64,000 nucleotides of DNA. Origin: an uncultured Carboxylicivirga sp. (GTDB taxonomy: Bacteria; Bacteroidota; Bacteroidia; Bacteroidales; Marinilabiliaceae). Shown in pieces: positions 1-64,000 of this stretch (position 1 is its first letter; each line of letters begins with the position of its first letter). The position numbers were made by a program, and so were the translations under genes. The DNA is taken from positions 1,178,001 through 1,242,000 of the forward strand of contig NZ_OY764327.1 of the NCBI RefSeq assembly GCF_963668385.1, given 5' to 3'. Under the pieces are notes generated by a model. The model worked only from the letters and a program-made list of their open reading frames with translations, searched no databases and had not been told where the DNA came from.

Positions 1-1033
1 ACAAATGGTGTTTATATTGGAGGTTTGAACCCCAAAAGGTTTCGTTAATGGCATGACGATTGGCTGTTTCAGTAGCTGTACGATGATAGCCTGTCTCCTG
101 TATAGAGCTGATATAAGATTCGTCAATAATAGAATCGGATTGTACCGAACCATCAATCATCTTGGTTGAGAAAAAAGGGGTTAATTGCCAGTTTTTATAT
201 TTCAGTTCAGAAGCAATTCCTCGAAAAAACGATGACTCATTAACCGAGGTATAGTTATTCAGCCCTTTGGCACGCCGACGTAACTGAGCCGTTTCGGTTG
301 ATTTCGAAAACGCCATATCGCTCCACATTCCCAAGCCCTGCCCAAACGACAAACGATAATCGCCCACAATTACTTTCTGGATAACCTTGTTAACATCGTT
401 CCATTGAACAAAGCCCGAACTAAAATCAGCTATTGGTGGATAATCAGGGAAGGCCACTTCGCCCGGATCTTTCTCCAACGTAAATCCGGCAATCCATTTG
501 TCACTAATATCAACCCTCCCTTTGGTTAACCATCGCACTTTACTTCCGCTATAGACAGGTGGAATAGAATCCCCTTCAGAAGTATATCCACGTGGAGTCT
601 GAGCCCAAGTTTGCAATCTACCCAAATAACGAAAATGAGTGTACTGTCTTTGCTTTTCTTGCACTTCACCAGCCGTTACAAAAGGTATCATTCGCTGCAT
701 AGTTTGAGAATCGATACCTTCTACTGCCTGCAACTCATAAATACCCATTATAGGGCCATTATTGTATTGATAAAAAAGGATGTTTTCAATTTGGAAATCA
801 TTCAAGAAAAACAACTTTTCCAGTTCTTCCTTCGAAGTATTATTTAGGTTGATGGGATTACGTGTAAGATTAATCAGGTCGTTCACCATTTCTTCATAAT
901 CGAAGTCGGATTCCTGCTGTTCGGCCAGTTGCTCAATCATATCGGTAATCGTCTTTCGCAAACCTTCTATATCCTGAGCATTGTTGATAAGTGCAATACT
1001 CATGAAAACCATAAGTAGAAGTACTTTTCTCAT
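1..1033 (-). CDS. Helix-hairpin-helix secreted protein (3' end cut off by the window)
   Basis: The reading frame is open from an ATG at 1033 to the left edge of the window, so the C-terminal part is missing. An N-terminal signal peptide (MRKVLLLMVFMSIALINNAQ) is followed by a ComEA-like helix-hairpin-helix segment: NLTRNPINLNNTSKEELEKL, then a second hairpin around GIYELQAVEGID. The rest looks like beta-rich outer-membrane sequence (for example VRWLTKGRVDISDKWIAGF). Its start overlaps the stop of the upstream gene by four bases (ATGA), so the two are translationally coupled. Bacteroidota carry many such HhH proteins of unknown role; they are exported and unlikely to be true DNA-uptake ComEA. 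Function is not known. The frame and the HhH assignment are well supported by reading the translation. Confidence 0.8.
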   Translation of the reverse strand, partial: MRKVLLLMVFMSIALINNAQDIEGLRKTITDMIEQLAEQQESDFDYEEMVNDLINLTRNPINLNNTSKEELEKLFFLNDFQIENILFYQYNNGPIMGIYELQAVEGIDSQTMQRMIPFVTAGEVQEKQRQYTHFRYLGRLQTWAQTPRGYTSEGDSIPPVYSGSKVRWLTKGRVDISDKWIAGFTLEKDPGEVAFPDYPPIADFSSGFVQWNDVNKVIQKVIVGDYRLSFGQGLGMWSDMAFSKSTETAQLRRRAKGLNNYTSVNESSFFRGIASELKYKNWQLTPFFSTKMIDGSVQSDSIIDESYISSIQETGYHRTATETANRHAINETFWGSNLQYKHHL

Positions 1034-1860
1034 TGCTCAGTTTTTGTGAATAAATAGGAGATACCGGCAGAGGAAGTGAAGCCTAATTGCTGGTGATATC
1101 TAAAACCCAAATCTACATTTAGCCTGGGCCAGTTAAATCCCGATCCGAAAGTGAATTCAACAGGTTCGCCTTTTATCCCTGCCCGTACAAGTAAAAAATC
1201 ATTCAATGCAAACTCAACAGCCCCTTTAAATACAGGACTATACTCAAGCTCTTTTTCAGCTTCGGCAAATACCTTAATCCAATCACTATTAGTCCACAGT
1301 AATCCGGCAATAAAATTACTTGGTAAGTTATAAGTCGATTCGCCATATTTAATCGTAGCTTGCTCCGGGTTGCTAATTAATATGCCTAAAAATACTTGTG
1401 AACTTATTTTTTGATGTAAGCCAAGGGCAGAATAGAAGCTACTTGTGTTATCGCTCAACTCAATTTGATGGCTGATATAGTTAAACTGAACAGAGGCTGA
1501 TGTAGAGGCTCCAAACTTTCGACTATAAGATACCGCATATCTGCTTAATAAACTTTTACTATAGCCACTTTGCAAAACTATACCCGATATTGCACCCATA
1601 TCACCCGACCAAAAACCACAAAGAGCACGGGTACTTAACTCCTTAATGTTAAATCGGGTCTGATAAGAGGCTCCTAAACCAAAATTATGCAGATTACTTA
1701 ATGTAGAGGAATTGTTAAAAGTAGCCCAGATAGATTGATCCAATGATTTTACATCGGCCAATGCACTATTAAGCGGACCACTATAGTATAGCTCCTGACT
1801 TTTTAGGCTATAACTGAGGCTCAAAAAGGTAATTATTATGGTACAGATGGTCTTATTCAT
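1030..1860 (-). CDS. Outer-membrane beta-barrel protein of unknown function (PorV/PorQ-like type)
   Basis: 276 residues with a clear signal peptide (MNKTICTIIITFLSLSYSLKSQ) followed by alternating aromatic/small residue strands, repeated glycine-aromatic turns and a C-terminus ending in strand-like sequence (FTSSAGISYLF). This is the architecture of PorV/PorQ/FadL-like barrels of Bacteroidota, but I see no diagnostic motif, so the exact family is a guess. The stop codon overlaps the ATG of the downstream HhH gene (ATGA), which makes a two-gene unit. A terminator-like hairpin just upstream (1927-1955) separates it from the phosphoesterase operon. No promoter box could be assigned with confidence. 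Confidence 0.7.
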   Translation of the reverse strand: MNKTICTIIITFLSLSYSLKSQELYYSGPLNSALADVKSLDQSIWATFNNSSTLSNLHNFGLGASYQTRFNIKELSTRALCGFWSGDMGAISGIVLQSGYSKSLLSRYAVSYSRKFGASTSASVQFNYISHQIELSDNTSSFYSALGLHQKISSQVFLGILISNPEQATIKYGESTYNLPSNFIAGLLWTNSDWIKVFAEAEKELEYSPVFKGAVEFALNDFLLVRAGIKGEPVEFTFGSGFNWPRLNVDLGFRYHQQLGFTSSAGISYLFTKTEQ

Positions 1861-1926
1861 AGCTTGATTTGGTTATCAGTATTATAAATTTATTTAAACC
1901 AAACCACAAAGTCAATGATAATAAAA

Positions 1927-1955
1927 AAGCTACCAGATAAATTACCTGGTAGCTT
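1927..1955 (-). terminator. Rho-independent terminator of the phosphoesterase operon
   Basis: A 10-bp perfect stem (1927-1936 with 1946-1955, AAGCTACCAG/CTGGTAGCTT) with a 9-nt loop. On the minus strand it is followed by a run of six T. It lies 45 bp after the stop of the metallophosphoesterase gene. Confidence 0.85.
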
Positions 1956-2000
1956 AAGAAAAACAGTATGTGTAACGATAATCGTTAAGTATATCTGTTT

Positions 2001-3362
2001 TTATCTATTCTTATTAAAGAAATTACGTATCCTATCTTCATAGGAGTCAATCTCTTTCTGTGTCATATCACGTTTGGCTCTTTTGCCTAATTCCATACGA
2101 GTTTCTACCTGACGAGGAAAGTCGGTTGTGTAAGTGTTACTACCATTCTTGTGCTTGTGCAGTTTAAATTGATCGAATAACTCACCATCTACCAAGTATG
2201 CGCTAAACACTAATTCGTCGCCATCAATATCAATAACCTGATACAGTTGCGTGTTAGTAGCCAAACGATCAGCCCAATCTTCAAAGTTAAAACCATACAT
2301 TTTGGCTCCGGTGGCCGATACCACATATGCAGGCCCAACTGCTTTGGAAGTATTTTGCTGCTTATCAACCAATCGTCCGTAAGCATGGTCGTGTCCCTGA
2401 AGTATTAAATCAACACCATATTCCTCAAAAACAGGCTGTAAAAGATCTCGGATAAGATTTTTATCACGCCCAGACTTTAGATTATGGATAGGATGATGCA
2501 TGGTTACGACAGTCCAACGATTAGGGTTATTTTTCAACACCGATTTAAACCATTCGATTTGCTTGGTAATATCCGCATCTGGCGTTAGCATATCGGTTGT
2601 GTTCAACGATATAAAACGAACTCCCTGATAATCGATGTAATATACGGTGTTTTCCAATCCTTCGGGGCCGTTGTTAGCAAAGCAGAAATTAGCATTCCAG
2701 TGAGGAGCCAAGGGGCCATATTCTTTATTATTCTTAAAATGCTCATGGTTTCCTGGAGTTGCTAATATTGGAAAAGAGCGAAATACCCAATCACCGGCAT
2801 CGAAGAACTGTTGCCATTCGTCATCAACACCAGCTGTAGTAATTAAATCGCCGGCATATAGAAAGAAAGCCGGATCAGAACATTTCTTTAACGACTGACG
2901 AAGCACTCGCCCCCAAACAGTATTGAAACCATATTGAACATCGCCAAAATACACAAAAGAGAATTTAGAACAGTTAGCATTGGCTGTTTCAAACGTATTC
3001 CATTCACTCCAGTTTTGTCCATCACCAACACGATAGGCATAAACAGCTGACGGGGATAAATCATCAATCTTTATTTGATGACTAACAACATCTTTGTCTC
3101 CATTATTCCAGCAATAGGAATTGGCTGTATAAGTTTTAGCGATTGCATCTAAATCAGGGCTTGAATTTTCAATTGCCACCTGAACCAACGATTGATCCGT
3201 TACTTGCATTGTTCGCCAGGTAATACCTATTTGAGAAGATGGATCTTCCTGTATGGATAATAGAATACGATCTGGTTTGTTGGGCTGCTCATCAACACGT
3301 TCATTCTTACATGAAAAAGAGAGAGTTACCGCTAGTAGAAAAAATATCTGTATTGCTTTCAT
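2001..3362 (-). CDS. Purple-acid-phosphatase-like metallophosphoesterase lipoprotein
   Basis: 453 residues. The signal peptide ends in a lipobox (TLSFSC, Cys18), so it is probably an envelope lipoprotein. Residues about 30-125 resemble the fibronectin-III-like N-terminal domain of purple acid phosphatases. Residues 135-380 are a calcineurin-like metallophosphoesterase with all five metal/catalytic motifs: GDVQYG (140-145), AGDL (170-173), GNHEH (204-208), HH (289-290) and GHDHAYGR (323-330). Known family members hydrolyse phosphomonoesters or diesters with two metal ions. It is the last gene of a three-gene operon with a beta-helix lipoprotein and a TonB receptor, suggesting release of phosphate or of a phosphorylated nutrient at the cell surface followed by uptake. 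The real substrate is unknown. Confidence 0.88.
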   Translation of the reverse strand: MKAIQIFFLLAVTLSFSCKNERVDEQPNKPDRILLSIQEDPSSQIGITWRTMQVTDQSLVQVAIENSSPDLDAIAKTYTANSYCWNNGDKDVVSHQIKIDDLSPSAVYAYRVGDGQNWSEWNTFETANANCSKFSFVYFGDVQYGFNTVWGRVLRQSLKKCSDPAFFLYAGDLITTAGVDDEWQQFFDAGDWVFRSFPILATPGNHEHFKNNKEYGPLAPHWNANFCFANNGPEGLENTVYYIDYQGVRFISLNTTDMLTPDADITKQIEWFKSVLKNNPNRWTVVTMHHPIHNLKSGRDKNLIRDLLQPVFEEYGVDLILQGHDHAYGRLVDKQQNTSKAVGPAYVVSATGAKMYGFNFEDWADRLATNTQLYQVIDIDGDELVFSAYLVDGELFDQFKLHKHKNGSNTYTTDFPRQVETRMELGKRAKRDMTQKEIDSYEDRIRNFFNKNR

Positions 3363-3455
3363 AAGTATTGATGATTATACGCGTAAAGTCCGAAATAGCT
3401 TTTTACTATTCCGGACAAAGTTTACTCAAATAGATTTATTGAATGGGTTTTTGGA

Positions 3456-4841
3456 TTATTTTGTTCCCAAAGCGCCTACTACTTTTGAAAGTTCAGGACG
3501 CCTAATTGATACCCCACCCACAGAAGTAACTACTTGCTCTGATAACAATGATTGCTCATCGGCACCAAATGTAGCGGCTGGGGAGTCTGCTTCAATAGCG
3601 AAGTCCATATCTTTGTAATCCAATTCCATAGCAGCATCAGCATCTACATTGGGTGTTGCATCAATAAAATTAACAAACTGAGGATCTTGTAAATCGCTTG
3701 TCAGATTTTCACCATCAAAGAAGTTACATGAACCATTAAATGCAGTCCAGAAATACTCATCTTCAAAAAGAATCCCATGGTGAGGGAGGTAACCGTTTCC
3801 GCCTTGCTCATCCTTAGCATCCACAACACCATAATAGTAGTTATTGCGTACCCGAATATTTTCAGCATCAGCACTTGCATCCACCTTAGTACCGTATTTC
3901 GAGTTCACAATTAAATTATTAGCAATCAATCCGCGAGCATTTTTCTCAATATTGATTGAACCACCACGCTCACCATCGCGTCTCCAACCACAATAAGCCA
4001 TTGTGTTGTTGTACATATTTACGTTGGTTTGAGGATCGCCTTCAATAGGTTTAGAGTTGTTGATTTTAATGCCATTGGTTGCTGCCGAATACATCAGGTT
4101 AAAACCACAATCACCTACTGTACCTTGTTTGAAGTTGAATGCTTCATCTTCGGTTGTTCCTGCATAAGCAACTGTATTGTGGAATAGAGCTATTTTACCA
4201 CGCTCGATGTAGATAGCATCACCACCCGAATGAGCAACGGTACAGTTCTGCATATACACCTGACCTTTATTATTATTGAAGAAGATAGAATAACCTAATT
4301 CACCCGGCTCTAATTTACCGTTACGCACGGCTTCAGAGTTTTCATTTACCGGACCACCTGCATACTCAACAGTCACATATGTCATACCAATTTCCTGGTT
4401 TGGATCATCCATATCACGACCAATAATTCCTCCCCAGTTGTAACGACCATAATCAAAATAATCAGGATGTTTCTCAGAAAGAGTGAATAAAATTGATTCT
4501 GCCACAGTACCCCATGCATAAATATTACCAGCTACTACAATCTCTGGATTTGTATAAGGGCTTACATACACTTTGGTACCTGCCTCAACTGTTAAGGTAA
4601 CACCTTCGCTAATGATCATATTTTTTGCCAACCAGTAAGTACTATCGCCAGATAGTGTCATATCATCTTTGATGGTTCCGCCAATAATAACAGAGCCTTC
4701 TGGTTGTCCTTCTTCCAAATCAATATCGTTTCCTGGTTTCGAAACGTCATCATCATTGTTGGAACAAGATGTAAACATAGCTGGTACAGCCAACATTGAA
4801 ACAGCAAAAAGTGCTTTTGCAAAAATACTTTTCTTCTTCAT
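3456..4841 (-). CDS. Surface lipoprotein with predicted right-handed beta-helix
   Basis: 461 residues. A signal peptide with lipobox (MFTSC, Cys26) is followed by an acidic stretch SNNDDD, which resembles the Bacteroidota signal for surface export of lipoproteins. The body has the regular short turns of a right-handed parallel beta-helix: VTLTVEAGTKVYVSPY near the start, then repeated asparagine/glycine turns (YMQNCTVAHSGGDAIYIERG, MYNNTMAYCG, IANNLIVNSKYGTKV). Related Bacteroidota proteins are usually labelled hypothetical. It sits 17 bp downstream of the TonB receptor and 93 bp before the phosphoesterase, all on one strand, so it probably works as an accessory surface protein in the same uptake system. 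No catalytic residues could be identified. Confidence 0.75.
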   Translation of the reverse strand: MKKKSIFAKALFAVSMLAVPAMFTSCSNNDDDVSKPGNDIDLEEGQPEGSVIIGGTIKDDMTLSGDSTYWLAKNMIISEGVTLTVEAGTKVYVSPYTNPEIVVAGNIYAWGTVAESILFTLSEKHPDYFDYGRYNWGGIIGRDMDDPNQEIGMTYVTVEYAGGPVNENSEAVRNGKLEPGELGYSIFFNNNKGQVYMQNCTVAHSGGDAIYIERGKIALFHNTVAYAGTTEDEAFNFKQGTVGDCGFNLMYSAATNGIKINNSKPIEGDPQTNVNMYNNTMAYCGWRRDGERGGSINIEKNARGLIANNLIVNSKYGTKVDASADAENIRVRNNYYYGVVDAKDEQGGNGYLPHHGILFEDEYFWTAFNGSCNFFDGENLTSDLQDPQFVNFIDATPNVDADAAMELDYKDMDFAIEADSPAATFGADEQSLLSEQVVTSVGGVSIRRPELSKVVGALGTK

Positions 4842-4858
4842 GGTTATATTGTAATATG

Positions 4859-7636
4859 TTAGAATTTATACTTTAATCCGATTAAGAACTGACGACTGTA
4901 AAAGTCCTGCCTTACCAATACATTATCGCCCACTTCACCTTGTTTTGGAAAATGTGATTGCTCTTCGTTAATGGGTTGACGAATCTCTACCTCATAGGCA
5001 TTATCGAGCAGATTATATAATTTGGCATAGATTGTTAAACTACCAAACTGCTTTTCTGCCGAGAAGTCCATTTGCCAAAATCCTTTCTGCCACATATCGT
5101 TTTGATAAAATGCTGATAGGCTATGAATTCTATCTCCGGTATAAACTGAAGCTAACTGCAGATCAAGTCCACGTTGCATGTTTTTATACAATAAAGAGAT
5201 ATTGCCGATATGAGATGCCTGCCCTTGCAACGATCGTGTTTCCTGAGTAGTTCGGATTACAATATCCGAAGTTGGATCGTTCGGATCTTCACGTGCGTAA
5301 TAGGCTTTATCGGTTGTGATTTTCGAATTAGTGTAGGTATAGTTTCCGCTGATACCAAAACTTCGGAAGTACTTAACCACATCCAATTCAATCCCCCAGT
5401 TGGTGGCATCACCATAATTGTCGGGCAAAATATATCCTTCGGTTCGATTTAATGTGTATTCAATAGGATTATTCAAGCGCTTATAAAATCCACCCAACAT
5501 AAACTTATCCAATCCAGAAGGGAAAAACTCATAACGTAAATCAAAATTATGACCGATGGTACGTTCTACATTGGGATTTCCTTTTTCCTCCCAATCATCT
5601 TCTGTATCGTTATAAATAATAGGAACAAATTCGGCAAAGCCAGGACGTATTACAGACTTAAAGTAAGAGGCTCGTAAGTTCTGATTTTTACTGATCATAT
5701 ACTTCAGGTGAAGGCTGGGCAATACATCAATATAGGTGTTGCTCATCTCTTCCAGTCCCTGTTCAATAATTTCATCGGTAGGTTGTGGTAGGTAATAACC
5801 AATATCTGTATGCTCCATACGCACTCCGCCAACAACTTCCAATTTACTATTAAAATTGAACTTAAACTGACCATATGTCGCAGCAATGTTCTCATGCGAA
5901 TCGTATCGGTTTGGAGAGTAATTAACCCCGGTTTGATTCTCAACCTGCCAGTTAACATCGGTAATATCATTCCAGTCTTCTCCTTTAATCAACGTTTTGT
6001 TACCAGCATTAAAGTTGAAATTCTCAAAGTCGTTGGTACGATTTTTATATCGAACCAGACCACCCACTTTAAATTCGGTTGAAGTAGCAAAATCCAATAC
6101 CGGTGTCATGAGAAGATTACCATAAAATGCAATATCCTGATCACTGTTTTTATCCCACCTGCGACGTAATGTTGATCTGCCTGCGATCCTTTCTGGTTCC
6201 TGTACCCAATCAGTCATACTTCCAGAACGTGAAAACCGAAGGTTATCGGGTATATTATTGGTTGCTTTTGAATACACTGCTGACCAATCTGCCGAAATCC
6301 GGCTTCCAAGGTTGTGTTCTCCAGTCAAAGAGCTATTATATATCTGTTGAATGGTACTACGATAACGAGTAATGTAACTCATTTCTCCGGCATGCCCGTT
6401 GATAGGATCGTAACTTGCCCATGTTCTTGTACGGGTTACATCTCGTACCTGATCATTTCTTAGATAGACAAAGGCATTGTACCAATTTAGTTTATGGTTT
6501 TGATTCAGTCTTAAATCCAGTTTATTGTGGATGCCGGAACGTTTCTGTAGCTGAGAATAATTACGGTCTTCCATGTTATCAAGCGAAGTACTACCATCAG
6601 CCAGCATTCCGGTATTAAACCAGGTACTTTCCGATCCTCGGGCTGTCTGCTGGTAGCTAACAGCAACTATAACACCTAATTTATCATCAAAAAAACGATC
6701 TCCGATTGATCCTCCGGCTACAATATTAGGCACAAAATTGTGGTATTGATTCTTCATGTGTGCTACGGAAAAATCTTCATCCGAAACACGATTGGCCCCC
6801 TCCCAGGTAGGAGGTGCGTTCATTATCCCTGACTTATCCCACGACATAAAAGGATTATCGGCATTGAAAAGAGCATTCCCTCCAAACGACATGTTAAACT
6901 GACCTCCGAAATTATCCACCGCATCTTTCATCACCATATTAATAACACCACCAACAGCATCTCCTTCCATGTCGGGCGTTAATGCTTTGGTTACTTCAAG
7001 GCGATCCATCAAATCAGAAGGAAAAATATCGAGTGGTACATAGCGATTTTTATTATCAGGCGAAGGAATCTTAACACCATTAACCAATGTATAGTTATAG
7101 CGCTTATCCATTCCTCGCACAATCGCATATTGTCCGTCACCCGAATTATTACGCTCTAAACTGACCCCTGAGATACGCTTAACCACGTTGGCCACGTCCA
7201 AATCGGGACTTAATTCAATCGTTTTGGCCGACACAACATTAACTACTTTAGCAGATAATTTTTCTGTACTGCGAGCACTGGCATCGGTATTTCTAATGTG
7301 AGAAGCTGAAACGGTTACCTCACCAACAATCTGATCATCAAAATCGAGTACAAAATTCATCAGGTGGTGGTGTTTTACCGTTAGTTTATGTGCTTGTGTT
7401 TGATAACCTATGTATGAAACTCGAACGGTATAATCACCGGGTTTGATGTCTTCAATCTTGTAACTACCATCAAAACCAGCCATTGCTCCCTGATTTGATT
7501 CAACCAACAGAACAGTGGCACCAATAAGGGGCTCGTTGTCTTTGTCTTTAACAATACCCTTTAATTCAAAATTTTCTGCCATCACAGCAATGGTTAGTAA
7601 GCATGCGCCAACTAAACCAATAAGTTTTTTGTTCAT
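4859..7636 (-). CDS. TonB-dependent outer-membrane receptor with carboxypeptidase-like N-domain
   Basis: 925 residues from the ATG at 7636, chosen over a longer frame because MNKKLIGLVGACLLTIAVMA is a good signal peptide at this start. Residues about 24-110 form a CarboxypepD_reg-like domain (FELKGIVKDKDNEPLIGATV). The plug follows (ELSPDLDVANVVKRISGVSL, then IVRGMDKRYNYTLVNGV) and then a 22-strand barrel ending in the aromatic residue of GLKYKF. No SusD partner is present; instead a beta-helix lipoprotein and a phosphoesterase follow in the operon. Such receptors with an outer-membrane-protein-type barrel occur in phosphate-related loci of Bacteroidota, so a phosphate-containing ligand is my inference. 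The leader of about 180 nt contains two perfect palindromes. Confidence 0.9.
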   Translation of the reverse strand: MNKKLIGLVGACLLTIAVMAENFELKGIVKDKDNEPLIGATVLLVESNQGAMAGFDGSYKIEDIKPGDYTVRVSYIGYQTQAHKLTVKHHHLMNFVLDFDDQIVGEVTVSASHIRNTDASARSTEKLSAKVVNVVSAKTIELSPDLDVANVVKRISGVSLERNNSGDGQYAIVRGMDKRYNYTLVNGVKIPSPDNKNRYVPLDIFPSDLMDRLEVTKALTPDMEGDAVGGVINMVMKDAVDNFGGQFNMSFGGNALFNADNPFMSWDKSGIMNAPPTWEGANRVSDEDFSVAHMKNQYHNFVPNIVAGGSIGDRFFDDKLGVIVAVSYQQTARGSESTWFNTGMLADGSTSLDNMEDRNYSQLQKRSGIHNKLDLRLNQNHKLNWYNAFVYLRNDQVRDVTRTRTWASYDPINGHAGEMSYITRYRSTIQQIYNSSLTGEHNLGSRISADWSAVYSKATNNIPDNLRFSRSGSMTDWVQEPERIAGRSTLRRRWDKNSDQDIAFYGNLLMTPVLDFATSTEFKVGGLVRYKNRTNDFENFNFNAGNKTLIKGEDWNDITDVNWQVENQTGVNYSPNRYDSHENIAATYGQFKFNFNSKLEVVGGVRMEHTDIGYYLPQPTDEIIEQGLEEMSNTYIDVLPSLHLKYMISKNQNLRASYFKSVIRPGFAEFVPIIYNDTEDDWEEKGNPNVERTIGHNFDLRYEFFPSGLDKFMLGGFYKRLNNPIEYTLNRTEGYILPDNYGDATNWGIELDVVKYFRSFGISGNYTYTNSKITTDKAYYAREDPNDPTSDIVIRTTQETRSLQGQASHIGNISLLYKNMQRGLDLQLASVYTGDRIHSLSAFYQNDMWQKGFWQMDFSAEKQFGSLTIYAKLYNLLDNAYEVEIRQPINEEQSHFPKQGEVGDNVLVRQDFYSRQFLIGLKYKF

Positions 7637-7756
7637 TTGTTTATTCCTGTATGCGTGTAAGTTTATTTCATTAGCTTCCACAATCAAACCACTAACTCTT
7701 ATGAGTAAGGTATCTGATTAGCATTAAGACTTGAAATAGGACGATTTTTTAACAGG

Positions 7757-7776
7757 ACAATATCAAATGATATTGT
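7757..7776. promoter_or_regulatory. 20-bp palindrome in the TonB-receptor leader
   Basis: ACAATATCA-AA-TGATATTGT is perfectly symmetric, with 9-bp arms and a 2-bp centre. It lies about 120 bp upstream of the receptor ATG and downstream of the presumed -7 box. It could be an operator for a dimeric regulator or a leader RNA hairpin. Confidence 0.45.
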
Positions 7777-7800
7777 GAATTGGTGTTAGTATTGAATTCA

Positions 7801-7814
7801 ACAGATAAATCTGT
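7801..7814. promoter_or_regulatory. 14-bp palindrome near the presumed transcription start of the TonB operon
   Basis: ACAGAT-AA-ATCTGT, with weaker flanking pairing GAAT/ATTC. It has the same AA-centred symmetry as the palindrome at 7757-7776 and lies about 10 bp downstream of the -7 box at 7825-7832. Confidence 0.4.
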
Positions 7815-7824
7815 GATTCGCCGG

Positions 7825-7832
7825 CAAAAATA
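7825..7832 (-). promoter_or_regulatory. -7 box of the TonB receptor operon
   Basis: TATTTTTG on the minus strand matches the Bacteroidota -7 consensus TAnnTTTG. It would give a 5' leader of about 180 nt before the ATG at 7636. Confidence 0.5.
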
Positions 7833-7907
7833 GAAGTACTAACGGATGATTATATTTTGAAATAGTTATTCTAATGTTAAATTATTGTTTCCAGAAAGGA
7901 ATGGGTA

Positions 7908-8396
7908 TTATTCAATAGTTGAACAATTGTGTAAAATCAGTTGTATGTTTTTGTTTATTAAAGAAATACTTTTGGAGTTATAACTCGTAACTATCCAATG
8001 GTGTTGTAAATCATTACTGTTTTTTTGTTCAAAATTAAGAATGAGAATAAGATGATCTTCGTATGAATCATCCCAAATTAGTAGTTCAGAATTATCTTCA
8101 CGAGATATGGACAATTCATCATAATGTTCGAGCGAACTTTTATAATATAAATCCCAATTACCATTTTGATTTATGCCGTTTTTAACACGTAAAGATTGAT
8201 CGATATTAAACAGTGCATAGTATTCACCTGAAGAATATTGCTCTTCCTTTGTATTGTTTATCAGTTCTATTGACCAAATATTACTTATCAGAAAATTCGA
8301 TAAGATTTCTTTAGATGTAAACTGTTCTGATTCGGTATTACATCCGCAGATTAAAATTAGCCCAATTGCGATTGTATGCAAAGCAAGTCTGTTCAT
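7908..8396 (-). CDS. Small lipoprotein of unknown function
   Basis: 162 residues. The signal peptide MNRLALHTIAIGLILICGCN ends in a lipobox (LICGC, Cys at 18 or 19), so it is a predicted lipoprotein. The remainder looks like a small all-beta domain with repeated WxIELINN / WDLYYKSS / LISLINKN-type strands, resembling lipocalin-like lipoproteins of Bacteroidota, but no family could be assigned. It lies 75 bp downstream of the Bcr/CflA transporter on the same strand. A palindrome TTGTTTT-AAAACAA at 8404-8417 sits directly in front of the start, so it may have its own promoter or control. Confidence 0.6.
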   Translation of the reverse strand: MNRLALHTIAIGLILICGCNTESEQFTSKEILSNFLISNIWSIELINNTKEEQYSSGEYYALFNIDQSLRVKNGINQNGNWDLYYKSSLEHYDELSISREDNSELLIWDDSYEDHLILILNFEQKNSNDLQHHWIVTSYNSKSISLINKNIQLILHNCSTIE

Positions 8397-8471
8397 TGTT
8401 AACTTGTTTTAAAACAAAAAAACACACAATCAGAAAAAAAGCAAGTATGTTTAGGTTATCTATATATTAAC

Positions 8472-9683
8472 TTATTCCATCGTTTCAGTTTTTCTTGAAT
8501 AATACAAGAAAATACCTAAAGCAATAACTGAACATGCAAACATAGTGATACCAATAGGTTGTAAATGACCGGTGTAAAATAACGATGGTAATGAGCCAAC
8601 AATAAAACTGATAATAAATCGGGTAACACCAATGGTAGCATTAGCTGATCCGCTTATTTGAGGAAGCAGGTTTAGTATGATAGCAGTGCCATTCCCAAAT
8701 ACCATTCCCAAACTTCCTATATATAATACAATACATGAGAATACCGGCCAAAAACGAGCTTCGCCATCTATAGTTGTTATAAATATGATAGTAGCTGCAA
8801 CTAATTGTAGAAATAAACCGATTTTAAGCATCAAATGAGGATCGTACTTTTTTAAGAGCATGTTGTTAACGAAAGATAATATGACATTTAGTATAACATT
8901 GGATGCAAATAGTAGAGGAAAAATTTTAGGTTCTAATCCAAAATACTCAAGATATATAAAAGATGAACTAGTGATAAATACAAACATTCCTGAAATAGAA
9001 AAAGCTAGTGTAAATAACATTAGTACTGCTTTGGGAGATTGAAAAAAGGTTTGGTATTTACTAATGAATTGTTGTAATGTAATTCTTTTAGTAATATGAT
9101 GTTGTTCTCTGGATTCGGGCATAAAAACAACAAATAATAACCACAAGATAAAAGCAAAAATAGCTAGGAAATAAAATATGGAATGCCAGCCTATTAACTG
9201 CCCCAAGGCAGTTCCAATAATAGGAGCCAATAACGGCGCAAACATCATAATCATTCCGATAACAGTTGCTAATCGGGCAACCTGTGTACCTTCGAACCAA
9301 TCGCGAACGAAAACCATTGCAGTTACAGATGCAAAACCACCCCCAAAGGCCTGTATAGCACGTAATATCCATATTTGTTCGATAGTATTACACTGAGGTA
9401 TAAGAACAGCAGCAATACCGTATAAAGTAATTCCGGTTACAGCCAATGTTTTTCTCCCGAAAGAATCAGATAATGGGCCACCAATAAAATTACCCAAAGC
9501 AAAGCCTAAGAAATATACCGTTAGCGATATTTCTACTTTGTTAATATGTACGCCAAAGTGCTCGGCCATTATTGGCATAGATGATAAATATGTGTCAATG
9601 GCTAATGGCGACATTGCCGTTAACATCGCTAGTAAGAGTGTGATGGATTGTATAAAGTATTTTGAATGTCTTTTTAATGGCAT
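8472..9683 (-). CDS. Bcr/CflA-family multidrug efflux transporter (MFS)
   Basis: 403 residues with about 12 hydrophobic helices, the usual length for the family. Diagnostic sequence near the N-terminus is SPLAIDTYLSSMPIMAEHFG (helix 1 of the drug:H+ antiporter DHA1 Bcr/CflA group). Next comes the loop 2-3 motif A-like GGPLSDSFGRK, then RAIQAFGGGFASV and the antiporter motif C-like FAPLLAPIIGTALG. It is predicted to export small molecules or drugs across the inner membrane by proton antiport. It is transcribed divergently from the small beta-barrel gene at 9918. The substrate cannot be inferred from sequence. The start gives a short basic cytoplasmic N-terminus (MPLKRHSKYF), which fits the topology. 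Confidence 0.9.
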   Translation of the reverse strand: MPLKRHSKYFIQSITLLLAMLTAMSPLAIDTYLSSMPIMAEHFGVHINKVEISLTVYFLGFALGNFIGGPLSDSFGRKTLAVTGITLYGIAAVLIPQCNTIEQIWILRAIQAFGGGFASVTAMVFVRDWFEGTQVARLATVIGMIMMFAPLLAPIIGTALGQLIGWHSIFYFLAIFAFILWLLFVVFMPESREQHHITKRITLQQFISKYQTFFQSPKAVLMLFTLAFSISGMFVFITSSSFIYLEYFGLEPKIFPLLFASNVILNVILSFVNNMLLKKYDPHLMLKIGLFLQLVAATIIFITTIDGEARFWPVFSCIVLYIGSLGMVFGNGTAIILNLLPQISGSANATIGVTRFIISFIVGSLPSLFYTGHLQPIGITMFACSVIALGIFLYYSRKTETME

Positions 9684-9886
9684 ATTGTCTATGTTTAATT
9701 GCGCAAATGAGTCGATAAACTAATGTGGGAATTTAATGTTAAGATGGGAATGACTAAAATGTCACTAGATTAGGTTGCAAAACTAAGGCATTTCATTTAT
9801 ATCTATTGTTTTCATCCACTATTTTAACAATGTTTAAATAGATTGTAGCGCTTAATTATACAACGGTACTATTCTTATTGATATAA

Positions 9887-9894
9887 TATATTTG
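9887..9894 (+). promoter_or_regulatory. -7 box for the beta-barrel protein gene
   Basis: TATATTTG matches TAnnTTTG and lies 23 bp before the ATG at 9918. No convincing -33 TTG was found. Confidence 0.5.
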
Positions 9895-9917
9895 CATTTC
9901 AAAAACACTTTTAGACG

Positions 9918-10463
9918 ATGAAAAAACTAATCTTAACGTTTGTAATATTTTGTTTGTGCTTGATGGTTAACGCACAGGTATTAAACACCTCTCATACCGT
10001 TGGAAAAGGGAAAGGCAACTTTGGAATAATGCCAACGCTATTTGTTAATGGAGGCAGCGATGAATTTATGTTATTTATGAATGGTACCTATGGAATTAAT
10101 CATGGTGTTGATTTAGGTTTGAAGTTGGGTGTGTTTGGAAACAGTAATTATATTGGAATGGATGTAGCTTTTAGTAAAGCCAAGAACTTTACTTTAGCTG
10201 GCGGATTTCATTCATTTAATGATTTTGCCATGGATTTAACCGGATTAGTTGGTTTTAATATGGGAAAGGGAGCCCGTTTATCTACCGGACTGGATATGGA
10301 TATAGTTTTTGCTAATGAAACACAAGTACCTGTTTGGGTTCCCATCAATCTCGAAATATGGGTAAAAGAAAATATGACTTTTATGATGGAAGCTGATATT
10401 GATACTAAATTATTTGATCAGAGCTATCACCTTATCTCAGCAGGTGTTCAGATTTATTTCTAG
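9918..10463 (+). CDS. Small outer-membrane beta-barrel protein of unknown function
   Basis: 181 residues with a signal peptide (MKKLILTFVIFCLCLMVNAQ) and roughly eight to ten short amphipathic strands (GVDLGLKLGVFG, NYIGMDVAFSKA, ARLSTGLDMDIVF, VWVPINLEIWV, HLISAGVQIYF). It ends in phenylalanine, as is typical of BamA-inserted barrels. It appears to be a single-gene unit, with a -7 box upstream and a terminator hairpin at 10495-10522. No relative of known function is recognised. Confidence 0.65.
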   Translation: MKKLILTFVIFCLCLMVNAQVLNTSHTVGKGKGNFGIMPTLFVNGGSDEFMLFMNGTYGINHGVDLGLKLGVFGNSNYIGMDVAFSKAKNFTLAGGFHSFNDFAMDLTGLVGFNMGKGARLSTGLDMDIVFANETQVPVWVPINLEIWVKENMTFMMEADIDTKLFDQSYHLISAGVQIYF

Positions 10464-10494
10464 TCGTAATAGACTGTTAGGATATTTGGAATTC

Positions 10495-10522
10495 AAAAGT
10501 CATCTCAATTAAGGTGGCTTTT
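10495..10522 (+). terminator. Terminator after the beta-barrel gene
   Basis: An 11-bp stem including G-T pairs (AAAAGTCATCT with AGGTGGCTTTT) and a CAATTA loop. It resembles the hairpins at 11074 and 11991. Confidence 0.7.
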
Positions 10523-10568
10523 GTTTTGACTGGCAGAATAGTTATTGACAGATACATTGAAGATCACC

Positions 10569-10576
10569 TAACTTTG
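10569..10576 (+). promoter_or_regulatory. Promoter of the NTF2-like protein gene
   Basis: TAACTTTG matches the -7 consensus TAnnTTTG. A TTG at 10545-10547 lies 21 bp upstream, which suits the -33 element. Confidence 0.6.
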
Positions 10577-10602
10577 TCAAATACAAACTAAAATCAATTG
10601 CC

Positions 10603-11049
10603 ATGAAAAAGCTTGTATTTTACTTCATTACCGTATCTCTAATAATTAGTAGTCAAACAATTCTTTCTCAAAATATGCAAAAGGAAATAGAAGACACAAT
10701 TGAGGCAATGATAAAAAGCTCAATGCAAAAGGATCTGAATAAGTCAATGTCCTTTTGGTTAGATAGCGATGATTTTGTTCTTATCACGGACGGCCATGTA
10801 ACAAATTACGCGCAGTTAAGAGAAATGCTCGAGCAGTTTTGGGCAAATATGGAAAAACAGGAAGTGCTTAAAAATACGGTTCAGGTAACTCCACTTGACA
10901 AATACAAAGCTTTGTGTATTTGGAAGGGAACTGAATCGATAAAAATGAAAGACGGTGTAGCTTTTGAATCCAACTGGATTTCAACTCTTATTATGGATAA
11001 TAAAAAAGGAGGTTGGGTTATTATTCATGCACACACCAGCCATTTTTAA
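10603..11049 (+). CDS. Secreted SnoaL/NTF2-like domain protein
   Basis: 148 residues: signal peptide (MKKLVFYFITVSLIISSQTI...LSQ) followed by a single cone-shaped alpha+beta domain of the SnoaL/NTF2-like (DUF4440-type) superfamily. Recognisable features are the amphipathic helix EIEDTIEAMIKSSMQKDLNK, then MSFWLDSDDFVLITDG, the second helix YAQLREMLEQFWANME, and the closing strands ESNWISTLIMDNKKGGWVIIHAHTSH, which end in the usual WxIxHxHxS pattern. These proteins often act as small enzymes or ligand-binding domains; the exported form here has no assignable ligand. It is a monocistronic unit with its own promoter, and its end faces the convergent gene at 11107. Confidence 0.75.
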   Translation: MKKLVFYFITVSLIISSQTILSQNMQKEIEDTIEAMIKSSMQKDLNKSMSFWLDSDDFVLITDGHVTNYAQLREMLEQFWANMEKQEVLKNTVQVTPLDKYKALCIWKGTESIKMKDGVAFESNWISTLIMDNKKGGWVIIHAHTSHF

Positions 11050-11073
11050 CACATAGATAATAGACTAATAGAA

Positions 11074-11097
11074 AAGCCACCTCAATCGAGATGGCTT
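11074..11097. terminator. Bidirectional terminator between convergent genes
   Basis: AAGCCA-c-CTC-AATC-GAG-a-TGGCTT: nine pairs with one mismatch, AT-rich on both flanks, between the convergent genes ending at 11049 and 11107. Its core is identical to the hairpin at 11991-12016. Confidence 0.75.
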
Positions 11098-11106
11098 AAC
11101 TTTTGC

Positions 11107-11850
11107 TTATTTTGTATATTCATCATACTTATGAATGTGTTCTGTAAGATTTCTCCATTTAGGACTTGATCCAAACTCATCAACAAGCTTATCGCAATTC
11201 GCCCAAAACATTGTAAACTGTTTTTGATAGTCTTTTTTAGTTAGTTTATAAGCTGCTGTATCAGTATCTTTTTTGATATAGTAAGATTTGGCAATACCTC
11301 CAGCAACATCAACTCCACCTACTCCCAACGACATAGTTTCTTTAGCCTTTGGATCGTGATAAACACATATTTTAGATGAAAAAGATGGATTTAATAGTTG
11401 AACCAAAAGTTTTTGAGTCTTCTTTTTAATTTTAACATCTGTTTGTTCAAAATAAACATATCCTTGGTTGATCAAATCTTGTTGTAAGCGTTGGTTATTC
11501 CATTTCTGTGCATCAAAGAACACATCTCCAGCTTTTGTAAATTTATCTAATCCACTTGGCGGCAAATACATATGTTTAATTGATTCAGGCTTAAGCTTAT
11601 GTTTTTTACCATTCCCATCTTTAATTTTAACCGATTCAATAAGTCCTTTTTCGCGATCAATATCCATAATATTACCTTTAATCTCAGTATCGTCTTTTAA
11701 GGTAACATAAGCAGTTTTTTTATGAGAGAATGTAAAAGAGGGGGTCAGTAGTGATTCTCCTGATTCTTCTTTTGTTTGAGCTTCTTCCTGTGCATAAATA
11801 CCTGTTGATAAAATAAACATACACATTAATAACATTGAAATTTTTTTCAT
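11107..11850 (-). CDS. Secreted protein of unknown function with a possible Sm-like segment
   Basis: 247 residues with a signal peptide (MKKISMLLMCMFILSTGIYA). Residues about 43-95 (KKTAYVTLKDDTEIKGNIMD...HKLKPESIKHMYLPP) have the strand pattern of a small Sm/SH3-like barrel, often seen in Bacteroidota periplasmic proteins. The C-terminal half is helical and lysine-rich. The protein is soluble and probably periplasmic. No catalytic motif or named family was recognised, so function is unknown. It sits between two copies of the same terminator hairpin and therefore looks like an independent transcription unit. Confidence 0.6.
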   Translation of the reverse strand: MKKISMLLMCMFILSTGIYAQEEAQTKEESGESLLTPSFTFSHKKTAYVTLKDDTEIKGNIMDIDREKGLIESVKIKDGNGKKHKLKPESIKHMYLPPSGLDKFTKAGDVFFDAQKWNNQRLQQDLINQGYVYFEQTDVKIKKKTQKLLVQLLNPSFSSKICVYHDPKAKETMSLGVGGVDVAGGIAKSYYIKKDTDTAAYKLTKKDYQKQFTMFWANCDKLVDEFGSSPKWRNLTEHIHKYDEYTK

Positions 11851-11990
11851 TAGATTTTCTTATTAATTGGCTTACTCTTACGATTTTCAGCTAACTCGCC
11901 ATACACTTTTGATGGATTTAGTTATGTTAGATCGTATTTAACGATAAGTGTATGTAATGGTTTCATTATGAATGTTTTTTTTTCATTAAA

Positions 11991-12016
11991 AAAGCCACCT
12001 CAATCGAGATGGCTTT
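11991..12016 (-). terminator. Terminator of the YfiR/TonB-receptor operon
   Basis: AAAGCCA-t-CTC-GATT-GAG-g-TGGCTTT on the minus strand, followed by TTTTT. It lies 12 bp after the stop of the TonB receptor. It is a near copy of 11074-11097. Confidence 0.85.
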
Positions 12017-12028
12017 AATGTATCGTTA

Positions 12029-14440
12029 TTATAAACTAATATTAAATCCTGCGAGATAAATACCTCCAATATCATCCATAAACATAAATTCCTGCTTATC
12101 ATTATTCAGGATATTTCTACCATTAACAAACACGTTTATCTGATCGGTTAGTTTATAGTTCACTTTTGCATTTAGGATAAATTTACCATCAATTTCTCCA
12201 GTATATTCAGGATTGGCAGGTCTGGATGAATCATTATCATATTGAGTATACATACTACTATTACTATAATAATAACCTTGTGCACTTATATCTAGTTTTT
12301 TAACTGGTTTATATGTCACTCCTAAACTTCCCCAAAATGAAGGTATTGCCTCGTTATCCATATCAATGAATTCTGATTTGTCTTGCTGTAGATCGGAACT
12401 ATAAGCATTTTGCGGAGGGATAGGTGAACCCGCCAAACCACCTGTTGCCATGTAGGTTAAGAAAGCAGTAATATCATCTGTCATTTGTCCCTGATATTGC
12501 GACACCTGCATATATGCCACTTGATTTCGACTTAAATCCATCAGATCGGTAACCTTTGTTTGCTGGAAAGTCATATGTGCTTTCAACTGAAGCTTCTCTG
12601 ATACAACCATATCAGCACTTAAACTAACTCCCATTTGTTTACTTTCGATATCAAGACTTCGATGCGACGTATACAAAGTTGTTTTTGTATATTCTCCGTT
12701 TGCGTAATCAAGAGTATTATCTCCCATAAAAGTAACAGAACGCATACTATCAGGCATTAAAGCACTAAAATCGGATGCACTATTATAAAAAGCTTCAATA
12801 TCGATAAGTACTCGTTTGGATGGGCGCGTTCTAAACCCAATCTCAATCATATCCATTGTCATCAAACTAGGATCATCACTTCCAGCAAAATGAACATACT
12901 CAGGACTACCTAATCCATCTCTATCCCATGTATAGTTACTAAAAGCATTAATCATAAAGGTACTCTGGTTGGCTCTTGAATAAACCAATCGGAATAAGTT
13001 ATTATCATTTATCTTATATGACCCAATAAATTGATAAGATGGTTTCCATTGATCAGGTACATTATATTTTTCGTATCGCAAAGCTGCAACAAGTCTTAAC
13101 TTTTCAGTAGGAGTATAATCAAATCTAGCACTAGCAGCATAATTACGTAATGCTACGCGATCGTTAAAATACCCATCTCCAATATTATCGATATGATCAC
13201 GATCATCGTAATAAACAGACTGATAACTAATACCTGGACGAATACCCAATTTATTGAAAGAAAGAAGATAATCTAATGAGGCATTATATTGTTCGGTCGC
13301 TTGTACCCAACCTTTATGTCCCTTATTAAAATCCTGCAATACATGATTAGTGGATGCCTGTAAATTAAAACCATATATGCTACTAGCCATATTCACAAAG
13401 TACCCATAAGAGCAACGTTGATTATATGGCGTTGGATTATCTCCGAAAGTTGAACTAATAGCCTCAGCATCTGAGTATCCTCCTGTTAGATTTACTGATA
13501 CATCACTATTAAAATTCATATCCAGATATCCATTAATTCCCATCTTACGTTTACTTCTTTCAGAATCAAAAAACAGTTCAGATACAATATCATTACTCCA
13601 GCCTTCACTTGCATTTCTTTCACCGTAAGTTTCTAAATCTAAAAATGCATCATCAGCAATGGCATAAATTTTATCCGTATTTCTATCTCGATTCTCGTAG
13701 TAATATGATAACCCTCCGGATATTATATCGCTAAATCGTTTTCGTAAATTAAAATCACCAATATAAGTTTTTTGTGATCCACCTTGAAAATTAGCTGAAA
13801 CAACCGGCGTTTCATCATTAACTCTGGAAGTTATTAAGTTTATCACGCCATTTACTGCATTAGGACCATACAGCGCACTTGAAGGTCCGCGTACAACCTC
13901 TATACGATCTAATTCTCCAAGACTAACAGGAAGTGTTTCCCACAGTATACCACCCATTCCATAATTAAAAACAGGTCGTCCATCTATCATTACCAGTGTA
14001 GTAGTATTCTCGGTATAGATAAGCATATTATTCATTGGCATATTCTGTCCACCTCTAATTTGAACATCGTACACTCCATTTGCTTTCTCTCTTACAACAA
14101 CACCCGGAACCAGACGTAATGCTTCTTCAACCGATGTAGCTCCTGATGATAATATTTCCTCCTTACTTAAAACAGTAGTAGATAGTGGGGAATCAAAAAG
14201 GCTTTCTTCTTTTTTAGAAGCGGATGTAACATCTTTATTAAGTAATAAATCGTACAATTCTTCTAACGACGAAACTCCTACAATATCCATTAGATCCATT
14301 AATTCTTCCAAAGGTAAAGACGACATTTCTTCCATCGTCATATTTAACACTTCTTCTCTGGTTTTTTTCTTTTCTTGCGAAAAGGATCCAACACTAATAG
14401 CACAAGCTATTAATACCAATAATATATATTTGAAATTCAT
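12029..14440 (-). CDS. TonB-dependent outer-membrane receptor (803 aa)
   Basis: A signal peptide (MNFKYILLVLIACAISVGSFS) is followed by an unusual acidic, leucine-rich N-terminal linker (NMTMEEMSSLPLEELMDLMD) in place of a carboxypeptidase-like domain. The plug domain starts at about residue 85 (SPLSTTVLSKEEILSSGATS, EEALRLVPGVVVREKANGVY) and contains the plug signature IEVVRGPSSALYGPNAVNGV. The beta-barrel runs to the C-terminal GFNISL. TMEELxxLxxEEL repeats of this kind are seen in receptors encoded next to YfiR/DUF4154 proteins, and here a YfiR gene lies 21 bp upstream in the same operon. The ligand is unknown. No SusD is present. Confidence 0.88.
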   Translation of the reverse strand: MNFKYILLVLIACAISVGSFSQEKKKTREEVLNMTMEEMSSLPLEELMDLMDIVGVSSLEELYDLLLNKDVTSASKKEESLFDSPLSTTVLSKEEILSSGATSVEEALRLVPGVVVREKANGVYDVQIRGGQNMPMNNMLIYTENTTTLVMIDGRPVFNYGMGGILWETLPVSLGELDRIEVVRGPSSALYGPNAVNGVINLITSRVNDETPVVSANFQGGSQKTYIGDFNLRKRFSDIISGGLSYYYENRDRNTDKIYAIADDAFLDLETYGERNASEGWSNDIVSELFFDSERSKRKMGINGYLDMNFNSDVSVNLTGGYSDAEAISSTFGDNPTPYNQRCSYGYFVNMASSIYGFNLQASTNHVLQDFNKGHKGWVQATEQYNASLDYLLSFNKLGIRPGISYQSVYYDDRDHIDNIGDGYFNDRVALRNYAASARFDYTPTEKLRLVAALRYEKYNVPDQWKPSYQFIGSYKINDNNLFRLVYSRANQSTFMINAFSNYTWDRDGLGSPEYVHFAGSDDPSLMTMDMIEIGFRTRPSKRVLIDIEAFYNSASDFSALMPDSMRSVTFMGDNTLDYANGEYTKTTLYTSHRSLDIESKQMGVSLSADMVVSEKLQLKAHMTFQQTKVTDLMDLSRNQVAYMQVSQYQGQMTDDITAFLTYMATGGLAGSPIPPQNAYSSDLQQDKSEFIDMDNEAIPSFWGSLGVTYKPVKKLDISAQGYYYSNSSMYTQYDNDSSRPANPEYTGEIDGKFILNAKVNYKLTDQINVFVNGRNILNNDKQEFMFMDDIGGIYLAGFNISL

Positions 14441-14461
14441 GATTCTTATAGTTTAGTTTGG

Positions 14462-14977
14462 TTAGTTAACAGGTATACCAAGTGAAATAAGCTTAGTATT
14501 CACTTTCAAGCCTTGCTTCTCAATATTTGATGCACTGATTTCATACCGCAGTTTCCCCTCAACTGTGGTAAATGAAATAGCTGCTCCATTACTACAAAGG
14601 CCTTCCTTACTACTTATTATCAACGAATGTTTACCCTGTTGCCCTGTAGATAACATGGGCATAAGACCTGATTTAGCCTGACTTAGAAAAATAACATGTG
14701 AATTGTCCAGACTTTTAACCTGATTGGTTTGTTTGATTACAATTGTTTTGTTACCTACCTTTTTAACTTTTGCCAGTTTTTCTAGTTCTGAAGCCATTTC
14801 TCTATCCCCTACAACGGTGATTATAAATTCAGACGAGAGATTGGTTTCGGCTGGCCATTCAACATTTTGAGTAAAATTATAAAGAAAAAGTGCTTTAAAT
14901 TTAGCCATTTGGCCAAATGATTCTTCTGTTGTTATTAAAGAAAGTACTAACAACAGAAAGATAGTTTTCTGCTTCAT
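14462..14977 (-). CDS. YfiR/DUF4154-family periplasmic protein
   Basis: 171 residues: signal peptide ending near FGQ, then the family-typical opening AKFKALFLYNFTQNVEWP, a central VVGDREMASELEKLA segment, and GLCSNGAAISFTTVEGKLRYEIS with SNIEKQGLKVNTKLISLG at the C-terminus. These are hallmark positions of YfiR proteins. In Pseudomonas, YfiR is a periplasmic repressor of the diguanylate cyclase YfiN; no GGDEF gene is adjacent here. It is the first gene of an operon with a TonB receptor, so in this context it more likely acts with the receptor, an arrangement common in Bacteroidota and some gammaproteobacteria. Family assignment is firm; the role is inferred. Confidence 0.85.
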   Translation of the reverse strand: MKQKTIFLLLVLSLITTEESFGQMAKFKALFLYNFTQNVEWPAETNLSSEFIITVVGDREMASELEKLAKVKKVGNKTIVIKQTNQVKSLDNSHVIFLSQAKSGLMPMLSTGQQGKHSLIISSKEGLCSNGAAISFTTVEGKLRYEISASNIEKQGLKVNTKLISLGIPVN

Positions 14978-15087
14978 TTTGGACGCGGTTTAATTAATTA
15001 AGACGTCCGATAATACGCAGGCTGTGTAAGAATGTTTTAATTTGTTAAAAAAATCGGAAAGTAAATTAATAGGGATAAAAGAAAATA

Positions 15088-15112
15088 ACACCATCTATCA
15101 ACCAGATGGTGT
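15088..15112 (-). terminator. Terminator of the ROK kinase gene
   Basis: ACACCATCT paired with AGATGGTGT (9 bp, 7-nt loop), followed on the minus strand by TATTTTCTTTT. It lies 6 bp after the stop. Confidence 0.8.
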
Positions 15113-15118
15113 ATAATC

Positions 15119-16084
15119 TTAAGCTTTCAACTCCTGCCAAACCACTGCACTAGCACCTAATACAGCAATTTTTGCACCGTTTAGTTTCGAAGGTAAAAGA
15201 TCTACCTTATTACTATAAAGAAAACACATATTATCCTCCATATATTTTTTTGTAGGTTCGAAAATTAGCTCTCCAGCCAAGGCCAAACCACCAAAAAGAA
15301 ATACAGCTTGGGGACTCGAAAAAGCAACGAAATTAGCAATGGCTTTTCCTAACATAGCTCCTGCATGATCAAAAGCTTGTACAGCTAACTTGTCTCCAAT
15401 AATAGCAGCATCATAAATCATCTTCGAAGTCAAATCAGCAGATGCGACTTTTCGAAGGTCACTGGGCAAATTAGTTGTACCAATTAATTCTGCAACTGTC
15501 CGACAAATTCCTGTTGCTGAAGCATATGTTTCGAGACATCCTTTACGACCACAACCACATTCACGACCATTATCCTCAACAATAACATGTCCTAATTCGC
15601 CTGCAAAACCATCAGAACCCAATACCAGTTCCCCATTTATTACAATTCCGCTACCAACACCTGTGCCTAAGGTAAGCATTAAGAAATCACTCATTCCTTT
15701 AGCTCCACCATACATCATTTCGCCAACAGCAGCCGAATTTGCATCATTAGTTAAAACAATTGCCGGAAAATCATATATTTCTTTTAACATATTAACCAAA
15801 GGAACTCTTTCGCCCCATCCTAGGTTGGTGGCACCAACAATTTCACCTGTTCTATAATTACTACTGGGAGCTCCAATACCCATACCTTTAATCTCGGTGG
15901 TACTATCAAGTGAAGCAACTACTTCGTCAATTTTAGCTGTTAGTGTATTTAGATAATTCTTAATGTCGGTATTCGTCAACGTTGGTGTAGTAGCCTCAGC
16001 CAGTAAATTCCCTTCTCTATCAACAACTCCTATTACGGTATTTGTCCCGCCTATATCAATGCCAATGGCAACTTCGTTCTTCAT
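15119..16084 (-). CDS. ROK-family sugar kinase (glucokinase-like)
   Basis: 321 residues, the normal ROK length. The ATP-binding phosphate-1 motif is at the N-terminus (GIDIGGTNTVIGVV), with the catalytic aspartate motif LTNDANSAAVGE, the phosphate-2 motif LGTGVGSGIVING, the ROK signature with EXGH (GELGHVIVE) and a zinc-binding CGCGRKGCLE. Together these show an active sugar kinase rather than a ROK repressor, since there is no helix-turn-helix domain. Glucose or N-acetyl sugar is the likely substrate, but the sequence does not settle which. The gene is alone, with its own terminator and no sugar-uptake genes nearby. Confidence 0.92.
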   Translation of the reverse strand: MKNEVAIGIDIGGTNTVIGVVDREGNLLAEATTPTLTNTDIKNYLNTLTAKIDEVVASLDSTTEIKGMGIGAPSSNYRTGEIVGATNLGWGERVPLVNMLKEIYDFPAIVLTNDANSAAVGEMMYGGAKGMSDFLMLTLGTGVGSGIVINGELVLGSDGFAGELGHVIVEDNGRECGCGRKGCLETYASATGICRTVAELIGTTNLPSDLRKVASADLTSKMIYDAAIIGDKLAVQAFDHAGAMLGKAIANFVAFSSPQAVFLFGGLALAGELIFEPTKKYMEDNMCFLYSNKVDLLPSKLNGAKIAVLGASAVVWQELKA

Positions 16085-16184
16085 ATTTAGATGTACATTT
16101 TTATCCTTTGTAAAAATGCTTAAATTTTGTGTTCACAAATTATAAATATTGTATAAAATGCAATTATCCCATCATTTTAAACGC

Positions 16185-17156
16185 TTAAAACATCTTTCTA
16201 TCCCACAATCCTCGTTCCCTACCTTTTTTCTTTCCGAAATACCAATTCAAGTCTAAGAATGGTATAATAGCCCATTTACTATCTAAATTATAATCTGCGA
16301 ATGATACAATGTATCCAAAACTAATAGACCACATAGGAATTACAAATGTTTGTAATTGCGTACTTTGTTCAAATGCATGATTGCCGGTAAAATCACCTCT
16401 AAAGTACTTTAAATCTCCTCCAAGAATAAGCATATTATTAATTTGCCAATCGGCTCGTATTTTAGCATTACCAACAATTCCATCACCTGTTAATGCAGGG
16501 CTTCTATTAACACCAAAATGCTGTCTTATTTCTGTTAGATCTGATGATCCAATCGGTACCCCAAAGTCAAAACCAATACCTGCTGTTAGAATCACAAATG
16601 GTTGATCGTTACTACATCGGTTATCGGTAGAGATATAACGACTAACAATAAATTCATTCTTCATTGATAATACCAAAGGTATATTAGCAGAACTATCCAC
16701 TACTGATGTATATTTCTTTTTTTGAGCCCATTTTAATCCGGGTGTAGCAGAGTACAAACCATGTTTACTAGCTATATACCATTTATTATTCATCCACCTC
16801 TTCTTTAATGTAAGGTTAGGTACTAAATAATTAAGAGGTAAGGTGGATGATATTTCCAAACCTTCTTTTAGTCCATATCTGGATGGGGATGCAACACTAA
16901 TATTTCCGGCTTTTGAATAAACGGTATTTGCACTTTCGCTATGCCACAAAATATCATCACGCGCATCGTTTTGCTTTGCCCCCATTGGTTGCATTGGGTT
17001 AAACGCATTCATATCCCGGCTTTGTTCATAAGCCTTTTGCTGCCTTTTACGAATTTCACGCTTTGATGTCCTCTTGTTACTTTTATTCTGAGAAACAGCA
17101 TTAGTTGTAATTACAAACACTACAATTAGTAATACCAGCTTAAAAACAGTTTTCAT
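16185..17156 (-). CDS. Secreted/outer-membrane protein of unknown function
   Basis: 323 residues: signal peptide (MKTVFKLVLLIVVFVITTNA), then a strongly basic stretch (KSNKRTSKREIRKRQQKAYE), then beta-strand-rich sequence with glycine/aromatic turns (ILGGDLKYFRGDFTGNHAFE, MWSISFGYIVSFADYNL, WAIIPFLDLNWYFGKK). The pattern fits a transporter-like outer-membrane barrel, but the charged C-terminus (GRERGLWDRKMF) still ends in phenylalanine. No family was recognised. It is transcribed divergently from the first tetR efflux operon, with 191 bp between the starts; that gap also contains the tetR operator-like repeats, so shared regulation is possible. Confidence 0.55.
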   Translation of the reverse strand: MKTVFKLVLLIVVFVITTNAVSQNKSNKRTSKREIRKRQQKAYEQSRDMNAFNPMQPMGAKQNDARDDILWHSESANTVYSKAGNISVASPSRYGLKEGLEISSTLPLNYLVPNLTLKKRWMNNKWYIASKHGLYSATPGLKWAQKKKYTSVVDSSANIPLVLSMKNEFIVSRYISTDNRCSNDQPFVILTAGIGFDFGVPIGSSDLTEIRQHFGVNRSPALTGDGIVGNAKIRADWQINNMLILGGDLKYFRGDFTGNHAFEQSTQLQTFVIPMWSISFGYIVSFADYNLDSKWAIIPFLDLNWYFGKKKGRERGLWDRKMF

Positions 17157-17286
17157 TCTTCAGATCATTTAATATTCAAAGAACACATTTTTATATAATC
17201 AAATACTAACAAATCTTTTAGCTGCTTATTTTACTTGATAAAATGGCTTATTCGGGACATTTACGAGCGTAAGCAAAGTATACCTT

Positions 17287-17334
17287 GGAAACTTTTAACA
17301 TCCTTTTGGTTTCCTAGATAAATATAGTTTCCTA
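17287..17334. promoter_or_regulatory. Candidate TetR operator (GGAAAC/GTTTCC repeats)
   Basis: GGAAAC at 17287-17292 is inverted against GTTTCC at 17309-17314. GTTTCCTA occurs twice in direct orientation (17309-17316 and 17327-17334, 18 bp apart). The repeats overlap the spacer between a TTTTG (-33 like, 17304-17308) and the -7 box, where a repressor would block transcription. Related sequence is found upstream of the second tetR. Confidence 0.5.
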
Positions 17335-17340
17335 TATTCG
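17333..17340 (+). promoter_or_regulatory. -7 box of efflux operon 1 (leaderless start)
   Basis: TATATTCG, one base from TAnnTTTG, ends 7 bp before the tetR ATG at 17348. Transcription would therefore begin at or next to the A of the start codon. Confidence 0.55.
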
Positions 17341-17347
17341 CATCGTT

Positions 17348-17971
17348 ATGGAAGATAAAAGGCTACAAATAATTAAACAATCAGCTTCGCTTTTTCACCA
17401 ATTTGGCATAAAAAGTGTAAGTATGGATGATATTGCCCGAGAGTTAGGAATGTCGAAAAAAACCTTGTATCAATTTATAAAAGACAAGAATGATCTTGTG
17501 GAAAGTGTTGTTGAATTTAACAGGGATTTGTTTACAGATTTCTTATCTGCTTTTAAAAATAATTCACTCAATGCCATAGAACAGTTCTATTCATATCAAA
17601 TGCGTATGATCGAACACTTCCCCAAGTACAATCCGTCTATGCTCTATGATTTAAAAAAATATTATCCCTTGCTACTTAATGATATCATTGAAAAACGCAA
17701 AAACTTAATGCTCGAGGCTAATATTGCAAACCTTGAAAAAGGCAAAAAAGAGGGATTTTATCATGCCGATATTGATTCAAAAATCATATCTAAATTACAG
17801 GTTGGCAATCAAAACTATGTATTTGATCCATCGAATGGTCTTTTCACAGACGCTGATTTAAATGATCATAAGGTACTGGAACAGCTCTATAAATATCACT
17901 TCCGCGGAATTTGCACACAAAGCGGAATTGATGAACTAAAAAGAGTTTTCAAACACGTTTACGCAGAATAA
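17348..17971 (+). CDS. TetR/AcrR-family regulator of efflux operon 1
   Basis: 207 residues. The N-terminal TetR helix-turn-helix (residues about 8-55) contains GIKSVSMDDIARELGMSKKT followed by LYQFIKDKNDLV. The all-helical C-terminal ligand domain is of the type found in Bacteroidota regulators in front of tolC-RND operons. It is the first gene of the operon, 28 bp before tolC, so it probably represses itself and the pump. It is a clear paralogue of the regulator at 24632 (shared KSVSMDDIARE, MSKKTLYQ, LVESVV, RFPRYNPSMLxDLxKYYP-type and KYHFRGICT segments). The ligand is unknown. Confidence 0.92.
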   Translation: MEDKRLQIIKQSASLFHQFGIKSVSMDDIARELGMSKKTLYQFIKDKNDLVESVVEFNRDLFTDFLSAFKNNSLNAIEQFYSYQMRMIEHFPKYNPSMLYDLKKYYPLLLNDIIEKRKNLMLEANIANLEKGKKEGFYHADIDSKIISKLQVGNQNYVFDPSNGLFTDADLNDHKVLEQLYKYHFRGICTQSGIDELKRVFKHVYAE

Positions 17972-17999
17972 CATCAACAAAAACTAATATCAACTATCA

Positions 18000-19370
18000 A
18001 TGCAAATTAAATGGATACTGATTGTTGCGCTTGCAATCACAGGGAAAGGTGTAGTGGCGCAGGAAGATGCTTACATTGATCGGGATTCGTCTCAAAGTAC
18101 AAACATTGGGCAAACCGAAAACAATAACGAGTTAAACGATAAGTTAATACTTAACCTCAGTGAAGCTAAGGACTACGCTCTGGAATACAACAGAGATATT
18201 AAAAATGCCGGTTTAGCTATAACCGAAGCAAACGCCAAGGTTTGGGAATCAATTTCAGCAGGATTGCCACAGCTTAATGCAACAATGGATTATACTGATT
18301 ATTTAGGGGCAGAAATGTCGTTTCAGTTTGATCCGGATATGCCAGCACAAAAATCTCCTATGGTATCGACCAGTTTTTTAAACATTAGTGTTTCGCAGCT
18401 ATTGTTTAGTGGAAGCTACATTGTAGGACTTCAAACAGCCAAATTAGCCAAAGCCATGTCGGAGAAAAATGCTGAGAAAAGTGAATTAGACGTTAAAGAG
18501 CTCGTTTCAAATGCTTACTTCAATATTTTGCTTGCTGAGCGATCGAAAGAGATTTTAACCCGTAACCTTGAGAATGTGCGAGATCTTCACCGTAATACAG
18601 AAGCCATGTACAAGGTAGGAGTATCGGAATTAACCGATGTTGATCAATTGTCGATTCAGGTAACCATGCTCGAAAACAGCTTACGACGCACAGATCGGCA
18701 AGTAGATATGGCATATGATTTACTTAAACTTCAACTAGGAGTAGATCCGGGAACAAAAATTGAACTGACTCAATCATTAGATGATTTTTTAGAAATGTTT
18801 GATTTCCTGAATGCATTAGTTCAACCTTTTGATGTTAACTCCAATGTTGATTATCAATTATTGGAATCGCAAGAAGAGATTTCGAAAAAGCAGGTATCAT
18901 TGCAAAAGATGGAATATCTTCCAACTATTTCGGCTAATTACGTTCGTACCGAAAAGATTAAGACTCCTATTGTTGATATGCAACCAAACAACGTTTTGCA
19001 ATTCAATATGAACATTCCCATCTTTTCATCAGGTATGAGAAAAGCCAAGGTTGATCAGGCTAAAATTCAGCTTCAAACCTTACAAAACAATAAAGCTCAG
19101 CTTGAAGATGCTTTAAATATTCAGGAGAAGCAAGCACGCTTAAATCTTAAAACAGCTTTAGAACAATATTCTAGTCAGAAAAAGAATGTGGATGTTGCTT
19201 ACAGAGTTTACGAAAATATCAACCGTAAATTTCAGCATGGTTTAGTTTCGAGTTTAGACTTAACAACGGCTAATAACAACTATTTAGGTGCTGAGTCAGA
19301 TTATATTGAATCGATGCTACAAGTTTTAAATGCACATACAACACTCGAAAAACTATTTAACAATCTGTAA
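18000..19370 (+). CDS. TolC-family outer-membrane efflux protein (pump 1)
   Basis: 456 residues: signal peptide (MQIKWILIVALAITGKGVVA), then two outer-membrane-efflux repeats with long alpha-helical hairpins, the usual TolC length. Typical phrases are LNLSEAKDYALEYNRDIKNA, SNAYFNILLAERSKEILTRN and MYKVGVSELTDVDQLSIQV in the first half, and QARLNLKTALEQYSSQKKNV and FQHGLVSSLDLTTANNNYLG in the second. It would form the trimeric outer-membrane duct of the pump encoded by the next two genes. It lies 28 bp after tetR and 27 bp before the membrane fusion protein gene. Confidence 0.93.
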   Translation: MQIKWILIVALAITGKGVVAQEDAYIDRDSSQSTNIGQTENNNELNDKLILNLSEAKDYALEYNRDIKNAGLAITEANAKVWESISAGLPQLNATMDYTDYLGAEMSFQFDPDMPAQKSPMVSTSFLNISVSQLLFSGSYIVGLQTAKLAKAMSEKNAEKSELDVKELVSNAYFNILLAERSKEILTRNLENVRDLHRNTEAMYKVGVSELTDVDQLSIQVTMLENSLRRTDRQVDMAYDLLKLQLGVDPGTKIELTQSLDDFLEMFDFLNALVQPFDVNSNVDYQLLESQEEISKKQVSLQKMEYLPTISANYVRTEKIKTPIVDMQPNNVLQFNMNIPIFSSGMRKAKVDQAKIQLQTLQNNKAQLEDALNIQEKQARLNLKTALEQYSSQKKNVDVAYRVYENINRKFQHGLVSSLDLTTANNNYLGAESDYIESMLQVLNAHTTLEKLFNNL

Positions 19371-19397
19371 TTCAAACAAGCTAAACAATCAACTATC

Positions 19398-20435
19398 ATG
19401 AAATATAACATTCTTGCAATTGCTATCGCATCATTCCTATTGGCAAGCTGTGGTGGCTCAAAAGAACAAAATCAAGATAAAGAAGAAATACTTAAAAAAT
19501 CGGTAAGGGTAACTACACTTCAACCCGAAACAATTCAAATTAATCAAGAATATACAGCCACCATTAATGCCTATGATAAAGTTTATCTGGCACCCAATAT
19601 GCCAGGCCGTATTAAAGAAATTAAAGTAGAGGTAAACGACAAAGTTCGAAAAGATCAAGTAGTTGTGCAAATGGATGCAAGCCAGTTGGTACAAATGGAA
19701 GTTCAGTTTGCCAATCTTGAAAAAGAGATGGATCGTATGGATTCGTTAATTGCTTATGGCTCCATATCACAACAAGTCTACGATCAAACACAGGCACAAT
19801 ACGAAGCAACAAAAGCAAGCCTTGATAACTTGCGTGATAACACCATCATCAAAAGTCCATTTAACGGATTGGTAACCGGACGTTTTTACGAAAACAGCGA
19901 AATTTATGGTGGTACACCTAACACCAACGATGGTAAGGCAGCCATCTTAACCATTGAGCAAATCGAAAAACTAAAAGTAACAGTTAATATGTCGGAACGA
20001 TTCTTCCCATTAGTTAAAGCCGGCTTAAAAACAAAGCTTTTAACTGATGTATACGGAAAAGAGGAGTTTGAAGGCGAAGTATCGTTGGTATATCCTACCA
20101 TCGATCCATCTACCCGCACCTTTACTGTTGAAATTACTATACCTAACAGTAGTTTAAAACTTCGCCCGGGTATGTTTGCCCGTGTAAGGGTACACCTTGG
20201 CGAAAAAGAAACCATTGTGGCTCCGGCATCGGCTGTATTAATGCTGGAAGGAACATCGAACCGTTACGTTTTTATCGAAGAAAATGGCAAAGCTAAACAT
20301 GTGAATGTAACCTTGGGCGAACGATTTGATGATAAGTTGGAAATTATTTCAGATGAGATCAAACCGGGCGATAAATTAGTTACAACAGGTCAGTCACGAC
20401 TTAATAATGGTGACTTGATTGAGGTAGTTAAATAA
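19398..20435 (+). CDS. RND efflux membrane fusion protein, lipoprotein (pump 1)
   Basis: 345 residues with a lipobox (LLASC, Cys18). The HlyD/biotin-lipoyl-like halves are visible (VYLAPNMPGRIKEIKVEVND and NTIIKSPFNGLVTGRFYENS), separated by a short coiled coil (MEVQFANLEKEMDRMDSLIA). A beta-barrel domain follows, with the typical PTIDPSTRTFTVEITIPN and LRPGMFARVRVHL. As a periplasmic adaptor it links the RND pump to TolC. Short spacing to both neighbours indicates one transcript. Confidence 0.93.
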   Translation: MKYNILAIAIASFLLASCGGSKEQNQDKEEILKKSVRVTTLQPETIQINQEYTATINAYDKVYLAPNMPGRIKEIKVEVNDKVRKDQVVVQMDASQLVQMEVQFANLEKEMDRMDSLIAYGSISQQVYDQTQAQYEATKASLDNLRDNTIIKSPFNGLVTGRFYENSEIYGGTPNTNDGKAAILTIEQIEKLKVTVNMSERFFPLVKAGLKTKLLTDVYGKEEFEGEVSLVYPTIDPSTRTFTVEITIPNSSLKLRPGMFARVRVHLGEKETIVAPASAVLMLEGTSNRYVFIEENGKAKHVNVTLGERFDDKLEIISDEIKPGDKLVTTGQSRLNNGDLIEVVK

Positions 20436-20466
20436 CAAGTGGTTCCATTAATTAAGACGAAAAATA

Positions 20467-23400
20467 ATGAGTATATATAGTACAGCCGTAAAAAAACCAA
20501 TATCGACTATAATGATATTTATAGCCGTAATTGTGTTCGGTATTTATTCGCTGTTTTATCTGCCGGTTGATATGTATCCCGAGGTAGAACCCCCATATAT
20601 TACGGTTATGACAACCTATGTGGGAGCCAACGCAGAAGAGATTGAAACCAATGTTACCAAGCTGATTGAAGATGGACTAAACTCTGTTGACGACCTTAAG
20701 GAGATTACTTCCCGCTCGCAGGATAACATATCGGTAGTTACCCTTGAGTTTGAATGGGAAGCCGACCTTACCGAAGCGGTTAACAATATTAGAGATGCAC
20801 TTGAATTTGTAAAAGACGATTTACCTAACGATGCTGAATCTCCTCTTGTATACAAGTTTAATTCAAGCATGGCTCCAGTTTTGTTCTTTGCCGTTAATGC
20901 CAAAGAAAGCTACAATGGACTGGAAAAAATACTGGACGAAAAAATTGTTAACCCACTAAACAGGGTGAACGGAATTGGTAGTATCTCCATATTAGGTGCA
21001 CCAGGACGAAGAATTTACGTTGAATGCGATCCGCTTAAGTTAGATGCATATGGTATAACGGTAGAACAAATCGGCCAGATTATCAGTGCTGAAAACATGA
21101 ATGTTCCATCAGGACATATTAAAATGGGTCAGTTCGACTACCAGTTGCGTGTGGAAGGAGAGTTTGATGACAGCTACGAATTAGAGAACCTGGTAATTGG
21201 CAATAACAACGGTAAAACAGTTTACCTAAAAGACATTGCAGTTGTTAACGATACCTTCCGCGAAAAAGAGCTGGATGAACGTTTCGAAGGAAACCCGGGT
21301 ATGCGCTTAATGGTGATGAAGCAATCGGGGGCCAATACCGTTCAGGTAGCCGAAGACGTAAAGGCCATGATGCAAGAGTTAAAAACATCGCTTCCTCCTG
21401 ATATTTCTTTTTACGAGATTATGGATTCATCTTCTGATATCCAAAAATCGATCAACAACCTTATTGATACCTTAAAGTTCTCGCTCATATTTGTGGTACT
21501 GGTTGTATTACTTTTCTTGGGCCGATGGAGAGCTACCTTTATTATTGTGCTTACCATTCCAATTTCGTTAATTGTTGCTTTTACCTACTTGTTTGTCTCG
21601 GGTAACTCCATTAACATTATCTCGTTGGCATCTTTATCCATAGCCATTGGTATGGTGGTTGATGATGCCATTGTGGTACTCGAGAATATTATTAAACACA
21701 TAGAGCGAGGCAGTTCACCGCGCGAGGCCGCAATTTATGCTACCAAAGAGGTATGGCTATCAGTAATTGCAACCACATTGGTGGTGGTAGCTGTATTCTT
21801 CCCTCTTACCTTAGTGGGTGGTCAAACCGGAGTATTGTTTAAGCAGTTGGGGTGGATTGTAACCATTACTGTTACCACTTCAACCATTGCTGCTATTACC
21901 TTAACGCCAATGCTTAGTGCTCAATTGCTACGTTTAAAAGAAAAGAAAAGCAATAAGGTTTCGTTATACGATAAATATGTAACCACAACACTTGATGCCA
22001 TAGATAATGGGTACGGTAAAATTGTTGACTGGAGTATTCATCATAAAAAAGTAATTATTCCATCAGTAATTGCCATTTTTATCGGAACCATGATGTTAAG
22101 TAAGCAACTTAACTTCGAAAACATGCCTGAAACCGATCAGAGTTCTCTTACAGTAAACATTGAGTTACTTACCGGTTTGCGTGTTGAAGAAACAATGGCC
22201 ACTGCCCGCGAAATAGAACAATTTATTAAAAAAGATATACCTGAAGCAAAATTGGTATACACATCATCGGGTACTGATGATGAGGGCGGTATTTCGGCCA
22301 TCTTCTCCGAATCGGCCACACATACTATTGAAATGCGCATTAAACTGGTTGATATTGCAGACCGCGACAGAAGTGTTTGGCAACTGGCCGATGTGTTACG
22401 TACAAAGCTCGACCGTATGCCCGAAATTGTAAGTTCTTCGGTTAGCACTGCTGCAAATACCGGCTTTGGAGGATCAACTGGTGTTGATGTTGAAATTTAT
22501 GGATACGATATTAAGAAAACAACATTACTGGCTAACGAAATTGCCGATCGCTTAAAAACCATTGAGGGAGCTGCCGATATTTCAATATCTCGCGAAAAAG
22601 AAAAACCTCAACTTCAAGTTGTTTTCGACAGAGATAAATTATCGGAGTACGGATTAAATACATCAACCGCCTCTATGGCTGTACGCAACCGCATGTCGGG
22701 TTTAACGGCCTCTAAGCTTCGCGAAGAAGGAGATGAATACGATATTGTAGTGCGTTACGACGAAAATGCCAGAAACACCATCAGCGATATCGAAAATATC
22801 TCCATTATGACACCAACAGGTAAACTGGTTCGTGTGGCAGAGCTTGGTAAGGTGGAAGAGTATTGGGCTCCTCCTCAAATTGAGCACAAACAGCGTCAGC
22901 GTATGTTAACTGTATCTACGGTTGCTGGTAAAGGATTATCTCTATCTGAATTGGCAGAGCTAGTTAAAGTAGAAGTTTCTAAAGTAGATATGCCTGGAGA
23001 GGTATGGATTTCGATTGGTGGAGCATATAAAGATATGCAAGACAATACCAAGGATTTGGGATTACTATTCTTAATCATCATTATATTGGTATACATTGTA
23101 ATGGCTTCTCAGTTCGAATCACTAAAAATGCCATTCATCATAATGCTTTCCATCTTATTCTCGTTCTCGGGTGTAGTGCTGGCCTTGTACATTACCAACA
23201 CCACTATGAGTACCATTGCTATGTTAGGAGCTATTTTGCTGGTAGGTATTGTGGTGAAGAACGGTATTGTAATGATCGACTTTATGAACCTGTTGCGCGA
23301 ACGTGGCGTGGAATTACACGAAGCTACCGTAACAGCATGCCGATCGCGTTTACGACCCATTTTAATGACCGCTATGACAACCGTATTAGGTATGCTACCA

Positions 23401-23589
23401 ATGGCATTAAGCGTTAGTGAAGGTTCCGAAATTTGGGCCCCAATGGGTATTACAGTAATTGGTGGTTTGCTATTTTCAACCATTATTACGTTGGTAATTG
23501 TTCCGGTGGTTTATGTGTTAATGGCTCGCCATGGGGCCCGAGATAAAAAAGCTCATTTAGCTAAAACATTTAAGTTTTTAGATAAATAA
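20467..23589 (+). CDS. RND-family efflux pump permease, HAE1 type (pump 1)
   Basis: 1,040 residues, the normal length for the AcrB-like HAE1 group. It has helix 1 (STIMIFIAVIVFGIYSLFYL), the porter-domain opening VDMYPEVEPPYITVMTTYVG, helix 4 with the proton-relay aspartates (SIAIGMVVDDAIVVLENIIK) and the ACR_tran C-terminal repeat (LVGIVVKNGIVMIDFMNLLR, then RLRPILMTAMTTVLGMLPMA). It uses the proton gradient to export amphiphilic compounds through the adaptor and TolC. The conserved DD pair argues for an active pump. Substrates are unknown. Confidence 0.94.
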   Translation: MSIYSTAVKKPISTIMIFIAVIVFGIYSLFYLPVDMYPEVEPPYITVMTTYVGANAEEIETNVTKLIEDGLNSVDDLKEITSRSQDNISVVTLEFEWEADLTEAVNNIRDALEFVKDDLPNDAESPLVYKFNSSMAPVLFFAVNAKESYNGLEKILDEKIVNPLNRVNGIGSISILGAPGRRIYVECDPLKLDAYGITVEQIGQIISAENMNVPSGHIKMGQFDYQLRVEGEFDDSYELENLVIGNNNGKTVYLKDIAVVNDTFREKELDERFEGNPGMRLMVMKQSGANTVQVAEDVKAMMQELKTSLPPDISFYEIMDSSSDIQKSINNLIDTLKFSLIFVVLVVLLFLGRWRATFIIVLTIPISLIVAFTYLFVSGNSINIISLASLSIAIGMVVDDAIVVLENIIKHIERGSSPREAAIYATKEVWLSVIATTLVVVAVFFPLTLVGGQTGVLFKQLGWIVTITVTTSTIAAITLTPMLSAQLLRLKEKKSNKVSLYDKYVTTTLDAIDNGYGKIVDWSIHHKKVIIPSVIAIFIGTMMLSKQLNFENMPETDQSSLTVNIELLTGLRVEETMATAREIEQFIKKDIPEAKLVYTSSGTDDEGGISAIFSESATHTIEMRIKLVDIADRDRSVWQLADVLRTKLDRMPEIVSSSVSTAANTGFGGSTGVDVEIYGYDIKKTTLLANEIADRLKTIEGAADISISREKEKPQLQVVFDRDKLSEYGLNTSTASMAVRNRMSGLTASKLREEGDEYDIVVRYDENARNTISDIENISIMTPTGKLVRVAELGKVEEYWAPPQIEHKQRQRMLTVSTVAGKGLSLSELAELVKVEVSKVDMPGEVWISIGGAYKDMQDNTKDLGLLFLIIIILVYIVMASQFESLKMPFIIMLSILFSFSGVVLALYITNTTMSTIAMLGAILLVGIVVKNGIVMIDFMNLLRERGVELHEATVTACRSRLRPILMTAMTTVLGMLPMALSVSEGSEIWAPMGITVIGGLLFSTIITLVIVPVVYVLMARHGARDKKAHLAKTFKFLDK

Positions 23590-23718
23590 TTTAATGGTCT
23601 ATTAAATTACTTATCTAAGCAATAAAACAATTAATGAACCATCGGACTTAGATATTTATTAGGATAGCTGATAATAAATGAATCTTAATATGTAAGTCAT
23701 GATACTAATTTTAAAATT

Positions 23719-24012
23719 ATGAAATCAGTATTTATAGTATATAACCAAGCCAATACCGAACGGGTAGAGTTTATGCTCGACCGACTGGAAGTACGTGGTT
23801 ACACCATGTGGGAAGATGTTAAAGGACGTGGCACCAACAATGGCGAACCGCGCATGGGTACACATACCTGGCCCGAAATGAACTCTGCACTTATGGCAAT
23901 AGTTCCCGACGAAAAAGTTGAACCTTTGCTAGAAGCCATTAAAAAGCTCGACAATATCAACCTTGAGGTAGGTGTTAAGGCCTTTGTATGGGATATTCTA
24001 CAATCGGTATAA
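23719..24012 (+). CDS. PII-like small protein of efflux operon 1
   Basis: 97 residues, close to the size of a PII monomer. The order of elements matches the PII fold: beta1 (MKSVFIVYNQ), helix A (TERVEFMLDRLEVRG), a beta2/T-loop region with GRGTNNGEPRMGTHTWPEMN, beta3 (SALMAIVPDEKV) and helix B (VEPLLEAIKKLDN), ending in a beta4 with VGVKAFVWDI. The classical uridylylated Tyr51 region of GlnB is absent. PII-like proteins (including the group called PII-NG) are known beside heavy-metal or RND efflux pumps, so a sensory role in the pump system is likely. It lies 130 bp after the RND gene, before a strong terminator. It may bind a nucleotide or metal; this is inference. Confidence 0.72.
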   Translation: MKSVFIVYNQANTERVEFMLDRLEVRGYTMWEDVKGRGTNNGEPRMGTHTWPEMNSALMAIVPDEKVEPLLEAIKKLDNINLEVGVKAFVWDILQSV

Positions 24013-24034
24013 CATGTGTTTATTCATATTAACT

Positions 24035-24068
24035 AACGGCTGCTCAATTCGAGTGGCCGTTTTTTTTT
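24035..24068 (+). terminator. Terminator of efflux operon 1
   Basis: An 11-bp stem AACGGC-tg-CTC / GAG-tg-GCCGTT with loop AATTC at 24035-24061, followed by an uninterrupted T run to 24068. It is the strongest terminator in the window. Confidence 0.92.
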
Positions 24069-24080
24069 GCATCACACCCC

Positions 24081-24345
24081 CTATGCAAGAAGTATAATGA
24101 AACCAACACACCTTAACAAACGCAAGATAGAGGGTATTTACCGTTAACACCCTACAACAAACACACCGAGGCAGGGTGCAAACAGTCAACAGGCCAGAAC
24201 AAACGCACCGAGGCAGGGTGCAAACCATCAAAAGGCTAAAACAAACGTACCGAGGCAGGGTGTTAACAGTCAACAGGCTAAAACAAACGTACCGAGGCAG
24301 GGTGTTAACAGCAAATATGCTTAACCAAACGAACCGGTATACAAG
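24081..24345. repeat. 42-bp tandem repeat array
   Basis: The core ACCGAGGCAGGGTG recurs at 24165, 24207, 24249 and 24291, exactly 42 bp apart, with the linker ending AACAAACG(C/T). Two more degenerate units precede it (about 24081-24164) and a decayed one follows. Because 42 is a multiple of three, reading frames stay open on both strands with a 14-residue period; I regard those as by-products. GTTAACACCCT at 24143-24153 is the exact inverse of AGGGTGTTAAC at 24257-24267 and 24299-24309, so the array can also fold on itself. It fills the otherwise gene-free gap between the two efflux operons. Confidence 0.85.
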
Positions 24346-24577
24346 ATCCATTTTATAATGGTCGCCTAAAGTTGTTCATCAGCCAAACAACAAATTACAA
24401 TAAATAAGATACCAGCAAGCCTAAACATTTCAAATAATATTATGGTTTATATAATGTATGTTAGGGGCCAAACTTTCCTTTCGATTATAAATTAAACAAC
24501 ACAGAATTAAAAAACTAATCTTATACATCAATACTTAAGAATATATCTATAGTGTTGAATGATTGATATAAATAACG
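24346..24577. other. Gene-free segment upstream of the second tetR
   Basis: AT-rich sequence of about 230 bp between the repeat array and the tetR operator region. I see no coding frame, RNA structure or repeat worth naming. Confidence 0.5.
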
Positions 24578-24603
24578 GAAACTATCAAAACACACATAGT
24601 TTC
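24578..24603. promoter_or_regulatory. Candidate TetR operator of efflux operon 2
   Basis: GAAACTAT at 24578-24585 is a perfect inverted repeat of ATAGTTTC at 24596-24603, with a 10-bp spacer. The half-site matches the ATAGTTTCCTAT found in front of the first tetR. It lies just upstream of the -7 box. Confidence 0.55.
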
Positions 24604-24619
24604 TTATTCATTAATATTG

Positions 24620-24627
24620 TACATTCG
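24620..24627 (+). promoter_or_regulatory. -7 box of efflux operon 2 (leaderless start)
   Basis: TACATTCG (one mismatch to TAnnTTTG) ends 5 bp before the ATG at 24632. A TTG at 24617 lies upstream of the expected transcription start and cannot be the initiator. Confidence 0.55.
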
Positions 24628-24631
24628 CAAA

Positions 24632-25249
24632 ATGAAGGATAAAAGACCAACCATTATATCTAAAGCTGTTGAACTCTATCATCAATACGGAATAAAAAGT
24701 GTGAGTATGGATGACATTGCCCGTGAAATTGGAATGTCGAAAAAAACACTTTATCAAGCCATTCATGATAAAAACGAATTGGTTGAATCGGTAGTTGATC
24801 ATTACATCAACCTGGTTACCGAACTACTTTCGGTGTTTCACAATAACGATTATAATGCCATTGAACAACATAGTATTCATGCAAAAAAAGTAATTCAACG
24901 CTTTCCACGTTATAATCCTTCAATGTTGTTTGATTTGCGCAAGTACTATCCAACACTACTACGCAAATTAAACGAGCACAGATACAAAGAAACAATGGAT
25001 GCCAACATTCTTAATCTTAAAAAAGGCATAAAAGAAGGTTACTATCTTAACGATATTAATCCGCACATTATAGCCAAAATAATGTTGGGGTACCAGCAAT
25101 TTCTGTTCGATTCAGCTTCTGGCCTGTTGGACGATAACGAACTGGCCGATCCTAAAACCTACGAAGAAGTTTATAAATACCACTTCAGAGGTATTTGCAC
25201 CCCTGAAGGAATAGTAAAACTAGATGAATTATTCAACCACAAAACATAA
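24632..25249 (+). CDS. TetR/AcrR-family regulator of efflux operon 2
   Basis: 205 residues from the ATG at 24632; an upstream in-frame TTG lies in front of the promoter and is rejected. The HTH region GIKSVSMDDIAREIGMSKKT / LYQAIHDKNELVESVVDHY is almost the same as in the first regulator, and C-terminal landmarks such as RFPRYNPSMLFDLRKYYP and KYHFRGICTPEGI are also shared. It therefore belongs to the same paralogous family and probably represses its own operon by binding the inverted repeat at 24578-24603. Cross-regulation between the two systems is possible given the similar recognition helices. Confidence 0.92.
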   Translation: MKDKRPTIISKAVELYHQYGIKSVSMDDIAREIGMSKKTLYQAIHDKNELVESVVDHYINLVTELLSVFHNNDYNAIEQHSIHAKKVIQRFPRYNPSMLFDLRKYYPTLLRKLNEHRYKETMDANILNLKKGIKEGYYLNDINPHIIAKIMLGYQQFLFDSASGLLDDNELADPKTYEEVYKYHFRGICTPEGIVKLDELFNHKT

Positions 25250-25265
25250 CACAAAAACCCAATCT

Positions 25266-26588
25266 ATGAAAAAGACGATTTTAGCACTTGTAATTATACT
25301 AACTACATCAAGTGTTTATAGTCAATCCGATTCGCTTTCGTTCACTCTGCAAGAAGCCCTGGATTATGCCACTGAAAACGCCTTTGATAGTAAAAGTGCT
25401 ACATACGATATTCAATCGGCCGAAAAGCGTGTGTGGGAATATATTGCCATAGGATTGCCTCAGATTAGTGTGGATGGCCAACTAACCGATAACCTGGCTA
25501 TTCAGGAAAATTCCTTTACCATGAAAAATGGAGCTGGCGAAGAGGTGGAGATGAAAATGAGACTTGGCAAAAAATACAATTGGAATGCAACCGGTAATGT
25601 TAATCAATTACTTTTTGATGGAACCTATTTATTAGGTGTAAAAGCCAGTCGTATCTATGTTGAAATCAGCCAAAAAAACAAAGAAAAAACTCAAATAGAC
25701 GTTCGCGAGGCTGTTGCCGAGGCCTATTACGTTGCTTTGGTGGCCGGCAAAAATCTCGAAACTTTTAAAATGAACCTTCAGGTTAATGAGCAAACCTTAA
25801 AAGAAACCAAAGCTTATTACGAAAATGGTTTCAGAGAATTAACCGATGTTGATCAGCTTAAACTGATGGTTAACAATTCGCGTAATTTATTGCTCGATGC
25901 CGAACGTCAGTTATTAATTGCACAGGCTGTATTAAAGTATTCGATGGGCCTTGCCATTGAACAACCCATTAAACTAAGCGATAACATTGATAATTTGCTT
26001 ATGCCTGTTGAAACGTATCTTCCCGAATCAAACACCTTTAATGTTAAATCGCACATCGATTATTCTATTTTAGAAACACAGGAAGATGCTCAAAAAGCCA
26101 TTATCAAAAGCGAGCAAGTACAGTATTTGCCCAAACTAAATGCCTTTTACAACCTTAGCTACATCGAATTTGGCGATGAATTTAAGGACATGAGCAATAC
26201 CAATTCGCAAATGATTGGGATATCGCTATCTGTTCCCATCTTCAAGTCAGGAATGCAGAATGCACGTGTTCAACAAGAAAAAATCAATTATCTGAAATTA
26301 CAAAACCAAATGCGCCAGATGGAAGAAGTACTGAAACAACAACTGATGGTTGCCGAATCGAACTTTAAAAATGCCCAGGCAGTGTACCTGAATGATAAGG
26401 AAGGCGAAGAAATAGCCTACCGTATTTACGATCGTACCCGCATTAAATTTGCCAATGGGCTTAGTTCAAGTACCGAGCTATCGCAAAACGAAGGTCAATA
26501 TATACAGTCTCAAATAAGTTATATACAATCAACCCTCAACCTGTTGGATACTCATATTAAATACCAAAAAGCCATTAACCGTTTATAA
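25266..26588 (+). CDS. TolC-family outer-membrane efflux protein (pump 2)
   Basis: 440 residues from the ATG at 25266, which begins a good signal peptide (MKKTILALVIILTTSSVYS); a longer frame overlapping tetR has no such signal. TolC-type hairpin repeats are present: SFTLQEALDYATENAFDSKS and GFRELTDVDQLKLMVNNSRN in the first half, and QMRQMEEVLKQQLMVAESNF and KFANGLSSSTELSQNEGQYI in the second. It is a paralogue of the tolC at 18000 and forms the outer-membrane duct of pump 2. It starts 16 bp after the tetR stop. Confidence 0.93.
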   Translation: MKKTILALVIILTTSSVYSQSDSLSFTLQEALDYATENAFDSKSATYDIQSAEKRVWEYIAIGLPQISVDGQLTDNLAIQENSFTMKNGAGEEVEMKMRLGKKYNWNATGNVNQLLFDGTYLLGVKASRIYVEISQKNKEKTQIDVREAVAEAYYVALVAGKNLETFKMNLQVNEQTLKETKAYYENGFRELTDVDQLKLMVNNSRNLLLDAERQLLIAQAVLKYSMGLAIEQPIKLSDNIDNLLMPVETYLPESNTFNVKSHIDYSILETQEDAQKAIIKSEQVQYLPKLNAFYNLSYIEFGDEFKDMSNTNSQMIGISLSVPIFKSGMQNARVQQEKINYLKLQNQMRQMEEVLKQQLMVAESNFKNAQAVYLNDKEGEEIAYRIYDRTRIKFANGLSSSTELSQNEGQYIQSQISYIQSTLNLLDTHIKYQKAINRL

Positions 26589-26598
26589 CCCACTCATC

Positions 26599-27741
26599 AT
26601 GAAAACCAAAAGATTCCGAATAATGAAAAAGTTGGCCATTAGTCTCATCATTCTTCTTTTAGCTGGCTGCGCTGCCACTACCGACGATAACCGAAAAGAG
26701 AAGGAAACCGAACTTGCCGAATACAAAAACGAGTTATCGCAACTTAAAAAGAAGATTGCCAAACTCGAACAGGAGCTGGCCGATAACTCGGGCGAAGGAG
26801 CTATTGCCGTAATTACAACGCCCATTAAACCCGTTCTTTTCGAACACTTTGTTGATATAAGCGGACAGGTTCAAGCTGATAAAAACATCATTGTAAGCCC
26901 CGAGTCATCTGGTAAAATTGTTAGCATCGATGTAAAAGAAGGACAGCAAGTACAAAAAGGTCAGGTACTGGCTCGCCTAAATACCGAAATGATCGAACGC
27001 AGCCTCGACGAGATTAATATCAACCTCGATTTGGCTAAAACAACTTTCGAGCGTCAGTCGAACTTATGGGAACAAAATATTGGTTCGGAGATGGAGTACC
27101 TTCAGTCCAAATCGCAGATGGAATCGTTAAAGCAGAAAAAAGAAGGGCTCGAAGCTCAACTGAATATGGCAGTAGTGCGGGCTCCTATTAACGGAATTGT
27201 TGATGATATTATTCAGCGCCAGGGCGAGATGGCCAATCCGGCAGCACCGTTTGCACGACTGGTTAATATCGATCAGGTTTACATTACAGCCGATGTTTCA
27301 GAGATGTATCTTCAAAAAATTAAGGCTGGCGATGATGTAAGCATCAACTTTCCGGTATTAGATAAGACGATAGATGCTGAAATTTATCGTACCTCATCGG
27401 TTATCGATCGCGATTCGCGTACCTTTCGCTTACGCATCAACCTGCCAAACAGTTTAGGCGAATACAAACCCAACATGCTGGCCGTGTTAAAGCTTAGAAC
27501 CTATGCGGCAGATAACTCAATTGTTGTTCCATCTATTTTGGTGAAGAAAGATTTTAGTGGCGAATTTGTTTTTATCGCGGTTGATAAGGATGGTAAAAAG
27601 ATTGCCCAAAAACAATACATCAAAACAGGAATAAAAGATAATAACAACACATTGGTAACTGAAGGACTTACCAACGGCGACCAGCTAATTACCACCGGCT
27701 ATGCTCAGGTAGTAGACGGATCTGCTATTTCATTGCAATAA
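26599..27741 (+). CDS. RND efflux membrane fusion protein, lipoprotein (pump 2)
   Basis: 380 residues; an alternative start at 26623 (MKKLAISLIILLLAGCAAT) gives a compact lipoprotein signal peptide and is equally possible. After the lipobox (LAGC) comes a coiled coil (EYKNELSQLKKKIAKLEQEL), then the lipoyl-like halves (IIVSPESSGKIVSIDVKEGQ and VRAPINGIVDDIIQRQGEMA) and the barrel domain (SSVIDRDSRTFRLRINLPN). The N-terminal coiled coil before the adaptor domain is longer than in the pump 1 protein. It connects the pump 2 permease to TolC. Confidence 0.92.
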   Translation: MKTKRFRIMKKLAISLIILLLAGCAATTDDNRKEKETELAEYKNELSQLKKKIAKLEQELADNSGEGAIAVITTPIKPVLFEHFVDISGQVQADKNIIVSPESSGKIVSIDVKEGQQVQKGQVLARLNTEMIERSLDEININLDLAKTTFERQSNLWEQNIGSEMEYLQSKSQMESLKQKKEGLEAQLNMAVVRAPINGIVDDIIQRQGEMANPAAPFARLVNIDQVYITADVSEMYLQKIKAGDDVSINFPVLDKTIDAEIYRTSSVIDRDSRTFRLRINLPNSLGEYKPNMLAVLKLRTYAADNSIVVPSILVKKDFSGEFVFIAVDKDGKKIAQKQYIKTGIKDNNNTLVTEGLTNGDQLITTGYAQVVDGSAISLQ

Positions 27742-27760
27742 CCACGCGAAAAATTAGACA

Positions 27761-30700
27761 ATGACAGAAGATAAAAGACCCAAGGAAAAAGTTTCGACCC
27801 GGAAATTTAAACCAACATACTGGGCCCTCGATAATAAAAACACCATCTACATTCTAACCCTGTTTTTAATTGTGGCCGGATGGATGGGCTATACTTCCAT
27901 GCAACGCGAGCAGTTTCCCGAGATAGTAGTACCCTATATATCGGTAAGTACACCTCACCCGGGAAACAGCCCTTTGGATATCGAAAACCTGATTACCCGT
28001 CCCATTGAAAAAGAGCTTAAAGACCTGGACGGAGTAAAGCGTATGTCGTCAAACTCGTTTCAGGATATGAGTTTGATAATTGTTGAGTTCGAAACCGATG
28101 TTCCGGTCGATCAGGCAAAGCTGGATGTAAAAGATAAAGTCGACAAGGCCCTGCGCGAACTACCGGATGATTTAATGGACGATCCGATTGTGGATGACAT
28201 CGATTTCTCGGAGTTTCCGGTATTAAACATCAACCTGTCGGGCGATTATTCTATTTACGAATTAAAAAAGTTTGCCGAAGATTTACAGGATGATTTCGAA
28301 ACCTTACGCGAAGTGCGCGAAGCCGATGTTAGGGGAGTAGATGAGCGCGAAATAAAGATACATGCTGATCCACACCGGATGAATGCCTACAACATCAGTT
28401 TTATGGATATTGAACTGGCTGTACAAACCGAAAACTTTACTGTGGGAGCAGGCGAAATAAAGGTAGATGGTACCCGTCGTTCCATACGTGTACAAGCCGA
28501 TTACACCAACATGGACGAGATCAGAAACACCATTGTAAAAGAGGTGGATGGAAGAGCCGTGTACATCAAGGATGTTGCCGATGTTATCGATGGTTTTGAA
28601 GAACAATCATCTATTTCTCGCTTAAACCATAAATCGGTGGTAACATTATCCATCGTTAAGAAAAGTGGCGAAAACCTGCTCGATGCAACAGATAAAATAC
28701 TGGCCATCATTAAAGATAAACAAGCCAGCGAAACCTTACCTAAAGATTTAACCATCACCATTACCGATGATCAATCGGTATTTGTTCGCGATCAAATCAG
28801 TAATCTCGAAAACAGTATTTTACTGGGGATGATCTTTGTAATGATTGTCCTTTACATGTTTTTGGGGCTACGTAATGCCATCTTCTCGGGCCTGGCCATC
28901 CCCATGTCGATGATTATTTCCATGATGATTCTGAAACAGATTGGTTATACCATTAATACCATGGTACTTTTCTCATTGGTACTGGCACTGGGAATGCTGG
29001 TTGATAATGCCATTGTGGTTATCGAAAACGTTTACCGCATGATGGAGCATGGCGTGAAGACATCAAAGGCCGTTAAAAATGGAACCAGCGAAATTGCTAT
29101 TCCCATTATTTCGTCAACAGCCACAACACTGGCAGCATTCTTTCCATTGATTTTTTGGCCCGGCATTGTTGGTAAATTCATGAGTTACCTGCCCATTACG
29201 CTTATCATTGTACTATCGTCGTCGTTATTTGTAGCATTGGTAATTAACCCTGCATACGCTTCTAATTTTATGAAGCTCGAAGATGTTAAAGAGAAAAAGA
29301 GCTTTCGAAAGTATTTCTACGTTACCGGAGGCATTGCCATATTAGGAGTATTATCCTATCTAATGGGAAGTATACTTTGGGGAAATATTCTGGTGTTACC
29401 ATTTATTATCACCGCCCTAAACAAATACGTATTGAAGCCATCAGCCATATGGTTTCAACACACCTTTTTACCCTTCCTCGAAGATCAGTACGAAAAAACA
29501 CTGCGCAAGGCAATGGGCCGAAAAACAAGTAAAATGCTTATGGGTGGATCCATTGCACTTTTTCTGTTTTCGGTTGTGTTTTATGCCATGATACCAACAG
29601 AAGTGCTGTTTTTTCCACAAAACGAACCCCGTACCATTTATGTAACCATGGAATTACCATTGGGTACCGATATTGAGGTTACCGACCAGGTAACGGTAAA
29701 TTCCGAAAATATTTTATACGGAACCCTGGAACCTTACATGGATATTATAAAATCAGTAGGGGTTAGTGTTGGTACAGGTAAGGGAGGTTTGTTCGACACC
29801 GGACGATCGCCCAACAAATCGTTAACAACCATTACCTTTGTCGATTATCAATATCGAAAAGGACATAGCACACGCGATATAATGTCGAAGCTATCCGATG
29901 CCTATAAAGGATTTGTAGGAGCCAAGATATTTATCGAAAAAGAAGAAAACGGGCCTCCGGTAGGTAAACCCGTAAATATTGAAATTAGTGGTGATGATTA
30001 CGAAAAACTGATTGATGTAACCAGCGATATCAAGCGGGTGATTGACGAAGACAACATCTCGGGTATCGAAAACCTTGAGATGGACCTGAACACCAATAAG
30101 CCCGAGATGCAATTATTTATCGATAGGGATAAAGTACGTCGCATGGGACTATCAACACAAGCTGTGGCCATGGCTTTACGTACTTCGCTTTATGGTAAAG
30201 AGATTGGTAAATTTAAAGATGGTGAGGATGAATACGACATTATGCTTCGCCTGAAAGACCAATACCGATACGATGTGTCTACTTTAATGAATCAGAAGAT
30301 TAAAGTGGATAAAAACGGGGTGAATCACCTCATTCCGATTTCGGCCGTTGCTACTTACGAATATTCATCAACCTACGAAAAGATAAACCGTGTTGACAAT
30401 ACTCGTGTTATCACTCTTAGTTCGAATATTATTGAAGGATACAATGCCAACGAAGTAAACGCCCGCATTCGCGTATTACTCGATGATTATAAAATGCCCA
30501 ACAACTACTCGTGGAAGATGACTGGGGAGCAGGAAAATCAACAGGAAACAGCCGACTTTTTAGTGGGTGCCTTACTCTTTGCCCTGGCCTTAATTGCCAT
30601 GATTTTAATTACACAGTTTAACTCGGGCGCCAAACCTTTGATTATTATAGGTACTGTAGGATTAAGCACCATTGGAGTTTTTATGGGCTTGGGAACCTTT

Positions 30701-31195
30701 AAGATGGATTTTGTAATTCTGATGACCGGCCTTGGAATTGTTTCATTGGCAGGTATTGTGGTTAACAACGGAATTGTGTTAATTGATTACATCGACCTGA
30801 TTCGCAAACAAAAGAAAGAAGAGCTTGGTATGAGCGAGCATGGCCGCTTATCGCGCGAAGAAGAAGTTGAGTGTATTACACGAGCCGGAAAAACCCGTTT
30901 ACGTCCGGTACTTTTAACTGCCATTACAACAGTATTAGGTTTGATTCCAATGGCTATTGGTTTGAACTTCGATTTCTTTAGCCTTTTCGAAAAGCTCGAT
31001 CCCAACATTTATTTTGGAGGCGATAATGCCGACTTTTGGTCACCAATGGCTTGGACAGTTATTTTCGGGTTAACTACCTCAACTGTTTTAACTCTTGTAA
31101 TGGCTCCGGTAATGTATAATCTGGCAGTAAGAGCTCGTAACCGCTTAATAAAAGCCAAACCCATCGACTTGGTTAGAAATGATGAAGACAATTAA
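27761..31195 (+). CDS. RND-family efflux pump permease (pump 2)
   Basis: 1,144 residues, about 100 more than a typical HAE1 pump. Core motifs are intact: REQFPEIVVPYISVSTPHPG at the first porter domain, the proton-relay helix LALGMLVDNAIVVIENVYRM (with a DN in place of DD), and LVSLAGIVVNNGIVLIDYID-type sequence in the C-terminal half followed by RLRPVLLTAITTVLGLIPMA. The extra length comes from an insertion between helices 6 and 7 (residues about 520-570) with further hydrophobic segments and from a longer region before the last helices (GLNFDFFSLFEKLDPNIYFG). The substitution at the second relay aspartate is a normal variant in some RND groups. The substrate is unknown. Confidence 0.92.
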   Translation: MTEDKRPKEKVSTRKFKPTYWALDNKNTIYILTLFLIVAGWMGYTSMQREQFPEIVVPYISVSTPHPGNSPLDIENLITRPIEKELKDLDGVKRMSSNSFQDMSLIIVEFETDVPVDQAKLDVKDKVDKALRELPDDLMDDPIVDDIDFSEFPVLNINLSGDYSIYELKKFAEDLQDDFETLREVREADVRGVDEREIKIHADPHRMNAYNISFMDIELAVQTENFTVGAGEIKVDGTRRSIRVQADYTNMDEIRNTIVKEVDGRAVYIKDVADVIDGFEEQSSISRLNHKSVVTLSIVKKSGENLLDATDKILAIIKDKQASETLPKDLTITITDDQSVFVRDQISNLENSILLGMIFVMIVLYMFLGLRNAIFSGLAIPMSMIISMMILKQIGYTINTMVLFSLVLALGMLVDNAIVVIENVYRMMEHGVKTSKAVKNGTSEIAIPIISSTATTLAAFFPLIFWPGIVGKFMSYLPITLIIVLSSSLFVALVINPAYASNFMKLEDVKEKKSFRKYFYVTGGIAILGVLSYLMGSILWGNILVLPFIITALNKYVLKPSAIWFQHTFLPFLEDQYEKTLRKAMGRKTSKMLMGGSIALFLFSVVFYAMIPTEVLFFPQNEPRTIYVTMELPLGTDIEVTDQVTVNSENILYGTLEPYMDIIKSVGVSVGTGKGGLFDTGRSPNKSLTTITFVDYQYRKGHSTRDIMSKLSDAYKGFVGAKIFIEKEENGPPVGKPVNIEISGDDYEKLIDVTSDIKRVIDEDNISGIENLEMDLNTNKPEMQLFIDRDKVRRMGLSTQAVAMALRTSLYGKEIGKFKDGEDEYDIMLRLKDQYRYDVSTLMNQKIKVDKNGVNHLIPISAVATYEYSSTYEKINRVDNTRVITLSSNIIEGYNANEVNARIRVLLDDYKMPNNYSWKMTGEQENQQETADFLVGALLFALALIAMILITQFNSGAKPLIIIGTVGLSTIGVFMGLGTFKMDFVILMTGLGIVSLAGIVVNNGIVLIDYIDLIRKQKKEELGMSEHGRLSREEEVECITRAGKTRLRPVLLTAITTVLGLIPMAIGLNFDFFSLFEKLDPNIYFGGDNADFWSPMAWTVIFGLTTSTVLTLVMAPVMYNLAVRARNRLIKAKPIDLVRNDEDN

Positions 31196-31217
31196 CCAAT
31201 TCGAATTATTATAAAAA

Positions 31218-31277
31218 ACGATGTGTATTTACATAATTACTCCATTTTAATAGAGTAATTATGTAAATACACATCGT
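31218..31277. terminator. 25-bp perfect inverted repeat after efflux operon 2
   Basis: 31218-31242 is the exact reverse complement of 31253-31277, with a 10-nt AT-rich loop; a GTTTTATTG tail follows. It most likely terminates the efflux operon, but the stem is unusually long and perfect and could have another function. Confidence 0.7.
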
Positions 31278-31348
31278 GTTTTATTGTTTGTTGATGTCAA
31301 TATAGAAGCAGCCCTCCTTATGTTATTGTAATCTTGTGTTTTACAAAA

Positions 31349-31364
31349 TGCTTCACGTGAAACA
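31349..31364. promoter_or_regulatory. parS-like ParB-binding site
   Basis: TGCTTCACGTGAAACA matches the well-known bacterial parS consensus TGTTTCACGTGAAACA at 15 of 16 positions, including the whole TTCACGTGAA core. It ends 20 bp before the -7-like box of the downstream lipoprotein gene, and so overlaps the promoter. parS sites cluster near replication origins. Confidence 0.8.
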
Positions 31365-31383
31365 AAAAATATAGAAAAAATCT

Positions 31384-31391
31384 TATCTTTA
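31384..31391 (+). promoter_or_regulatory. -7-like box of the 31423 lipoprotein gene
   Basis: TATCTTTA (TAnnTTTG with A at the last position) lies 32-39 bp before the preferred ATG at 31423 and 14 bp before the alternative ATG at 31405. Confidence 0.4.
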
Positions 31392-31422
31392 CTTCAATAT
31401 TATAATGAAGCAAGCTAACACA

Positions 31423-32187
31423 ATGAAATACAGACTTAAAACAGCAATCGCTGTAATTACATTATTATCATCATGCAACTCAAATAATCAAAACAAAGAC
31501 ATTGAGTTATCTGAGTTTTACCGAGTTTATTTCGAACAAAGAGGTGATAAAATGAGACTTTATACAGAAGCAGACTCGTTAAATGCTAATCTACAATTAA
31601 AAGATTTTGGTAATTCAATGTGGGCCTATAATGACTACTTGTTTCGAAACTACTCCAAGACTATAAAATTATATTCACACTTTAAATCCTTATTACCCGA
31701 TACATCAGCCATTAAACAAGAGTTTAAGACTTCGCTTAGAAAGGATATAGAGTTTAAAGAGTTATTTAAACAAAGCTTGATTAACAAGAACATACCCTCT
31801 ATCACCATCGATTCTTTAAGTGTAATTGCTTCAAGGTTTTATTTAGTTCATAGAGTCCATAAACAGATATACATGCACCTTTGTGCTAACATTAACGAAG
31901 TACAAACACGGGAACAAAACGAGTTTTCGCCTTACTACAATGCTTTTTGCTTTATGACGATACGAATGAATGATGAAGCTTCAGACTTAGCATCTACATT
32001 GCTAACTCCCTATTCTACAGAACTAGATAATCAGAAAAACATCAGTGATGTGCGTCTTATGGAAATAAAAAAGGAGGTATTCGAAACTGCGTCAAAAAAC
32101 AAACAACTACAAGATGTACTAATCAAGGAATATAATAAGAAAAAAGAATTTCTAAACTTTGAATTAGTAGTGTCTGATAATGAGTAA
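31423..32187 (+). CDS. Lipoprotein of unknown function
   Basis: 254 residues from the ATG at 31423, chosen because MKYRLKTAIAVITLLSSCNS is a lipoprotein signal peptide; an ATG at 31405 adds six residues. The mature part is mostly helical (IELSEFYRVYFEQRGDKMRL, SLRKDIEFKELFKQSLINKN, LMEIKKEVFETASKNKQLQD). No family was recognised. It is a single-gene unit with a parS-like site in front of it and a terminator behind it (32206-32249), convergent with hemN. Confidence 0.65.
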   Translation: MKYRLKTAIAVITLLSSCNSNNQNKDIELSEFYRVYFEQRGDKMRLYTEADSLNANLQLKDFGNSMWAYNDYLFRNYSKTIKLYSHFKSLLPDTSAIKQEFKTSLRKDIEFKELFKQSLINKNIPSITIDSLSVIASRFYLVHRVHKQIYMHLCANINEVQTREQNEFSPYYNAFCFMTIRMNDEASDLASTLLTPYSTELDNQKNISDVRLMEIKKEVFETASKNKQLQDVLIKEYNKKKEFLNFELVVSDNE

Positions 32188-32205
32188 TAACTCTGAAATA
32201 AGATA

Positions 32206-32249
32206 AGGAACGGTTCTTCATAAACATCTTGTAATAAAGAACCGTTCTT
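32206..32249. terminator. Bidirectional terminator between convergent units
   Basis: GAACGGTTCTT (32208-32218) pairs perfectly with AAGAACCGTTC (32237-32247), and the pairing extends outward with weaker pairs. It lies between the lipoprotein gene and the end of hemN. Confidence 0.8.
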
Positions 32250-32256
32250 AAGCTTT

Positions 32257-33639
32257 TTATACTGTTTTTGAATATTGCCCTTTACCACTTTTAAGAGCCG
32301 GATCAAAAGCCATAGCAATATTACGAATGATGAAGCGTCCTTGTCCCTTTACTATGAACTCATCGTTGGATAGTTCCAGCAATTCGTCATCAATAAAAGA
32401 TTGAACTTTCTCTAACCGAAAATCAACAGCAGAATATACTTCTCTTATCGAAACAGAAAAATCATCAGCTACTTGTTTGAAGTCAACAAAGTAATTACAC
32501 ATCACCTCATTAATAACCTGACGAACAATCTGCTCCTTTTGATTTAGCTTATATCCACGTACAACGGCTCTACCATCTTTTTCGACACGTTCCATGTATT
32601 CTCTGATGGTTTTCTCATTCTGGCTGTAAGCATTAAACAACTGACTGATACTTGAGGTACCAAATCCATAAACCTGACCGGTTGTTTCGCGGGTACAATA
32701 TCCCTGGAAATTACGGTGAAGCTTTTTATCTCGAAGTGCAATGGCAAAATCATCTTCAGGCTTGGCAAAATGATCCATGCCGATAGGTACATACCCTTTT
32801 TGAACGGCCAAGTTATAGGCATCTTCCAACATGGTTATTTTCTCATCAGCACCCGGTAATCCATATTGCTCTAACTCTTTTTGTCGCGTCATTACAGATG
32901 GGACATGAGCGTATGAGAATGTTACCAACCGATCAGGATCAGCTTCCAGTGCCATCTTAACGGTCTCATTAAAACTCTCTCTTGTCTGAAAAGGAAGACC
33001 GTATACTAAATCAAGATTGATACCTGAAAAACCAACTTTACGAAGGTAAGCTATCATCTCTTTAACCGGAACACGCGGAGCTTTACGATTGATAGCATCA
33101 AGTACTTCCTGCTTAAAATCCTGTACACCTAAACTAATACGATTAAAACCCATATCGCGGAGCTCATCCACCATCTTAAAATCCAAATAGGCAGGACTAC
33201 ATTCCATCGCCATTTCGTAGCTATCGGCAAAAGTGAAGTTTCGCTTGATAGCCTCAGTAACTCTTCTTATAAGCTTTGCTGAGATAGCATTAGGAGTTCC
33301 TCCTCCCCAGTGAACCTGGGTCAATTTCCGATCTTTGGAAATATCCTGCGAAACCAGGTCAATCTCTTTGATCAGTGTATCAATATAACTTTCGATGGTT
33401 TTAGCACCCATACCTGTGTATGTTGTGCAACCACAGAACGTACATAGTTGAGGACAAAATGGAATATGGATATATACCGAAACATTTTCAGGCGTCTCCT
33501 GATTGGATACAATCACACTCTCCTTGTAATCCTCATTTCCATACTCACTGTGAAAGAATGTAGCTGGGGGATAACTGGTGTATCTGGGCCCTGCAACATT
33601 ATATTTATCCAATAGGTTCCTGTCAAATGTTAACATCAC
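32257..33639 (-). CDS. hemN: Oxygen-independent coproporphyrinogen III dehydrogenase
   Basis: 460 residues, the normal length. It begins with the HemN signature NVAGPRYTSYPPATFF and has the radical-SAM cluster motif HIPFCPQLCTFCGC (Cys-x3-Cys-x2-Cys plus the fourth HemN cysteine), followed by the SAM-binding VHWGGGTPNA and ISLGVQDF. It converts coproporphyrinogen III to protoporphyrinogen IX without oxygen, using two S-adenosylmethionine. The PRYTSYP start distinguishes it from HemW-type proteins. It is the last gene of the hem cluster, 68 bp after hemE. Confidence 0.96.
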   Translation of the reverse strand: MMLTFDRNLLDKYNVAGPRYTSYPPATFFHSEYGNEDYKESVIVSNQETPENVSVYIHIPFCPQLCTFCGCTTYTGMGAKTIESYIDTLIKEIDLVSQDISKDRKLTQVHWGGGTPNAISAKLIRRVTEAIKRNFTFADSYEMAMECSPAYLDFKMVDELRDMGFNRISLGVQDFKQEVLDAINRKAPRVPVKEMIAYLRKVGFSGINLDLVYGLPFQTRESFNETVKMALEADPDRLVTFSYAHVPSVMTRQKELEQYGLPGADEKITMLEDAYNLAVQKGYVPIGMDHFAKPEDDFAIALRDKKLHRNFQGYCTRETTGQVYGFGTSSISQLFNAYSQNEKTIREYMERVEKDGRAVVRGYKLNQKEQIVRQVINEVMCNYFVDFKQVADDFSVSIREVYSAVDFRLEKVQSFIDDELLELSNDEFIVKGQGRFIIRNIAMAFDPALKSGKGQYSKTV

Positions 33640-33650
33640 TCTAATGTTTA

Positions 33651-33701
33651 ATGGTTAGTGGTTAATGATTCTTTCGTTTACAATTAACCATTTATCATTA
33701 A
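33651..33701. repeat. Inverted-repeat patch between hemE and hemN
   Basis: ATGGTTA (33651-33657) and TTAATGAT (33662-33669) are inverted against TAACCAT (33685-33691) and ATCATTAA (33694-33701). The stutter-like GGTTAGTGGTTAATG motif is of a kind often seen between Bacteroidota genes. Confidence 0.5.
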
Positions 33702-33707
33702 TATTTG

Positions 33708-34739
33708 CTATCTATTCCAATTTGCTGATTTTACCCAATCGATCACGAATTTCACATTTTCAACTGGCAAGTCAGGTAATATACCATGTCCTAAATTGAA
33801 AATCCATTTCTGATTATCGCGCCCAAATGGCAAATATGTCTTATTCAATTCGGCTTCAATATCCTGTTGACTTGCATACAAGAGACGAGGATCAAGGTTA
33901 CCTTGTAATCCTACTTCAGGGTCAACAATGGAACGTGCATGTTTCAATGACATACGCCAATCGATACCCACAAAATCAGAAACCTCTTTAGTAACCGCAC
34001 TGATTCCATTACCTAAATCCTTAGGAAAATAAATAGTTGGGATACCTTTATCTCGAACTGCCTTTAATATCTTTTTTGATGCAGGAAGAATCATATCCAA
34101 ATAAAGCTCCTCAGGTAATAAACCTCCATAAGTCTCAAAAAGCTGGAATGCTTCTACACCATGCTCGGCTTGCTTTACTGCATATTCAACAGACACTTCG
34201 GTTAGTGCATCAATAATCTTCTGACTGGTTTTTCTATCTTTATAAAGAAATTCGGTAGCATTCTTAAAAGTAATATCGCGCACATTATCGCGAAACATGA
34301 AACAGAAAGTAGTAAGCAATCCACCACAAAAACCAATCAAAGGTTTATTCTCGGGTCGAGTTTCTAAAATCTTATCAATAGCCGCATAAACATGATCGAG
34401 TTTGTTCATGTTTTTAGTTAGCTGCTTAATCGGATCGTCATAGGTATGCAAAGGTGCACCAAAAACAGGGCCTGCTTCAGTGAACTTCAACGACATTCCC
34501 AAGGCCTCAGGTACTACTAAAATATCAGAAAACAGAATGGCAGCATCCACGCCTAAATCATAAATAGGCATTAAAGTAACTTTAGCAGCCAATTCAGGAT
34601 CTTCCATCAACTCCGAAAAAGTATAATTCTCTTTCAGTGCTCTGTAGTTAGGCAACACACGCCCCGCCTGACGCATAAACCACACTGGCGGTCGTTTGGT
34701 GTTTTTACCTTTTATTGTATCTAAAAATATATTTGCCAT
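33708..34739 (-). CDS. hemE: Uroporphyrinogen decarboxylase
   Basis: 343 residues. It carries signature 1, PPVWFMRQAGRVLPNYRA, with the substrate-binding arginines, the conserved aspartate region AAILFSDILVVPEALG, the GFCGGLLTTFCFMF loop and the closing GNLDPRLLYA / FNLGHGILPDLPVENV. It decarboxylates the four acetate side chains of uroporphyrinogen III to give coproporphyrinogen III. It lies between hemL and hemN in the hem cluster; an 83-bp gap to hemL contains an inverted repeat. Confidence 0.97.
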   Translation of the reverse strand: MANIFLDTIKGKNTKRPPVWFMRQAGRVLPNYRALKENYTFSELMEDPELAAKVTLMPIYDLGVDAAILFSDILVVPEALGMSLKFTEAGPVFGAPLHTYDDPIKQLTKNMNKLDHVYAAIDKILETRPENKPLIGFCGGLLTTFCFMFRDNVRDITFKNATEFLYKDRKTSQKIIDALTEVSVEYAVKQAEHGVEAFQLFETYGGLLPEELYLDMILPASKKILKAVRDKGIPTIYFPKDLGNGISAVTKEVSDFVGIDWRMSLKHARSIVDPEVGLQGNLDPRLLYASQQDIEAELNKTYLPFGRDNQKWIFNLGHGILPDLPVENVKFVIDWVKSANWNR

Positions 34740-34746
34740 AAAAATA

Positions 34747-34809
34747 GTGCATAGTTATTAGTGCGAAGTGCGTGGTGCATAGTATTTCCAGTTTGTTTTC
34801 ACTATGCAC
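34747..34809. repeat. GTGCATAGT inverted-repeat patch between hemL and hemE
   Basis: GTGCATAGT occurs at 34747-34755 and 34775-34783; ACTATGCAC at 34801-34809 is the perfect inverse of both, so two alternative 9-bp hairpins can form. Intervening GTGCGAAGTGCGTG stutters suggest replication slippage. Confidence 0.6.
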
Positions 34810-34822
34810 ATTTCACTAAACA

Positions 34823-36115
34823 CTATTTAAGTGCTTCCAACGCTTTACGGTTCCCTTTAATTAACTTCTCCAAATCCTTTTCGGTGTGAGCCATTGAAAT
34901 AAATAAACACTCAAATTGAGAAGGAGCAATATATAAACCATTATCAATCATTCCTTTGAAATAATCAGCATATTTTCCGGTATCCGAACTCATAGCTTCA
35001 TCAAACGAAGCTACTTGATCGCCATCAGTAAAGAAAGCTGTCATCATGGAACCCACACGGTTCAATACTACCTTTAAACCTAATTCTTTTGCATTCAGTT
35101 TAAATCCTTCTTCTACAAATTTTGCTTTCTTCTCAAGGTCGTGATATGCATTTGGTGTTTCATCCAACTTTTTCAAAGCAGTTAAACCGGCAGCCATTGC
35201 TAAAGGGTTTCCAGATAATGTTCCTGCTTGATAAACAGGTCCGATAGGAGCAAGCATATCCATAATTTCAGCACTTCCTCCATATGCACCAACAGGCAGT
35301 CCACCACCAATAATTTTCCCCAAAGTGGTTAAATCAGGCATCACATTGTAATACTCCTGAGCACCTCCCTTAGCCAAACGGAAACCTGTAATAACCTCAT
35401 CAAAAATTAATAAGGCTCCATTATCTTTGGTAATCTTACGTAATCCTTCCAAAAATCCTTTTGCAGGAGGAACAACTCCCATATTACCTGCCACAGGCTC
35501 AACAATAACAGCAGCTATTTCATCTTTATGCTGATCGAACAATGCCTGAACAGATTCCAGATTGTTATAATCCGCTGTTAAGGTATCTTTAGCCGTACTT
35601 TTTGTTACACCGGGGCTATCAGGTAATCCTAGTGTAATTGCACCCGAACCAGCCTTAATTAAGAAGCTATCTCCATGTCCGTGATAACATCCTGCAAATT
35701 TGATGATCAACTCACGTTTGGTATAGCCACGAGCCAAACGAATGGCACTCATGGTTGCTTCTGTTCCAGAGTTCACCATACGAACCTTCTCGATTGATGG
35801 CACCATCTTTACGATTTGCTCAGCCATCTCTGTCTCAATAAGAGTAGGAGCACCATAACTGGTTCCCAAAGAAGCGGCATCAGCAACGGCCTTTATAACA
35901 TCGTCATGAGCATGTCCTAAAATAAGTGGACCCCATGAAGCAACAAAATCAGTATATTCGTTATCGTCAATATCCCAAACAGTAGTTCCTTTTGCTTTTT
36001 GAATAAACAGAGGATCGATGCCTACACTTTTAAAAGCGCGCACCGGTGAATTTACACCTCCTGGAATTACTTTTTGAGCTTCCTGAAAGGCTTGTTTGCT
36101 ATTATTGTTATTCAT
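34823..36115 (-). CDS. hemL: Glutamate-1-semialdehyde 2,1-aminomutase
   Basis: 430 residues from the ATG at 36115; a GTG at 36142 extends the frame by nine residues, but the family starts near the internal position ([20 protein letters not shown]). PLP-binding features are [51 protein letters not shown] and the Schiff-base lysine in [17 protein letters not shown]. It converts glutamate-1-semialdehyde to 5-aminolevulinate in the C5 pathway, directly after the HemA product. The 236-bp gap to hemB holds a repeat-like element. Confidence 0.97.
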
Positions 36116-36142
36116 ATTAGTATCAAGATTAAATTTCTTCAC

Positions 36143-36286
36143 TCAAGCCGCTGGGCTTTTCATTTCTTGTCTTGATACAAGAAACGAAACAAAGAAAATC
36201 AAGGCTACATTATCGATGATTGCATATTTCTTAAATGCCTTAAGTGCGGCCGGGTGATCTTCGAACAAGTTCTCAGCTTCCCGGTC
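36143..36286 (-). repeat. Pseudo-coding repeat-like element between hemB and hemL
   Basis: A 47-codon stop-bounded frame without a start codon reads well as protein (EAENLFEDHPAALKAFKKYA and then VSFLVSRQEMKSPAA). TTTCTTGT-CTTGAT-ACAAGAAA at 36163-36184 is an 8-bp hairpin inside it. The sequence does not resemble its hem neighbours and may be a copy of a dispersed intergenic element or a gene remnant. Downstream 36287-36378 shows nothing further. Confidence 0.45.
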
Positions 36287-36378
36287 TTACTAAAGTCCTT
36301 TTTCAAAATATTTATCATCACTAATGAGGCCAAATAAATTATTTGTAATTTTTTCTAGCTTGCAGCTAATGGCAACGA

Positions 36379-37356
36379 CTAGTGGCTATTTAGTATATCC
36401 GCTGCATCCAAAGCATGATAGGTAATAATGATATCGGCACCCGCACGTTTGATAGAAAGTAACACTTCCATCATTACACGATTTTCATCAATCCAATCTT
36501 TACTACCAGCAGCTTTAACCATCGAAAATTCTCCACTTACATTATATGCTGCAGTTGGCATTTCAAATTCGTTTTTAACACGATAGATAATGTCCAAATA
36601 ACTCATAGCTGGCTTAACCATAACCATGTCAGCTCCTTCGTTGATGTCTTCAGCCACTTCGCGCATTGCTTCATCGCTATTGGCAGGATTCATTTGGTAT
36701 GTACTTCGGTCTCCAAATTGAGGTGCACTATCAGCTGCTTCGCGGAAAGGACCGTAAAAACCAGAAGCATATTTTGCAGCATACGACATGATGGGAGTCT
36801 TTTCAAATCCATTGGCATCCAATGCTTTTCTGATCTTCCCAATTCGTCCGTCCATCATATCACTTGGGGCAATAATATCAGCTCCTGCTACTGCTAGTGA
36901 TACCGATTGATCAGCCAATGTTTGAATGGTTGAGTCATTATCCACATCACCGTCTATAATGGTGCCGCAATGACCATGTGTGGTATATTCGCAGTTACAA
37001 ACATCAGCAATAATCAAAATATCGTCAATCTCAGCTTTGATGGCACGAATGGCTGTTTGCACAATACCATCATCCTGGCAAGCTACATGACCATGTTCGT
37101 CTTTATGCTCTGGAATACCAAATAACAAAATGCTTTTTACTCCTTTAGAAACAGCCAATTTACATTCTTCAACCAACATATCTACCGACATTTGGTAATT
37201 GCCAGGCATAGAAGTAATAGGATTCTTCACCCCTTCTCCAGGACAAACAAACAGAGGGTAAACCAAATCATCGACTCGCAAATGAGTTTCGGTTACCATA
37301 TTACGCAAAATCTTATTATATCTTAATCGTCTTAAACGGGTTTCCGGAAAAGCCAT
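36379..37356 (-). CDS. hemB: Porphobilinogen synthase (5-aminolevulinate dehydratase)
   Basis: 325 residues. The zinc site is of the three-cysteine type (DVCNCEYTTHGHCG). The two active-site lysines are in SYAAKYASGFYGPFREA and MVKPAMSYLDII. The opening RLRRLRYNKILRNMVTET is typical. The enzyme condenses two 5-aminolevulinate molecules to porphobilinogen and forms an octamer. It lies 15 bp after hemD, so the two are co-transcribed. Confidence 0.97.
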   Translation of the reverse strand: MAFPETRLRRLRYNKILRNMVTETHLRVDDLVYPLFVCPGEGVKNPITSMPGNYQMSVDMLVEECKLAVSKGVKSILLFGIPEHKDEHGHVACQDDGIVQTAIRAIKAEIDDILIIADVCNCEYTTHGHCGTIIDGDVDNDSTIQTLADQSVSLAVAGADIIAPSDMMDGRIGKIRKALDANGFEKTPIMSYAAKYASGFYGPFREAADSAPQFGDRSTYQMNPANSDEAMREVAEDINEGADMVMVKPAMSYLDIIYRVKNEFEMPTAAYNVSGEFSMVKAAGSKDWIDENRVMMEVLLSIKRAGADIIITYHALDAADILNSH

Positions 37357-37371
37357 ATTCTATATTTTATT

Positions 37372-38124
37372 TTATTGATAATCGGGTTTTAATTGCATTT
37401 TCATTTCTTGCCAAAGCCCCTCATAGGTCGACAATCGAGCGATAACAGCAGGAGAAATATCGCATTTTTTCATGCTTTTAGTAGTGGTTGGGCCAATAGA
37501 TGCAAATCCCACTTCATCGTGAAGAAGATCGCCATATACATCCATGAATCCATTAAAACAAGATGGGCTGGTACAAACTACTAACATTGGCCGCTTGGCT
37601 TTCAACAAAGTTTCAGTCTTCTCGTTTCGTTTTTCAGCAGTTATAGTTCTATAAATATTATATCGCTTGTAAGTACAAATATCTTGCAAACCATCTTCCA
37701 AGGTATTTTCGGCCAGCTCGCCTAACAAACCCACCCACTTTTCATTTTTAGGGATATGTACATCATGTAATTCATCTACCAAGTCGGAAGCCGTTCGCCC
37801 GTTAGATACCCACCAGGCTTTAATTCCTGTTTTCTCAAGTATCTGAGCAGTCTTTTTTCCAATACAGATAAAGTTCTTATCCAGTATATCAGCCGGTTTA
37901 ACCTGGTTTAAAAAATACTCAACACCTCTTTTACTGGTAAAAATAATTCGACGGCTTTGTAAAATTTCGTCCAGATCATTCTTACAGAGCACAATCTGTT
38001 CGGTGTTAATCATGGGATCGCGGATAACATCAATGCCCTCCCCTAGTAATCCGTTAAACAATAAGTCATCTTCCCCGATAGGATGAGTTAAGATTACTGC
38101 GGTTTCGCGCGAATAAGGATCCAT
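37372..38124 (-). CDS. hemD: Uroporphyrinogen-III synthase
   Basis: 250 residues. The family is poorly conserved, but the two-lobe HemD pattern is visible: IIFTSKRGVEYFLNQV in the first lobe, KNFICIGKKTAQILEKTGI, then VVCTSPSCFNGFMDVYG and EVGFASIGPTTTKSMKKCDI in the second. Its position between hemC (10 bp) and hemB (15 bp) supports the assignment strongly. It closes the linear tetrapyrrole to uroporphyrinogen III with inversion of ring D. Confidence 0.9.
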   Translation of the reverse strand: MDPYSRETAVILTHPIGEDDLLFNGLLGEGIDVIRDPMINTEQIVLCKNDLDEILQSRRIIFTSKRGVEYFLNQVKPADILDKNFICIGKKTAQILEKTGIKAWWVSNGRTASDLVDELHDVHIPKNEKWVGLLGELAENTLEDGLQDICTYKRYNIYRTITAEKRNEKTETLLKAKRPMLVVCTSPSCFNGFMDVYGDLLHDEVGFASIGPTTTKSMKKCDISPAVIARLSTYEGLWQEMKMQLKPDYQ

Positions 38125-38134
38125 AAAAGCTGAT

Positions 38135-39064
38135 TTAATAATTTCTAACTTGGGTTAAAATATCATTGCCCCCTAAAGTAATAATTTTTTGTCCTAATCT
38201 ACGACCAATTTTTTCTGCATCAGCAGATTTACCAATTTCGGTAGCTCTAATTTCATTTAATCCGCTAGGTAAGGCAACCATTCCGGTTAACACCAGATTA
38301 TCACCCTCAAGGGTTGCGTAAGCCCCAATTGGAATCTGGCAGCCACCTTCCAGTTCATTTAAAAAACTTCGTTCGGCTGTTATTTTGTTATACGTTTGCT
38401 CGCAATGTAGCGTGCTTATAAGCTCTTCTATTTTAGAATCATTTTCACGAATCTCAATTGCAATAGCTCCCTGTCCACAAGCAGGAATCAAATATTCGGG
38501 TTCAAACAACTCTGTAATTACATCATTGTAACCTAAACGAATAAGGCCTGCACCCGCCATAACCATAGCATCACAATATCCATCATTCATCTTTTTAAGA
38601 CGTGTATCCACATTACCTCTAATATCAACCACTTCAACTTTTGGATTGATACGTTTAACCTGAGCAATGCGCCTTAAACTTGACGTTGCAACTTTGTGCG
38701 TTTCGTTCATCTCTTCAAGACTCAAACCATCTTTGCTCACCCAGGCATCTTTAAACTCAGCACGTTCAAGAATAGCTCCTAATTGAGCTCCTTCCGGAAA
38801 AACAGTTGGTAGATCTTTTAAGCTATGCACACACATATCTATTTCGTTAGCAAACAGAGCATGTTCAAGTTCTTTAGTAAATAATCCTTTATCACCAATT
38901 TTTGATAATGCCACATCCAAAATTTTATCACCTTTAGTTGAGATAATCACAATCTCGAAAGATTGATTAGGATAGGTTTCTTCGAGTTTCGATTTTACAA
39001 GATTAGCCTGATATAGCGCCAGTTTACTACCTCTTGTTCCTATTCGAATTGTTGCGGTTGTCAT
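38135..39064 (-). CDS. hemC: Hydroxymethylbilane synthase (porphobilinogen deaminase)
   Basis: 309 residues from the ATG at 39064; a longer frame adds twelve residues of non-family sequence. The N-terminus TIRIGTRGSKLALYQANLVK is diagnostic, with VHSLKDLPTVFPEGAQLGA and TSSLRRIAQV in the middle, the cluster of substrate-binding arginines, and the dipyrromethane-cofactor cysteine in LEGGCQIPIGAYA. It polymerises four porphobilinogen units to hydroxymethylbilane. It lies 49 bp downstream of hemA. Confidence 0.97.
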   Translation of the reverse strand: MTTATIRIGTRGSKLALYQANLVKSKLEETYPNQSFEIVIISTKGDKILDVALSKIGDKGLFTKELEHALFANEIDMCVHSLKDLPTVFPEGAQLGAILERAEFKDAWVSKDGLSLEEMNETHKVATSSLRRIAQVKRINPKVEVVDIRGNVDTRLKKMNDGYCDAMVMAGAGLIRLGYNDVITELFEPEYLIPACGQGAIAIEIRENDSKIEELISTLHCEQTYNKITAERSFLNELEGGCQIPIGAYATLEGDNLVLTGMVALPSGLNEIRATEIGKSADAEKIGRRLGQKIITLGGNDILTQVRNY

Positions 39065-39113
39065 ATATGAGGTTTCAAAAAAGGATGAGTAAAAACTCAT
39101 CCATTATGATATT

Positions 39114-40379
39114 TTAAGAGCTGAAATTAAAAAATTCTTCGATAAGTTTCACCTTTTCAGGATCTCTACCTTCATTGGTTACTTCTTTTATTTGCTTGAT
39201 GATCATTCGGGTGAACTTGGCACTTAAATGATCGCCATACTCTGTTATTTTTTGTGTGCTTTCTTCGTCTTTTGCCTTCTTATAATTTTTGGCTTCAACT
39301 TGGTGAATATTTTTAAATGTAGATGTTATTGAACTGATTGCAGCACTCATCATGCGCATATTTAACCAACTTTCAAATTCTTCCAACACTTCATCGATAA
39401 TAGCTTCAGCTTCGGCCAGTTTGCCTTTACGCTTTTCGAAGTTTGCTTTTACAACTTCTTCCATCTGATCCAAATCAAACAAAGTAATACCTTCTACAGA
39501 AGCAGTATCGGCAGCAACATTTCGTGGATTGGATAAATCCATCACCATTAATGGTTTACCTGCACGATTTTTCATTACCACCTGAGCAATTTCTTTGGTA
39601 AATAATACCCGTGGAGAACCTGTTGCAAACGTTACAATATCAACATTATCCAGCTCTTGTATATGATTCCCATACTCAATGGCCTTACCATTTACTCTAT
39701 CTGCCAACTGAATTGCTTTATCAAAAGTACGATTGGTTATGATGTTGTTAACACATCCTTTTTTTGATAGGTTAATAGCTACTATGGTTCCGGTTTCGCC
39801 AGCTCCAACTGTAAGCGCTTTTATGTTCGAATGACATCCCAATTTTTTACCCATCAACTCAACGGCGGCTGAACTAACCGACACGGCACCTTTATTAATA
39901 GATGTTCTGGTACGTACTTCTTTACCAGCTTCAAATGCTTTATGAACCATTCTGGTTAATTCAGGACCTACCATCGCTGTTTTATCAACCCACGAAAAGG
40001 CTTCTTTTAATTGAGATACTATTTGATATTCGCCTAAAAGAAGAGAATCTAATCCGGTAGCCACTTTAAACAAGTGACGGGCAGCATCCAATCCGGTATG
40101 GGTATACAGATACTGTTTGATGTTTTCAGACTTTTTAAAGTAGGAGCTGTAAGCACTGATTACTTTATTTGTATAATCTTGTATATTATCAACCTGAGAA
40201 CTTTCGGCTTCGAAATAAAGTTCGGTGCGATTACAAGTGCTTAATGCCATTATTCCATTAACATCACATTCGCGATTGAGATATTCATATAATCCGGCAA
40301 TTTCACCTTTGGTAATTACCAGTTGTTCACGTATTTCGAGTTTAGCTGTTTGGTGACTAATTCCTATTAAACCAACCAT
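39114..40379 (-). CDS. hemA: Glutamyl-tRNA reductase
   Basis: 421 residues. The nucleophilic cysteine is in ALSTCNRTELYFE, followed by GLDSLLLGEYQIVSQLKEAF and the NADPH-binding region ALTVGAGETGTIVAINLSKK. The C-terminal dimerisation helices are rich in charged residues and close with KVKLIEEFFNF. It reduces glutamyl-tRNA(Glu) to glutamate-1-semialdehyde, the first committed step. As the first gene of the minus-strand hem cluster it should set the level of the whole pathway; a promoter box and a perfect palindrome lie immediately upstream. Confidence 0.97.
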   Translation of the reverse strand: MVGLIGISHQTAKLEIREQLVITKGEIAGLYEYLNRECDVNGIMALSTCNRTELYFEAESSQVDNIQDYTNKVISAYSSYFKKSENIKQYLYTHTGLDAARHLFKVATGLDSLLLGEYQIVSQLKEAFSWVDKTAMVGPELTRMVHKAFEAGKEVRTRTSINKGAVSVSSAAVELMGKKLGCHSNIKALTVGAGETGTIVAINLSKKGCVNNIITNRTFDKAIQLADRVNGKAIEYGNHIQELDNVDIVTFATGSPRVLFTKEIAQVVMKNRAGKPLMVMDLSNPRNVAADTASVEGITLFDLDQMEEVVKANFEKRKGKLAEAEAIIDEVLEEFESWLNMRMMSAAISSITSTFKNIHQVEAKNYKKAKDEESTQKITEYGDHLSAKFTRMIIKQIKEVTNEGRDPEKVKLIEEFFNFSS

Positions 40380-40405
40380 ATAACCTGTTCAATTTAGCGT
40401 TGTTT

Positions 40406-40422
40406 GCTTACCATTGGTAAGC
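40406..40422. promoter_or_regulatory. 17-bp perfect palindrome in front of hemA
   Basis: GCTTACCA-T-TGGTAAGC. It lies 27-43 bp upstream of the hemA ATG and just downstream of the -7 box, so it spans the expected transcription start. This is a typical place for a repressor operator. Confidence 0.55.
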
Positions 40423-40429
40423 TACATTT

Positions 40430-40437
40430 CAAAAGTA
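40430..40437 (-). promoter_or_regulatory. -7 box of the hem operon
   Basis: TACTTTTG on the minus strand matches TAnnTTTG. The possible -33 TTG (40454-40456) has a short spacing of 16 bp. Confidence 0.45.
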
Positions 40438-40512
40438 CTACTGAATTCTGTAGCAAATCTGTAATTACGTATAAAGATTGTGAAAAGTAATAATTGAGAT
40501 TTAACAAGCGGT

Positions 40513-40938
40513 TTATAACATTTGTTTCCGTTTAATCTCACGAATAATTCGAACCAATGTTTCTGGATCGTCGGTACCAATGCAAATTTTTAAATTCTTA
40601 CCTCTGACTGTCAACTCCAACGCTTTGCTACCCGTTATACTATAAATTATTTTCCCCGGCCTGAAGCGTATTCCCCAACCCAAAGGCATATAATCAACTG
40701 CTGCACAACTGGTGATATCTTTCATGGCGAATTTACCACCAATCAGGCCTATACCCATCGAGAATCTAAGCCAATTACTATCAATGGTAATAGTTAGCTT
40801 ATAAGTAAGAAGCAAAATAATTATACATATAATCGCAATATAAATCAAGGGTTTCAGCTCGATAGAAAACCCTAGAATGGTCATTATAGTAAGTAAAACA
40901 AAAATGACAGCCCATCCTATTTGAACCGATTTATACAT
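40513..40938 (-). CDS. Small membrane protein with a PH-like domain
   Basis: 141 residues: two N-terminal hydrophobic helices (VQIGWAVIFVLLTIMTILGF and LIYIAIICIIILLLTYKLTI), followed by a soluble domain with the strand pattern and tryptophan/arginine placement of bacterial PH-like domains (WLRFSMGIGLIGGKFAMKDI, PLGWGIRFRPGKIIYSI, KICIGTDDPETLVRIIREIK). Similar proteins are annotated only as PH-domain or hypothetical. It lies between aroK and hemA, 133 bp upstream of the hemA start, and probably has its own promoter. Function is unknown. Confidence 0.65.
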   Translation of the reverse strand: MYKSVQIGWAVIFVLLTIMTILGFSIELKPLIYIAIICIIILLLTYKLTITIDSNWLRFSMGIGLIGGKFAMKDITSCAAVDYMPLGWGIRFRPGKIIYSITGSKALELTVRGKNLKICIGTDDPETLVRIIREIKRKQML

Positions 40939-41014
40939 ATCAACCTAATATCACACAAAATTAAGATGATACCAAATTTTAAAGCTATAAGTATATATAC
41001 ATTTTAAGTTTTTA

Positions 41015-41539
41015 TCAAGGCAAATCTCCCGATGCCTTAATAATGTTGACATAGGCATCAACACTTAAAATTTCAGCATCAGCAATTACTTTACTTTGAT
41101 TGTAGAAATCTTCTCGTTCAGCGAGTTTATCCTGAATAAAATGATAAAGTTCATCACCTGATTTATCGGCAACTAAAGGTCGTACATTTTTGCCAGAACT
41201 TAATCGTGATATAATCGTCTCTACACTTAATTTAAGATATATGGTCAAACCATTTTGGTTCATTACCTCCATATTATCGAAAAAGCATGGAGTACCACCT
41301 CCTGTGGCAATAATTACTTTATCTGAATGAATAACATCGCGAAGACACTCCTTTTCAGCAATACGGAAAGCATCCTCACCATGTTTTGTAAAATATTCCT
41401 TAATGGTAGTTTGATATTTATCTTCAAACACATCATCGAGATCAAGAAAATCCCAATCCATCTCGTGTTTAAGACGTCTACCGAGAGTGGATTTACCACT
41501 CCCCATAAAACCAACCAGAAATACTCTCTTAATTTCCAT
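41015..41539 (-). CDS. aroK: Shikimate kinase
   Basis: 174 residues from the ATG at 41539, which gives the usual N-terminus (MEIKRVFLVGFMGSGKSTLG); a longer frame lies inside parC and is rejected. The Walker A P-loop is GFMGSGKS, with the shikimate-binding DLDDVFE, the GGGTPCF turn and the LID region VRPLV. It phosphorylates shikimate at the 3-hydroxyl in aromatic amino acid synthesis. Its first 11 bases overlap the end of parC, so it is translationally coupled to a topoisomerase gene. Confidence 0.94.
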   Translation of the reverse strand: MEIKRVFLVGFMGSGKSTLGRRLKHEMDWDFLDLDDVFEDKYQTTIKEYFTKHGEDAFRIAEKECLRDVIHSDKVIIATGGGTPCFFDNMEVMNQNGLTIYLKLSVETIISRLSSGKNVRPLVADKSGDELYHFIQDKLAEREDFYNQSKVIADAEILSVDAYVNIIKASGDLP

Positions 41540-44162
41540 TATCAAATAACGACATTTGGTCTTTATCATCTTCGAGAGTCGAATTTTGATCTTCCATATC
41601 ATCAGGCAGATCTTCTTTCGGCTCTTCCTTAATTAAGGGTTCTAATTCCTGAATTTTGGAAATCTGATAAGTAGTTAAACGTTTACCTTTTGCTTTAAAA
41701 CTCTTAACTCCGATAAACTCAGCCACCTCAACAATTAATTTTTCGCGCAGTTTATCATCACCACCAAATTTTACTTCGAGGCGAGGATACTCTACATGCA
41801 TAATATTCACAATACGCGATTTTGGATTATCGCCAATAAACGATTGTGGCTTATTGGAAGCATCTAATTGGAAGCGTTTCACATAGTAGAAATCCTGATC
41901 GGCATCGAAATAAACAGCAGACCAAACCATATTGGAATTAAACTTCTCTATGATGAGTATATTATCTTCGTAGTGATTACTTAAATCATAAGTTGTGTGG
42001 AAGAATTTACCATCTTTGGTAATCACCAGAATTTGCTCACCAGCATGAAATTCTCCCAAGAACTTACCTCTACCATCAGCATTTAAACGAAGTGTTTCTT
42101 GTTCAAACCATATCTTACGACCGCCTAAAGTAGATTCACCTTTTCTTCGTAATACTACTTTTTGAACCTCGTATTTAGTTACTATATTACCTCGGGCTCC
42201 TCGACCTTTGATAGCCAATTCACCCATATCCAAATCAAAAATAAGATTACGGATACGAGCCTTAGGACGAAGTACCACTTTCAAAATTTCTGATTCTCCA
42301 TTTGGATTCGCACTGAAATACATAATAGACGATCCAGGTGTTCCTTGTGTGAGATCATAATCTTTGTCGCGCGTGATTCCGGTTACGGCAAAACGTTTCA
42401 TAAATACCATTCCATCCTTACCGTCGCGGTAAACAGCATTGTAAATGGTTCGTTTATCATTCTTCTTAAACACAGCAATATGCATAATATTTTTACCTAC
42501 AAATGCCTTGTCAGACACCTTGGTTATCATGTATTTACCATCTTTATAGAAAATGATTACATCATCAATATCAGAACAATCGCAAACAAATTCATCTTTC
42601 TTCAACGAAGTTCCAATAAAACCATCTTCGCGATTGATATATAGTTTCTCGTTTTTAACAACAACCTTAGAGGCCACAATATTCTCGAAGCTACGAATCT
42701 CTGTTTTACGTGGAAAATTCTTTCCAAATTGCTTTTTAATTCGTTTGTAGTAATCAATGGTGTAGGTAACGATGTTAGCCAGATTATAATCAATCTGCTC
42801 CATCTCTTCTTCCAACGAAGCAATGTATTCATCTGCTTTTTTAGCATCAAACTTTGAAATACGTTTGATCTTAATTTCAGTCAGTTTGGTGATATCATCT
42901 CGTGTTACCTCTCTTCGAAGCGTAGGTTTAAAAGGATCTAAACCATGATCAATTGTTTGAATGATGGCCTCCCATGTTTCACAATCCTCAATACGCTGAT
43001 AAATCTTATTCTCGATGAAAATTCGCTCCAACGAAGACATATGCCACGCATCTTCCAATTCTCCTCGTCTAATCTCCAACTCGCGAGTTAACAGATATTT
43101 AGTATTATCTGTATTCTCACGAAGAATTTGAGAAACTCCCACAAAATGTGGTTTATTTTCTTTTATCACACATGAGTTAGGAGAAATTGATACCTCACAA
43201 TCGGTAAATGCATACAGAGCATCAATTGTTTTGTCAGGTGATGAACCGGAAGGAAGATAAATCAGTATCTCAACATTCTCGGCTGTGTTATCGTCAATTT
43301 TCTTGATTTTGATTTTGCCTTTTTCGTTGGCTTTCAAAATCGATTCAATCAAACTGGTAGTATTTTTACCGTAAGGAATATCAGAAATCATCAGTGTTTT
43401 ACTATCCACTTTTGAAATCTTTGCTCTTACTTTTACGGCACCACCGCGCAATCCATCGTTATATCTTGATGCATCCATCATACCCCCCGTTGGGAAGTCG
43501 GGATACAATTCAAACGGTTTATTTTCGAGACAATTGATAGAAGCATCAATCAACTCGTTGAAGTTATGAGGTAACAGTTTTGAAGCCAAACCAACCGCAA
43601 TTCCTTCAACACCCTGAGCCAACAATAACGGGAATTTTACAGGAAGTGTAACAGGTTCGTTGTTACGACCATCGTATGATAATTTCCACTCAGTTGTTTT
43701 GGGATTAAACACCACCTCCTGAGCAAACTTGGTTAAACGAGCCTCGATATAACGAGGTGCAGCTGCACTATCGCCCGTATAAACGTTCCCCCAGTTACCC
43801 TGACAATCGATCAATAAATCCTTTTGACCTAACTGAACCAAAGCATCACCAATAGAAGCATCACCATGAGGGTGAAACTGCATGGTAAAACCAATGATGT
43901 TGGCAACCTTATTATATCGCCCATCATCCATACGGCGCATGGCGTGTAAAATACGTCGTTGTACAGGTTTTAAACCATCGTTCATATGCGGAACAGCACG
44001 CTCCAAAATTACATAAGAAGCGTAATCGAGAAACCACTCACGGTACATGCCCGGCAAATGGCTCAATTTGGATTCGTTCCAAATCTGATTTTCTCCCTGT
44101 TTGTTTTCTTCTGGATTTATATCTTCTGGTAGGTCGGTGTTATTTGTATCGTCGTAACTCAT
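41529..44162 (-). CDS. parC: DNA topoisomerase IV subunit A
   Basis: 877 residues. The catalytic tyrosine is Tyr138 in AAAPRYIEARL. The quinolone-resistance region FHPHGDASIGDALVQ and the opening DYASYVILERAVPHMNDGLK are typical of type IIA A-subunits. The C-terminal half has degenerate beta-pinwheel blades (GSSIMYFSANPNGESEILKV, then RGNIVTKYEVQKV) without a canonical GyrA box, which favours ParC over GyrA. It is encoded one base downstream of its partner parE. With ParE it decatenates daughter chromosomes, consistent with the parS site in the same window. Confidence 0.93.
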   Translation of the reverse strand: MSYDDTNNTDLPEDINPEENKQGENQIWNESKLSHLPGMYREWFLDYASYVILERAVPHMNDGLKPVQRRILHAMRRMDDGRYNKVANIIGFTMQFHPHGDASIGDALVQLGQKDLLIDCQGNWGNVYTGDSAAAPRYIEARLTKFAQEVVFNPKTTEWKLSYDGRNNEPVTLPVKFPLLLAQGVEGIAVGLASKLLPHNFNELIDASINCLENKPFELYPDFPTGGMMDASRYNDGLRGGAVKVRAKISKVDSKTLMISDIPYGKNTTSLIESILKANEKGKIKIKKIDDNTAENVEILIYLPSGSSPDKTIDALYAFTDCEVSISPNSCVIKENKPHFVGVSQILRENTDNTKYLLTRELEIRRGELEDAWHMSSLERIFIENKIYQRIEDCETWEAIIQTIDHGLDPFKPTLRREVTRDDITKLTEIKIKRISKFDAKKADEYIASLEEEMEQIDYNLANIVTYTIDYYKRIKKQFGKNFPRKTEIRSFENIVASKVVVKNEKLYINREDGFIGTSLKKDEFVCDCSDIDDVIIFYKDGKYMITKVSDKAFVGKNIMHIAVFKKNDKRTIYNAVYRDGKDGMVFMKRFAVTGITRDKDYDLTQGTPGSSIMYFSANPNGESEILKVVLRPKARIRNLIFDLDMGELAIKGRGARGNIVTKYEVQKVVLRRKGESTLGGRKIWFEQETLRLNADGRGKFLGEFHAGEQILVITKDGKFFHTTYDLSNHYEDNILIIEKFNSNMVWSAVYFDADQDFYYVKRFQLDASNKPQSFIGDNPKSRIVNIMHVEYPRLEVKFGGDDKLREKLIVEVAEFIGVKSFKAKGKRLTTYQISKIQELEPLIKEEPKEDLPDDMEDQNSTLEDDKDQMSLFDNGN

Positions 44163-44163
44163 G

Positions 44164-46035
44164 CTACTTAGTCGCTTCTAAATCATTTACCAAATCTTCT
44201 TCAATCACCAAGTTATCAATAATGAAATTTTGGCGATCAGGGGTATTTTTACCCATATAAAATTCAAGCAGGTCTTTAATCGGAACATCTTTCTTCATTC
44301 TTACCTGTTCCAAACGAATGTCTTTTCCTATAAAGTGCTTAAACTCGTCTGGCGAGATTTCACCCAATCCCTTAAAACGGGTAATCTCAGGCTTGGCTCC
44401 CAACTTTTTAATAGCTGAAAGTTTTTCCTCATCCGAATAACAATAAAAAGTTGTCTTCTTATTTCGCACCCTGAACAAAGGAGTTTGTAAAATATACAAG
44501 TGTCCATTTTTGACTAGTTCGGGAAAGAATTGTAAGAAGAAAGTAAGCAATAACAAACGGATATGCATACCATCAACATCGGCATCGGTAGCAATAATTA
44601 CCTGATTGTATCGCAATGTTTCTAAGCCTTCTTCAATATCCAGAGCAGCCTGAAGCAGATTAAACTCTTCGTTTTCGTAAACTACTTTACGAGATAAACC
44701 ATAACTATTCAAAGGCTTACCTTTCAAACTAAATACAGCCTGCGAATTTACGTTACGTGCTTTAGTGATCGATCCACTTGCCGAATCTCCCTCAGTAATG
44801 AAGATAGAACTAGCTAATTTTTCTTCCTGATTAGAGGTATAATGGATACGACAATCGCGAAGTTTCTTGTTATGAAGACTTACCTTTTTTGCACGATCGC
44901 GTGCCAGTTTTTTAATACCTGATATGGCTTTACGTTCTTTCTCCGATTCTAAAATCTTCTTGTGTAACACATCAGCAATCTCGGCATTTTTGTGTAAGAA
45001 GTTATCCAGCTTTTCGGTAATCATATCCAGCACGTAATTTCGTACCGATGGCCCATTAGGACCCATATCTTTTGAACCTAATTTTGTTTTGGTTTGAGAC
45101 TCAAAAACAGGCTCTTCTATTTTAATACTGATAGCAGCAATAATACTTGTTCTGATATCAGCAACATCAAAGTTTTTATTGTAAAAATCGCGTATAGTCT
45201 TCACATAAGCCTCACGAAAGGCAATTAAATGCGTACCTCCCTGGGTGGTATGCTGACCGTTCACGAAAGTATAGTACTCTTCACCATATTGGTTGCCATG
45301 TGTAATGGCAATTTCAAGATCCTCGTCGGCCAATTGAATAACAGGATACAAAGGTTCCGAATCCATATTTTCATTCAGCAAATCGAGCAAACCATTCTTA
45401 CTCTGGAATACCTGACCATTAAAAACAATGGCCAATCCTTTATTCAGATAGGTGTAATTCTTTAGGAGTGTTTCGATGTATTCGGCATGGAACGTATAGT
45501 TTTCAAAGATAGTAGGGTCTGGAGTAAATTCAATGAAAGTACCGTTTTTGTCGGATGACATAGTAATATCATGGTCGATAACTACTTCACCACGACTAAA
45601 TTCAACACGCTTGGTTTGTCCATCACGATAAGCCTGAACATTAAAGATGGTACTTAAAGCATTTACTGCTTTAATACCCACACCGTTTAACCCAACCGAC
45701 TTTTTAAATGCCTTTGAATCATATTTGGCACCGGTGTTCATCTTAGAGGCAACATCAATTACTTTTCCTAGAGGAATACCACGACCAAAGTCGCGAACAG
45801 TAACTCTACCCTCTTCGCTAAGTGTAACTTCAATTTTCTTTCCGTTACCCATCATAAATTCGTCGATGGAGTTATCCATCACCTCTTTAAGTAATACATA
45901 AATACCATCGTCGGCATATGTACCATCACCTAACTTACCAATATACATACCAGGGCGCTTACGGATATGCTCTTTCCAATCCAGCGTCCTAATAGCATCT
46001 TCTGAATAGTTCTGATTATTTTGACTACCCTGCAT
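44164..46035 (-). CDS. parE: DNA topoisomerase IV subunit B
   Basis: 623 residues. The GHKL ATPase motifs are [29 protein letters not shown] and [16 protein letters not shown]; the transducer QTKTKLG follows. The TOPRIM domain has [14 protein letters not shown] and the metal triad [12 protein letters not shown]. The length lacks the insertion of some GyrB proteins, fitting ParE. It is the first gene of parE-parC-aroK. A -7 box (46092-46099) lies upstream. Confidence 0.93.
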
Positions 46036-46091
46036 ACTCGCTTACTCCTTAAATTATTCTGATAAATGGTCCAACCGAATGAAAAACCATC

Positions 46092-46099
46092 CAAATATA
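46092..46099 (-). promoter_or_regulatory. -7 box of parE
   Basis: TATATTTG on the minus strand, an exact TAnnTTTG match, 57 bp upstream of the parE ATG. Confidence 0.5.
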
Positions 46100-46168
46100 A
46101 CTAAATCGCGAAAAGTTTGATAATTTGTTTTTCAACAACTCCCCACAAATTTATTTCTTTTAAAAAAC

Positions 46169-47983
46169 TCAATTATTTGGAATCAAGCCCATTTTACGCA
46201 TTAAAAAAGATGCGTTATGACTTTGTGTAACGCCGCTTCGAAGCTTATAATCGAACTGCAAACCATCATCAACAAAAGCCACTTCAAAACAATTGTTGAA
46301 AATTTCACCTTTATGTTCGTTTTGCAATTCTCCCAATTCCAAATCATGTGTTGCCACAATTCCACTTCCATTGAGCTTTAACAACTGCTTTATTAAAGCT
46401 ATTGAGCCATTGGTTTTATCGTGCGAATTAGTTCCTTTTAAAATCTCATCTAGAATAAAGAACAATTCGCCTTTTTGCTTCAATCTCTCCACAATCATCT
46501 GCAATCGACTTAACTCAGCAAAAAAATACGATTCGTGCTTTAATAAATTGTCTACCGCGCGCATGTTAGTAACAAAAGTCAATGGTTTATACACAAATCT
46601 TTTTGCTGCTACAGCACATCCATTTCCAGCCAAAATTAAGTTAACTCCAACCGTTCGCAAGAATGTACTCTTACCGGCCATATTTGCTCCCGTAACAACG
46701 CAAATCCTATTCTCTCCTTCGAAAGAAAAATCATTGCTTACTCTTTCCTTTAATGGGATCAGTGGATGACCCAAGTCCTTCGTTTCTAAAATAACATTTT
46801 TCGAAACTTCGGGATAAATTGTTTCGGGATGATTATAGGCAAAAGTAGCAAAACTATTTAAAGCTTCGACCTCAGCCAATGCATCCATCCAAATTAATAA
46901 CCTTGAACCATGCTTTTTATACCACTTATTCAAAGCCATACACGTTAGTAAATCCCAAAGAAAGAATCCATTAAACACAATACCCATCAACATATTTAAT
47001 CGTTGATCGAGATACTGAATAGTTTTACCTAATTGATGGGTAGTTTCACTAGCTAACTTACCATCTGTCTCCAGTTTCTTCTTGAGATTATTTAAATAAT
47101 TGGATTCTGTTTTATAACCTTCAAATAGTTTGATTAAGACAGAATAATTATTCAAATACCTTCCAAGAGTTGAAACATCGTTATGAACTTGATTTACTTT
47201 TTTAAGGAATCGACCTGTAATACCCAAACCAATCATAAACCATATAACCAAGCTTGACGATGCAATAACATCGCACATGGAAAGAATAAAAACAACTACA
47301 GTTATAATAGGGAAAGCTAGAATAACAAATCGAAAAGGTCCGGTAACAAAATCCAAATCTGGCTGCTTGCCCAAGTCAAATTCTTTCTTCTTTTTTCTGC
47401 CTTCTTCCACAAGGTGAGCCTTCACATAAAAATCTTCTCTGAATTGTGGATGATCAGCCAACTCTTTAATAGCAACTTGTTTACTTCTTACATCATCATC
47501 ATCCAATGAGATCGAATTTAGCTTTTCAGCAAATCGCTTATGACCTTCTTTTGTAGCCGATCGATTGATATATTGATACAATGATCCCTTGCCAAATAAA
47601 TCAAGATCGTGAGAGAAATCGTGATTCGGATTAATCCATTCCGAACCATCAGCTTCATCAGTCCAGTTTCCGTCTAAAATTCTTAATTCCTTAGTGTATA
47701 AATTAAGATAGGTTTGATACTCTTTTTTACTCTGATTTAGCCGAAACGCCACATACACCGAAGCTAAAAAGACAATAAACAGAATTGAAAAAACTACAAA
47801 AAAAGGCATACTCCATGCCTTAAAGAAAGTAAAAGGAATAGCAAATGCAGCAACAAATAAAGAAAGGCGAAGCATTGCTACAAAATTACTTTGCCTTTTA
47901 AGATGTTGTAACTTATCTACCCGTTGCTGCTGAAGTTCTTTATATCGATCGACTATTGATTGGCGTCCATCAGTTCCTTCCAT
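46169..47983 (-). CDS. Membrane-anchored MutS-like ATPase
   Basis: 604 residues. The C-terminal ABC-type ATPase of the MutS superfamily is complete: [18 protein letters not shown], Walker [17 protein letters not shown] (residues 431-446), Walker [17 protein letters not shown] and [11 protein letters not shown]. Unlike MutS or MutS2 it has four predicted transmembrane helices (about 37-53, 59-80, 217-236, 243-260) and no mismatch-recognition, connector or Smr domain. The middle (residues 265-345) is helical lever-like sequence. So it is not a mismatch-repair protein in the classical sense. The start overlaps the obg stop by 31 bases. Function is unknown. Confidence 0.85.
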
Positions 47984-48951
47984 ATCATATCTTTTAATTC
48001 GGTGATGCCTTGGTTGGCCACCGAAGATATAAAAATAGAAGGGATGTCGGGAAGATCTTGTTTGATTTCTTTTATCAGCTCCTCGTCCAACATATCAGCT
48101 TTTGAAATAGCCAAAAGCCTTGATTTATCCAATAATTCAGGATTATACTGCCTTAATTCGTTCAATAAAATTTCGTACTCGCCCCTAATATCTTCGGCAT
48201 CGGCAGGCACTAAGAAAAGTAGAATCGAATTTCGTTCGATATGACGAAGAAAACGCAAACCAATTCCTTTACCTTCACTGGCACCTTCGATAATACCAGG
48301 TATATCGGCCATACAGAATGATTGATGATCGCGATAAGACACAATTCCCAAATTAGGAACCAATGTAGTAAACGGATAATCTGCAATCTCGGGTTTAGCA
48401 GCCGAAACTACCGAAAGCAATGTTGACTTACCAGCATTCGGAAATCCAACCAAACCAACATCAGCCAATACTTTTAACTCAAGGATAGAAGCCATTTCTA
48501 CAGCATCTTCTCCAGGTTGAGCATATCGAGGCGTTTGGTTTGTTGATGATTTGAAATGCATGTTACCCAAACCACCACGTCCACCTTTTACAAGAATTTC
48601 CTGTTGATCGTGTTCTGTAATTTCGAACAAAACTTCACCTGTTTCAGCATCTTTTGCTACAGTTCCTAACGGCACCTCAATATATCTATCTTCACCATCA
48701 GCACCTGATGAACCTTGTTTTCCACCCGATCCACCGTGTCCGGCGAAAATATGACGCTTATATTTTAAGTGAAGAAGCGTCCACGTATTTCTGTTTCCAA
48801 CCACAATGATATGACCTCCGCGTCCACCATCACCTCCATCGGGACCACCCATGGCAACGAACTTCTCGCGACGCAAATGCGCAGATCCTGCTCCTCCTTT
48901 TCCCGAACGACAAAATATTTTTACGTAATCAACAAAATTTGATCCGGCCAT
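47953..48951 (-). CDS. obg: Obg GTPase (ribosome assembly)
   Basis: 332 residues from the ATG at 48951 ([20 protein letters not shown]); a longer frame starting at 48999 begins upstream of the -7 box and is rejected. The glycine-rich Obg fold covers residues 1-155 ([20 protein letters not shown]). The G domain contains G1 [10 protein letters not shown]2 [10 protein letters not shown]3 DIPGII and G4 SKAD. There is no C-terminal Obg extension beyond the G domain. It functions in large-subunit assembly and stress control. Downstream the MutS-like gene overlaps it. Confidence 0.95.
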
Positions 48952-48970
48952 AACATTGTTTTTATGCTTA

Positions 48971-48978
48971 CAAAAATA
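48971..48978 (-). promoter_or_regulatory. Promoter of obg
   Basis: TATTTTTG (-7) with a TTTTG at the -33 position (TTG at 48999-48997, 18-bp spacer). It overlaps the adk terminator hairpin. Confidence 0.6.
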
Positions 48979-48982
48979 CAAG

Positions 48983-49015
48983 AAGCCACAGTAATTCAAA
49001 AGATTACCGTGGCTT
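48983..49015 (-). terminator. Terminator of the hpt-adk unit
   Basis: AAGCCAC-a-GTAAT paired with ATTAC-c-GTGGCTT: 12 pairs with one mismatch, 18 bp after the adk stop. Confidence 0.7.
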
Positions 49016-49032
49016 ATAAAATAAAAGTATTA

Positions 49033-49617
49033 TTAATTTTCGGCCTCAACTACCTTATCAAGAACCTGGCAGATATTATTAAAGATTTCTTCAATATCTC
49101 CCACACCTTTTACAGATTGATAAACGCCTTCTTTTTTGTAAAAATCCATTACAGGTAATGTCTGAGCCTCATATACCTCTAAACGTTTTTTTATGGTTTC
49201 TTCGTTATCGTCTGAACGACCTGAAGTTTTACCTCTTAATACCAAACGCTCAATTAATTCTTCGTTTTCAACTTCAAGATTTAACAAAGCAGATAAAGAA
49301 CGGTTGTGATCAGCCAACAAACCATTTAAAGCTTCAGCTTGAGCAACGGTTCTTGGAAAACCATCAAATAAGATACCTTTATCAGCAGGAAGTTTTTCCA
49401 TAAAAACATCCATAATGTCAATAATAGCCTCATCCGGCACTAATTCTCCTTTATCAATAAAGCTTTTAGCAATAGCACCTTCTGCAGTGTTATTGTGAAT
49501 AGCGTTTCTTAATAAATCGCCTGTTGAAACATGTTCTAAGCTGTACTTTTCAGCTATTTTTACCCCTTGAGTTCCTTTTCCTGATCCCGGAGGGCCAAAG
49601 ATTACGAGATTAAGCAT
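49033..49617 (-). CDS. adk: Adenylate kinase
   Basis: 194 residues, the short type lacking the zinc LID. The P-loop is GPPGSGKGTQG, with STGDLLRNAI, the AMP-binding DGFPRT signature and LVLRGKTSGRSDDNEETIKK at the LID/Arg region. It interconverts 2 ADP and ATP + AMP. It lies 20 bp after hpt and its terminator separates it from obg. Confidence 0.96.
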   Translation of the reverse strand: MLNLVIFGPPGSGKGTQGVKIAEKYSLEHVSTGDLLRNAIHNNTAEGAIAKSFIDKGELVPDEAIIDIMDVFMEKLPADKGILFDGFPRTVAQAEALNGLLADHNRSLSALLNLEVENEELIERLVLRGKTSGRSDDNEETIKKRLEVYEAQTLPVMDFYKKEGVYQSVKGVGDIEEIFNNICQVLDKVVEAEN

Positions 49618-49637
49618 TTCTGATATTTAAAATATTA

Positions 49638-50174
49638 TTATTCCGCCAATGTATAAATATTGCGTAAGTTACGACCAAATCCATCGTAATCAAGACCGTA
49701 ACCAACAATAAATTCGTTAGGAATATTCATTCCTACATAATCCAATGTTACATCTTTCTTACAAGCATCAGGTTTAAACAACATGGTAGCTACACGCACA
49801 TCTGCGGGCCCCATGGCTTTAACTTGATCAACTGTATTACTGATTGTTAAACCTGTATCAACAATATCTTCCAACAACACAACTGTGCGGCCTTCGATAT
49901 CTTCATTTAACCCAATCAATTCTTTTACTTTACCGGTTGAACCCGTTCCCTGGTAAGACGAAAGTTTAACAAAGCTAATTTCACAAGGTATAGTGATACG
50001 CTTCATTAAATCGGAAGCAAACATAAAAGAACCATTAAGAACACAAAGCATTAAAGGGTTCTTTCCATCTAAATCTTGATTTATTCGCTTTGCGACTTCA
50101 TCTACTGCTTTTAAAATATTTTCTTCGGAAATGCTCAATTCGAACTCCTTATCTAATACTTTAACTCGTTCCAT
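49638..50174 (-). CDS. hpt: Hypoxanthine phosphoribosyltransferase
   Basis: 178 residues. It has the PRPP-binding motif VVLLEDIVDTGLTISN, the SLSG-equivalent FVKLSSYQGTGSTGKVKEL and the C-terminal purine-contact FIVGYGLDYDGFGRNLRNI. It salvages hypoxanthine and guanine to IMP and GMP. It is divergent from purE, a de novo purine gene, with a hairpin plus T-run in its leader. Confidence 0.95.
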   Translation of the reverse strand: MERVKVLDKEFELSISEENILKAVDEVAKRINQDLDGKNPLMLCVLNGSFMFASDLMKRITIPCEISFVKLSSYQGTGSTGKVKELIGLNEDIEGRTVVLLEDIVDTGLTISNTVDQVKAMGPADVRVATMLFKPDACKKDVTLDYVGMNIPNEFIVGYGLDYDGFGRNLRNIYTLAE

Positions 50175-50216
50175 TTCTTTTTTGGTTCTTTTTTTATTAC
50201 TACCTTAAAAAACACA

Positions 50217-50257
50217 AACCTCTTTTAATCAGACATTTTCCAGCCTTAAAAGAGGTT
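50217..50257 (-). promoter_or_regulatory. Hairpin with T-run in the hpt leader (possible attenuator)
   Basis: AACCTCTTTTAA and TTAAAAGAGGTT form a perfect 12-bp stem with a 17-nt loop. On the minus strand TGTGTTTTTT follows. The two genes diverge, so it cannot be an ordinary downstream terminator; it would sit 43 bp in front of hpt in its 5' leader. Confidence 0.5.
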
Positions 50258-50325
50258 ACTTTAGGTTTTAAGCTGCGAAATTACAAAAAATATGCTTAAA
50301 CACATGCATTTAGTTTGTTGTTATA

Positions 50326-50333
50326 TATTTTTG
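50326..50333 (+). promoter_or_regulatory. -7 box of purE
   Basis: TATTTTTG, an exact TAnnTTTG match, 49 bp before the ATG. Confidence 0.45.
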
Positions 50334-50382
50334 TGAAACATTTTAGTTTCTTTGAACTGTTAATTTTTATAAAACAATAGAC

Positions 50383-50889
50383 ATGCAACCAAAAGTGAGC
50401 ATTATTATGGGTAGCACATCCGATTTACCAGTGATGAAAAAGGCTGCCGACTTTTTGAATGATCTAGAAATTCCTTTTGAGATTAATGCCTTATCAGCAC
50501 ACAGAACACCTGAACAGGTGGAGGAATTTGCTAAAAATGCAGAAAACAGAGGGGTAAAAGTAATAATTGCAGCTGCAGGTATGGCCGCTCATCTACCTGG
50601 TGTAATTGCTTCGATGGTAAAAATTCCAGTTATTGGGGTGCCAATCAATGCCAGTTTAGATGGTTTGGATGCCTTATTGGCCATTGTACAAATGCCTCCG
50701 GGAATTCCTGTGGCAACTGTAGGTATTAATGGAGCTCAGAATGCAGGTATTTTAGCTGCACAAATGATTGCAACTGGCGATTCTGAACTTTCGGAAAAAG
50801 TAGCCGCTTTTAAAGAAAGTTTGAAAGATAAAATTGTAAAAGCCAACCAAGATTTAGCTGAAGTGAAATATAAGTTCAAAACGAACTAA
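50383..50889 (+). CDS. purE: 5-(carboxyamino)imidazole ribonucleotide mutase
   Basis: 168 residues. Diagnostic sequence: IIMGSTSDLPVMKKA, the active-site SAHRTPEQVEEF and AAAGMAAHLPGVIAS, then MPPGIPVATVGINGAQNAGI. It is a class I PurE, acting on N5-CAIR in de novo purine synthesis; the partner purK is not adjacent. It is a monocistronic unit with a downstream terminator at 50911-50944. Confidence 0.97.
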   Translation: MQPKVSIIMGSTSDLPVMKKAADFLNDLEIPFEINALSAHRTPEQVEEFAKNAENRGVKVIIAAAGMAAHLPGVIASMVKIPVIGVPINASLDGLDALLAIVQMPPGIPVATVGINGAQNAGILAAQMIATGDSELSEKVAAFKESLKDKIVKANQDLAEVKYKFKTN

Positions 50890-50910
50890 TATTTTCTATA
50901 ATTATCGAAC

Positions 50911-50944
50911 AAAGGCTGCCTGATAATCAAATTGGGCAGCCTTT
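50911..50944. terminator. Bidirectional terminator between purE and priA
   Basis: AAAGGCTGCC (50911-50920) pairs with GGCAGCCTTT (50935-50944); CTTTT follows on the plus strand. It serves the convergent ends of purE and priA. Confidence 0.85.
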
Positions 50945-50954
50945 CTTTTATGTT

Positions 50955-53432
50955 TTAAGCCGGATCAACATCTATTTGAAATATAACATATCGATACGCC
51001 TGTTGAGCTTTAACCGAAAAAACAACCTCCTGAATCAACTGCTTTACTTTAACCGGAGAAGCCTTTCGCTCCATTTTTATCAGTATCTTTTGAATAAACT
51101 GATTTTGTATTCGGTTGATAACCGGGGCTTGTGGACCCAAAACACGATTACCCAAAACAACACCTAACTGTTTGGCCACAAAATATGCAGCCTGCTTTGT
51201 TACCTGTTGATCTTTGTGCTTAATGGTAATATTAATTAATCGATAAAATGGCGGATATTTAAATGCTCTACGATCATCTATCTGACCTTTAAAGTGGTTT
51301 TTGAAATTATGATTGATTACATCGATGATTACAGGATGCTGAGGATTGGATGTTTGTAAAATTACCAAACCTCGTTTATGCTTCCTTCCCGCACGCCCAC
51401 TCACTTGTGTCATTAATTGATAACTTCGCTCAAATGCTCTGAAATCGGGATAGTTTAGCATATTGTCTGCATTCAAAATACCAACAACCCGCACATTTTC
51501 AAAATCTAATCCTTTCGAAATCATCTGGGTACCAATAAGAATCTGAATTTTTCCATCCTCAAAATTACCGATGATTTTATCATAGGCCGACTTACTGCGA
51601 GTTGTATCCAAATCCATTCGTGCTACTTTATAATCAGGAAAAATAATTGACATATCTTCCTGAATTTTTTCGGTACCAAAGCCCCGTGTTTCAATAGCCG
51701 GACTATGACAAGCCGGACAAACATCCGGCAGTTTTTCGGTGTGATTACAGTAGTGACATACCAACTGATTCAAGTGCTTATGATAAGTCATACTAACATC
51801 ACAATTCACACATTTAGCCACCCATGCACATTGTCCGCATTCAATAAACGGACTAAACCCCCTCCGATTTTGAAAAAGAATAACCTGTTCACCCGCTTTC
51901 AAAGCTTTATCCATTTCCTCAAGTAAAACAGGAGAAAAGTGCGAATTCATCTTTTTCTTCCGACGAGCCTCACGTGTATCAACAGCAATAATTTCGGGCA
52001 TTTGAATTCCTTCAAATCGTTGTGTTAATTCCACTAAACCATATTTCCCGTGCTGGGCATTAAAATACGATTCAACAGAAGGTGTAGCGGTTCCCAAAAG
52101 AATTTTGGCTCCAAATAACTTACCTAATACAATAGAGGCATCGCGCGCATGATAGCGAGGAGCCGGATCAAACTGTTTGTATGTATTTTCATGTTCTTCA
52201 TCAACAATAATTAATCCCAGATTTTTAAATGGAAGAAATATCGAAGAACGAACACCAAGTATAATCTGATAATTTTTTTGTTCCAGAAGGTTTTGCCAAA
52301 CTTCCACCCGTTCGGCATCGGCAAATTTACTGTGATAGATTCCTAATAAATTCCCAAAGTGCTTTTTAAGACGGGTAGTAATTTGTGTAGTCAGAGCAAT
52401 TTCTGGTAACAGATATAACACCTGCCGTCCCGCTTTTAATTGTTCCTCTATTAAATGTATATAAATCTCTGTTTTACCACCAGAGGTAACTCCGTGCAAC
52501 AAGCAAACATCTTTTTCCTCAAACGAATGATGTATTTGATGATAAGCTTCCTGCTGAGCTTCATTTAACGGATGAGCTTCATTCTTTTCCTTTTCAGAAA
52601 GATCTAAGCGATCAACATTACGCTCCGTTTCTGATAAAATTTCTTTACTAATCAACTCCTTTAATGCAGCAGCAGACGCATTACTTTTCTTGAGTAAATC
52701 CTGACGCAATACCTCAGCATCTTCATTCGCTTTATTAACACCTCCACTCATGGATAAAAATGCCATAAGTAACTCTAACTGCTTTGGTGCTCTAGAGAGT
52801 GTATCAAAAACCTGGTGCATTTGCTCTTCACTTCTACAATTTGCATGTAACGAAAGCACCTTTTCTGTTTTAGCCTTATAACTTTCTTTTAATTTTTCAT
52901 TAACAAACAATGCATTATAATCAAGCAAACGCTTTAGAACTGGCAAACAATTTTTCAGCCCACTTAACTGATTAATTTCATTAATAGTACAAACCTTTTT
53001 AGACGATACTATATCGAGGATCTTATCTTCGTTAGATGAAAGTGGTTTTTCGGCAACAAACTCAGCATTATAAATAACATTGGTTTCACTTTCCATCTTC
53101 AATCCAGATGGAAGTGCTGCTTTATAAATTTCACCTAATGTACATTGATAATAATCAGATAACCATTCCCAAAAACGCAACTGTTCAGTATTTACAATTG
53201 GAAGAGTATCTAAAACGCTAAGGATAGGCTTCGTTTCGTACTCTTTAGGCTCATTCTGATGTATTTTGTAAACAATACCCGAATATGACTTTTTCTTTCC
53301 AAACGAAACGACCACACGTTTACCAATATCAGCCAAATGTATCAAATCATCAGGTATACTATATGTAAATAACCGGGGCAACGGTACAGGCAAAATAATA
53401 TCGGCAAATTGGGTACTTGAAGTCATTCTCAT
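50955..53432 (-). CDS. priA: Primosomal replication helicase PriA
   Basis: 825 residues from the ATG at 53432 (an ATG two codons later is equally likely); a longer frame starts at or above the -7-like box (53449-53456). The N-terminal DNA-binding domain opens with FADIILPVPLPRLFTYSIPD. Helicase motifs are LLHGVTSGGKTEIYIHLIEE (Walker A), IIVDEEHENTYKQ (DEEH) and GTQMISKGLDFENVR, with the paired zinc fingers between them (CGQCAWVAKCVNCDVSMTYH, CHYCNHTEKLPDVCPACHS). It reloads the replisome at stalled forks. Confidence 0.95.
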   Translation of the reverse strand: MRMTSSTQFADIILPVPLPRLFTYSIPDDLIHLADIGKRVVVSFGKKKSYSGIVYKIHQNEPKEYETKPILSVLDTLPIVNTEQLRFWEWLSDYYQCTLGEIYKAALPSGLKMESETNVIYNAEFVAEKPLSSNEDKILDIVSSKKVCTINEINQLSGLKNCLPVLKRLLDYNALFVNEKLKESYKAKTEKVLSLHANCRSEEQMHQVFDTLSRAPKQLELLMAFLSMSGGVNKANEDAEVLRQDLLKKSNASAAALKELISKEILSETERNVDRLDLSEKEKNEAHPLNEAQQEAYHQIHHSFEEKDVCLLHGVTSGGKTEIYIHLIEEQLKAGRQVLYLLPEIALTTQITTRLKKHFGNLLGIYHSKFADAERVEVWQNLLEQKNYQIILGVRSSIFLPFKNLGLIIVDEEHENTYKQFDPAPRYHARDASIVLGKLFGAKILLGTATPSVESYFNAQHGKYGLVELTQRFEGIQMPEIIAVDTREARRKKKMNSHFSPVLLEEMDKALKAGEQVILFQNRRGFSPFIECGQCAWVAKCVNCDVSMTYHKHLNQLVCHYCNHTEKLPDVCPACHSPAIETRGFGTEKIQEDMSIIFPDYKVARMDLDTTRSKSAYDKIIGNFEDGKIQILIGTQMISKGLDFENVRVVGILNADNMLNYPDFRAFERSYQLMTQVSGRAGRKHKRGLVILQTSNPQHPVIIDVINHNFKNHFKGQIDDRRAFKYPPFYRLINITIKHKDQQVTKQAAYFVAKQLGVVLGNRVLGPQAPVINRIQNQFIQKILIKMERKASPVKVKQLIQEVVFSVKAQQAYRYVIFQIDVDPA

Positions 53433-53448
53433 GTTGCATTTAAGCTTG

Positions 53449-53456
53449 TAAAGATA
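53449..53456 (-). promoter_or_regulatory. -7-like box of priA
   Basis: TATCTTTA on the minus strand (TAnnTTTG with A at the last position), 17 bp upstream of the preferred ATG. Confidence 0.4.
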
Positions 53457-53555
53457 CATAGATGAAATGTATTTTACACTCAAAGCAACCTTTCTCTGAA
53501 AATATCATCTATTTAAAAATAAAACCTGTTTTTGGGTAATGCTAATATATATGAA

Positions 53556-53661
53556 AAGAGGAAATCATCCATCACAACAAAATCCTCTTATTTAAACAAC
53601 ACTATGTTGGGCCTTAACATAGTTCTGATGACCTGTAAGGCGGAGGGTAACCTCCGTCTTA
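53556..53661 (+). ncRNA. Possible small RNA with three consecutive hairpins
   Basis: Between the divergent priA and metallo-hydrolase genes lie three adjacent stems: AAGAGGA/TCCTCTT (53556-53589, 20-nt loop), ACTATGTT/AACATAGT (53601-53623, 7-nt loop) and the strong 11-bp TAAGGCGGAGG/CCTCCGTCTTA with a GTAA tetraloop (53636-53661), followed by TTTATAA. Strand could be either; plus is assumed because the last stem is the strongest and is followed by T/A-rich sequence. No -7 box stands out upstream. No known RNA family was recognised. Confidence 0.35.
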
Positions 53662-53763
53662 TTTATAACACCGGCTTAACTAAATAGTCTTTTGATTTTA
53701 ATTATTGAATTACTCCATTTTCTTCATAAATTAGTACATTAATTTAGGCTTAATTTCATTATA

Positions 53764-54582
53764 GTGAAAATAATAAACATCCTTGAAAACAATAGCATTC
53801 ATAATAAAATAAAATGTGAGCATGGTTTATCAACCTATTTGGAAGTTGGTCAATACAAAATCATTTATGATACAGGTCAAACAAACAAATTCATAAATAA
53901 CGCCATTGAGTTGGGGATAAACCTCTCTGCAATTGATTATGTAATACTTAGTCATGGACACTATGATCACACAGGTGGATTACCTGCTTTTTTACAAATA
54001 AATTCTAAAGCTAAAATTATACTTCATCCCAATGGATTACGAGAACGATTTTCGTGCTCTTCAAAAATGATAAAGTCAAATGGGATTCCTTGGAGATTAG
54101 AATGGCAACAATACAAAGACCGTATACTATTTATTAATGAAACACAATCTTTATTTCCTGGTTTATGGATTGTTACTCAGTTGGCTAATAATAAAAAACC
54201 AGTACTTAACGATCGTTTGGTTTTCAAACCTAATGATACCTATATCCCCGACCCATTTGAAGATGAAATTGTAATTGTGGCGCAGGAAAACAATCAAACC
54301 ATTTTATTAACAGGTTGTGCCCACAATGGCATCATCAATATTTTAAAAACAACACAAGAAACATTACAAATTGACAAATATTCTTTTGTCGGAGGAGGAT
54401 TACATTTAAACAGCCAAACTGATACCTACATCAAAAACCTGCTTGACAACATTAAACCCTATACTATAGATAAATGGGGACTTAATCACTGCACTGGTCA
54501 AAATGCAATCAATATTTTCGAACAAAATTATCCAGATAAAGTTATAGACTTTAGTGGAGGTAGTTGTATTTCTTTCGACTAA
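53764..54582 (+). CDS. Metallo-beta-lactamase-fold hydrolase (COG1237-like)
   Basis: 272 residues, GTG start at 53764. The metal-binding motif is SHGHYDHTGG, with the upstream strand IIYDTGQTNKFINNA and the downstream metal-ligand segments TGCAHNGIINIL and GGGLHLNS, ending in GLNHCTGQ and FSGGSCISF. This set (in particular the GCxHxG and the late NHCTG) matches the group related to the methanopterin-type dihydropterin synthase-like hydrolases rather than true beta-lactamases. The reaction in bacteria is unclear. It lies in the same direction as the histidine kinase, 147 bp upstream of its start. Confidence 0.8.
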   Translation: MKIINILENNSIHNKIKCEHGLSTYLEVGQYKIIYDTGQTNKFINNAIELGINLSAIDYVILSHGHYDHTGGLPAFLQINSKAKIILHPNGLRERFSCSSKMIKSNGIPWRLEWQQYKDRILFINETQSLFPGLWIVTQLANNKKPVLNDRLVFKPNDTYIPDPFEDEIVIVAQENNQTILLTGCAHNGIINILKTTQETLQIDKYSFVGGGLHLNSQTDTYIKNLLDNIKPYTIDKWGLNHCTGQNAINIFEQNYPDKVIDFSGGSCISFD

Positions 54583-54729
54583 AAAATCGATTGATATTGA
54601 ATGAATTATAAAAAACAATTACATTTGCTGACGTAAGGGAGAAATACTCCAAGGGGAAAAACAGTATTTACAAGTATAATCTTTAACGAATTGACAAGCG
54701 TTAGTTGGGGATTGGATAATTTACCAATT

Positions 54730-56541
54730 ATGGGGAAACGTGAATCAAAAATCGGGATAGGTGCACTTAAGAATCAGATTGTTAACACTTCGCTGATTTT
54801 TGGTGTCATCATGTATGCTATCGCATTCTCAATCAGCTTTAGCAATGTTCCAAATTATTTTAATAAAGTTAACTACATTACCAATTCAATAGTATTGAGT
54901 TCCGTTATCATTGTAGCTCTACTTCGAAACAGATTGAGTTTAAGGGTTAAATCCATCTTTTTAATAGCAGCCTTAGTAATAGCAGTAATATTGCATATTA
55001 TTTGGTTAGGTATATATTCAGAATATATGCCCCTAATAATAATGGTACCTTTTTTTGCAATTCTTGCATTTAATCTTCGTGAATCCATTATTATATTCAT
55101 ACTTGCCATTGGATCAATTGTTATTTTGGGGCTTCTGCATGTTAACAACATTCTAACTGTTAGGCAAAGTGATTTAGACAGATATCATCACCTACAAACA
55201 TGGGTATTAGCCTTATTAATTTTGTCATTTGTTTCTGTTGGTATCCTTATCATCATTACTAAATTTTACAACACTTTTCATGTATTGGTCAATGACCTTA
55301 AAACCCAAAATAGAAAGTTACAATTTAGTGAGCAAAGTTATCGCGAGATCTTCAACTCCACTACAGATGCGATCTTAAAACTAGATTACAATGGAGAAAT
55401 AGAAGATATTAATGACGCAGCTTGTCAAATGTTCGGATATACTCACGAAGAGTTTATACATTTTGATTGGTCTAATCCCCAAAATCGTGAAAGAGAAGGG
55501 TATACATATATTCAGGCCTCAAAATACCTACAGGATGTCAAAACCAAGGGTAACATCACTTTTGAATGGTTATCGCAACATAAAAACGGCAACCTACTTT
55601 GGGTAGAAATTGCAATAAAAACTACCTATATATTAGGGGACAAAAAGCTTTTGGCTGTAGTAAGGAACATCGACGAGAAGAAAAAAATTCAACTTCAACT
55701 GGACGAATATCGCAATCGACTGGAAGACATTGTTAACGATAGAACTATTGCTCTACACAATGCTAATGATGAATTAACCCGCATGAATGGTAATTTATAT
55801 CTTCAAAAAGAAGAACTTAGAATTGCTTTAGACGAGCTAAAAGATGCACATAACAAGCTTTTGCAATCTGAAAAAATGGCCACCTTGGGCGTTCTGGCAG
55901 CAGGCATTGCTCATGAAGTAAATAGTCCTCTCCAATACATTCAGGCAGGAGCAATCGGTTTAGAAGCTTACTTCGAAGACACTTACAACCAAGTACCTAC
56001 TGAAGTTAATATGCTACTAAGCTCCATCAACGAAGGCGTCAGTCGATCGGCTAATATAGTTGCCAGTTTAAATCAGTTTAGTCGACAAAAAAATGAACTA
56101 ACAGAATCTGTTAATATACATAATGTAATTGATAACTGCCTCAATATTTTAGGCAATAAGCTTAAATACAAGATTACCGTTGAGAAACAGTTCTTTAAAG
56201 ACAATATTATAATTATTGGTAACGAAGGTCAACTTCATCAGGTTATTATCAATGTACTAACCAATGCAATTCAGGCAATTGAAGACGAAGGAAAGATATT
56301 GATTAAAACTTCGATAAAAGATCATCAGGCACAGATATCGTTTATTGATAATGGACACGGTATTAAACCCGAAGACATAAACAGGCTTACTGAACCATTC
56401 TTTACAACCAAGCCTTCAGGCGAAGGAACCGGACTTGGCTTATCCATCACACAAAAAATAATTGAAGAACACAAAGGGAAGATTAATTTTACCTCAGAAC
56501 CTGATTTAGGTACTACGGTAACCATTACGTTTCCTATTTAA
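54730..56541 (+). CDS. Membrane PAS-domain sensor histidine kinase (orphan)
   Basis: 603 residues from the ATG at 54730; an upstream TTG frame is not supported. Residues about 15-175 contain five or six hydrophobic helices. A PAS/PAC domain follows (residues about 200-330, LDYNGEIEDINDAACQMFGY), then a coiled coil (NRLEDIVNDRTIALHNANDE). The phospho-acceptor is His395 in AAGIAHEVNSPLQYIQAGA. The ATPase N-box is NVLTNAIQAIEDEGK, with G1 DNGHGI and G2 GEGTGLGLSI. No response regulator is encoded nearby. The signal is not identifiable. Confidence 0.92.
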   Translation: MGKRESKIGIGALKNQIVNTSLIFGVIMYAIAFSISFSNVPNYFNKVNYITNSIVLSSVIIVALLRNRLSLRVKSIFLIAALVIAVILHIIWLGIYSEYMPLIIMVPFFAILAFNLRESIIIFILAIGSIVILGLLHVNNILTVRQSDLDRYHHLQTWVLALLILSFVSVGILIIITKFYNTFHVLVNDLKTQNRKLQFSEQSYREIFNSTTDAILKLDYNGEIEDINDAACQMFGYTHEEFIHFDWSNPQNREREGYTYIQASKYLQDVKTKGNITFEWLSQHKNGNLLWVEIAIKTTYILGDKKLLAVVRNIDEKKKIQLQLDEYRNRLEDIVNDRTIALHNANDELTRMNGNLYLQKEELRIALDELKDAHNKLLQSEKMATLGVLAAGIAHEVNSPLQYIQAGAIGLEAYFEDTYNQVPTEVNMLLSSINEGVSRSANIVASLNQFSRQKNELTESVNIHNVIDNCLNILGNKLKYKITVEKQFFKDNIIIIGNEGQLHQVIINVLTNAIQAIEDEGKILIKTSIKDHQAQISFIDNGHGIKPEDINRLTEPFFTTKPSGEGTGLGLSITQKIIEEHKGKINFTSEPDLGTTVTITFPI

Positions 56542-56545
56542 AAAC

Positions 56546-56571
56546 AAAGGCCACTCAAATGAGCGGCCTTT
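56546..56571. terminator. Bidirectional terminator after the histidine kinase
   Basis: AAAGGCC-a-CTC-AAAT-GAG-c-GGCCTTT with one mismatch, between convergent genes. Confidence 0.8.
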
Positions 56572-56592
56572 CATATTCTTAGATTGATTTAT

Positions 56593-59500
56593 TTACTTTT
56601 TAAATAAAATATCAGCTCCAATTGTTCCTTCTAATTCAGCTAGATATTTATCAGACGATGCATGTGCCAACATTTCGTTAGCTGTTTTTAAACGTCCTTC
56701 AATATCTAACTCATCAATTATTCCCTTATTATCTGGATTGGCTTTAAAAGCTTCAAGATAGGCAACTTGATTTTTATGGAAATCAACATCCTTCTGTTGT
56801 TTATGTTTTAAGCGAGCTTTATACCAATCACTATTTACAACATAATCGCGTTCGAAGTATTTTCTTAATTCAGGATCACTAATATCTTTTCCTTCATACT
56901 GACCATAAGCCATAATGTGAAGCAAAATTTTCAATGGAGGAACAGCCCCTTCAACACTTCCATCTTCGAAGTATGATAAAGCAACTTTTTTCTGCGCTTC
57001 CACTATATTATTAACACCGTCAACAAAATCTTCCATGTTTTGCAATTCAGGCTTAAGCATACGTTCGTTAAATACAGCCAATGGCTCATCAAACAAACGG
57101 TTCATACAACGGAATGCAAAGTTTTTGGTGATACGATATCCTAAACGACTTGCAAGAACTTTTTCGCCTTCATATTCGAAGTCTTCAAGTTTTTCCAAAC
57201 AATCATTCTCAATTAATGTTTTTGGATCTCTGTCTTCCGGAACTAAACGAGCCCAAATTTCAGGCACCAAAATACTAATGTCATGATCAAATCTATTTTC
57301 ACCACCTACATATCCGGCAGCAGAACTAAATCCGTTATACTCAGTAAGGATATATGATAACAAAGCATTATTCAGATCTGATGTTGGAACCAACATATTA
57401 AAAGGACCTTTTGTTAATGCTCCTTCGGTACCAGCACCAGTTGTTGAAGGTGATTTACCTGTTAAACTACAGATAAAGTCCATAAACAACTCAGGTAATT
57501 CTTGATAGTGAATAGGATTATATACAGCCAATGGTCTGATTCCAGCCTCGCGGTCAGCAGGATTATTTCTACGTCCTGGCAACACAGCATTAACCGGGTA
57601 AATCACTGGATCTTCACTTCTAATCTTACGATGCATGCGAATACCCACTTCAGCCATATAACTATCCATGGTTTCTTCAACATAAATATTGCGTTGTAAG
57701 TAACGAGGGTTTTTAGTTGGCTCACCACCTACTAAACGTGGATGCGAAGGAACCACGAAATAACCTTCTTTATCATCTTCAACAATACCTCTGATCAACT
57801 CCTTCACAGGCTCGGTATATTGTTCAAAACTCATTGAATCTTCTAACAACTCTTTAGCATCGGCTAATGTCAAAGGTTCATAGTTAGTTAAGAATGTATT
57901 TTCCTGAACAATATCGGCTTCCGCTTCCACATCATATCCTCTGTTGATAGCTTCATCAGGTCGTTGGAAAAGATGTGCCTCACAGTTATCTACTACTTTC
58001 AAACTTTTGTTTGAATATTCTGGATTTAAATCTTTAATTCGATTTGCCGGAATTGTAATAGAAGCTGAGATATCATCTTCCATCTGAATTTTATGACTAG
58101 GTACAAAGTCGGATCTTAATTTATGCAATAACCAGTGTCCTTCCTGATCGAAACCAATACGAACATAACTAGCTAATACATTATTGTGCTTATATAATAG
58201 GGTAGTACCTTTTCTACCATTAATAAACTCAACACTCATGTAGTCTTTCCAATTTCCTTGCTCTCTATCATTACGATATAAACGCTTAAGGAAAAGTACT
58301 AACGAACGAATGTGTTCTGGAATATTATTCAACCAAAGGTTGTACTCATCATTATATTGATCCGATGGAGTTAACAACTTTACAGCCGATCCCAAAGTAC
58401 GTTTAGTGCTTAAAAACTGACGTGATGGACTTGCATCAGGACGAATATTCTTCCAACGGGTTGAATAATCACGATCTATGATCATATCAGCCAATTTGAA
58501 ATCCTCTTCTAAATCAACAATATTGAAAGTGCCATATTTAATAGCATTTTGCATTGATTTAGATATTTCTGATTTTCCACCACCAGATACAGTACAAGGT
58601 TTATGACAGAACATTCCCTCTGGTGCTGTATTAATGATTCTCCACAATGGCTGAGCCGGATGTTTAGCTAATTGGAATTTATGCCCCGAGGGATGAATAT
58701 AATATTTATCAGGAGAAAGCTTTAAATGTTGCTCTTTTCCATTATATTCCCAACTAACTTTATTGGAATTAATGTCAATATCAGCATTTTCAGGTATATA
58801 AATGACATTAGGGTACTTTTTATCTACCGCACAATTCATGTCTGCATTTACCTCAATACGATCTGCCAGTAGAGATTTTGTATCTTCAAAAGTATAAGTA
58901 CTTCCAAGCTTAGACGAGAAAACCTCACCAAAAACATTTTCACCCATAATTCCACGAGGAAATGCAACGGCACCACCAGCATGTTCTTCTTCAACCAATC
59001 CATATATATTGGCTGAATAACTAATCTGGGTTTTAATCTCTTTTTTAGAGTAACCAAAATAGTTATCGGCAATAAGAGTAACTACAGTACCTCGTTCATC
59101 ACGACAGGTAATCTTAAAGGCACCTCCCTCGTTGTATAATTCGTCGGCATCTTTCCAACACATTCCATCTTTGCGCTGTCTTTCAGTCGCATCGTCGTAA
59201 TGAGGAAGACCCACATCTTTTTTCTTTAACTTAGTTAATTGCGGAGCCAGAATGACACAACCGGTTGTACCTGTCCAGTGTTCGATATCCAAAGCTGCAT
59301 CATTTTCAGCTAAATTATGATCTCCTGCATTGCCAAAAATACTTTCAACAAAATCCAGATTACTAACTAGACTTCCAGGAGCAAAGAAACGAACCTCCAT
59401 GCTCTTTTCACTAATTACTCCTTTAACTTCGGGACACACAATTGGTCGAAGCAGAAGAGAAACCATAATTTTTGCCTTATCTTCCTGAGCCGATGTAAAA

Positions 59501-60072
59501 GGTAAGATATTATAATCATCCGACGGATTCATAGCCGAATGCAGCAAGTGAGCAAAAGTAATCTTAGGAACTTCCTTTTTATCAAGAGGAACTGGCAACC
59601 CCCCAGCTACTATATGAAATGTACCTTTAGTTGTACGTTTATCGTTAAATGGATTATTTAAGATACCTTGTTTTACACGGTATGACTTAATCAATTCACT
59701 TTCAAACTTATCTTTATTAGGAGGTAGACTAACTTCTCTAGCTAATCCTTTTTGATTTAAAACAAGCGTTTTATTAGGTAAACGAATTGATTTATCAAAA
59801 TCAACATCCTCCAAATAAGAATCTAAAAACTTTTGAATGCGTGTATCAACAGGAGAAAGGTGCCCAGATAATAAACGCGACTTCTCTCTAAAACTGTTAA
59901 TAAGTCCTTCTGTAAGGGATAGAAATTTTGCATTAGAAAATTTTGTTTTTGCATCTGATTCATCATAAAACAAAGGTTGTCCTAATGAGGCCAATTGAAG
60001 GTTGATGTATTGAATCATGTCCTTCCGGTCCTTCTTACTGGGCTTTTGCTTGATAAGCATATCGTCTTTCAT
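56593..60072 (-). CDS. Probable PPi-type phosphoenolpyruvate carboxykinase
   Basis: 1,159 residues from the ATG at 60072; the longer frame starts at a TTG that lies inside the -7 box (60106-60113) and cannot be translated. The size is characteristic of the diphosphate-dependent PEPCK group (about 1,130-1,180 residues), far larger than GTP- or ATP-PEPCK. Notable segments are a P-loop-like PCTVSGGGKSEISKS (residues about 493-507), TGKSPSTTGAGTEGALTKGP (about 871-890), and HAGGAVAFPRGIMGENVFGE. This family makes PEP and PPi from oxaloacetate reversibly. The assignment rests on length and remembered motifs, so treat it as probable. Confidence 0.6.
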   Translation of the reverse strand: MKDDMLIKQKPSKKDRKDMIQYINLQLASLGQPLFYDESDAKTKFSNAKFLSLTEGLINSFREKSRLLSGHLSPVDTRIQKFLDSYLEDVDFDKSIRLPNKTLVLNQKGLAREVSLPPNKDKFESELIKSYRVKQGILNNPFNDKRTTKGTFHIVAGGLPVPLDKKEVPKITFAHLLHSAMNPSDDYNILPFTSAQEDKAKIMVSLLLRPIVCPEVKGVISEKSMEVRFFAPGSLVSNLDFVESIFGNAGDHNLAENDAALDIEHWTGTTGCVILAPQLTKLKKKDVGLPHYDDATERQRKDGMCWKDADELYNEGGAFKITCRDERGTVVTLIADNYFGYSKKEIKTQISYSANIYGLVEEEHAGGAVAFPRGIMGENVFGEVFSSKLGSTYTFEDTKSLLADRIEVNADMNCAVDKKYPNVIYIPENADIDINSNKVSWEYNGKEQHLKLSPDKYYIHPSGHKFQLAKHPAQPLWRIINTAPEGMFCHKPCTVSGGGKSEISKSMQNAIKYGTFNIVDLEEDFKLADMIIDRDYSTRWKNIRPDASPSRQFLSTKRTLGSAVKLLTPSDQYNDEYNLWLNNIPEHIRSLVLFLKRLYRNDREQGNWKDYMSVEFINGRKGTTLLYKHNNVLASYVRIGFDQEGHWLLHKLRSDFVPSHKIQMEDDISASITIPANRIKDLNPEYSNKSLKVVDNCEAHLFQRPDEAINRGYDVEAEADIVQENTFLTNYEPLTLADAKELLEDSMSFEQYTEPVKELIRGIVEDDKEGYFVVPSHPRLVGGEPTKNPRYLQRNIYVEETMDSYMAEVGIRMHRKIRSEDPVIYPVNAVLPGRRNNPADREAGIRPLAVYNPIHYQELPELFMDFICSLTGKSPSTTGAGTEGALTKGPFNMLVPTSDLNNALLSYILTEYNGFSSAAGYVGGENRFDHDISILVPEIWARLVPEDRDPKTLIENDCLEKLEDFEYEGEKVLASRLGYRITKNFAFRCMNRLFDEPLAVFNERMLKPELQNMEDFVDGVNNIVEAQKKVALSYFEDGSVEGAVPPLKILLHIMAYGQYEGKDISDPELRKYFERDYVVNSDWYKARLKHKQQKDVDFHKNQVAYLEAFKANPDNKGIIDELDIEGRLKTANEMLAHASSDKYLAELEGTIGADILFKK

Positions 60073-60105
60073 AATTGGTAAACGATTTAAGATTTGAATG
60101 AGCAG

Positions 60106-60113
60106 CAAATTTA
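60106..60113 (-). promoter_or_regulatory. -7 box of the PEPCK-like gene
   Basis: TAAATTTG on the minus strand, an exact TAnnTTTG; a TTG (60140-60138) lies 24 bp upstream. The rest of 60114-60318 shows nothing further. Confidence 0.55.
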
Positions 60114-60318
60114 TATAATTATTGCCACATTTAATAACAATTTATTAGGATTAGCGTGTTAATTAATGTAATTCATTGTGTCAATTAAAAGCAATTTTTC
60201 ACCATTCAATAATCATGCATTAAAAAAACCTTAAACACACAGGCTTTAACCCACTTACAAATTATAACCATATTTGTAAGTAAATAGCAAAATCAATTAC
60301 TGAAATGAATAAAGATCG

Positions 60319-62496
60319 CTAGTTACCAACTTCAGAAATAAACTTAATACGTACTAAACGAATATTTTCTTCCGAGTAGGTATCTTCACCTAATTCTTCC
60401 AAAGCAGCACTAATCTCATCGGTTTCAGCTTCTTCTTTAAAATAGTAGAATATATCTTCTTTTATATCTTCATCCATCACCTGATCGATATAATAATCGA
60501 TATTTACACGGGTTCCGGAATAAACAATAGATTCGAGTTCTTTAACTAGTTCGTCCATCTCTATACCTTTCGACGACGCAACTTCATCGAGTGGCATCTG
60601 ACGATCGATACTTTGAATAATACTAATTTTCATTTTCGACTTATTGGCAACTGATTTTACCACCATATCCATGGGGCGGTCAATTTCATTCTCATCAACA
60701 TGGGATGCAATAAGCTTGACAAAATCCTTGCCAAATCGATTAGCTTTTCCTGTTCCTACCCCTGGAATATTTTGTAATTCCTCAATAGATACAGGATAAT
60801 AAGTTGACATTGCTTCTAAAGACGGATCCTGGAAAATAACAAATGGAGGAAGATTTAACTTCTTCGAAATTTTTTTACGTAAATCTTTGAGCATCGAAAA
60901 TAAAGCATCGTCAACAGCTGCAGTTCCACCTGTATTGGTTTCTTCCTCAATTGTATCAAAGTCGTGATCTTTGGTCATCATTACCGACTGTGGCTTTTTC
61001 AAAAACTCATAACCTCCTTTACTTACATGCAACAATCCATATGTCTCTATATCTTTAATAATATAGCCTCTAACAAGCGATTGTCGAATAACAGCATTCC
61101 AATGCTTTTCATCAAACTCATCTCCTGAGCCAAACATTGAGTGCTCGTTATGCTTATATGATTTTACGGCGGTATTATTATTACCTATCAAAATATTAAT
61201 AATATGGTCTGATTTAAATCGCTCTTTAAACTCAATTATCGTATTTAATAATTTAACCACACTATCTTTTGCTTCAAATTCTTCTTTAGGATTTACACAG
61301 TTATCGCACGTTTCGCAATTCTCTTCGGTGTATTTCTCTCCGAAATAATGTAGTAACGTTTTTCTTCTACAAATCGAAGATTCAGCATACGACACAGTTT
61401 CTAACAAAAGCTGTTTTCCTATTTCCTGCTCTGCCAAAGGCTTACCTTGCATAAATTTTTCTAGCTTCTGGATATCCTTATAGCTATAAAACGCAATACA
61501 CCTACCTTCTCCGCCATCACGTCCAGCACGACCCGTTTCCTGATAATAGCCTTCCAGACTCTTAGGAATATCATAATGCATAACAATACGTACATCTGGC
61601 TTATCAATACCCATTCCAAATGCGATAGTTGCAACAATTACATCTGTTTCCTCCATCAGAAAGGCATCCTGATTTTTAGCTCTGGTTGAGGCATCCATAC
61701 CCGCATGATATGGTAATGCTTTAATACCATTCACTACCAATGTTTCAGCAAGCTCTTCCACTTTTTTACGACTTAAACAATAGATGATTGCCGATTTCCC
61801 AATATTGTTTTTTAGTATCTTAATAATCTCTTTTGAAGGATGAATTTTTGGGCGTACTTCGTAATACAAATTAGGTCGATTAAAGGATGATTTAAAAACC
61901 ATCGCATCCAACATCCCTAAATTTTTCTGTATATCGTGCTGCACTTTAGGAGTAGCAGTTGCAGTTAAAGCAATCAAGGGAGATTCTCCTATCTCACTAA
62001 TTATTGGCCTAATACGCCTGTACTCAGGACGAAAATCATGCCCCCACTCAGAGATACAGTGGGCTTCATCTACAGCATAAAAAGAAATATCAACCTGCTT
62101 TAAAAACTCTATATTTTCTTCTTTAGTTAAAGATTCGGGAGCTACATAAAGCAACTTGGTTTTACCCGCCAAAATATCTTCTTTAACCTGATTAATGGCC
62201 GTTTTTGTAAGCGAAGAATTTAAAAAATGAGCGATACCATTATCCTCGCTAAAATTTCGCATTGCATCTACCTGATTTTTCATCAAAGCGATCAATGGAG
62301 AAATTACAATAGCGGTTCCCGGTAATATCAGAGCTGGAAGTTGGTAACACAATGACTTTCCTCCTCCAGTAGGCATTAAAACAAATGTATCATTTCCGTT
62401 TAACACATTGTTAATCACATCTTCTTGATTACCTTTAAAGGTATCAAACCCAAAATGCCTTTTTAAATGGGCATTTAGATCAACCTGCTTTGCCAT
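60319..62496 (-). CDS. recQ: ATP-dependent DNA helicase RecQ
   Basis: 725 residues. The helicase core has MPTGGGKSLCYQLPALILPG (Walker A) and the DEAH box AVDEAHCISEWGHDFRPEYR, with QETGRAGRDGGEGRC as motif VI. The RQC zinc-binding segment is CRRKTLLHYFGEKYTEENCE with CDNC, followed by the winged helix. The HRDC domain lies near residues 525-600, and a C-terminal helical region (NKSKMKISIIQSIDRQMPLD) of the kind added to Bacteroidota RecQ closes the protein. It acts in recombination and fork repair. It is divergent from tatC. Confidence 0.95.
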   Translation of the reverse strand: MAKQVDLNAHLKRHFGFDTFKGNQEDVINNVLNGNDTFVLMPTGGGKSLCYQLPALILPGTAIVISPLIALMKNQVDAMRNFSEDNGIAHFLNSSLTKTAINQVKEDILAGKTKLLYVAPESLTKEENIEFLKQVDISFYAVDEAHCISEWGHDFRPEYRRIRPIISEIGESPLIALTATATPKVQHDIQKNLGMLDAMVFKSSFNRPNLYYEVRPKIHPSKEIIKILKNNIGKSAIIYCLSRKKVEELAETLVVNGIKALPYHAGMDASTRAKNQDAFLMEETDVIVATIAFGMGIDKPDVRIVMHYDIPKSLEGYYQETGRAGRDGGEGRCIAFYSYKDIQKLEKFMQGKPLAEQEIGKQLLLETVSYAESSICRRKTLLHYFGEKYTEENCETCDNCVNPKEEFEAKDSVVKLLNTIIEFKERFKSDHIINILIGNNNTAVKSYKHNEHSMFGSGDEFDEKHWNAVIRQSLVRGYIIKDIETYGLLHVSKGGYEFLKKPQSVMMTKDHDFDTIEEETNTGGTAAVDDALFSMLKDLRKKISKKLNLPPFVIFQDPSLEAMSTYYPVSIEELQNIPGVGTGKANRFGKDFVKLIASHVDENEIDRPMDMVVKSVANKSKMKISIIQSIDRQMPLDEVASSKGIEMDELVKELESIVYSGTRVNIDYYIDQVMDEDIKEDIFYYFKEEAETDEISAALEELGEDTYSEENIRLVRIKFISEVGN

Positions 62497-62947
62497 AACA
62501 ATTTAAAATTTCTTTCCGGCCGTAGCTTTCCAACCGAAATGTTTTCCTCAATTCAAGACTTCAAGCAAAAATAACTTTTAATGCGGTAAAAACACTGCCT
62601 TGATAAAAACCAAACAATTATCCTATATCAAAAAATGGTCATTTTTGTAGCGTTTTCATAAACACATTCCCTTACAATTTCCCTTGAAGTCTTATTTACA
62701 ACATACAATGTAAGAATTGGCTTTTCAAGCTAAAATCATCTCAATATTAGATTTATCCAATTCCAATAGATTGAAGTTATGTATAATCTTTCTCAATTAC
62801 AAGAAGTTTGTAAAACAGATTCGGTGTATTATCTTCGCAAAGCGCATGATAATAGTATTTCTGACTATATTGTTTAAACTTTTTTAACAATTGTAATCAG
62901 TAATTTTGTCAGCGATCAATCAAATTCAAACAAGAAAGCGAGAAACA
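62497..62947. other. Intergenic region between recQ and tatC
   Basis: 451 bp between divergent genes. It holds a -7 box for recQ (TATTTTTG on the minus strand, 62566-62573) and one for tatC (62901-62908). A 32-codon frame (62779-62877, MYNLSQLQEVCKTDSVYYLR...) has an ATG and stop but no other support. I see no RNA gene or repeat here. Confidence 0.5.
62901..62908 (+). promoter_or_regulatory. -7 box of tatC
   Basis: TAATTTTG, an exact TAnnTTTG, 40 bp before the ATG at 62948. The in-frame TTG at 62906 lies inside it. Confidence 0.5.
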
Positions 62948-63766
62948 ATGAGTAATAATTCTTCTGGTGACATGTCTTTTCTAGATCATCTGGAGGTACT
63001 ACGCTGGCATTTAGTACGATCCTTTGCCGCAGTTTTCATCTTTGCGATACTTGCCTTTATCTTCAAAGGCTTTGTGTTCGATACAGTTATATTAGCACCA
63101 GCTGACCCAGGATTTTTTACTAATCGACTTCTTTGTATCCTTGCTTCAAAGTTAGATATACCGACCCTTTGTATTAACCAACAACCTTTGAGCTTTCAGA
63201 ATATTAAAATGTCAGGACAATTTACCACACACGTCTGGGTATCATTTGTTGCTGGCATAATAGTGGCATTTCCATACGTATTCTGGGAATTTTGGCGATT
63301 TATTAAACCAGCATTATACGCTAAAGAAGTTCAGAATTCAAGAGGAGCCATATTTTTTACTTCAATACTATTTACAGTAGGCATTTTATTCGCTTATTAT
63401 ATTATCTGTCCTTTATCGGTTCACTTTCTAGGAACATACCAGGTAAGCGCCAAAGTTGAAAATATAGTGAATTTAAGCTCCTATATAGGAACGATTACAT
63501 CTATTGTATTAGCTGGAGGTATTATATTTGAATTACCTATATTTATATACTTCCTTGCAAAGGTAGGATTAGTAAGTTCAGAATTTTTAAGAAAATACCG
63601 CAAACATTCTATTGTTTTGGCATTATTATTAGCGGCAGTAATAACTCCACCTGATGTCATCAGTCAATTATTAGTTTGTTTCCCATTAATTATATTATAT
63701 GAGTCGGGTATTATTATTGCTCGAAAAATAGAAGCTAAACGGAAAAAAGAATTAGCAAAAATTTAA
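62948..63766 (+). CDS. tatC: Twin-arginine translocase subunit TatC
   Basis: 272 residues from the ATG at 62948. TatC signatures are [20 protein letters not shown] at the N-terminus (DHLxELR-type motif) and the loop [20 protein letters not shown], with about six transmembrane helices. The conserved C-terminal [20 protein letters not shown] is also present. It is the signal-peptide receptor of the Tat export pathway for folded proteins; tatA is not in the window. It lies 5 bp before lptB. Confidence 0.95.
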
Positions 63767-63771
63767 CGCAC

Positions 63772-64000
63772 ATGGAAGGTAAATTAAAACTACATACAAG
63801 CGACCTAATTAAGAAATACAAAAACCGTACGGTAGTAAAAGGAGTATCGGTAAATGTAGAACAAGGTGAAATTGTCGGTTTATTAGGTCCCAATGGAGCT
63901 GGAAAAACAACTACTTTCTATATGACGGTAGGTTTGATTAAACCCAATAGTGGTAAAATCTTTTTAAATGACGAAGAAATTACCCACGACGCAGTTTATC
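63772..64000 (+). CDS. lptB: LPS export ABC transporter ATP-binding protein LptB (5' part only)
   Basis: The first 76 codons are present; the window ends within the gene. The opening [20 protein letters not shown] is followed by [20 protein letters not shown], containing the Walker [11 protein letters not shown], and by [18 protein letters not shown]. This matches LptB, the ATPase that drives lipopolysaccharide export by LptFG. It starts 5 bp after tatC, so the two are in one operon, as is common in Bacteroidota. Confidence 0.93.

Follow-up and report, generated by a model that had tools for sequence, protein, structure and literature searches.

Chromosomal parS sites are the 16-bp, centromere-like elements of ParABS systems and have been described in Bacillus subtilis, Caulobacter and Pseudomonas. 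ParB uses CTP, as is the norm for its family, ParA moves the partition complex, and SMC is loaded onto that complex. How far a site may depart from the canonical sequence can be judged from Pseudomonas aeruginosa. There, according to one study, parS1 and parS4, which carry a mismatch at the last base, bind ParB almost as well as perfect sites do, and an intact CACGTG core is seemingly important for binding (PMC4368675). In a second study, binding to sites with two mismatches is seen in vitro but is not significant in vivo, and a parS placed 347 or 449 kb from oriC on one side is functional, whereas one placed at least 330 kb away on the other side is not (PMC5098823). The Noc-binding site (NBS) has the consensus TATTTCCCGGGAAATA with the core CCCGGG, and positions 173 and 201 of the protein separate parS from NBS binding (PMC7383237).

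The element considered here, TGCTTCACGTGAAACA, lies in a window of 64 kb (the whole stretch of DNA that was analyzed), which corresponds to positions 1178001 to 1242000 of a genome assembled as a single contig of 6,271,090 bases (6.27 Mb). It shares 15 of its 16 bases with canonical parS, TGTTTCACGTGAAACA, the sole mismatch being T to C at position 3 (T3C); the right half, GTGAAACA, is canonical, and the left half, TGCTTCAC, holds the single change. The CACGTG core is intact, and identity as an NBS, with its CCCGGG core, was rejected. Like known chromosomal parS sites, the 16-mer is origin-proximal in a genome that also encodes ParA and ParB; it differs from them in its altered half-site, in standing alone at a distance of 154 kb from the genome's main pair of sites, and in being a prediction. 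With that pair (at 1363015 and 1375894), it has in common the motif, the origin region, and the genome. The pair is conserved in the genus, however, its members being found in 12 and 11 of 13 congeners, whereas TGCTTCACGTGAAACA is found in none of the 13. P. aeruginosa parS5–parS10 are likewise degenerate extra sites outside a main cluster, but they carry two mismatches, where the window site has one (PMC5098823); the single mismatch described as tolerated in P. aeruginosa is at the last base and not at position 3. No paper containing the exact 16-mer or its inner 14 bases, read in either orientation, came up in a text search, and the open-access literature matches listed include no experimental work on ParABS in Bacteroidota. 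Taken together, the 16-mer is probably a lineage-specific auxiliary chromosomal parS, a known kind of site, and its presence locates the window within the chromosome's origin region. The features surrounding it are listed in Table 1; here and below, gene names reflect resemblance recognized in the sequence, except for ParB, DnaA, TetR, and RND, which come from a family search.

Table 1. The 16-mer and neighboring features, in window coordinates
Feature	Position	Strand	Basis
RND efflux transporter gene, upstream neighbor	27761–31195	+	Pfam ACR_tran
Long inverted repeat	31211–31284		74 bp, aligning with its reverse complement at 92% identity
parS-like 16-mer TGCTTCACGTGAAACA	31349–31364 (genome 1209349–1209364)	+	Sequence match
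-7-like box TATCTTTA	31384–31391	+	Resemblance to consensus
Lipoprotein ORF downstream of the 16-mer	31405–32187 (alternative in-frame start 31423)	+	ORF
hemN-like gene, convergent neighbor	32257–33639	-	Recognized from sequence, no family search

Rarity of the 16-mer and its position near the origin

Under a third-order Markov model trained on 840 kb of the same genome, parS sites with at most one mismatch are expected at 0.00077 per 64 kb and 0.075 per genome. Three are observed, namely the window site at 1209349, a perfect site at 1363015, and a site with a T-to-C change at position 5 (T5C) at 1375894 (Poisson P 7e-5), whereas a reversed control word finds no place with one mismatch or fewer in this genome and two with up to two mismatches. 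A resemblance to parS beyond chance is thereby supported, and the assertion of the earlier note that a 15/16 match is very improbable in 64 kb agrees with the model. When up to three mismatches are allowed, the window does not stand out: two places are found (the other is at 42702) against 0.40 expected, and 10 of 100 shuffles reach two. Similarly, sites with two mismatches occur near the chance level in the genome, five against 2.1 expected, and one of the five (1269779) is in the origin region. An additional site, TGTTCCACGTGGAACG at 1376120, has three mismatches to the canonical sequence and yet is almost the palindrome TGTTCCACGTGGAACA.

All three of the best sites fall within 167 kb of the 6.27-Mb genome, near the GC-skew minimum, the perfect and T5C sites being 153.7 and 166.5 kb, respectively, from the window site, and the objection foreseen in the earlier note, that such sites might be scattered evenly over the genome, therefore does not apply. 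The perfect site overlaps a hemW-like ORF at the 5' end of the latter, and mnmG ends at the T5C site. GC skew was sampled in twenty 20-kb stretches: it is negative in all 10 from 4.62 Mb via zero to 1.32 Mb and positive in eight of the 10 between 1.48 and 4.29 Mb, with values of -0.006 and -0.010 in the remaining two. Calculated contiguously over 1.06–1.54 Mb, cumulative skew reaches its minimum at 1364581, only 1.6 kb from the perfect site, and the curve is almost flat from ~1.24 to 1.37 Mb (-2471 at 1.24 Mb and -2741 at the minimum). The origin most likely lies near 1.36 Mb, with GC skew allowing 1.24–1.37 Mb, and the window is therefore origin-proximal. The 16-mer is ~155 kb (2.5% of the chromosome) from the skew minimum and at most about that far from the origin, perhaps less given the flatness of the curve. 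The origin-proximal position is as the earlier note had proposed.

Two further observations concern this region. A strong dnaA match at 5148787–5149272 is ~2.5 Mb from the inferred origin, and the position of dnaA would therefore be misleading as an origin marker in this genome. In addition, both of the conserved parS sites give apparent ORF starts (L036; genome 1361868–1363031 and 1375893–1377551), the hemW-like and the adenine-deaminase-like ORFs both opening with M-F-H-V-K-Q, the translation of ATGTTYCACGTGAAACA. The starts of these two ORFs may therefore be annotated too early, or else the coding sequence may include parS.

The genome contains a single ParB_N match (cut-off E 0.001), at 1068616, and a parA-like gene (1067718–1068497) lies just before parB (1068529–1069407). 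The absence of parB from the window, as previously remarked, thus reflects its location 140 kb from the window site; the parA-parB genes are ~294 kb from the perfect parS and not beside it. When this ParB is aligned with Noc (7nfu), Arg stands in place of a Gln of Noc, and Gly in place of an Arg of Noc before the HARA stretch. We take these to be positions 173 and 201, and the specificity residues, as read from the alignment, would then be of the parS type.

Distribution of the word among relatives and other bacteria

Sites with at most one mismatch to parS are found in 45 of 60 genomes (this one included), against one of 60 for the reversed control. In 10 of the 11 congeners that have the T5C site, it shares a contig with the perfect site, at a distance of 13.1–14.2 kb. 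Conservation is not strictly defining for parS, because site numbers vary between species, but the absence of the window word from the congeners lowers its claim.

The locus itself is variable. A scan of 21 other RND loci (13 from congeners, the others more distant and some of them partial) and 28 other hemN loci, with up to 1.5 kb of flanking sequence that in some cases was cut short by a contig end, found no site with three mismatches or fewer. In three congeners that were examined (G001, G004, and G006), larE-larB-like genes adjoin the RND gene; these are missing at the window locus, and a 110-residue piece of the G006 LarE finds only distant matches (32–34%) in the present genome. G006 also has a homologue of the lipoprotein, directly after larB, and the 20-kb stretch around it holds no site with three mismatches or fewer. 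That homologue (70%) and a paralogue in the same genome as the window (37%) are the only relatives of the lipoprotein among 40 genomes (this one included); no Pfam family exceeds the cut-off, and a query against the genome contig collection found no relative. Because gene content at this locus differs in the relatives, positions 31196–31404, including the inverted repeat and the 16-mer, are lineage-specific.

Within the order, the exact word is present in three of 393 genomes: this one, Natronoflexus pectinivorans (G019), and G180, where another parS-like site lies at 154, 66, and 5.6 kb, respectively. The N. pectinivorans copy is inside an RND gene, the 66 kb being measured to the nearer perfect site. 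That of G180, whose partner is TGTTCCACGTGGAACA, is inside an ORF that adjoins a HATPase-like gene and has a ruvB-like gene nearby, a neighborhood resembling the parS region of the present genome. Two copies besides our own compare with 0.40 expected (P 0.06, for an estimated total of 1.35 Gb), and in a class-wide set of 395 genomes, 15 of them from the order, the word occurs in this genome only. The location of both other copies near parS sites is only mild evidence that T3C may act as parS within the order. We considered whether the site had traveled with the RND gene, as the N. pectinivorans copy might suggest, and rejected this, as the position differs and the 21 other RND loci are without it.

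A scan of named genomes for the exact word returned at least 118 stretches, from which 80 loci, each of up to 8 kb, were taken. Of the 80, 18 also contain another site within one mismatch of TGTTYCACGTGRAACA and the other 62 do not, whereas 40 column-shuffled motifs, also with one mismatch allowed, gave a second site in none of the 80. With two mismatches allowed, the count rises to 26, against one of 80 for a single permuted motif. Two of the loci (L159 and L201) are from one species, and the 18 are therefore about 17 independent cases. Four of the 80 loci were recognized as Bacteroidota: Runella (L206), Parafilimonas (L210), Natronoflexus (the G019 copy), and Tenacibaculum (L208). The position immediately before mnmG is a usual location of parS. 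In the Runella metagenome-assembled genome, the word is between ybeY- and mnmG-like genes, directly before mnmG; in Parafilimonas, it is between a ybeY-like gene and mnmG with an ORF of 224 amino acids intervening, and a second parS site is 706 bp away. The Parafilimonas site also heads an ORF, like the conserved parS sites described above. In Tenacibaculum, the word is inside a gene, with no other parS in the 8-kb locus.

Examination of eight whole genomes that hold the word gave a mixed outcome. In Runella, where the reversed control word also occurs once, and in Halobacillus salinus, no further site with one mismatch or fewer accompanies it, and the same is true of Tenacibaculum. In Rothia, the word is ~121 kb from the parS cluster, counted across the record start, and in Alkalihalobacillus, the word and the perfect sites are on different contigs. 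The T3C variant is thus found among the predicted parS sites of other bacteria, in the 18 of 80 loci and near mnmG in Runella and Parafilimonas, and this pattern of co-occurrence is good evidence that at least some bacteria would accept T3C as parS.

An auxiliary parS or a chance match

The main rival is chance, namely that mutation in new intergenic DNA produced a parS-like word that is either unbound or bound inconsequentially. The word is in none of the 13 congeners and is located in lineage-specific sequence, its frequency in the order is near that expected by chance, and it appears nowhere else in the class-wide set; moreover, many windows were examined, and rare words would be expected somewhere among them. 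However, only 0.0037 sites with at most one mismatch are expected by the Markov model within 154 kb on both sides of the origin, and the exact word recurs in parS clusters and in the slots that parS usually occupies. Weighing these points, we regard a chance match as unlikely.

An auxiliary parS remains our preferred reading, although the 16-mer is solitary, 154 kb from the remaining sites, which counts against it. By the P. aeruginosa yardstick, ParB should bind a site that has a single mismatch, keeps its core intact, and is 154 kb away, and binding at the 16-mer is accordingly predicted. CTP-dependent loading of ParB at the window site would be followed by its spreading over the adjoining DNA, which would join a part of the origin domain 154 kb to the left of the main parS pair to the ParB partition complex. 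ParA would then move this enlarged complex, and SMC would be loaded onto it. We infer binding, spreading, and a role in segregation for the 16-mer in this sense, and if the lipoprotein gene were affected, this would be incidental.

How such a site may have arisen is a matter for a more tentative proposal. It is possible, if rather doubtful, that larE-larB were lost beside the efflux operon and that the new intergenic DNA gained a ParB-loading site. With equal caution, we suggest that the partition complex was extended in this lineage and that a young lipoprotein gene came under the influence of ParB. If true, this would mean that individual species of Bacteroidota acquire satellite centromeres of their own. 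Whatever its history, the region offers a clean test case, in which one genome combines two genus-conserved parS sites with one lineage-specific site bearing a single mismatch. Given that the literature matches listed include no ParABS experiments in Bacteroidota, the hemW/mnmG pair and its satellite are a good starting point.

The lipoprotein gene and the surrounding intergenic DNA

The consensus of the -7 box is TAnnTTTG. As the earlier note described, the near-perfect parS match is intergenic and just upstream of a -7-like box, from which it is separated by 19 bp. It lies between the RND and lipoprotein genes, with 40 bp from its end to the earliest start codon that the lipoprotein ORF could use. 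The further claim that it overlaps the lipoprotein promoter is only partly borne out: the -7-like box is in place, but the 27 bases ahead of it contain no TTG that could represent a -33 box.

It was also suggested that ParB might silence the lipoprotein gene. In P. aeruginosa, ParB at its native level reportedly represses genes near the intergenic parS3 and parS4 (PMC5521831), and an effect here is therefore possible, but silencing by way of a predicted site is a weak proposition. The corresponding rival reading, in which the parS is mainly regulatory and bound ParB represses the lipoprotein gene, draws on the same P. aeruginosa precedent (PMC5521831) and on the spacing of the site from the start codon and the -7-like box. 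Against it are the missing -33 box and the G006 homologue, which follows larB directly and has no comparable site in the surrounding 20 kb, and we consider it very unlikely.

Least probable of all, to the point of being negligible, is that the 16-mer belongs to a different dimeric regulator, for instance the TetR protein encoded at 24617, and resembles parS by coincidence: it is palindromic, intergenic, and near the TetR gene and efflux operon, but the TetR/efflux promoter has no second copy, the sole further match within three mismatches in the window being that at 42702, and the word is absent from 21 other RND loci. Identity as a TetR operator was rejected for want of this second copy in the window.

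The long inverted repeat is likely the terminator of the RND operon, and a genome search gave no comparably strong match elsewhere among the matches listed. That the intergenic DNA might be a mobile or repeated element was also considered and rejected: beyond the match of the inverted repeat to itself, matches are short and weak (E at least 0.0015 among those listed). Finally, GC skew is near zero in positions 16001–32000 of the window (genome 1194001–1210000), with values of 0.016 and -0.002 for the two 8-kb steps, and is negative in the remaining six. This block may consist of genes oriented against the replication fork, or it may have been inserted or inverted.
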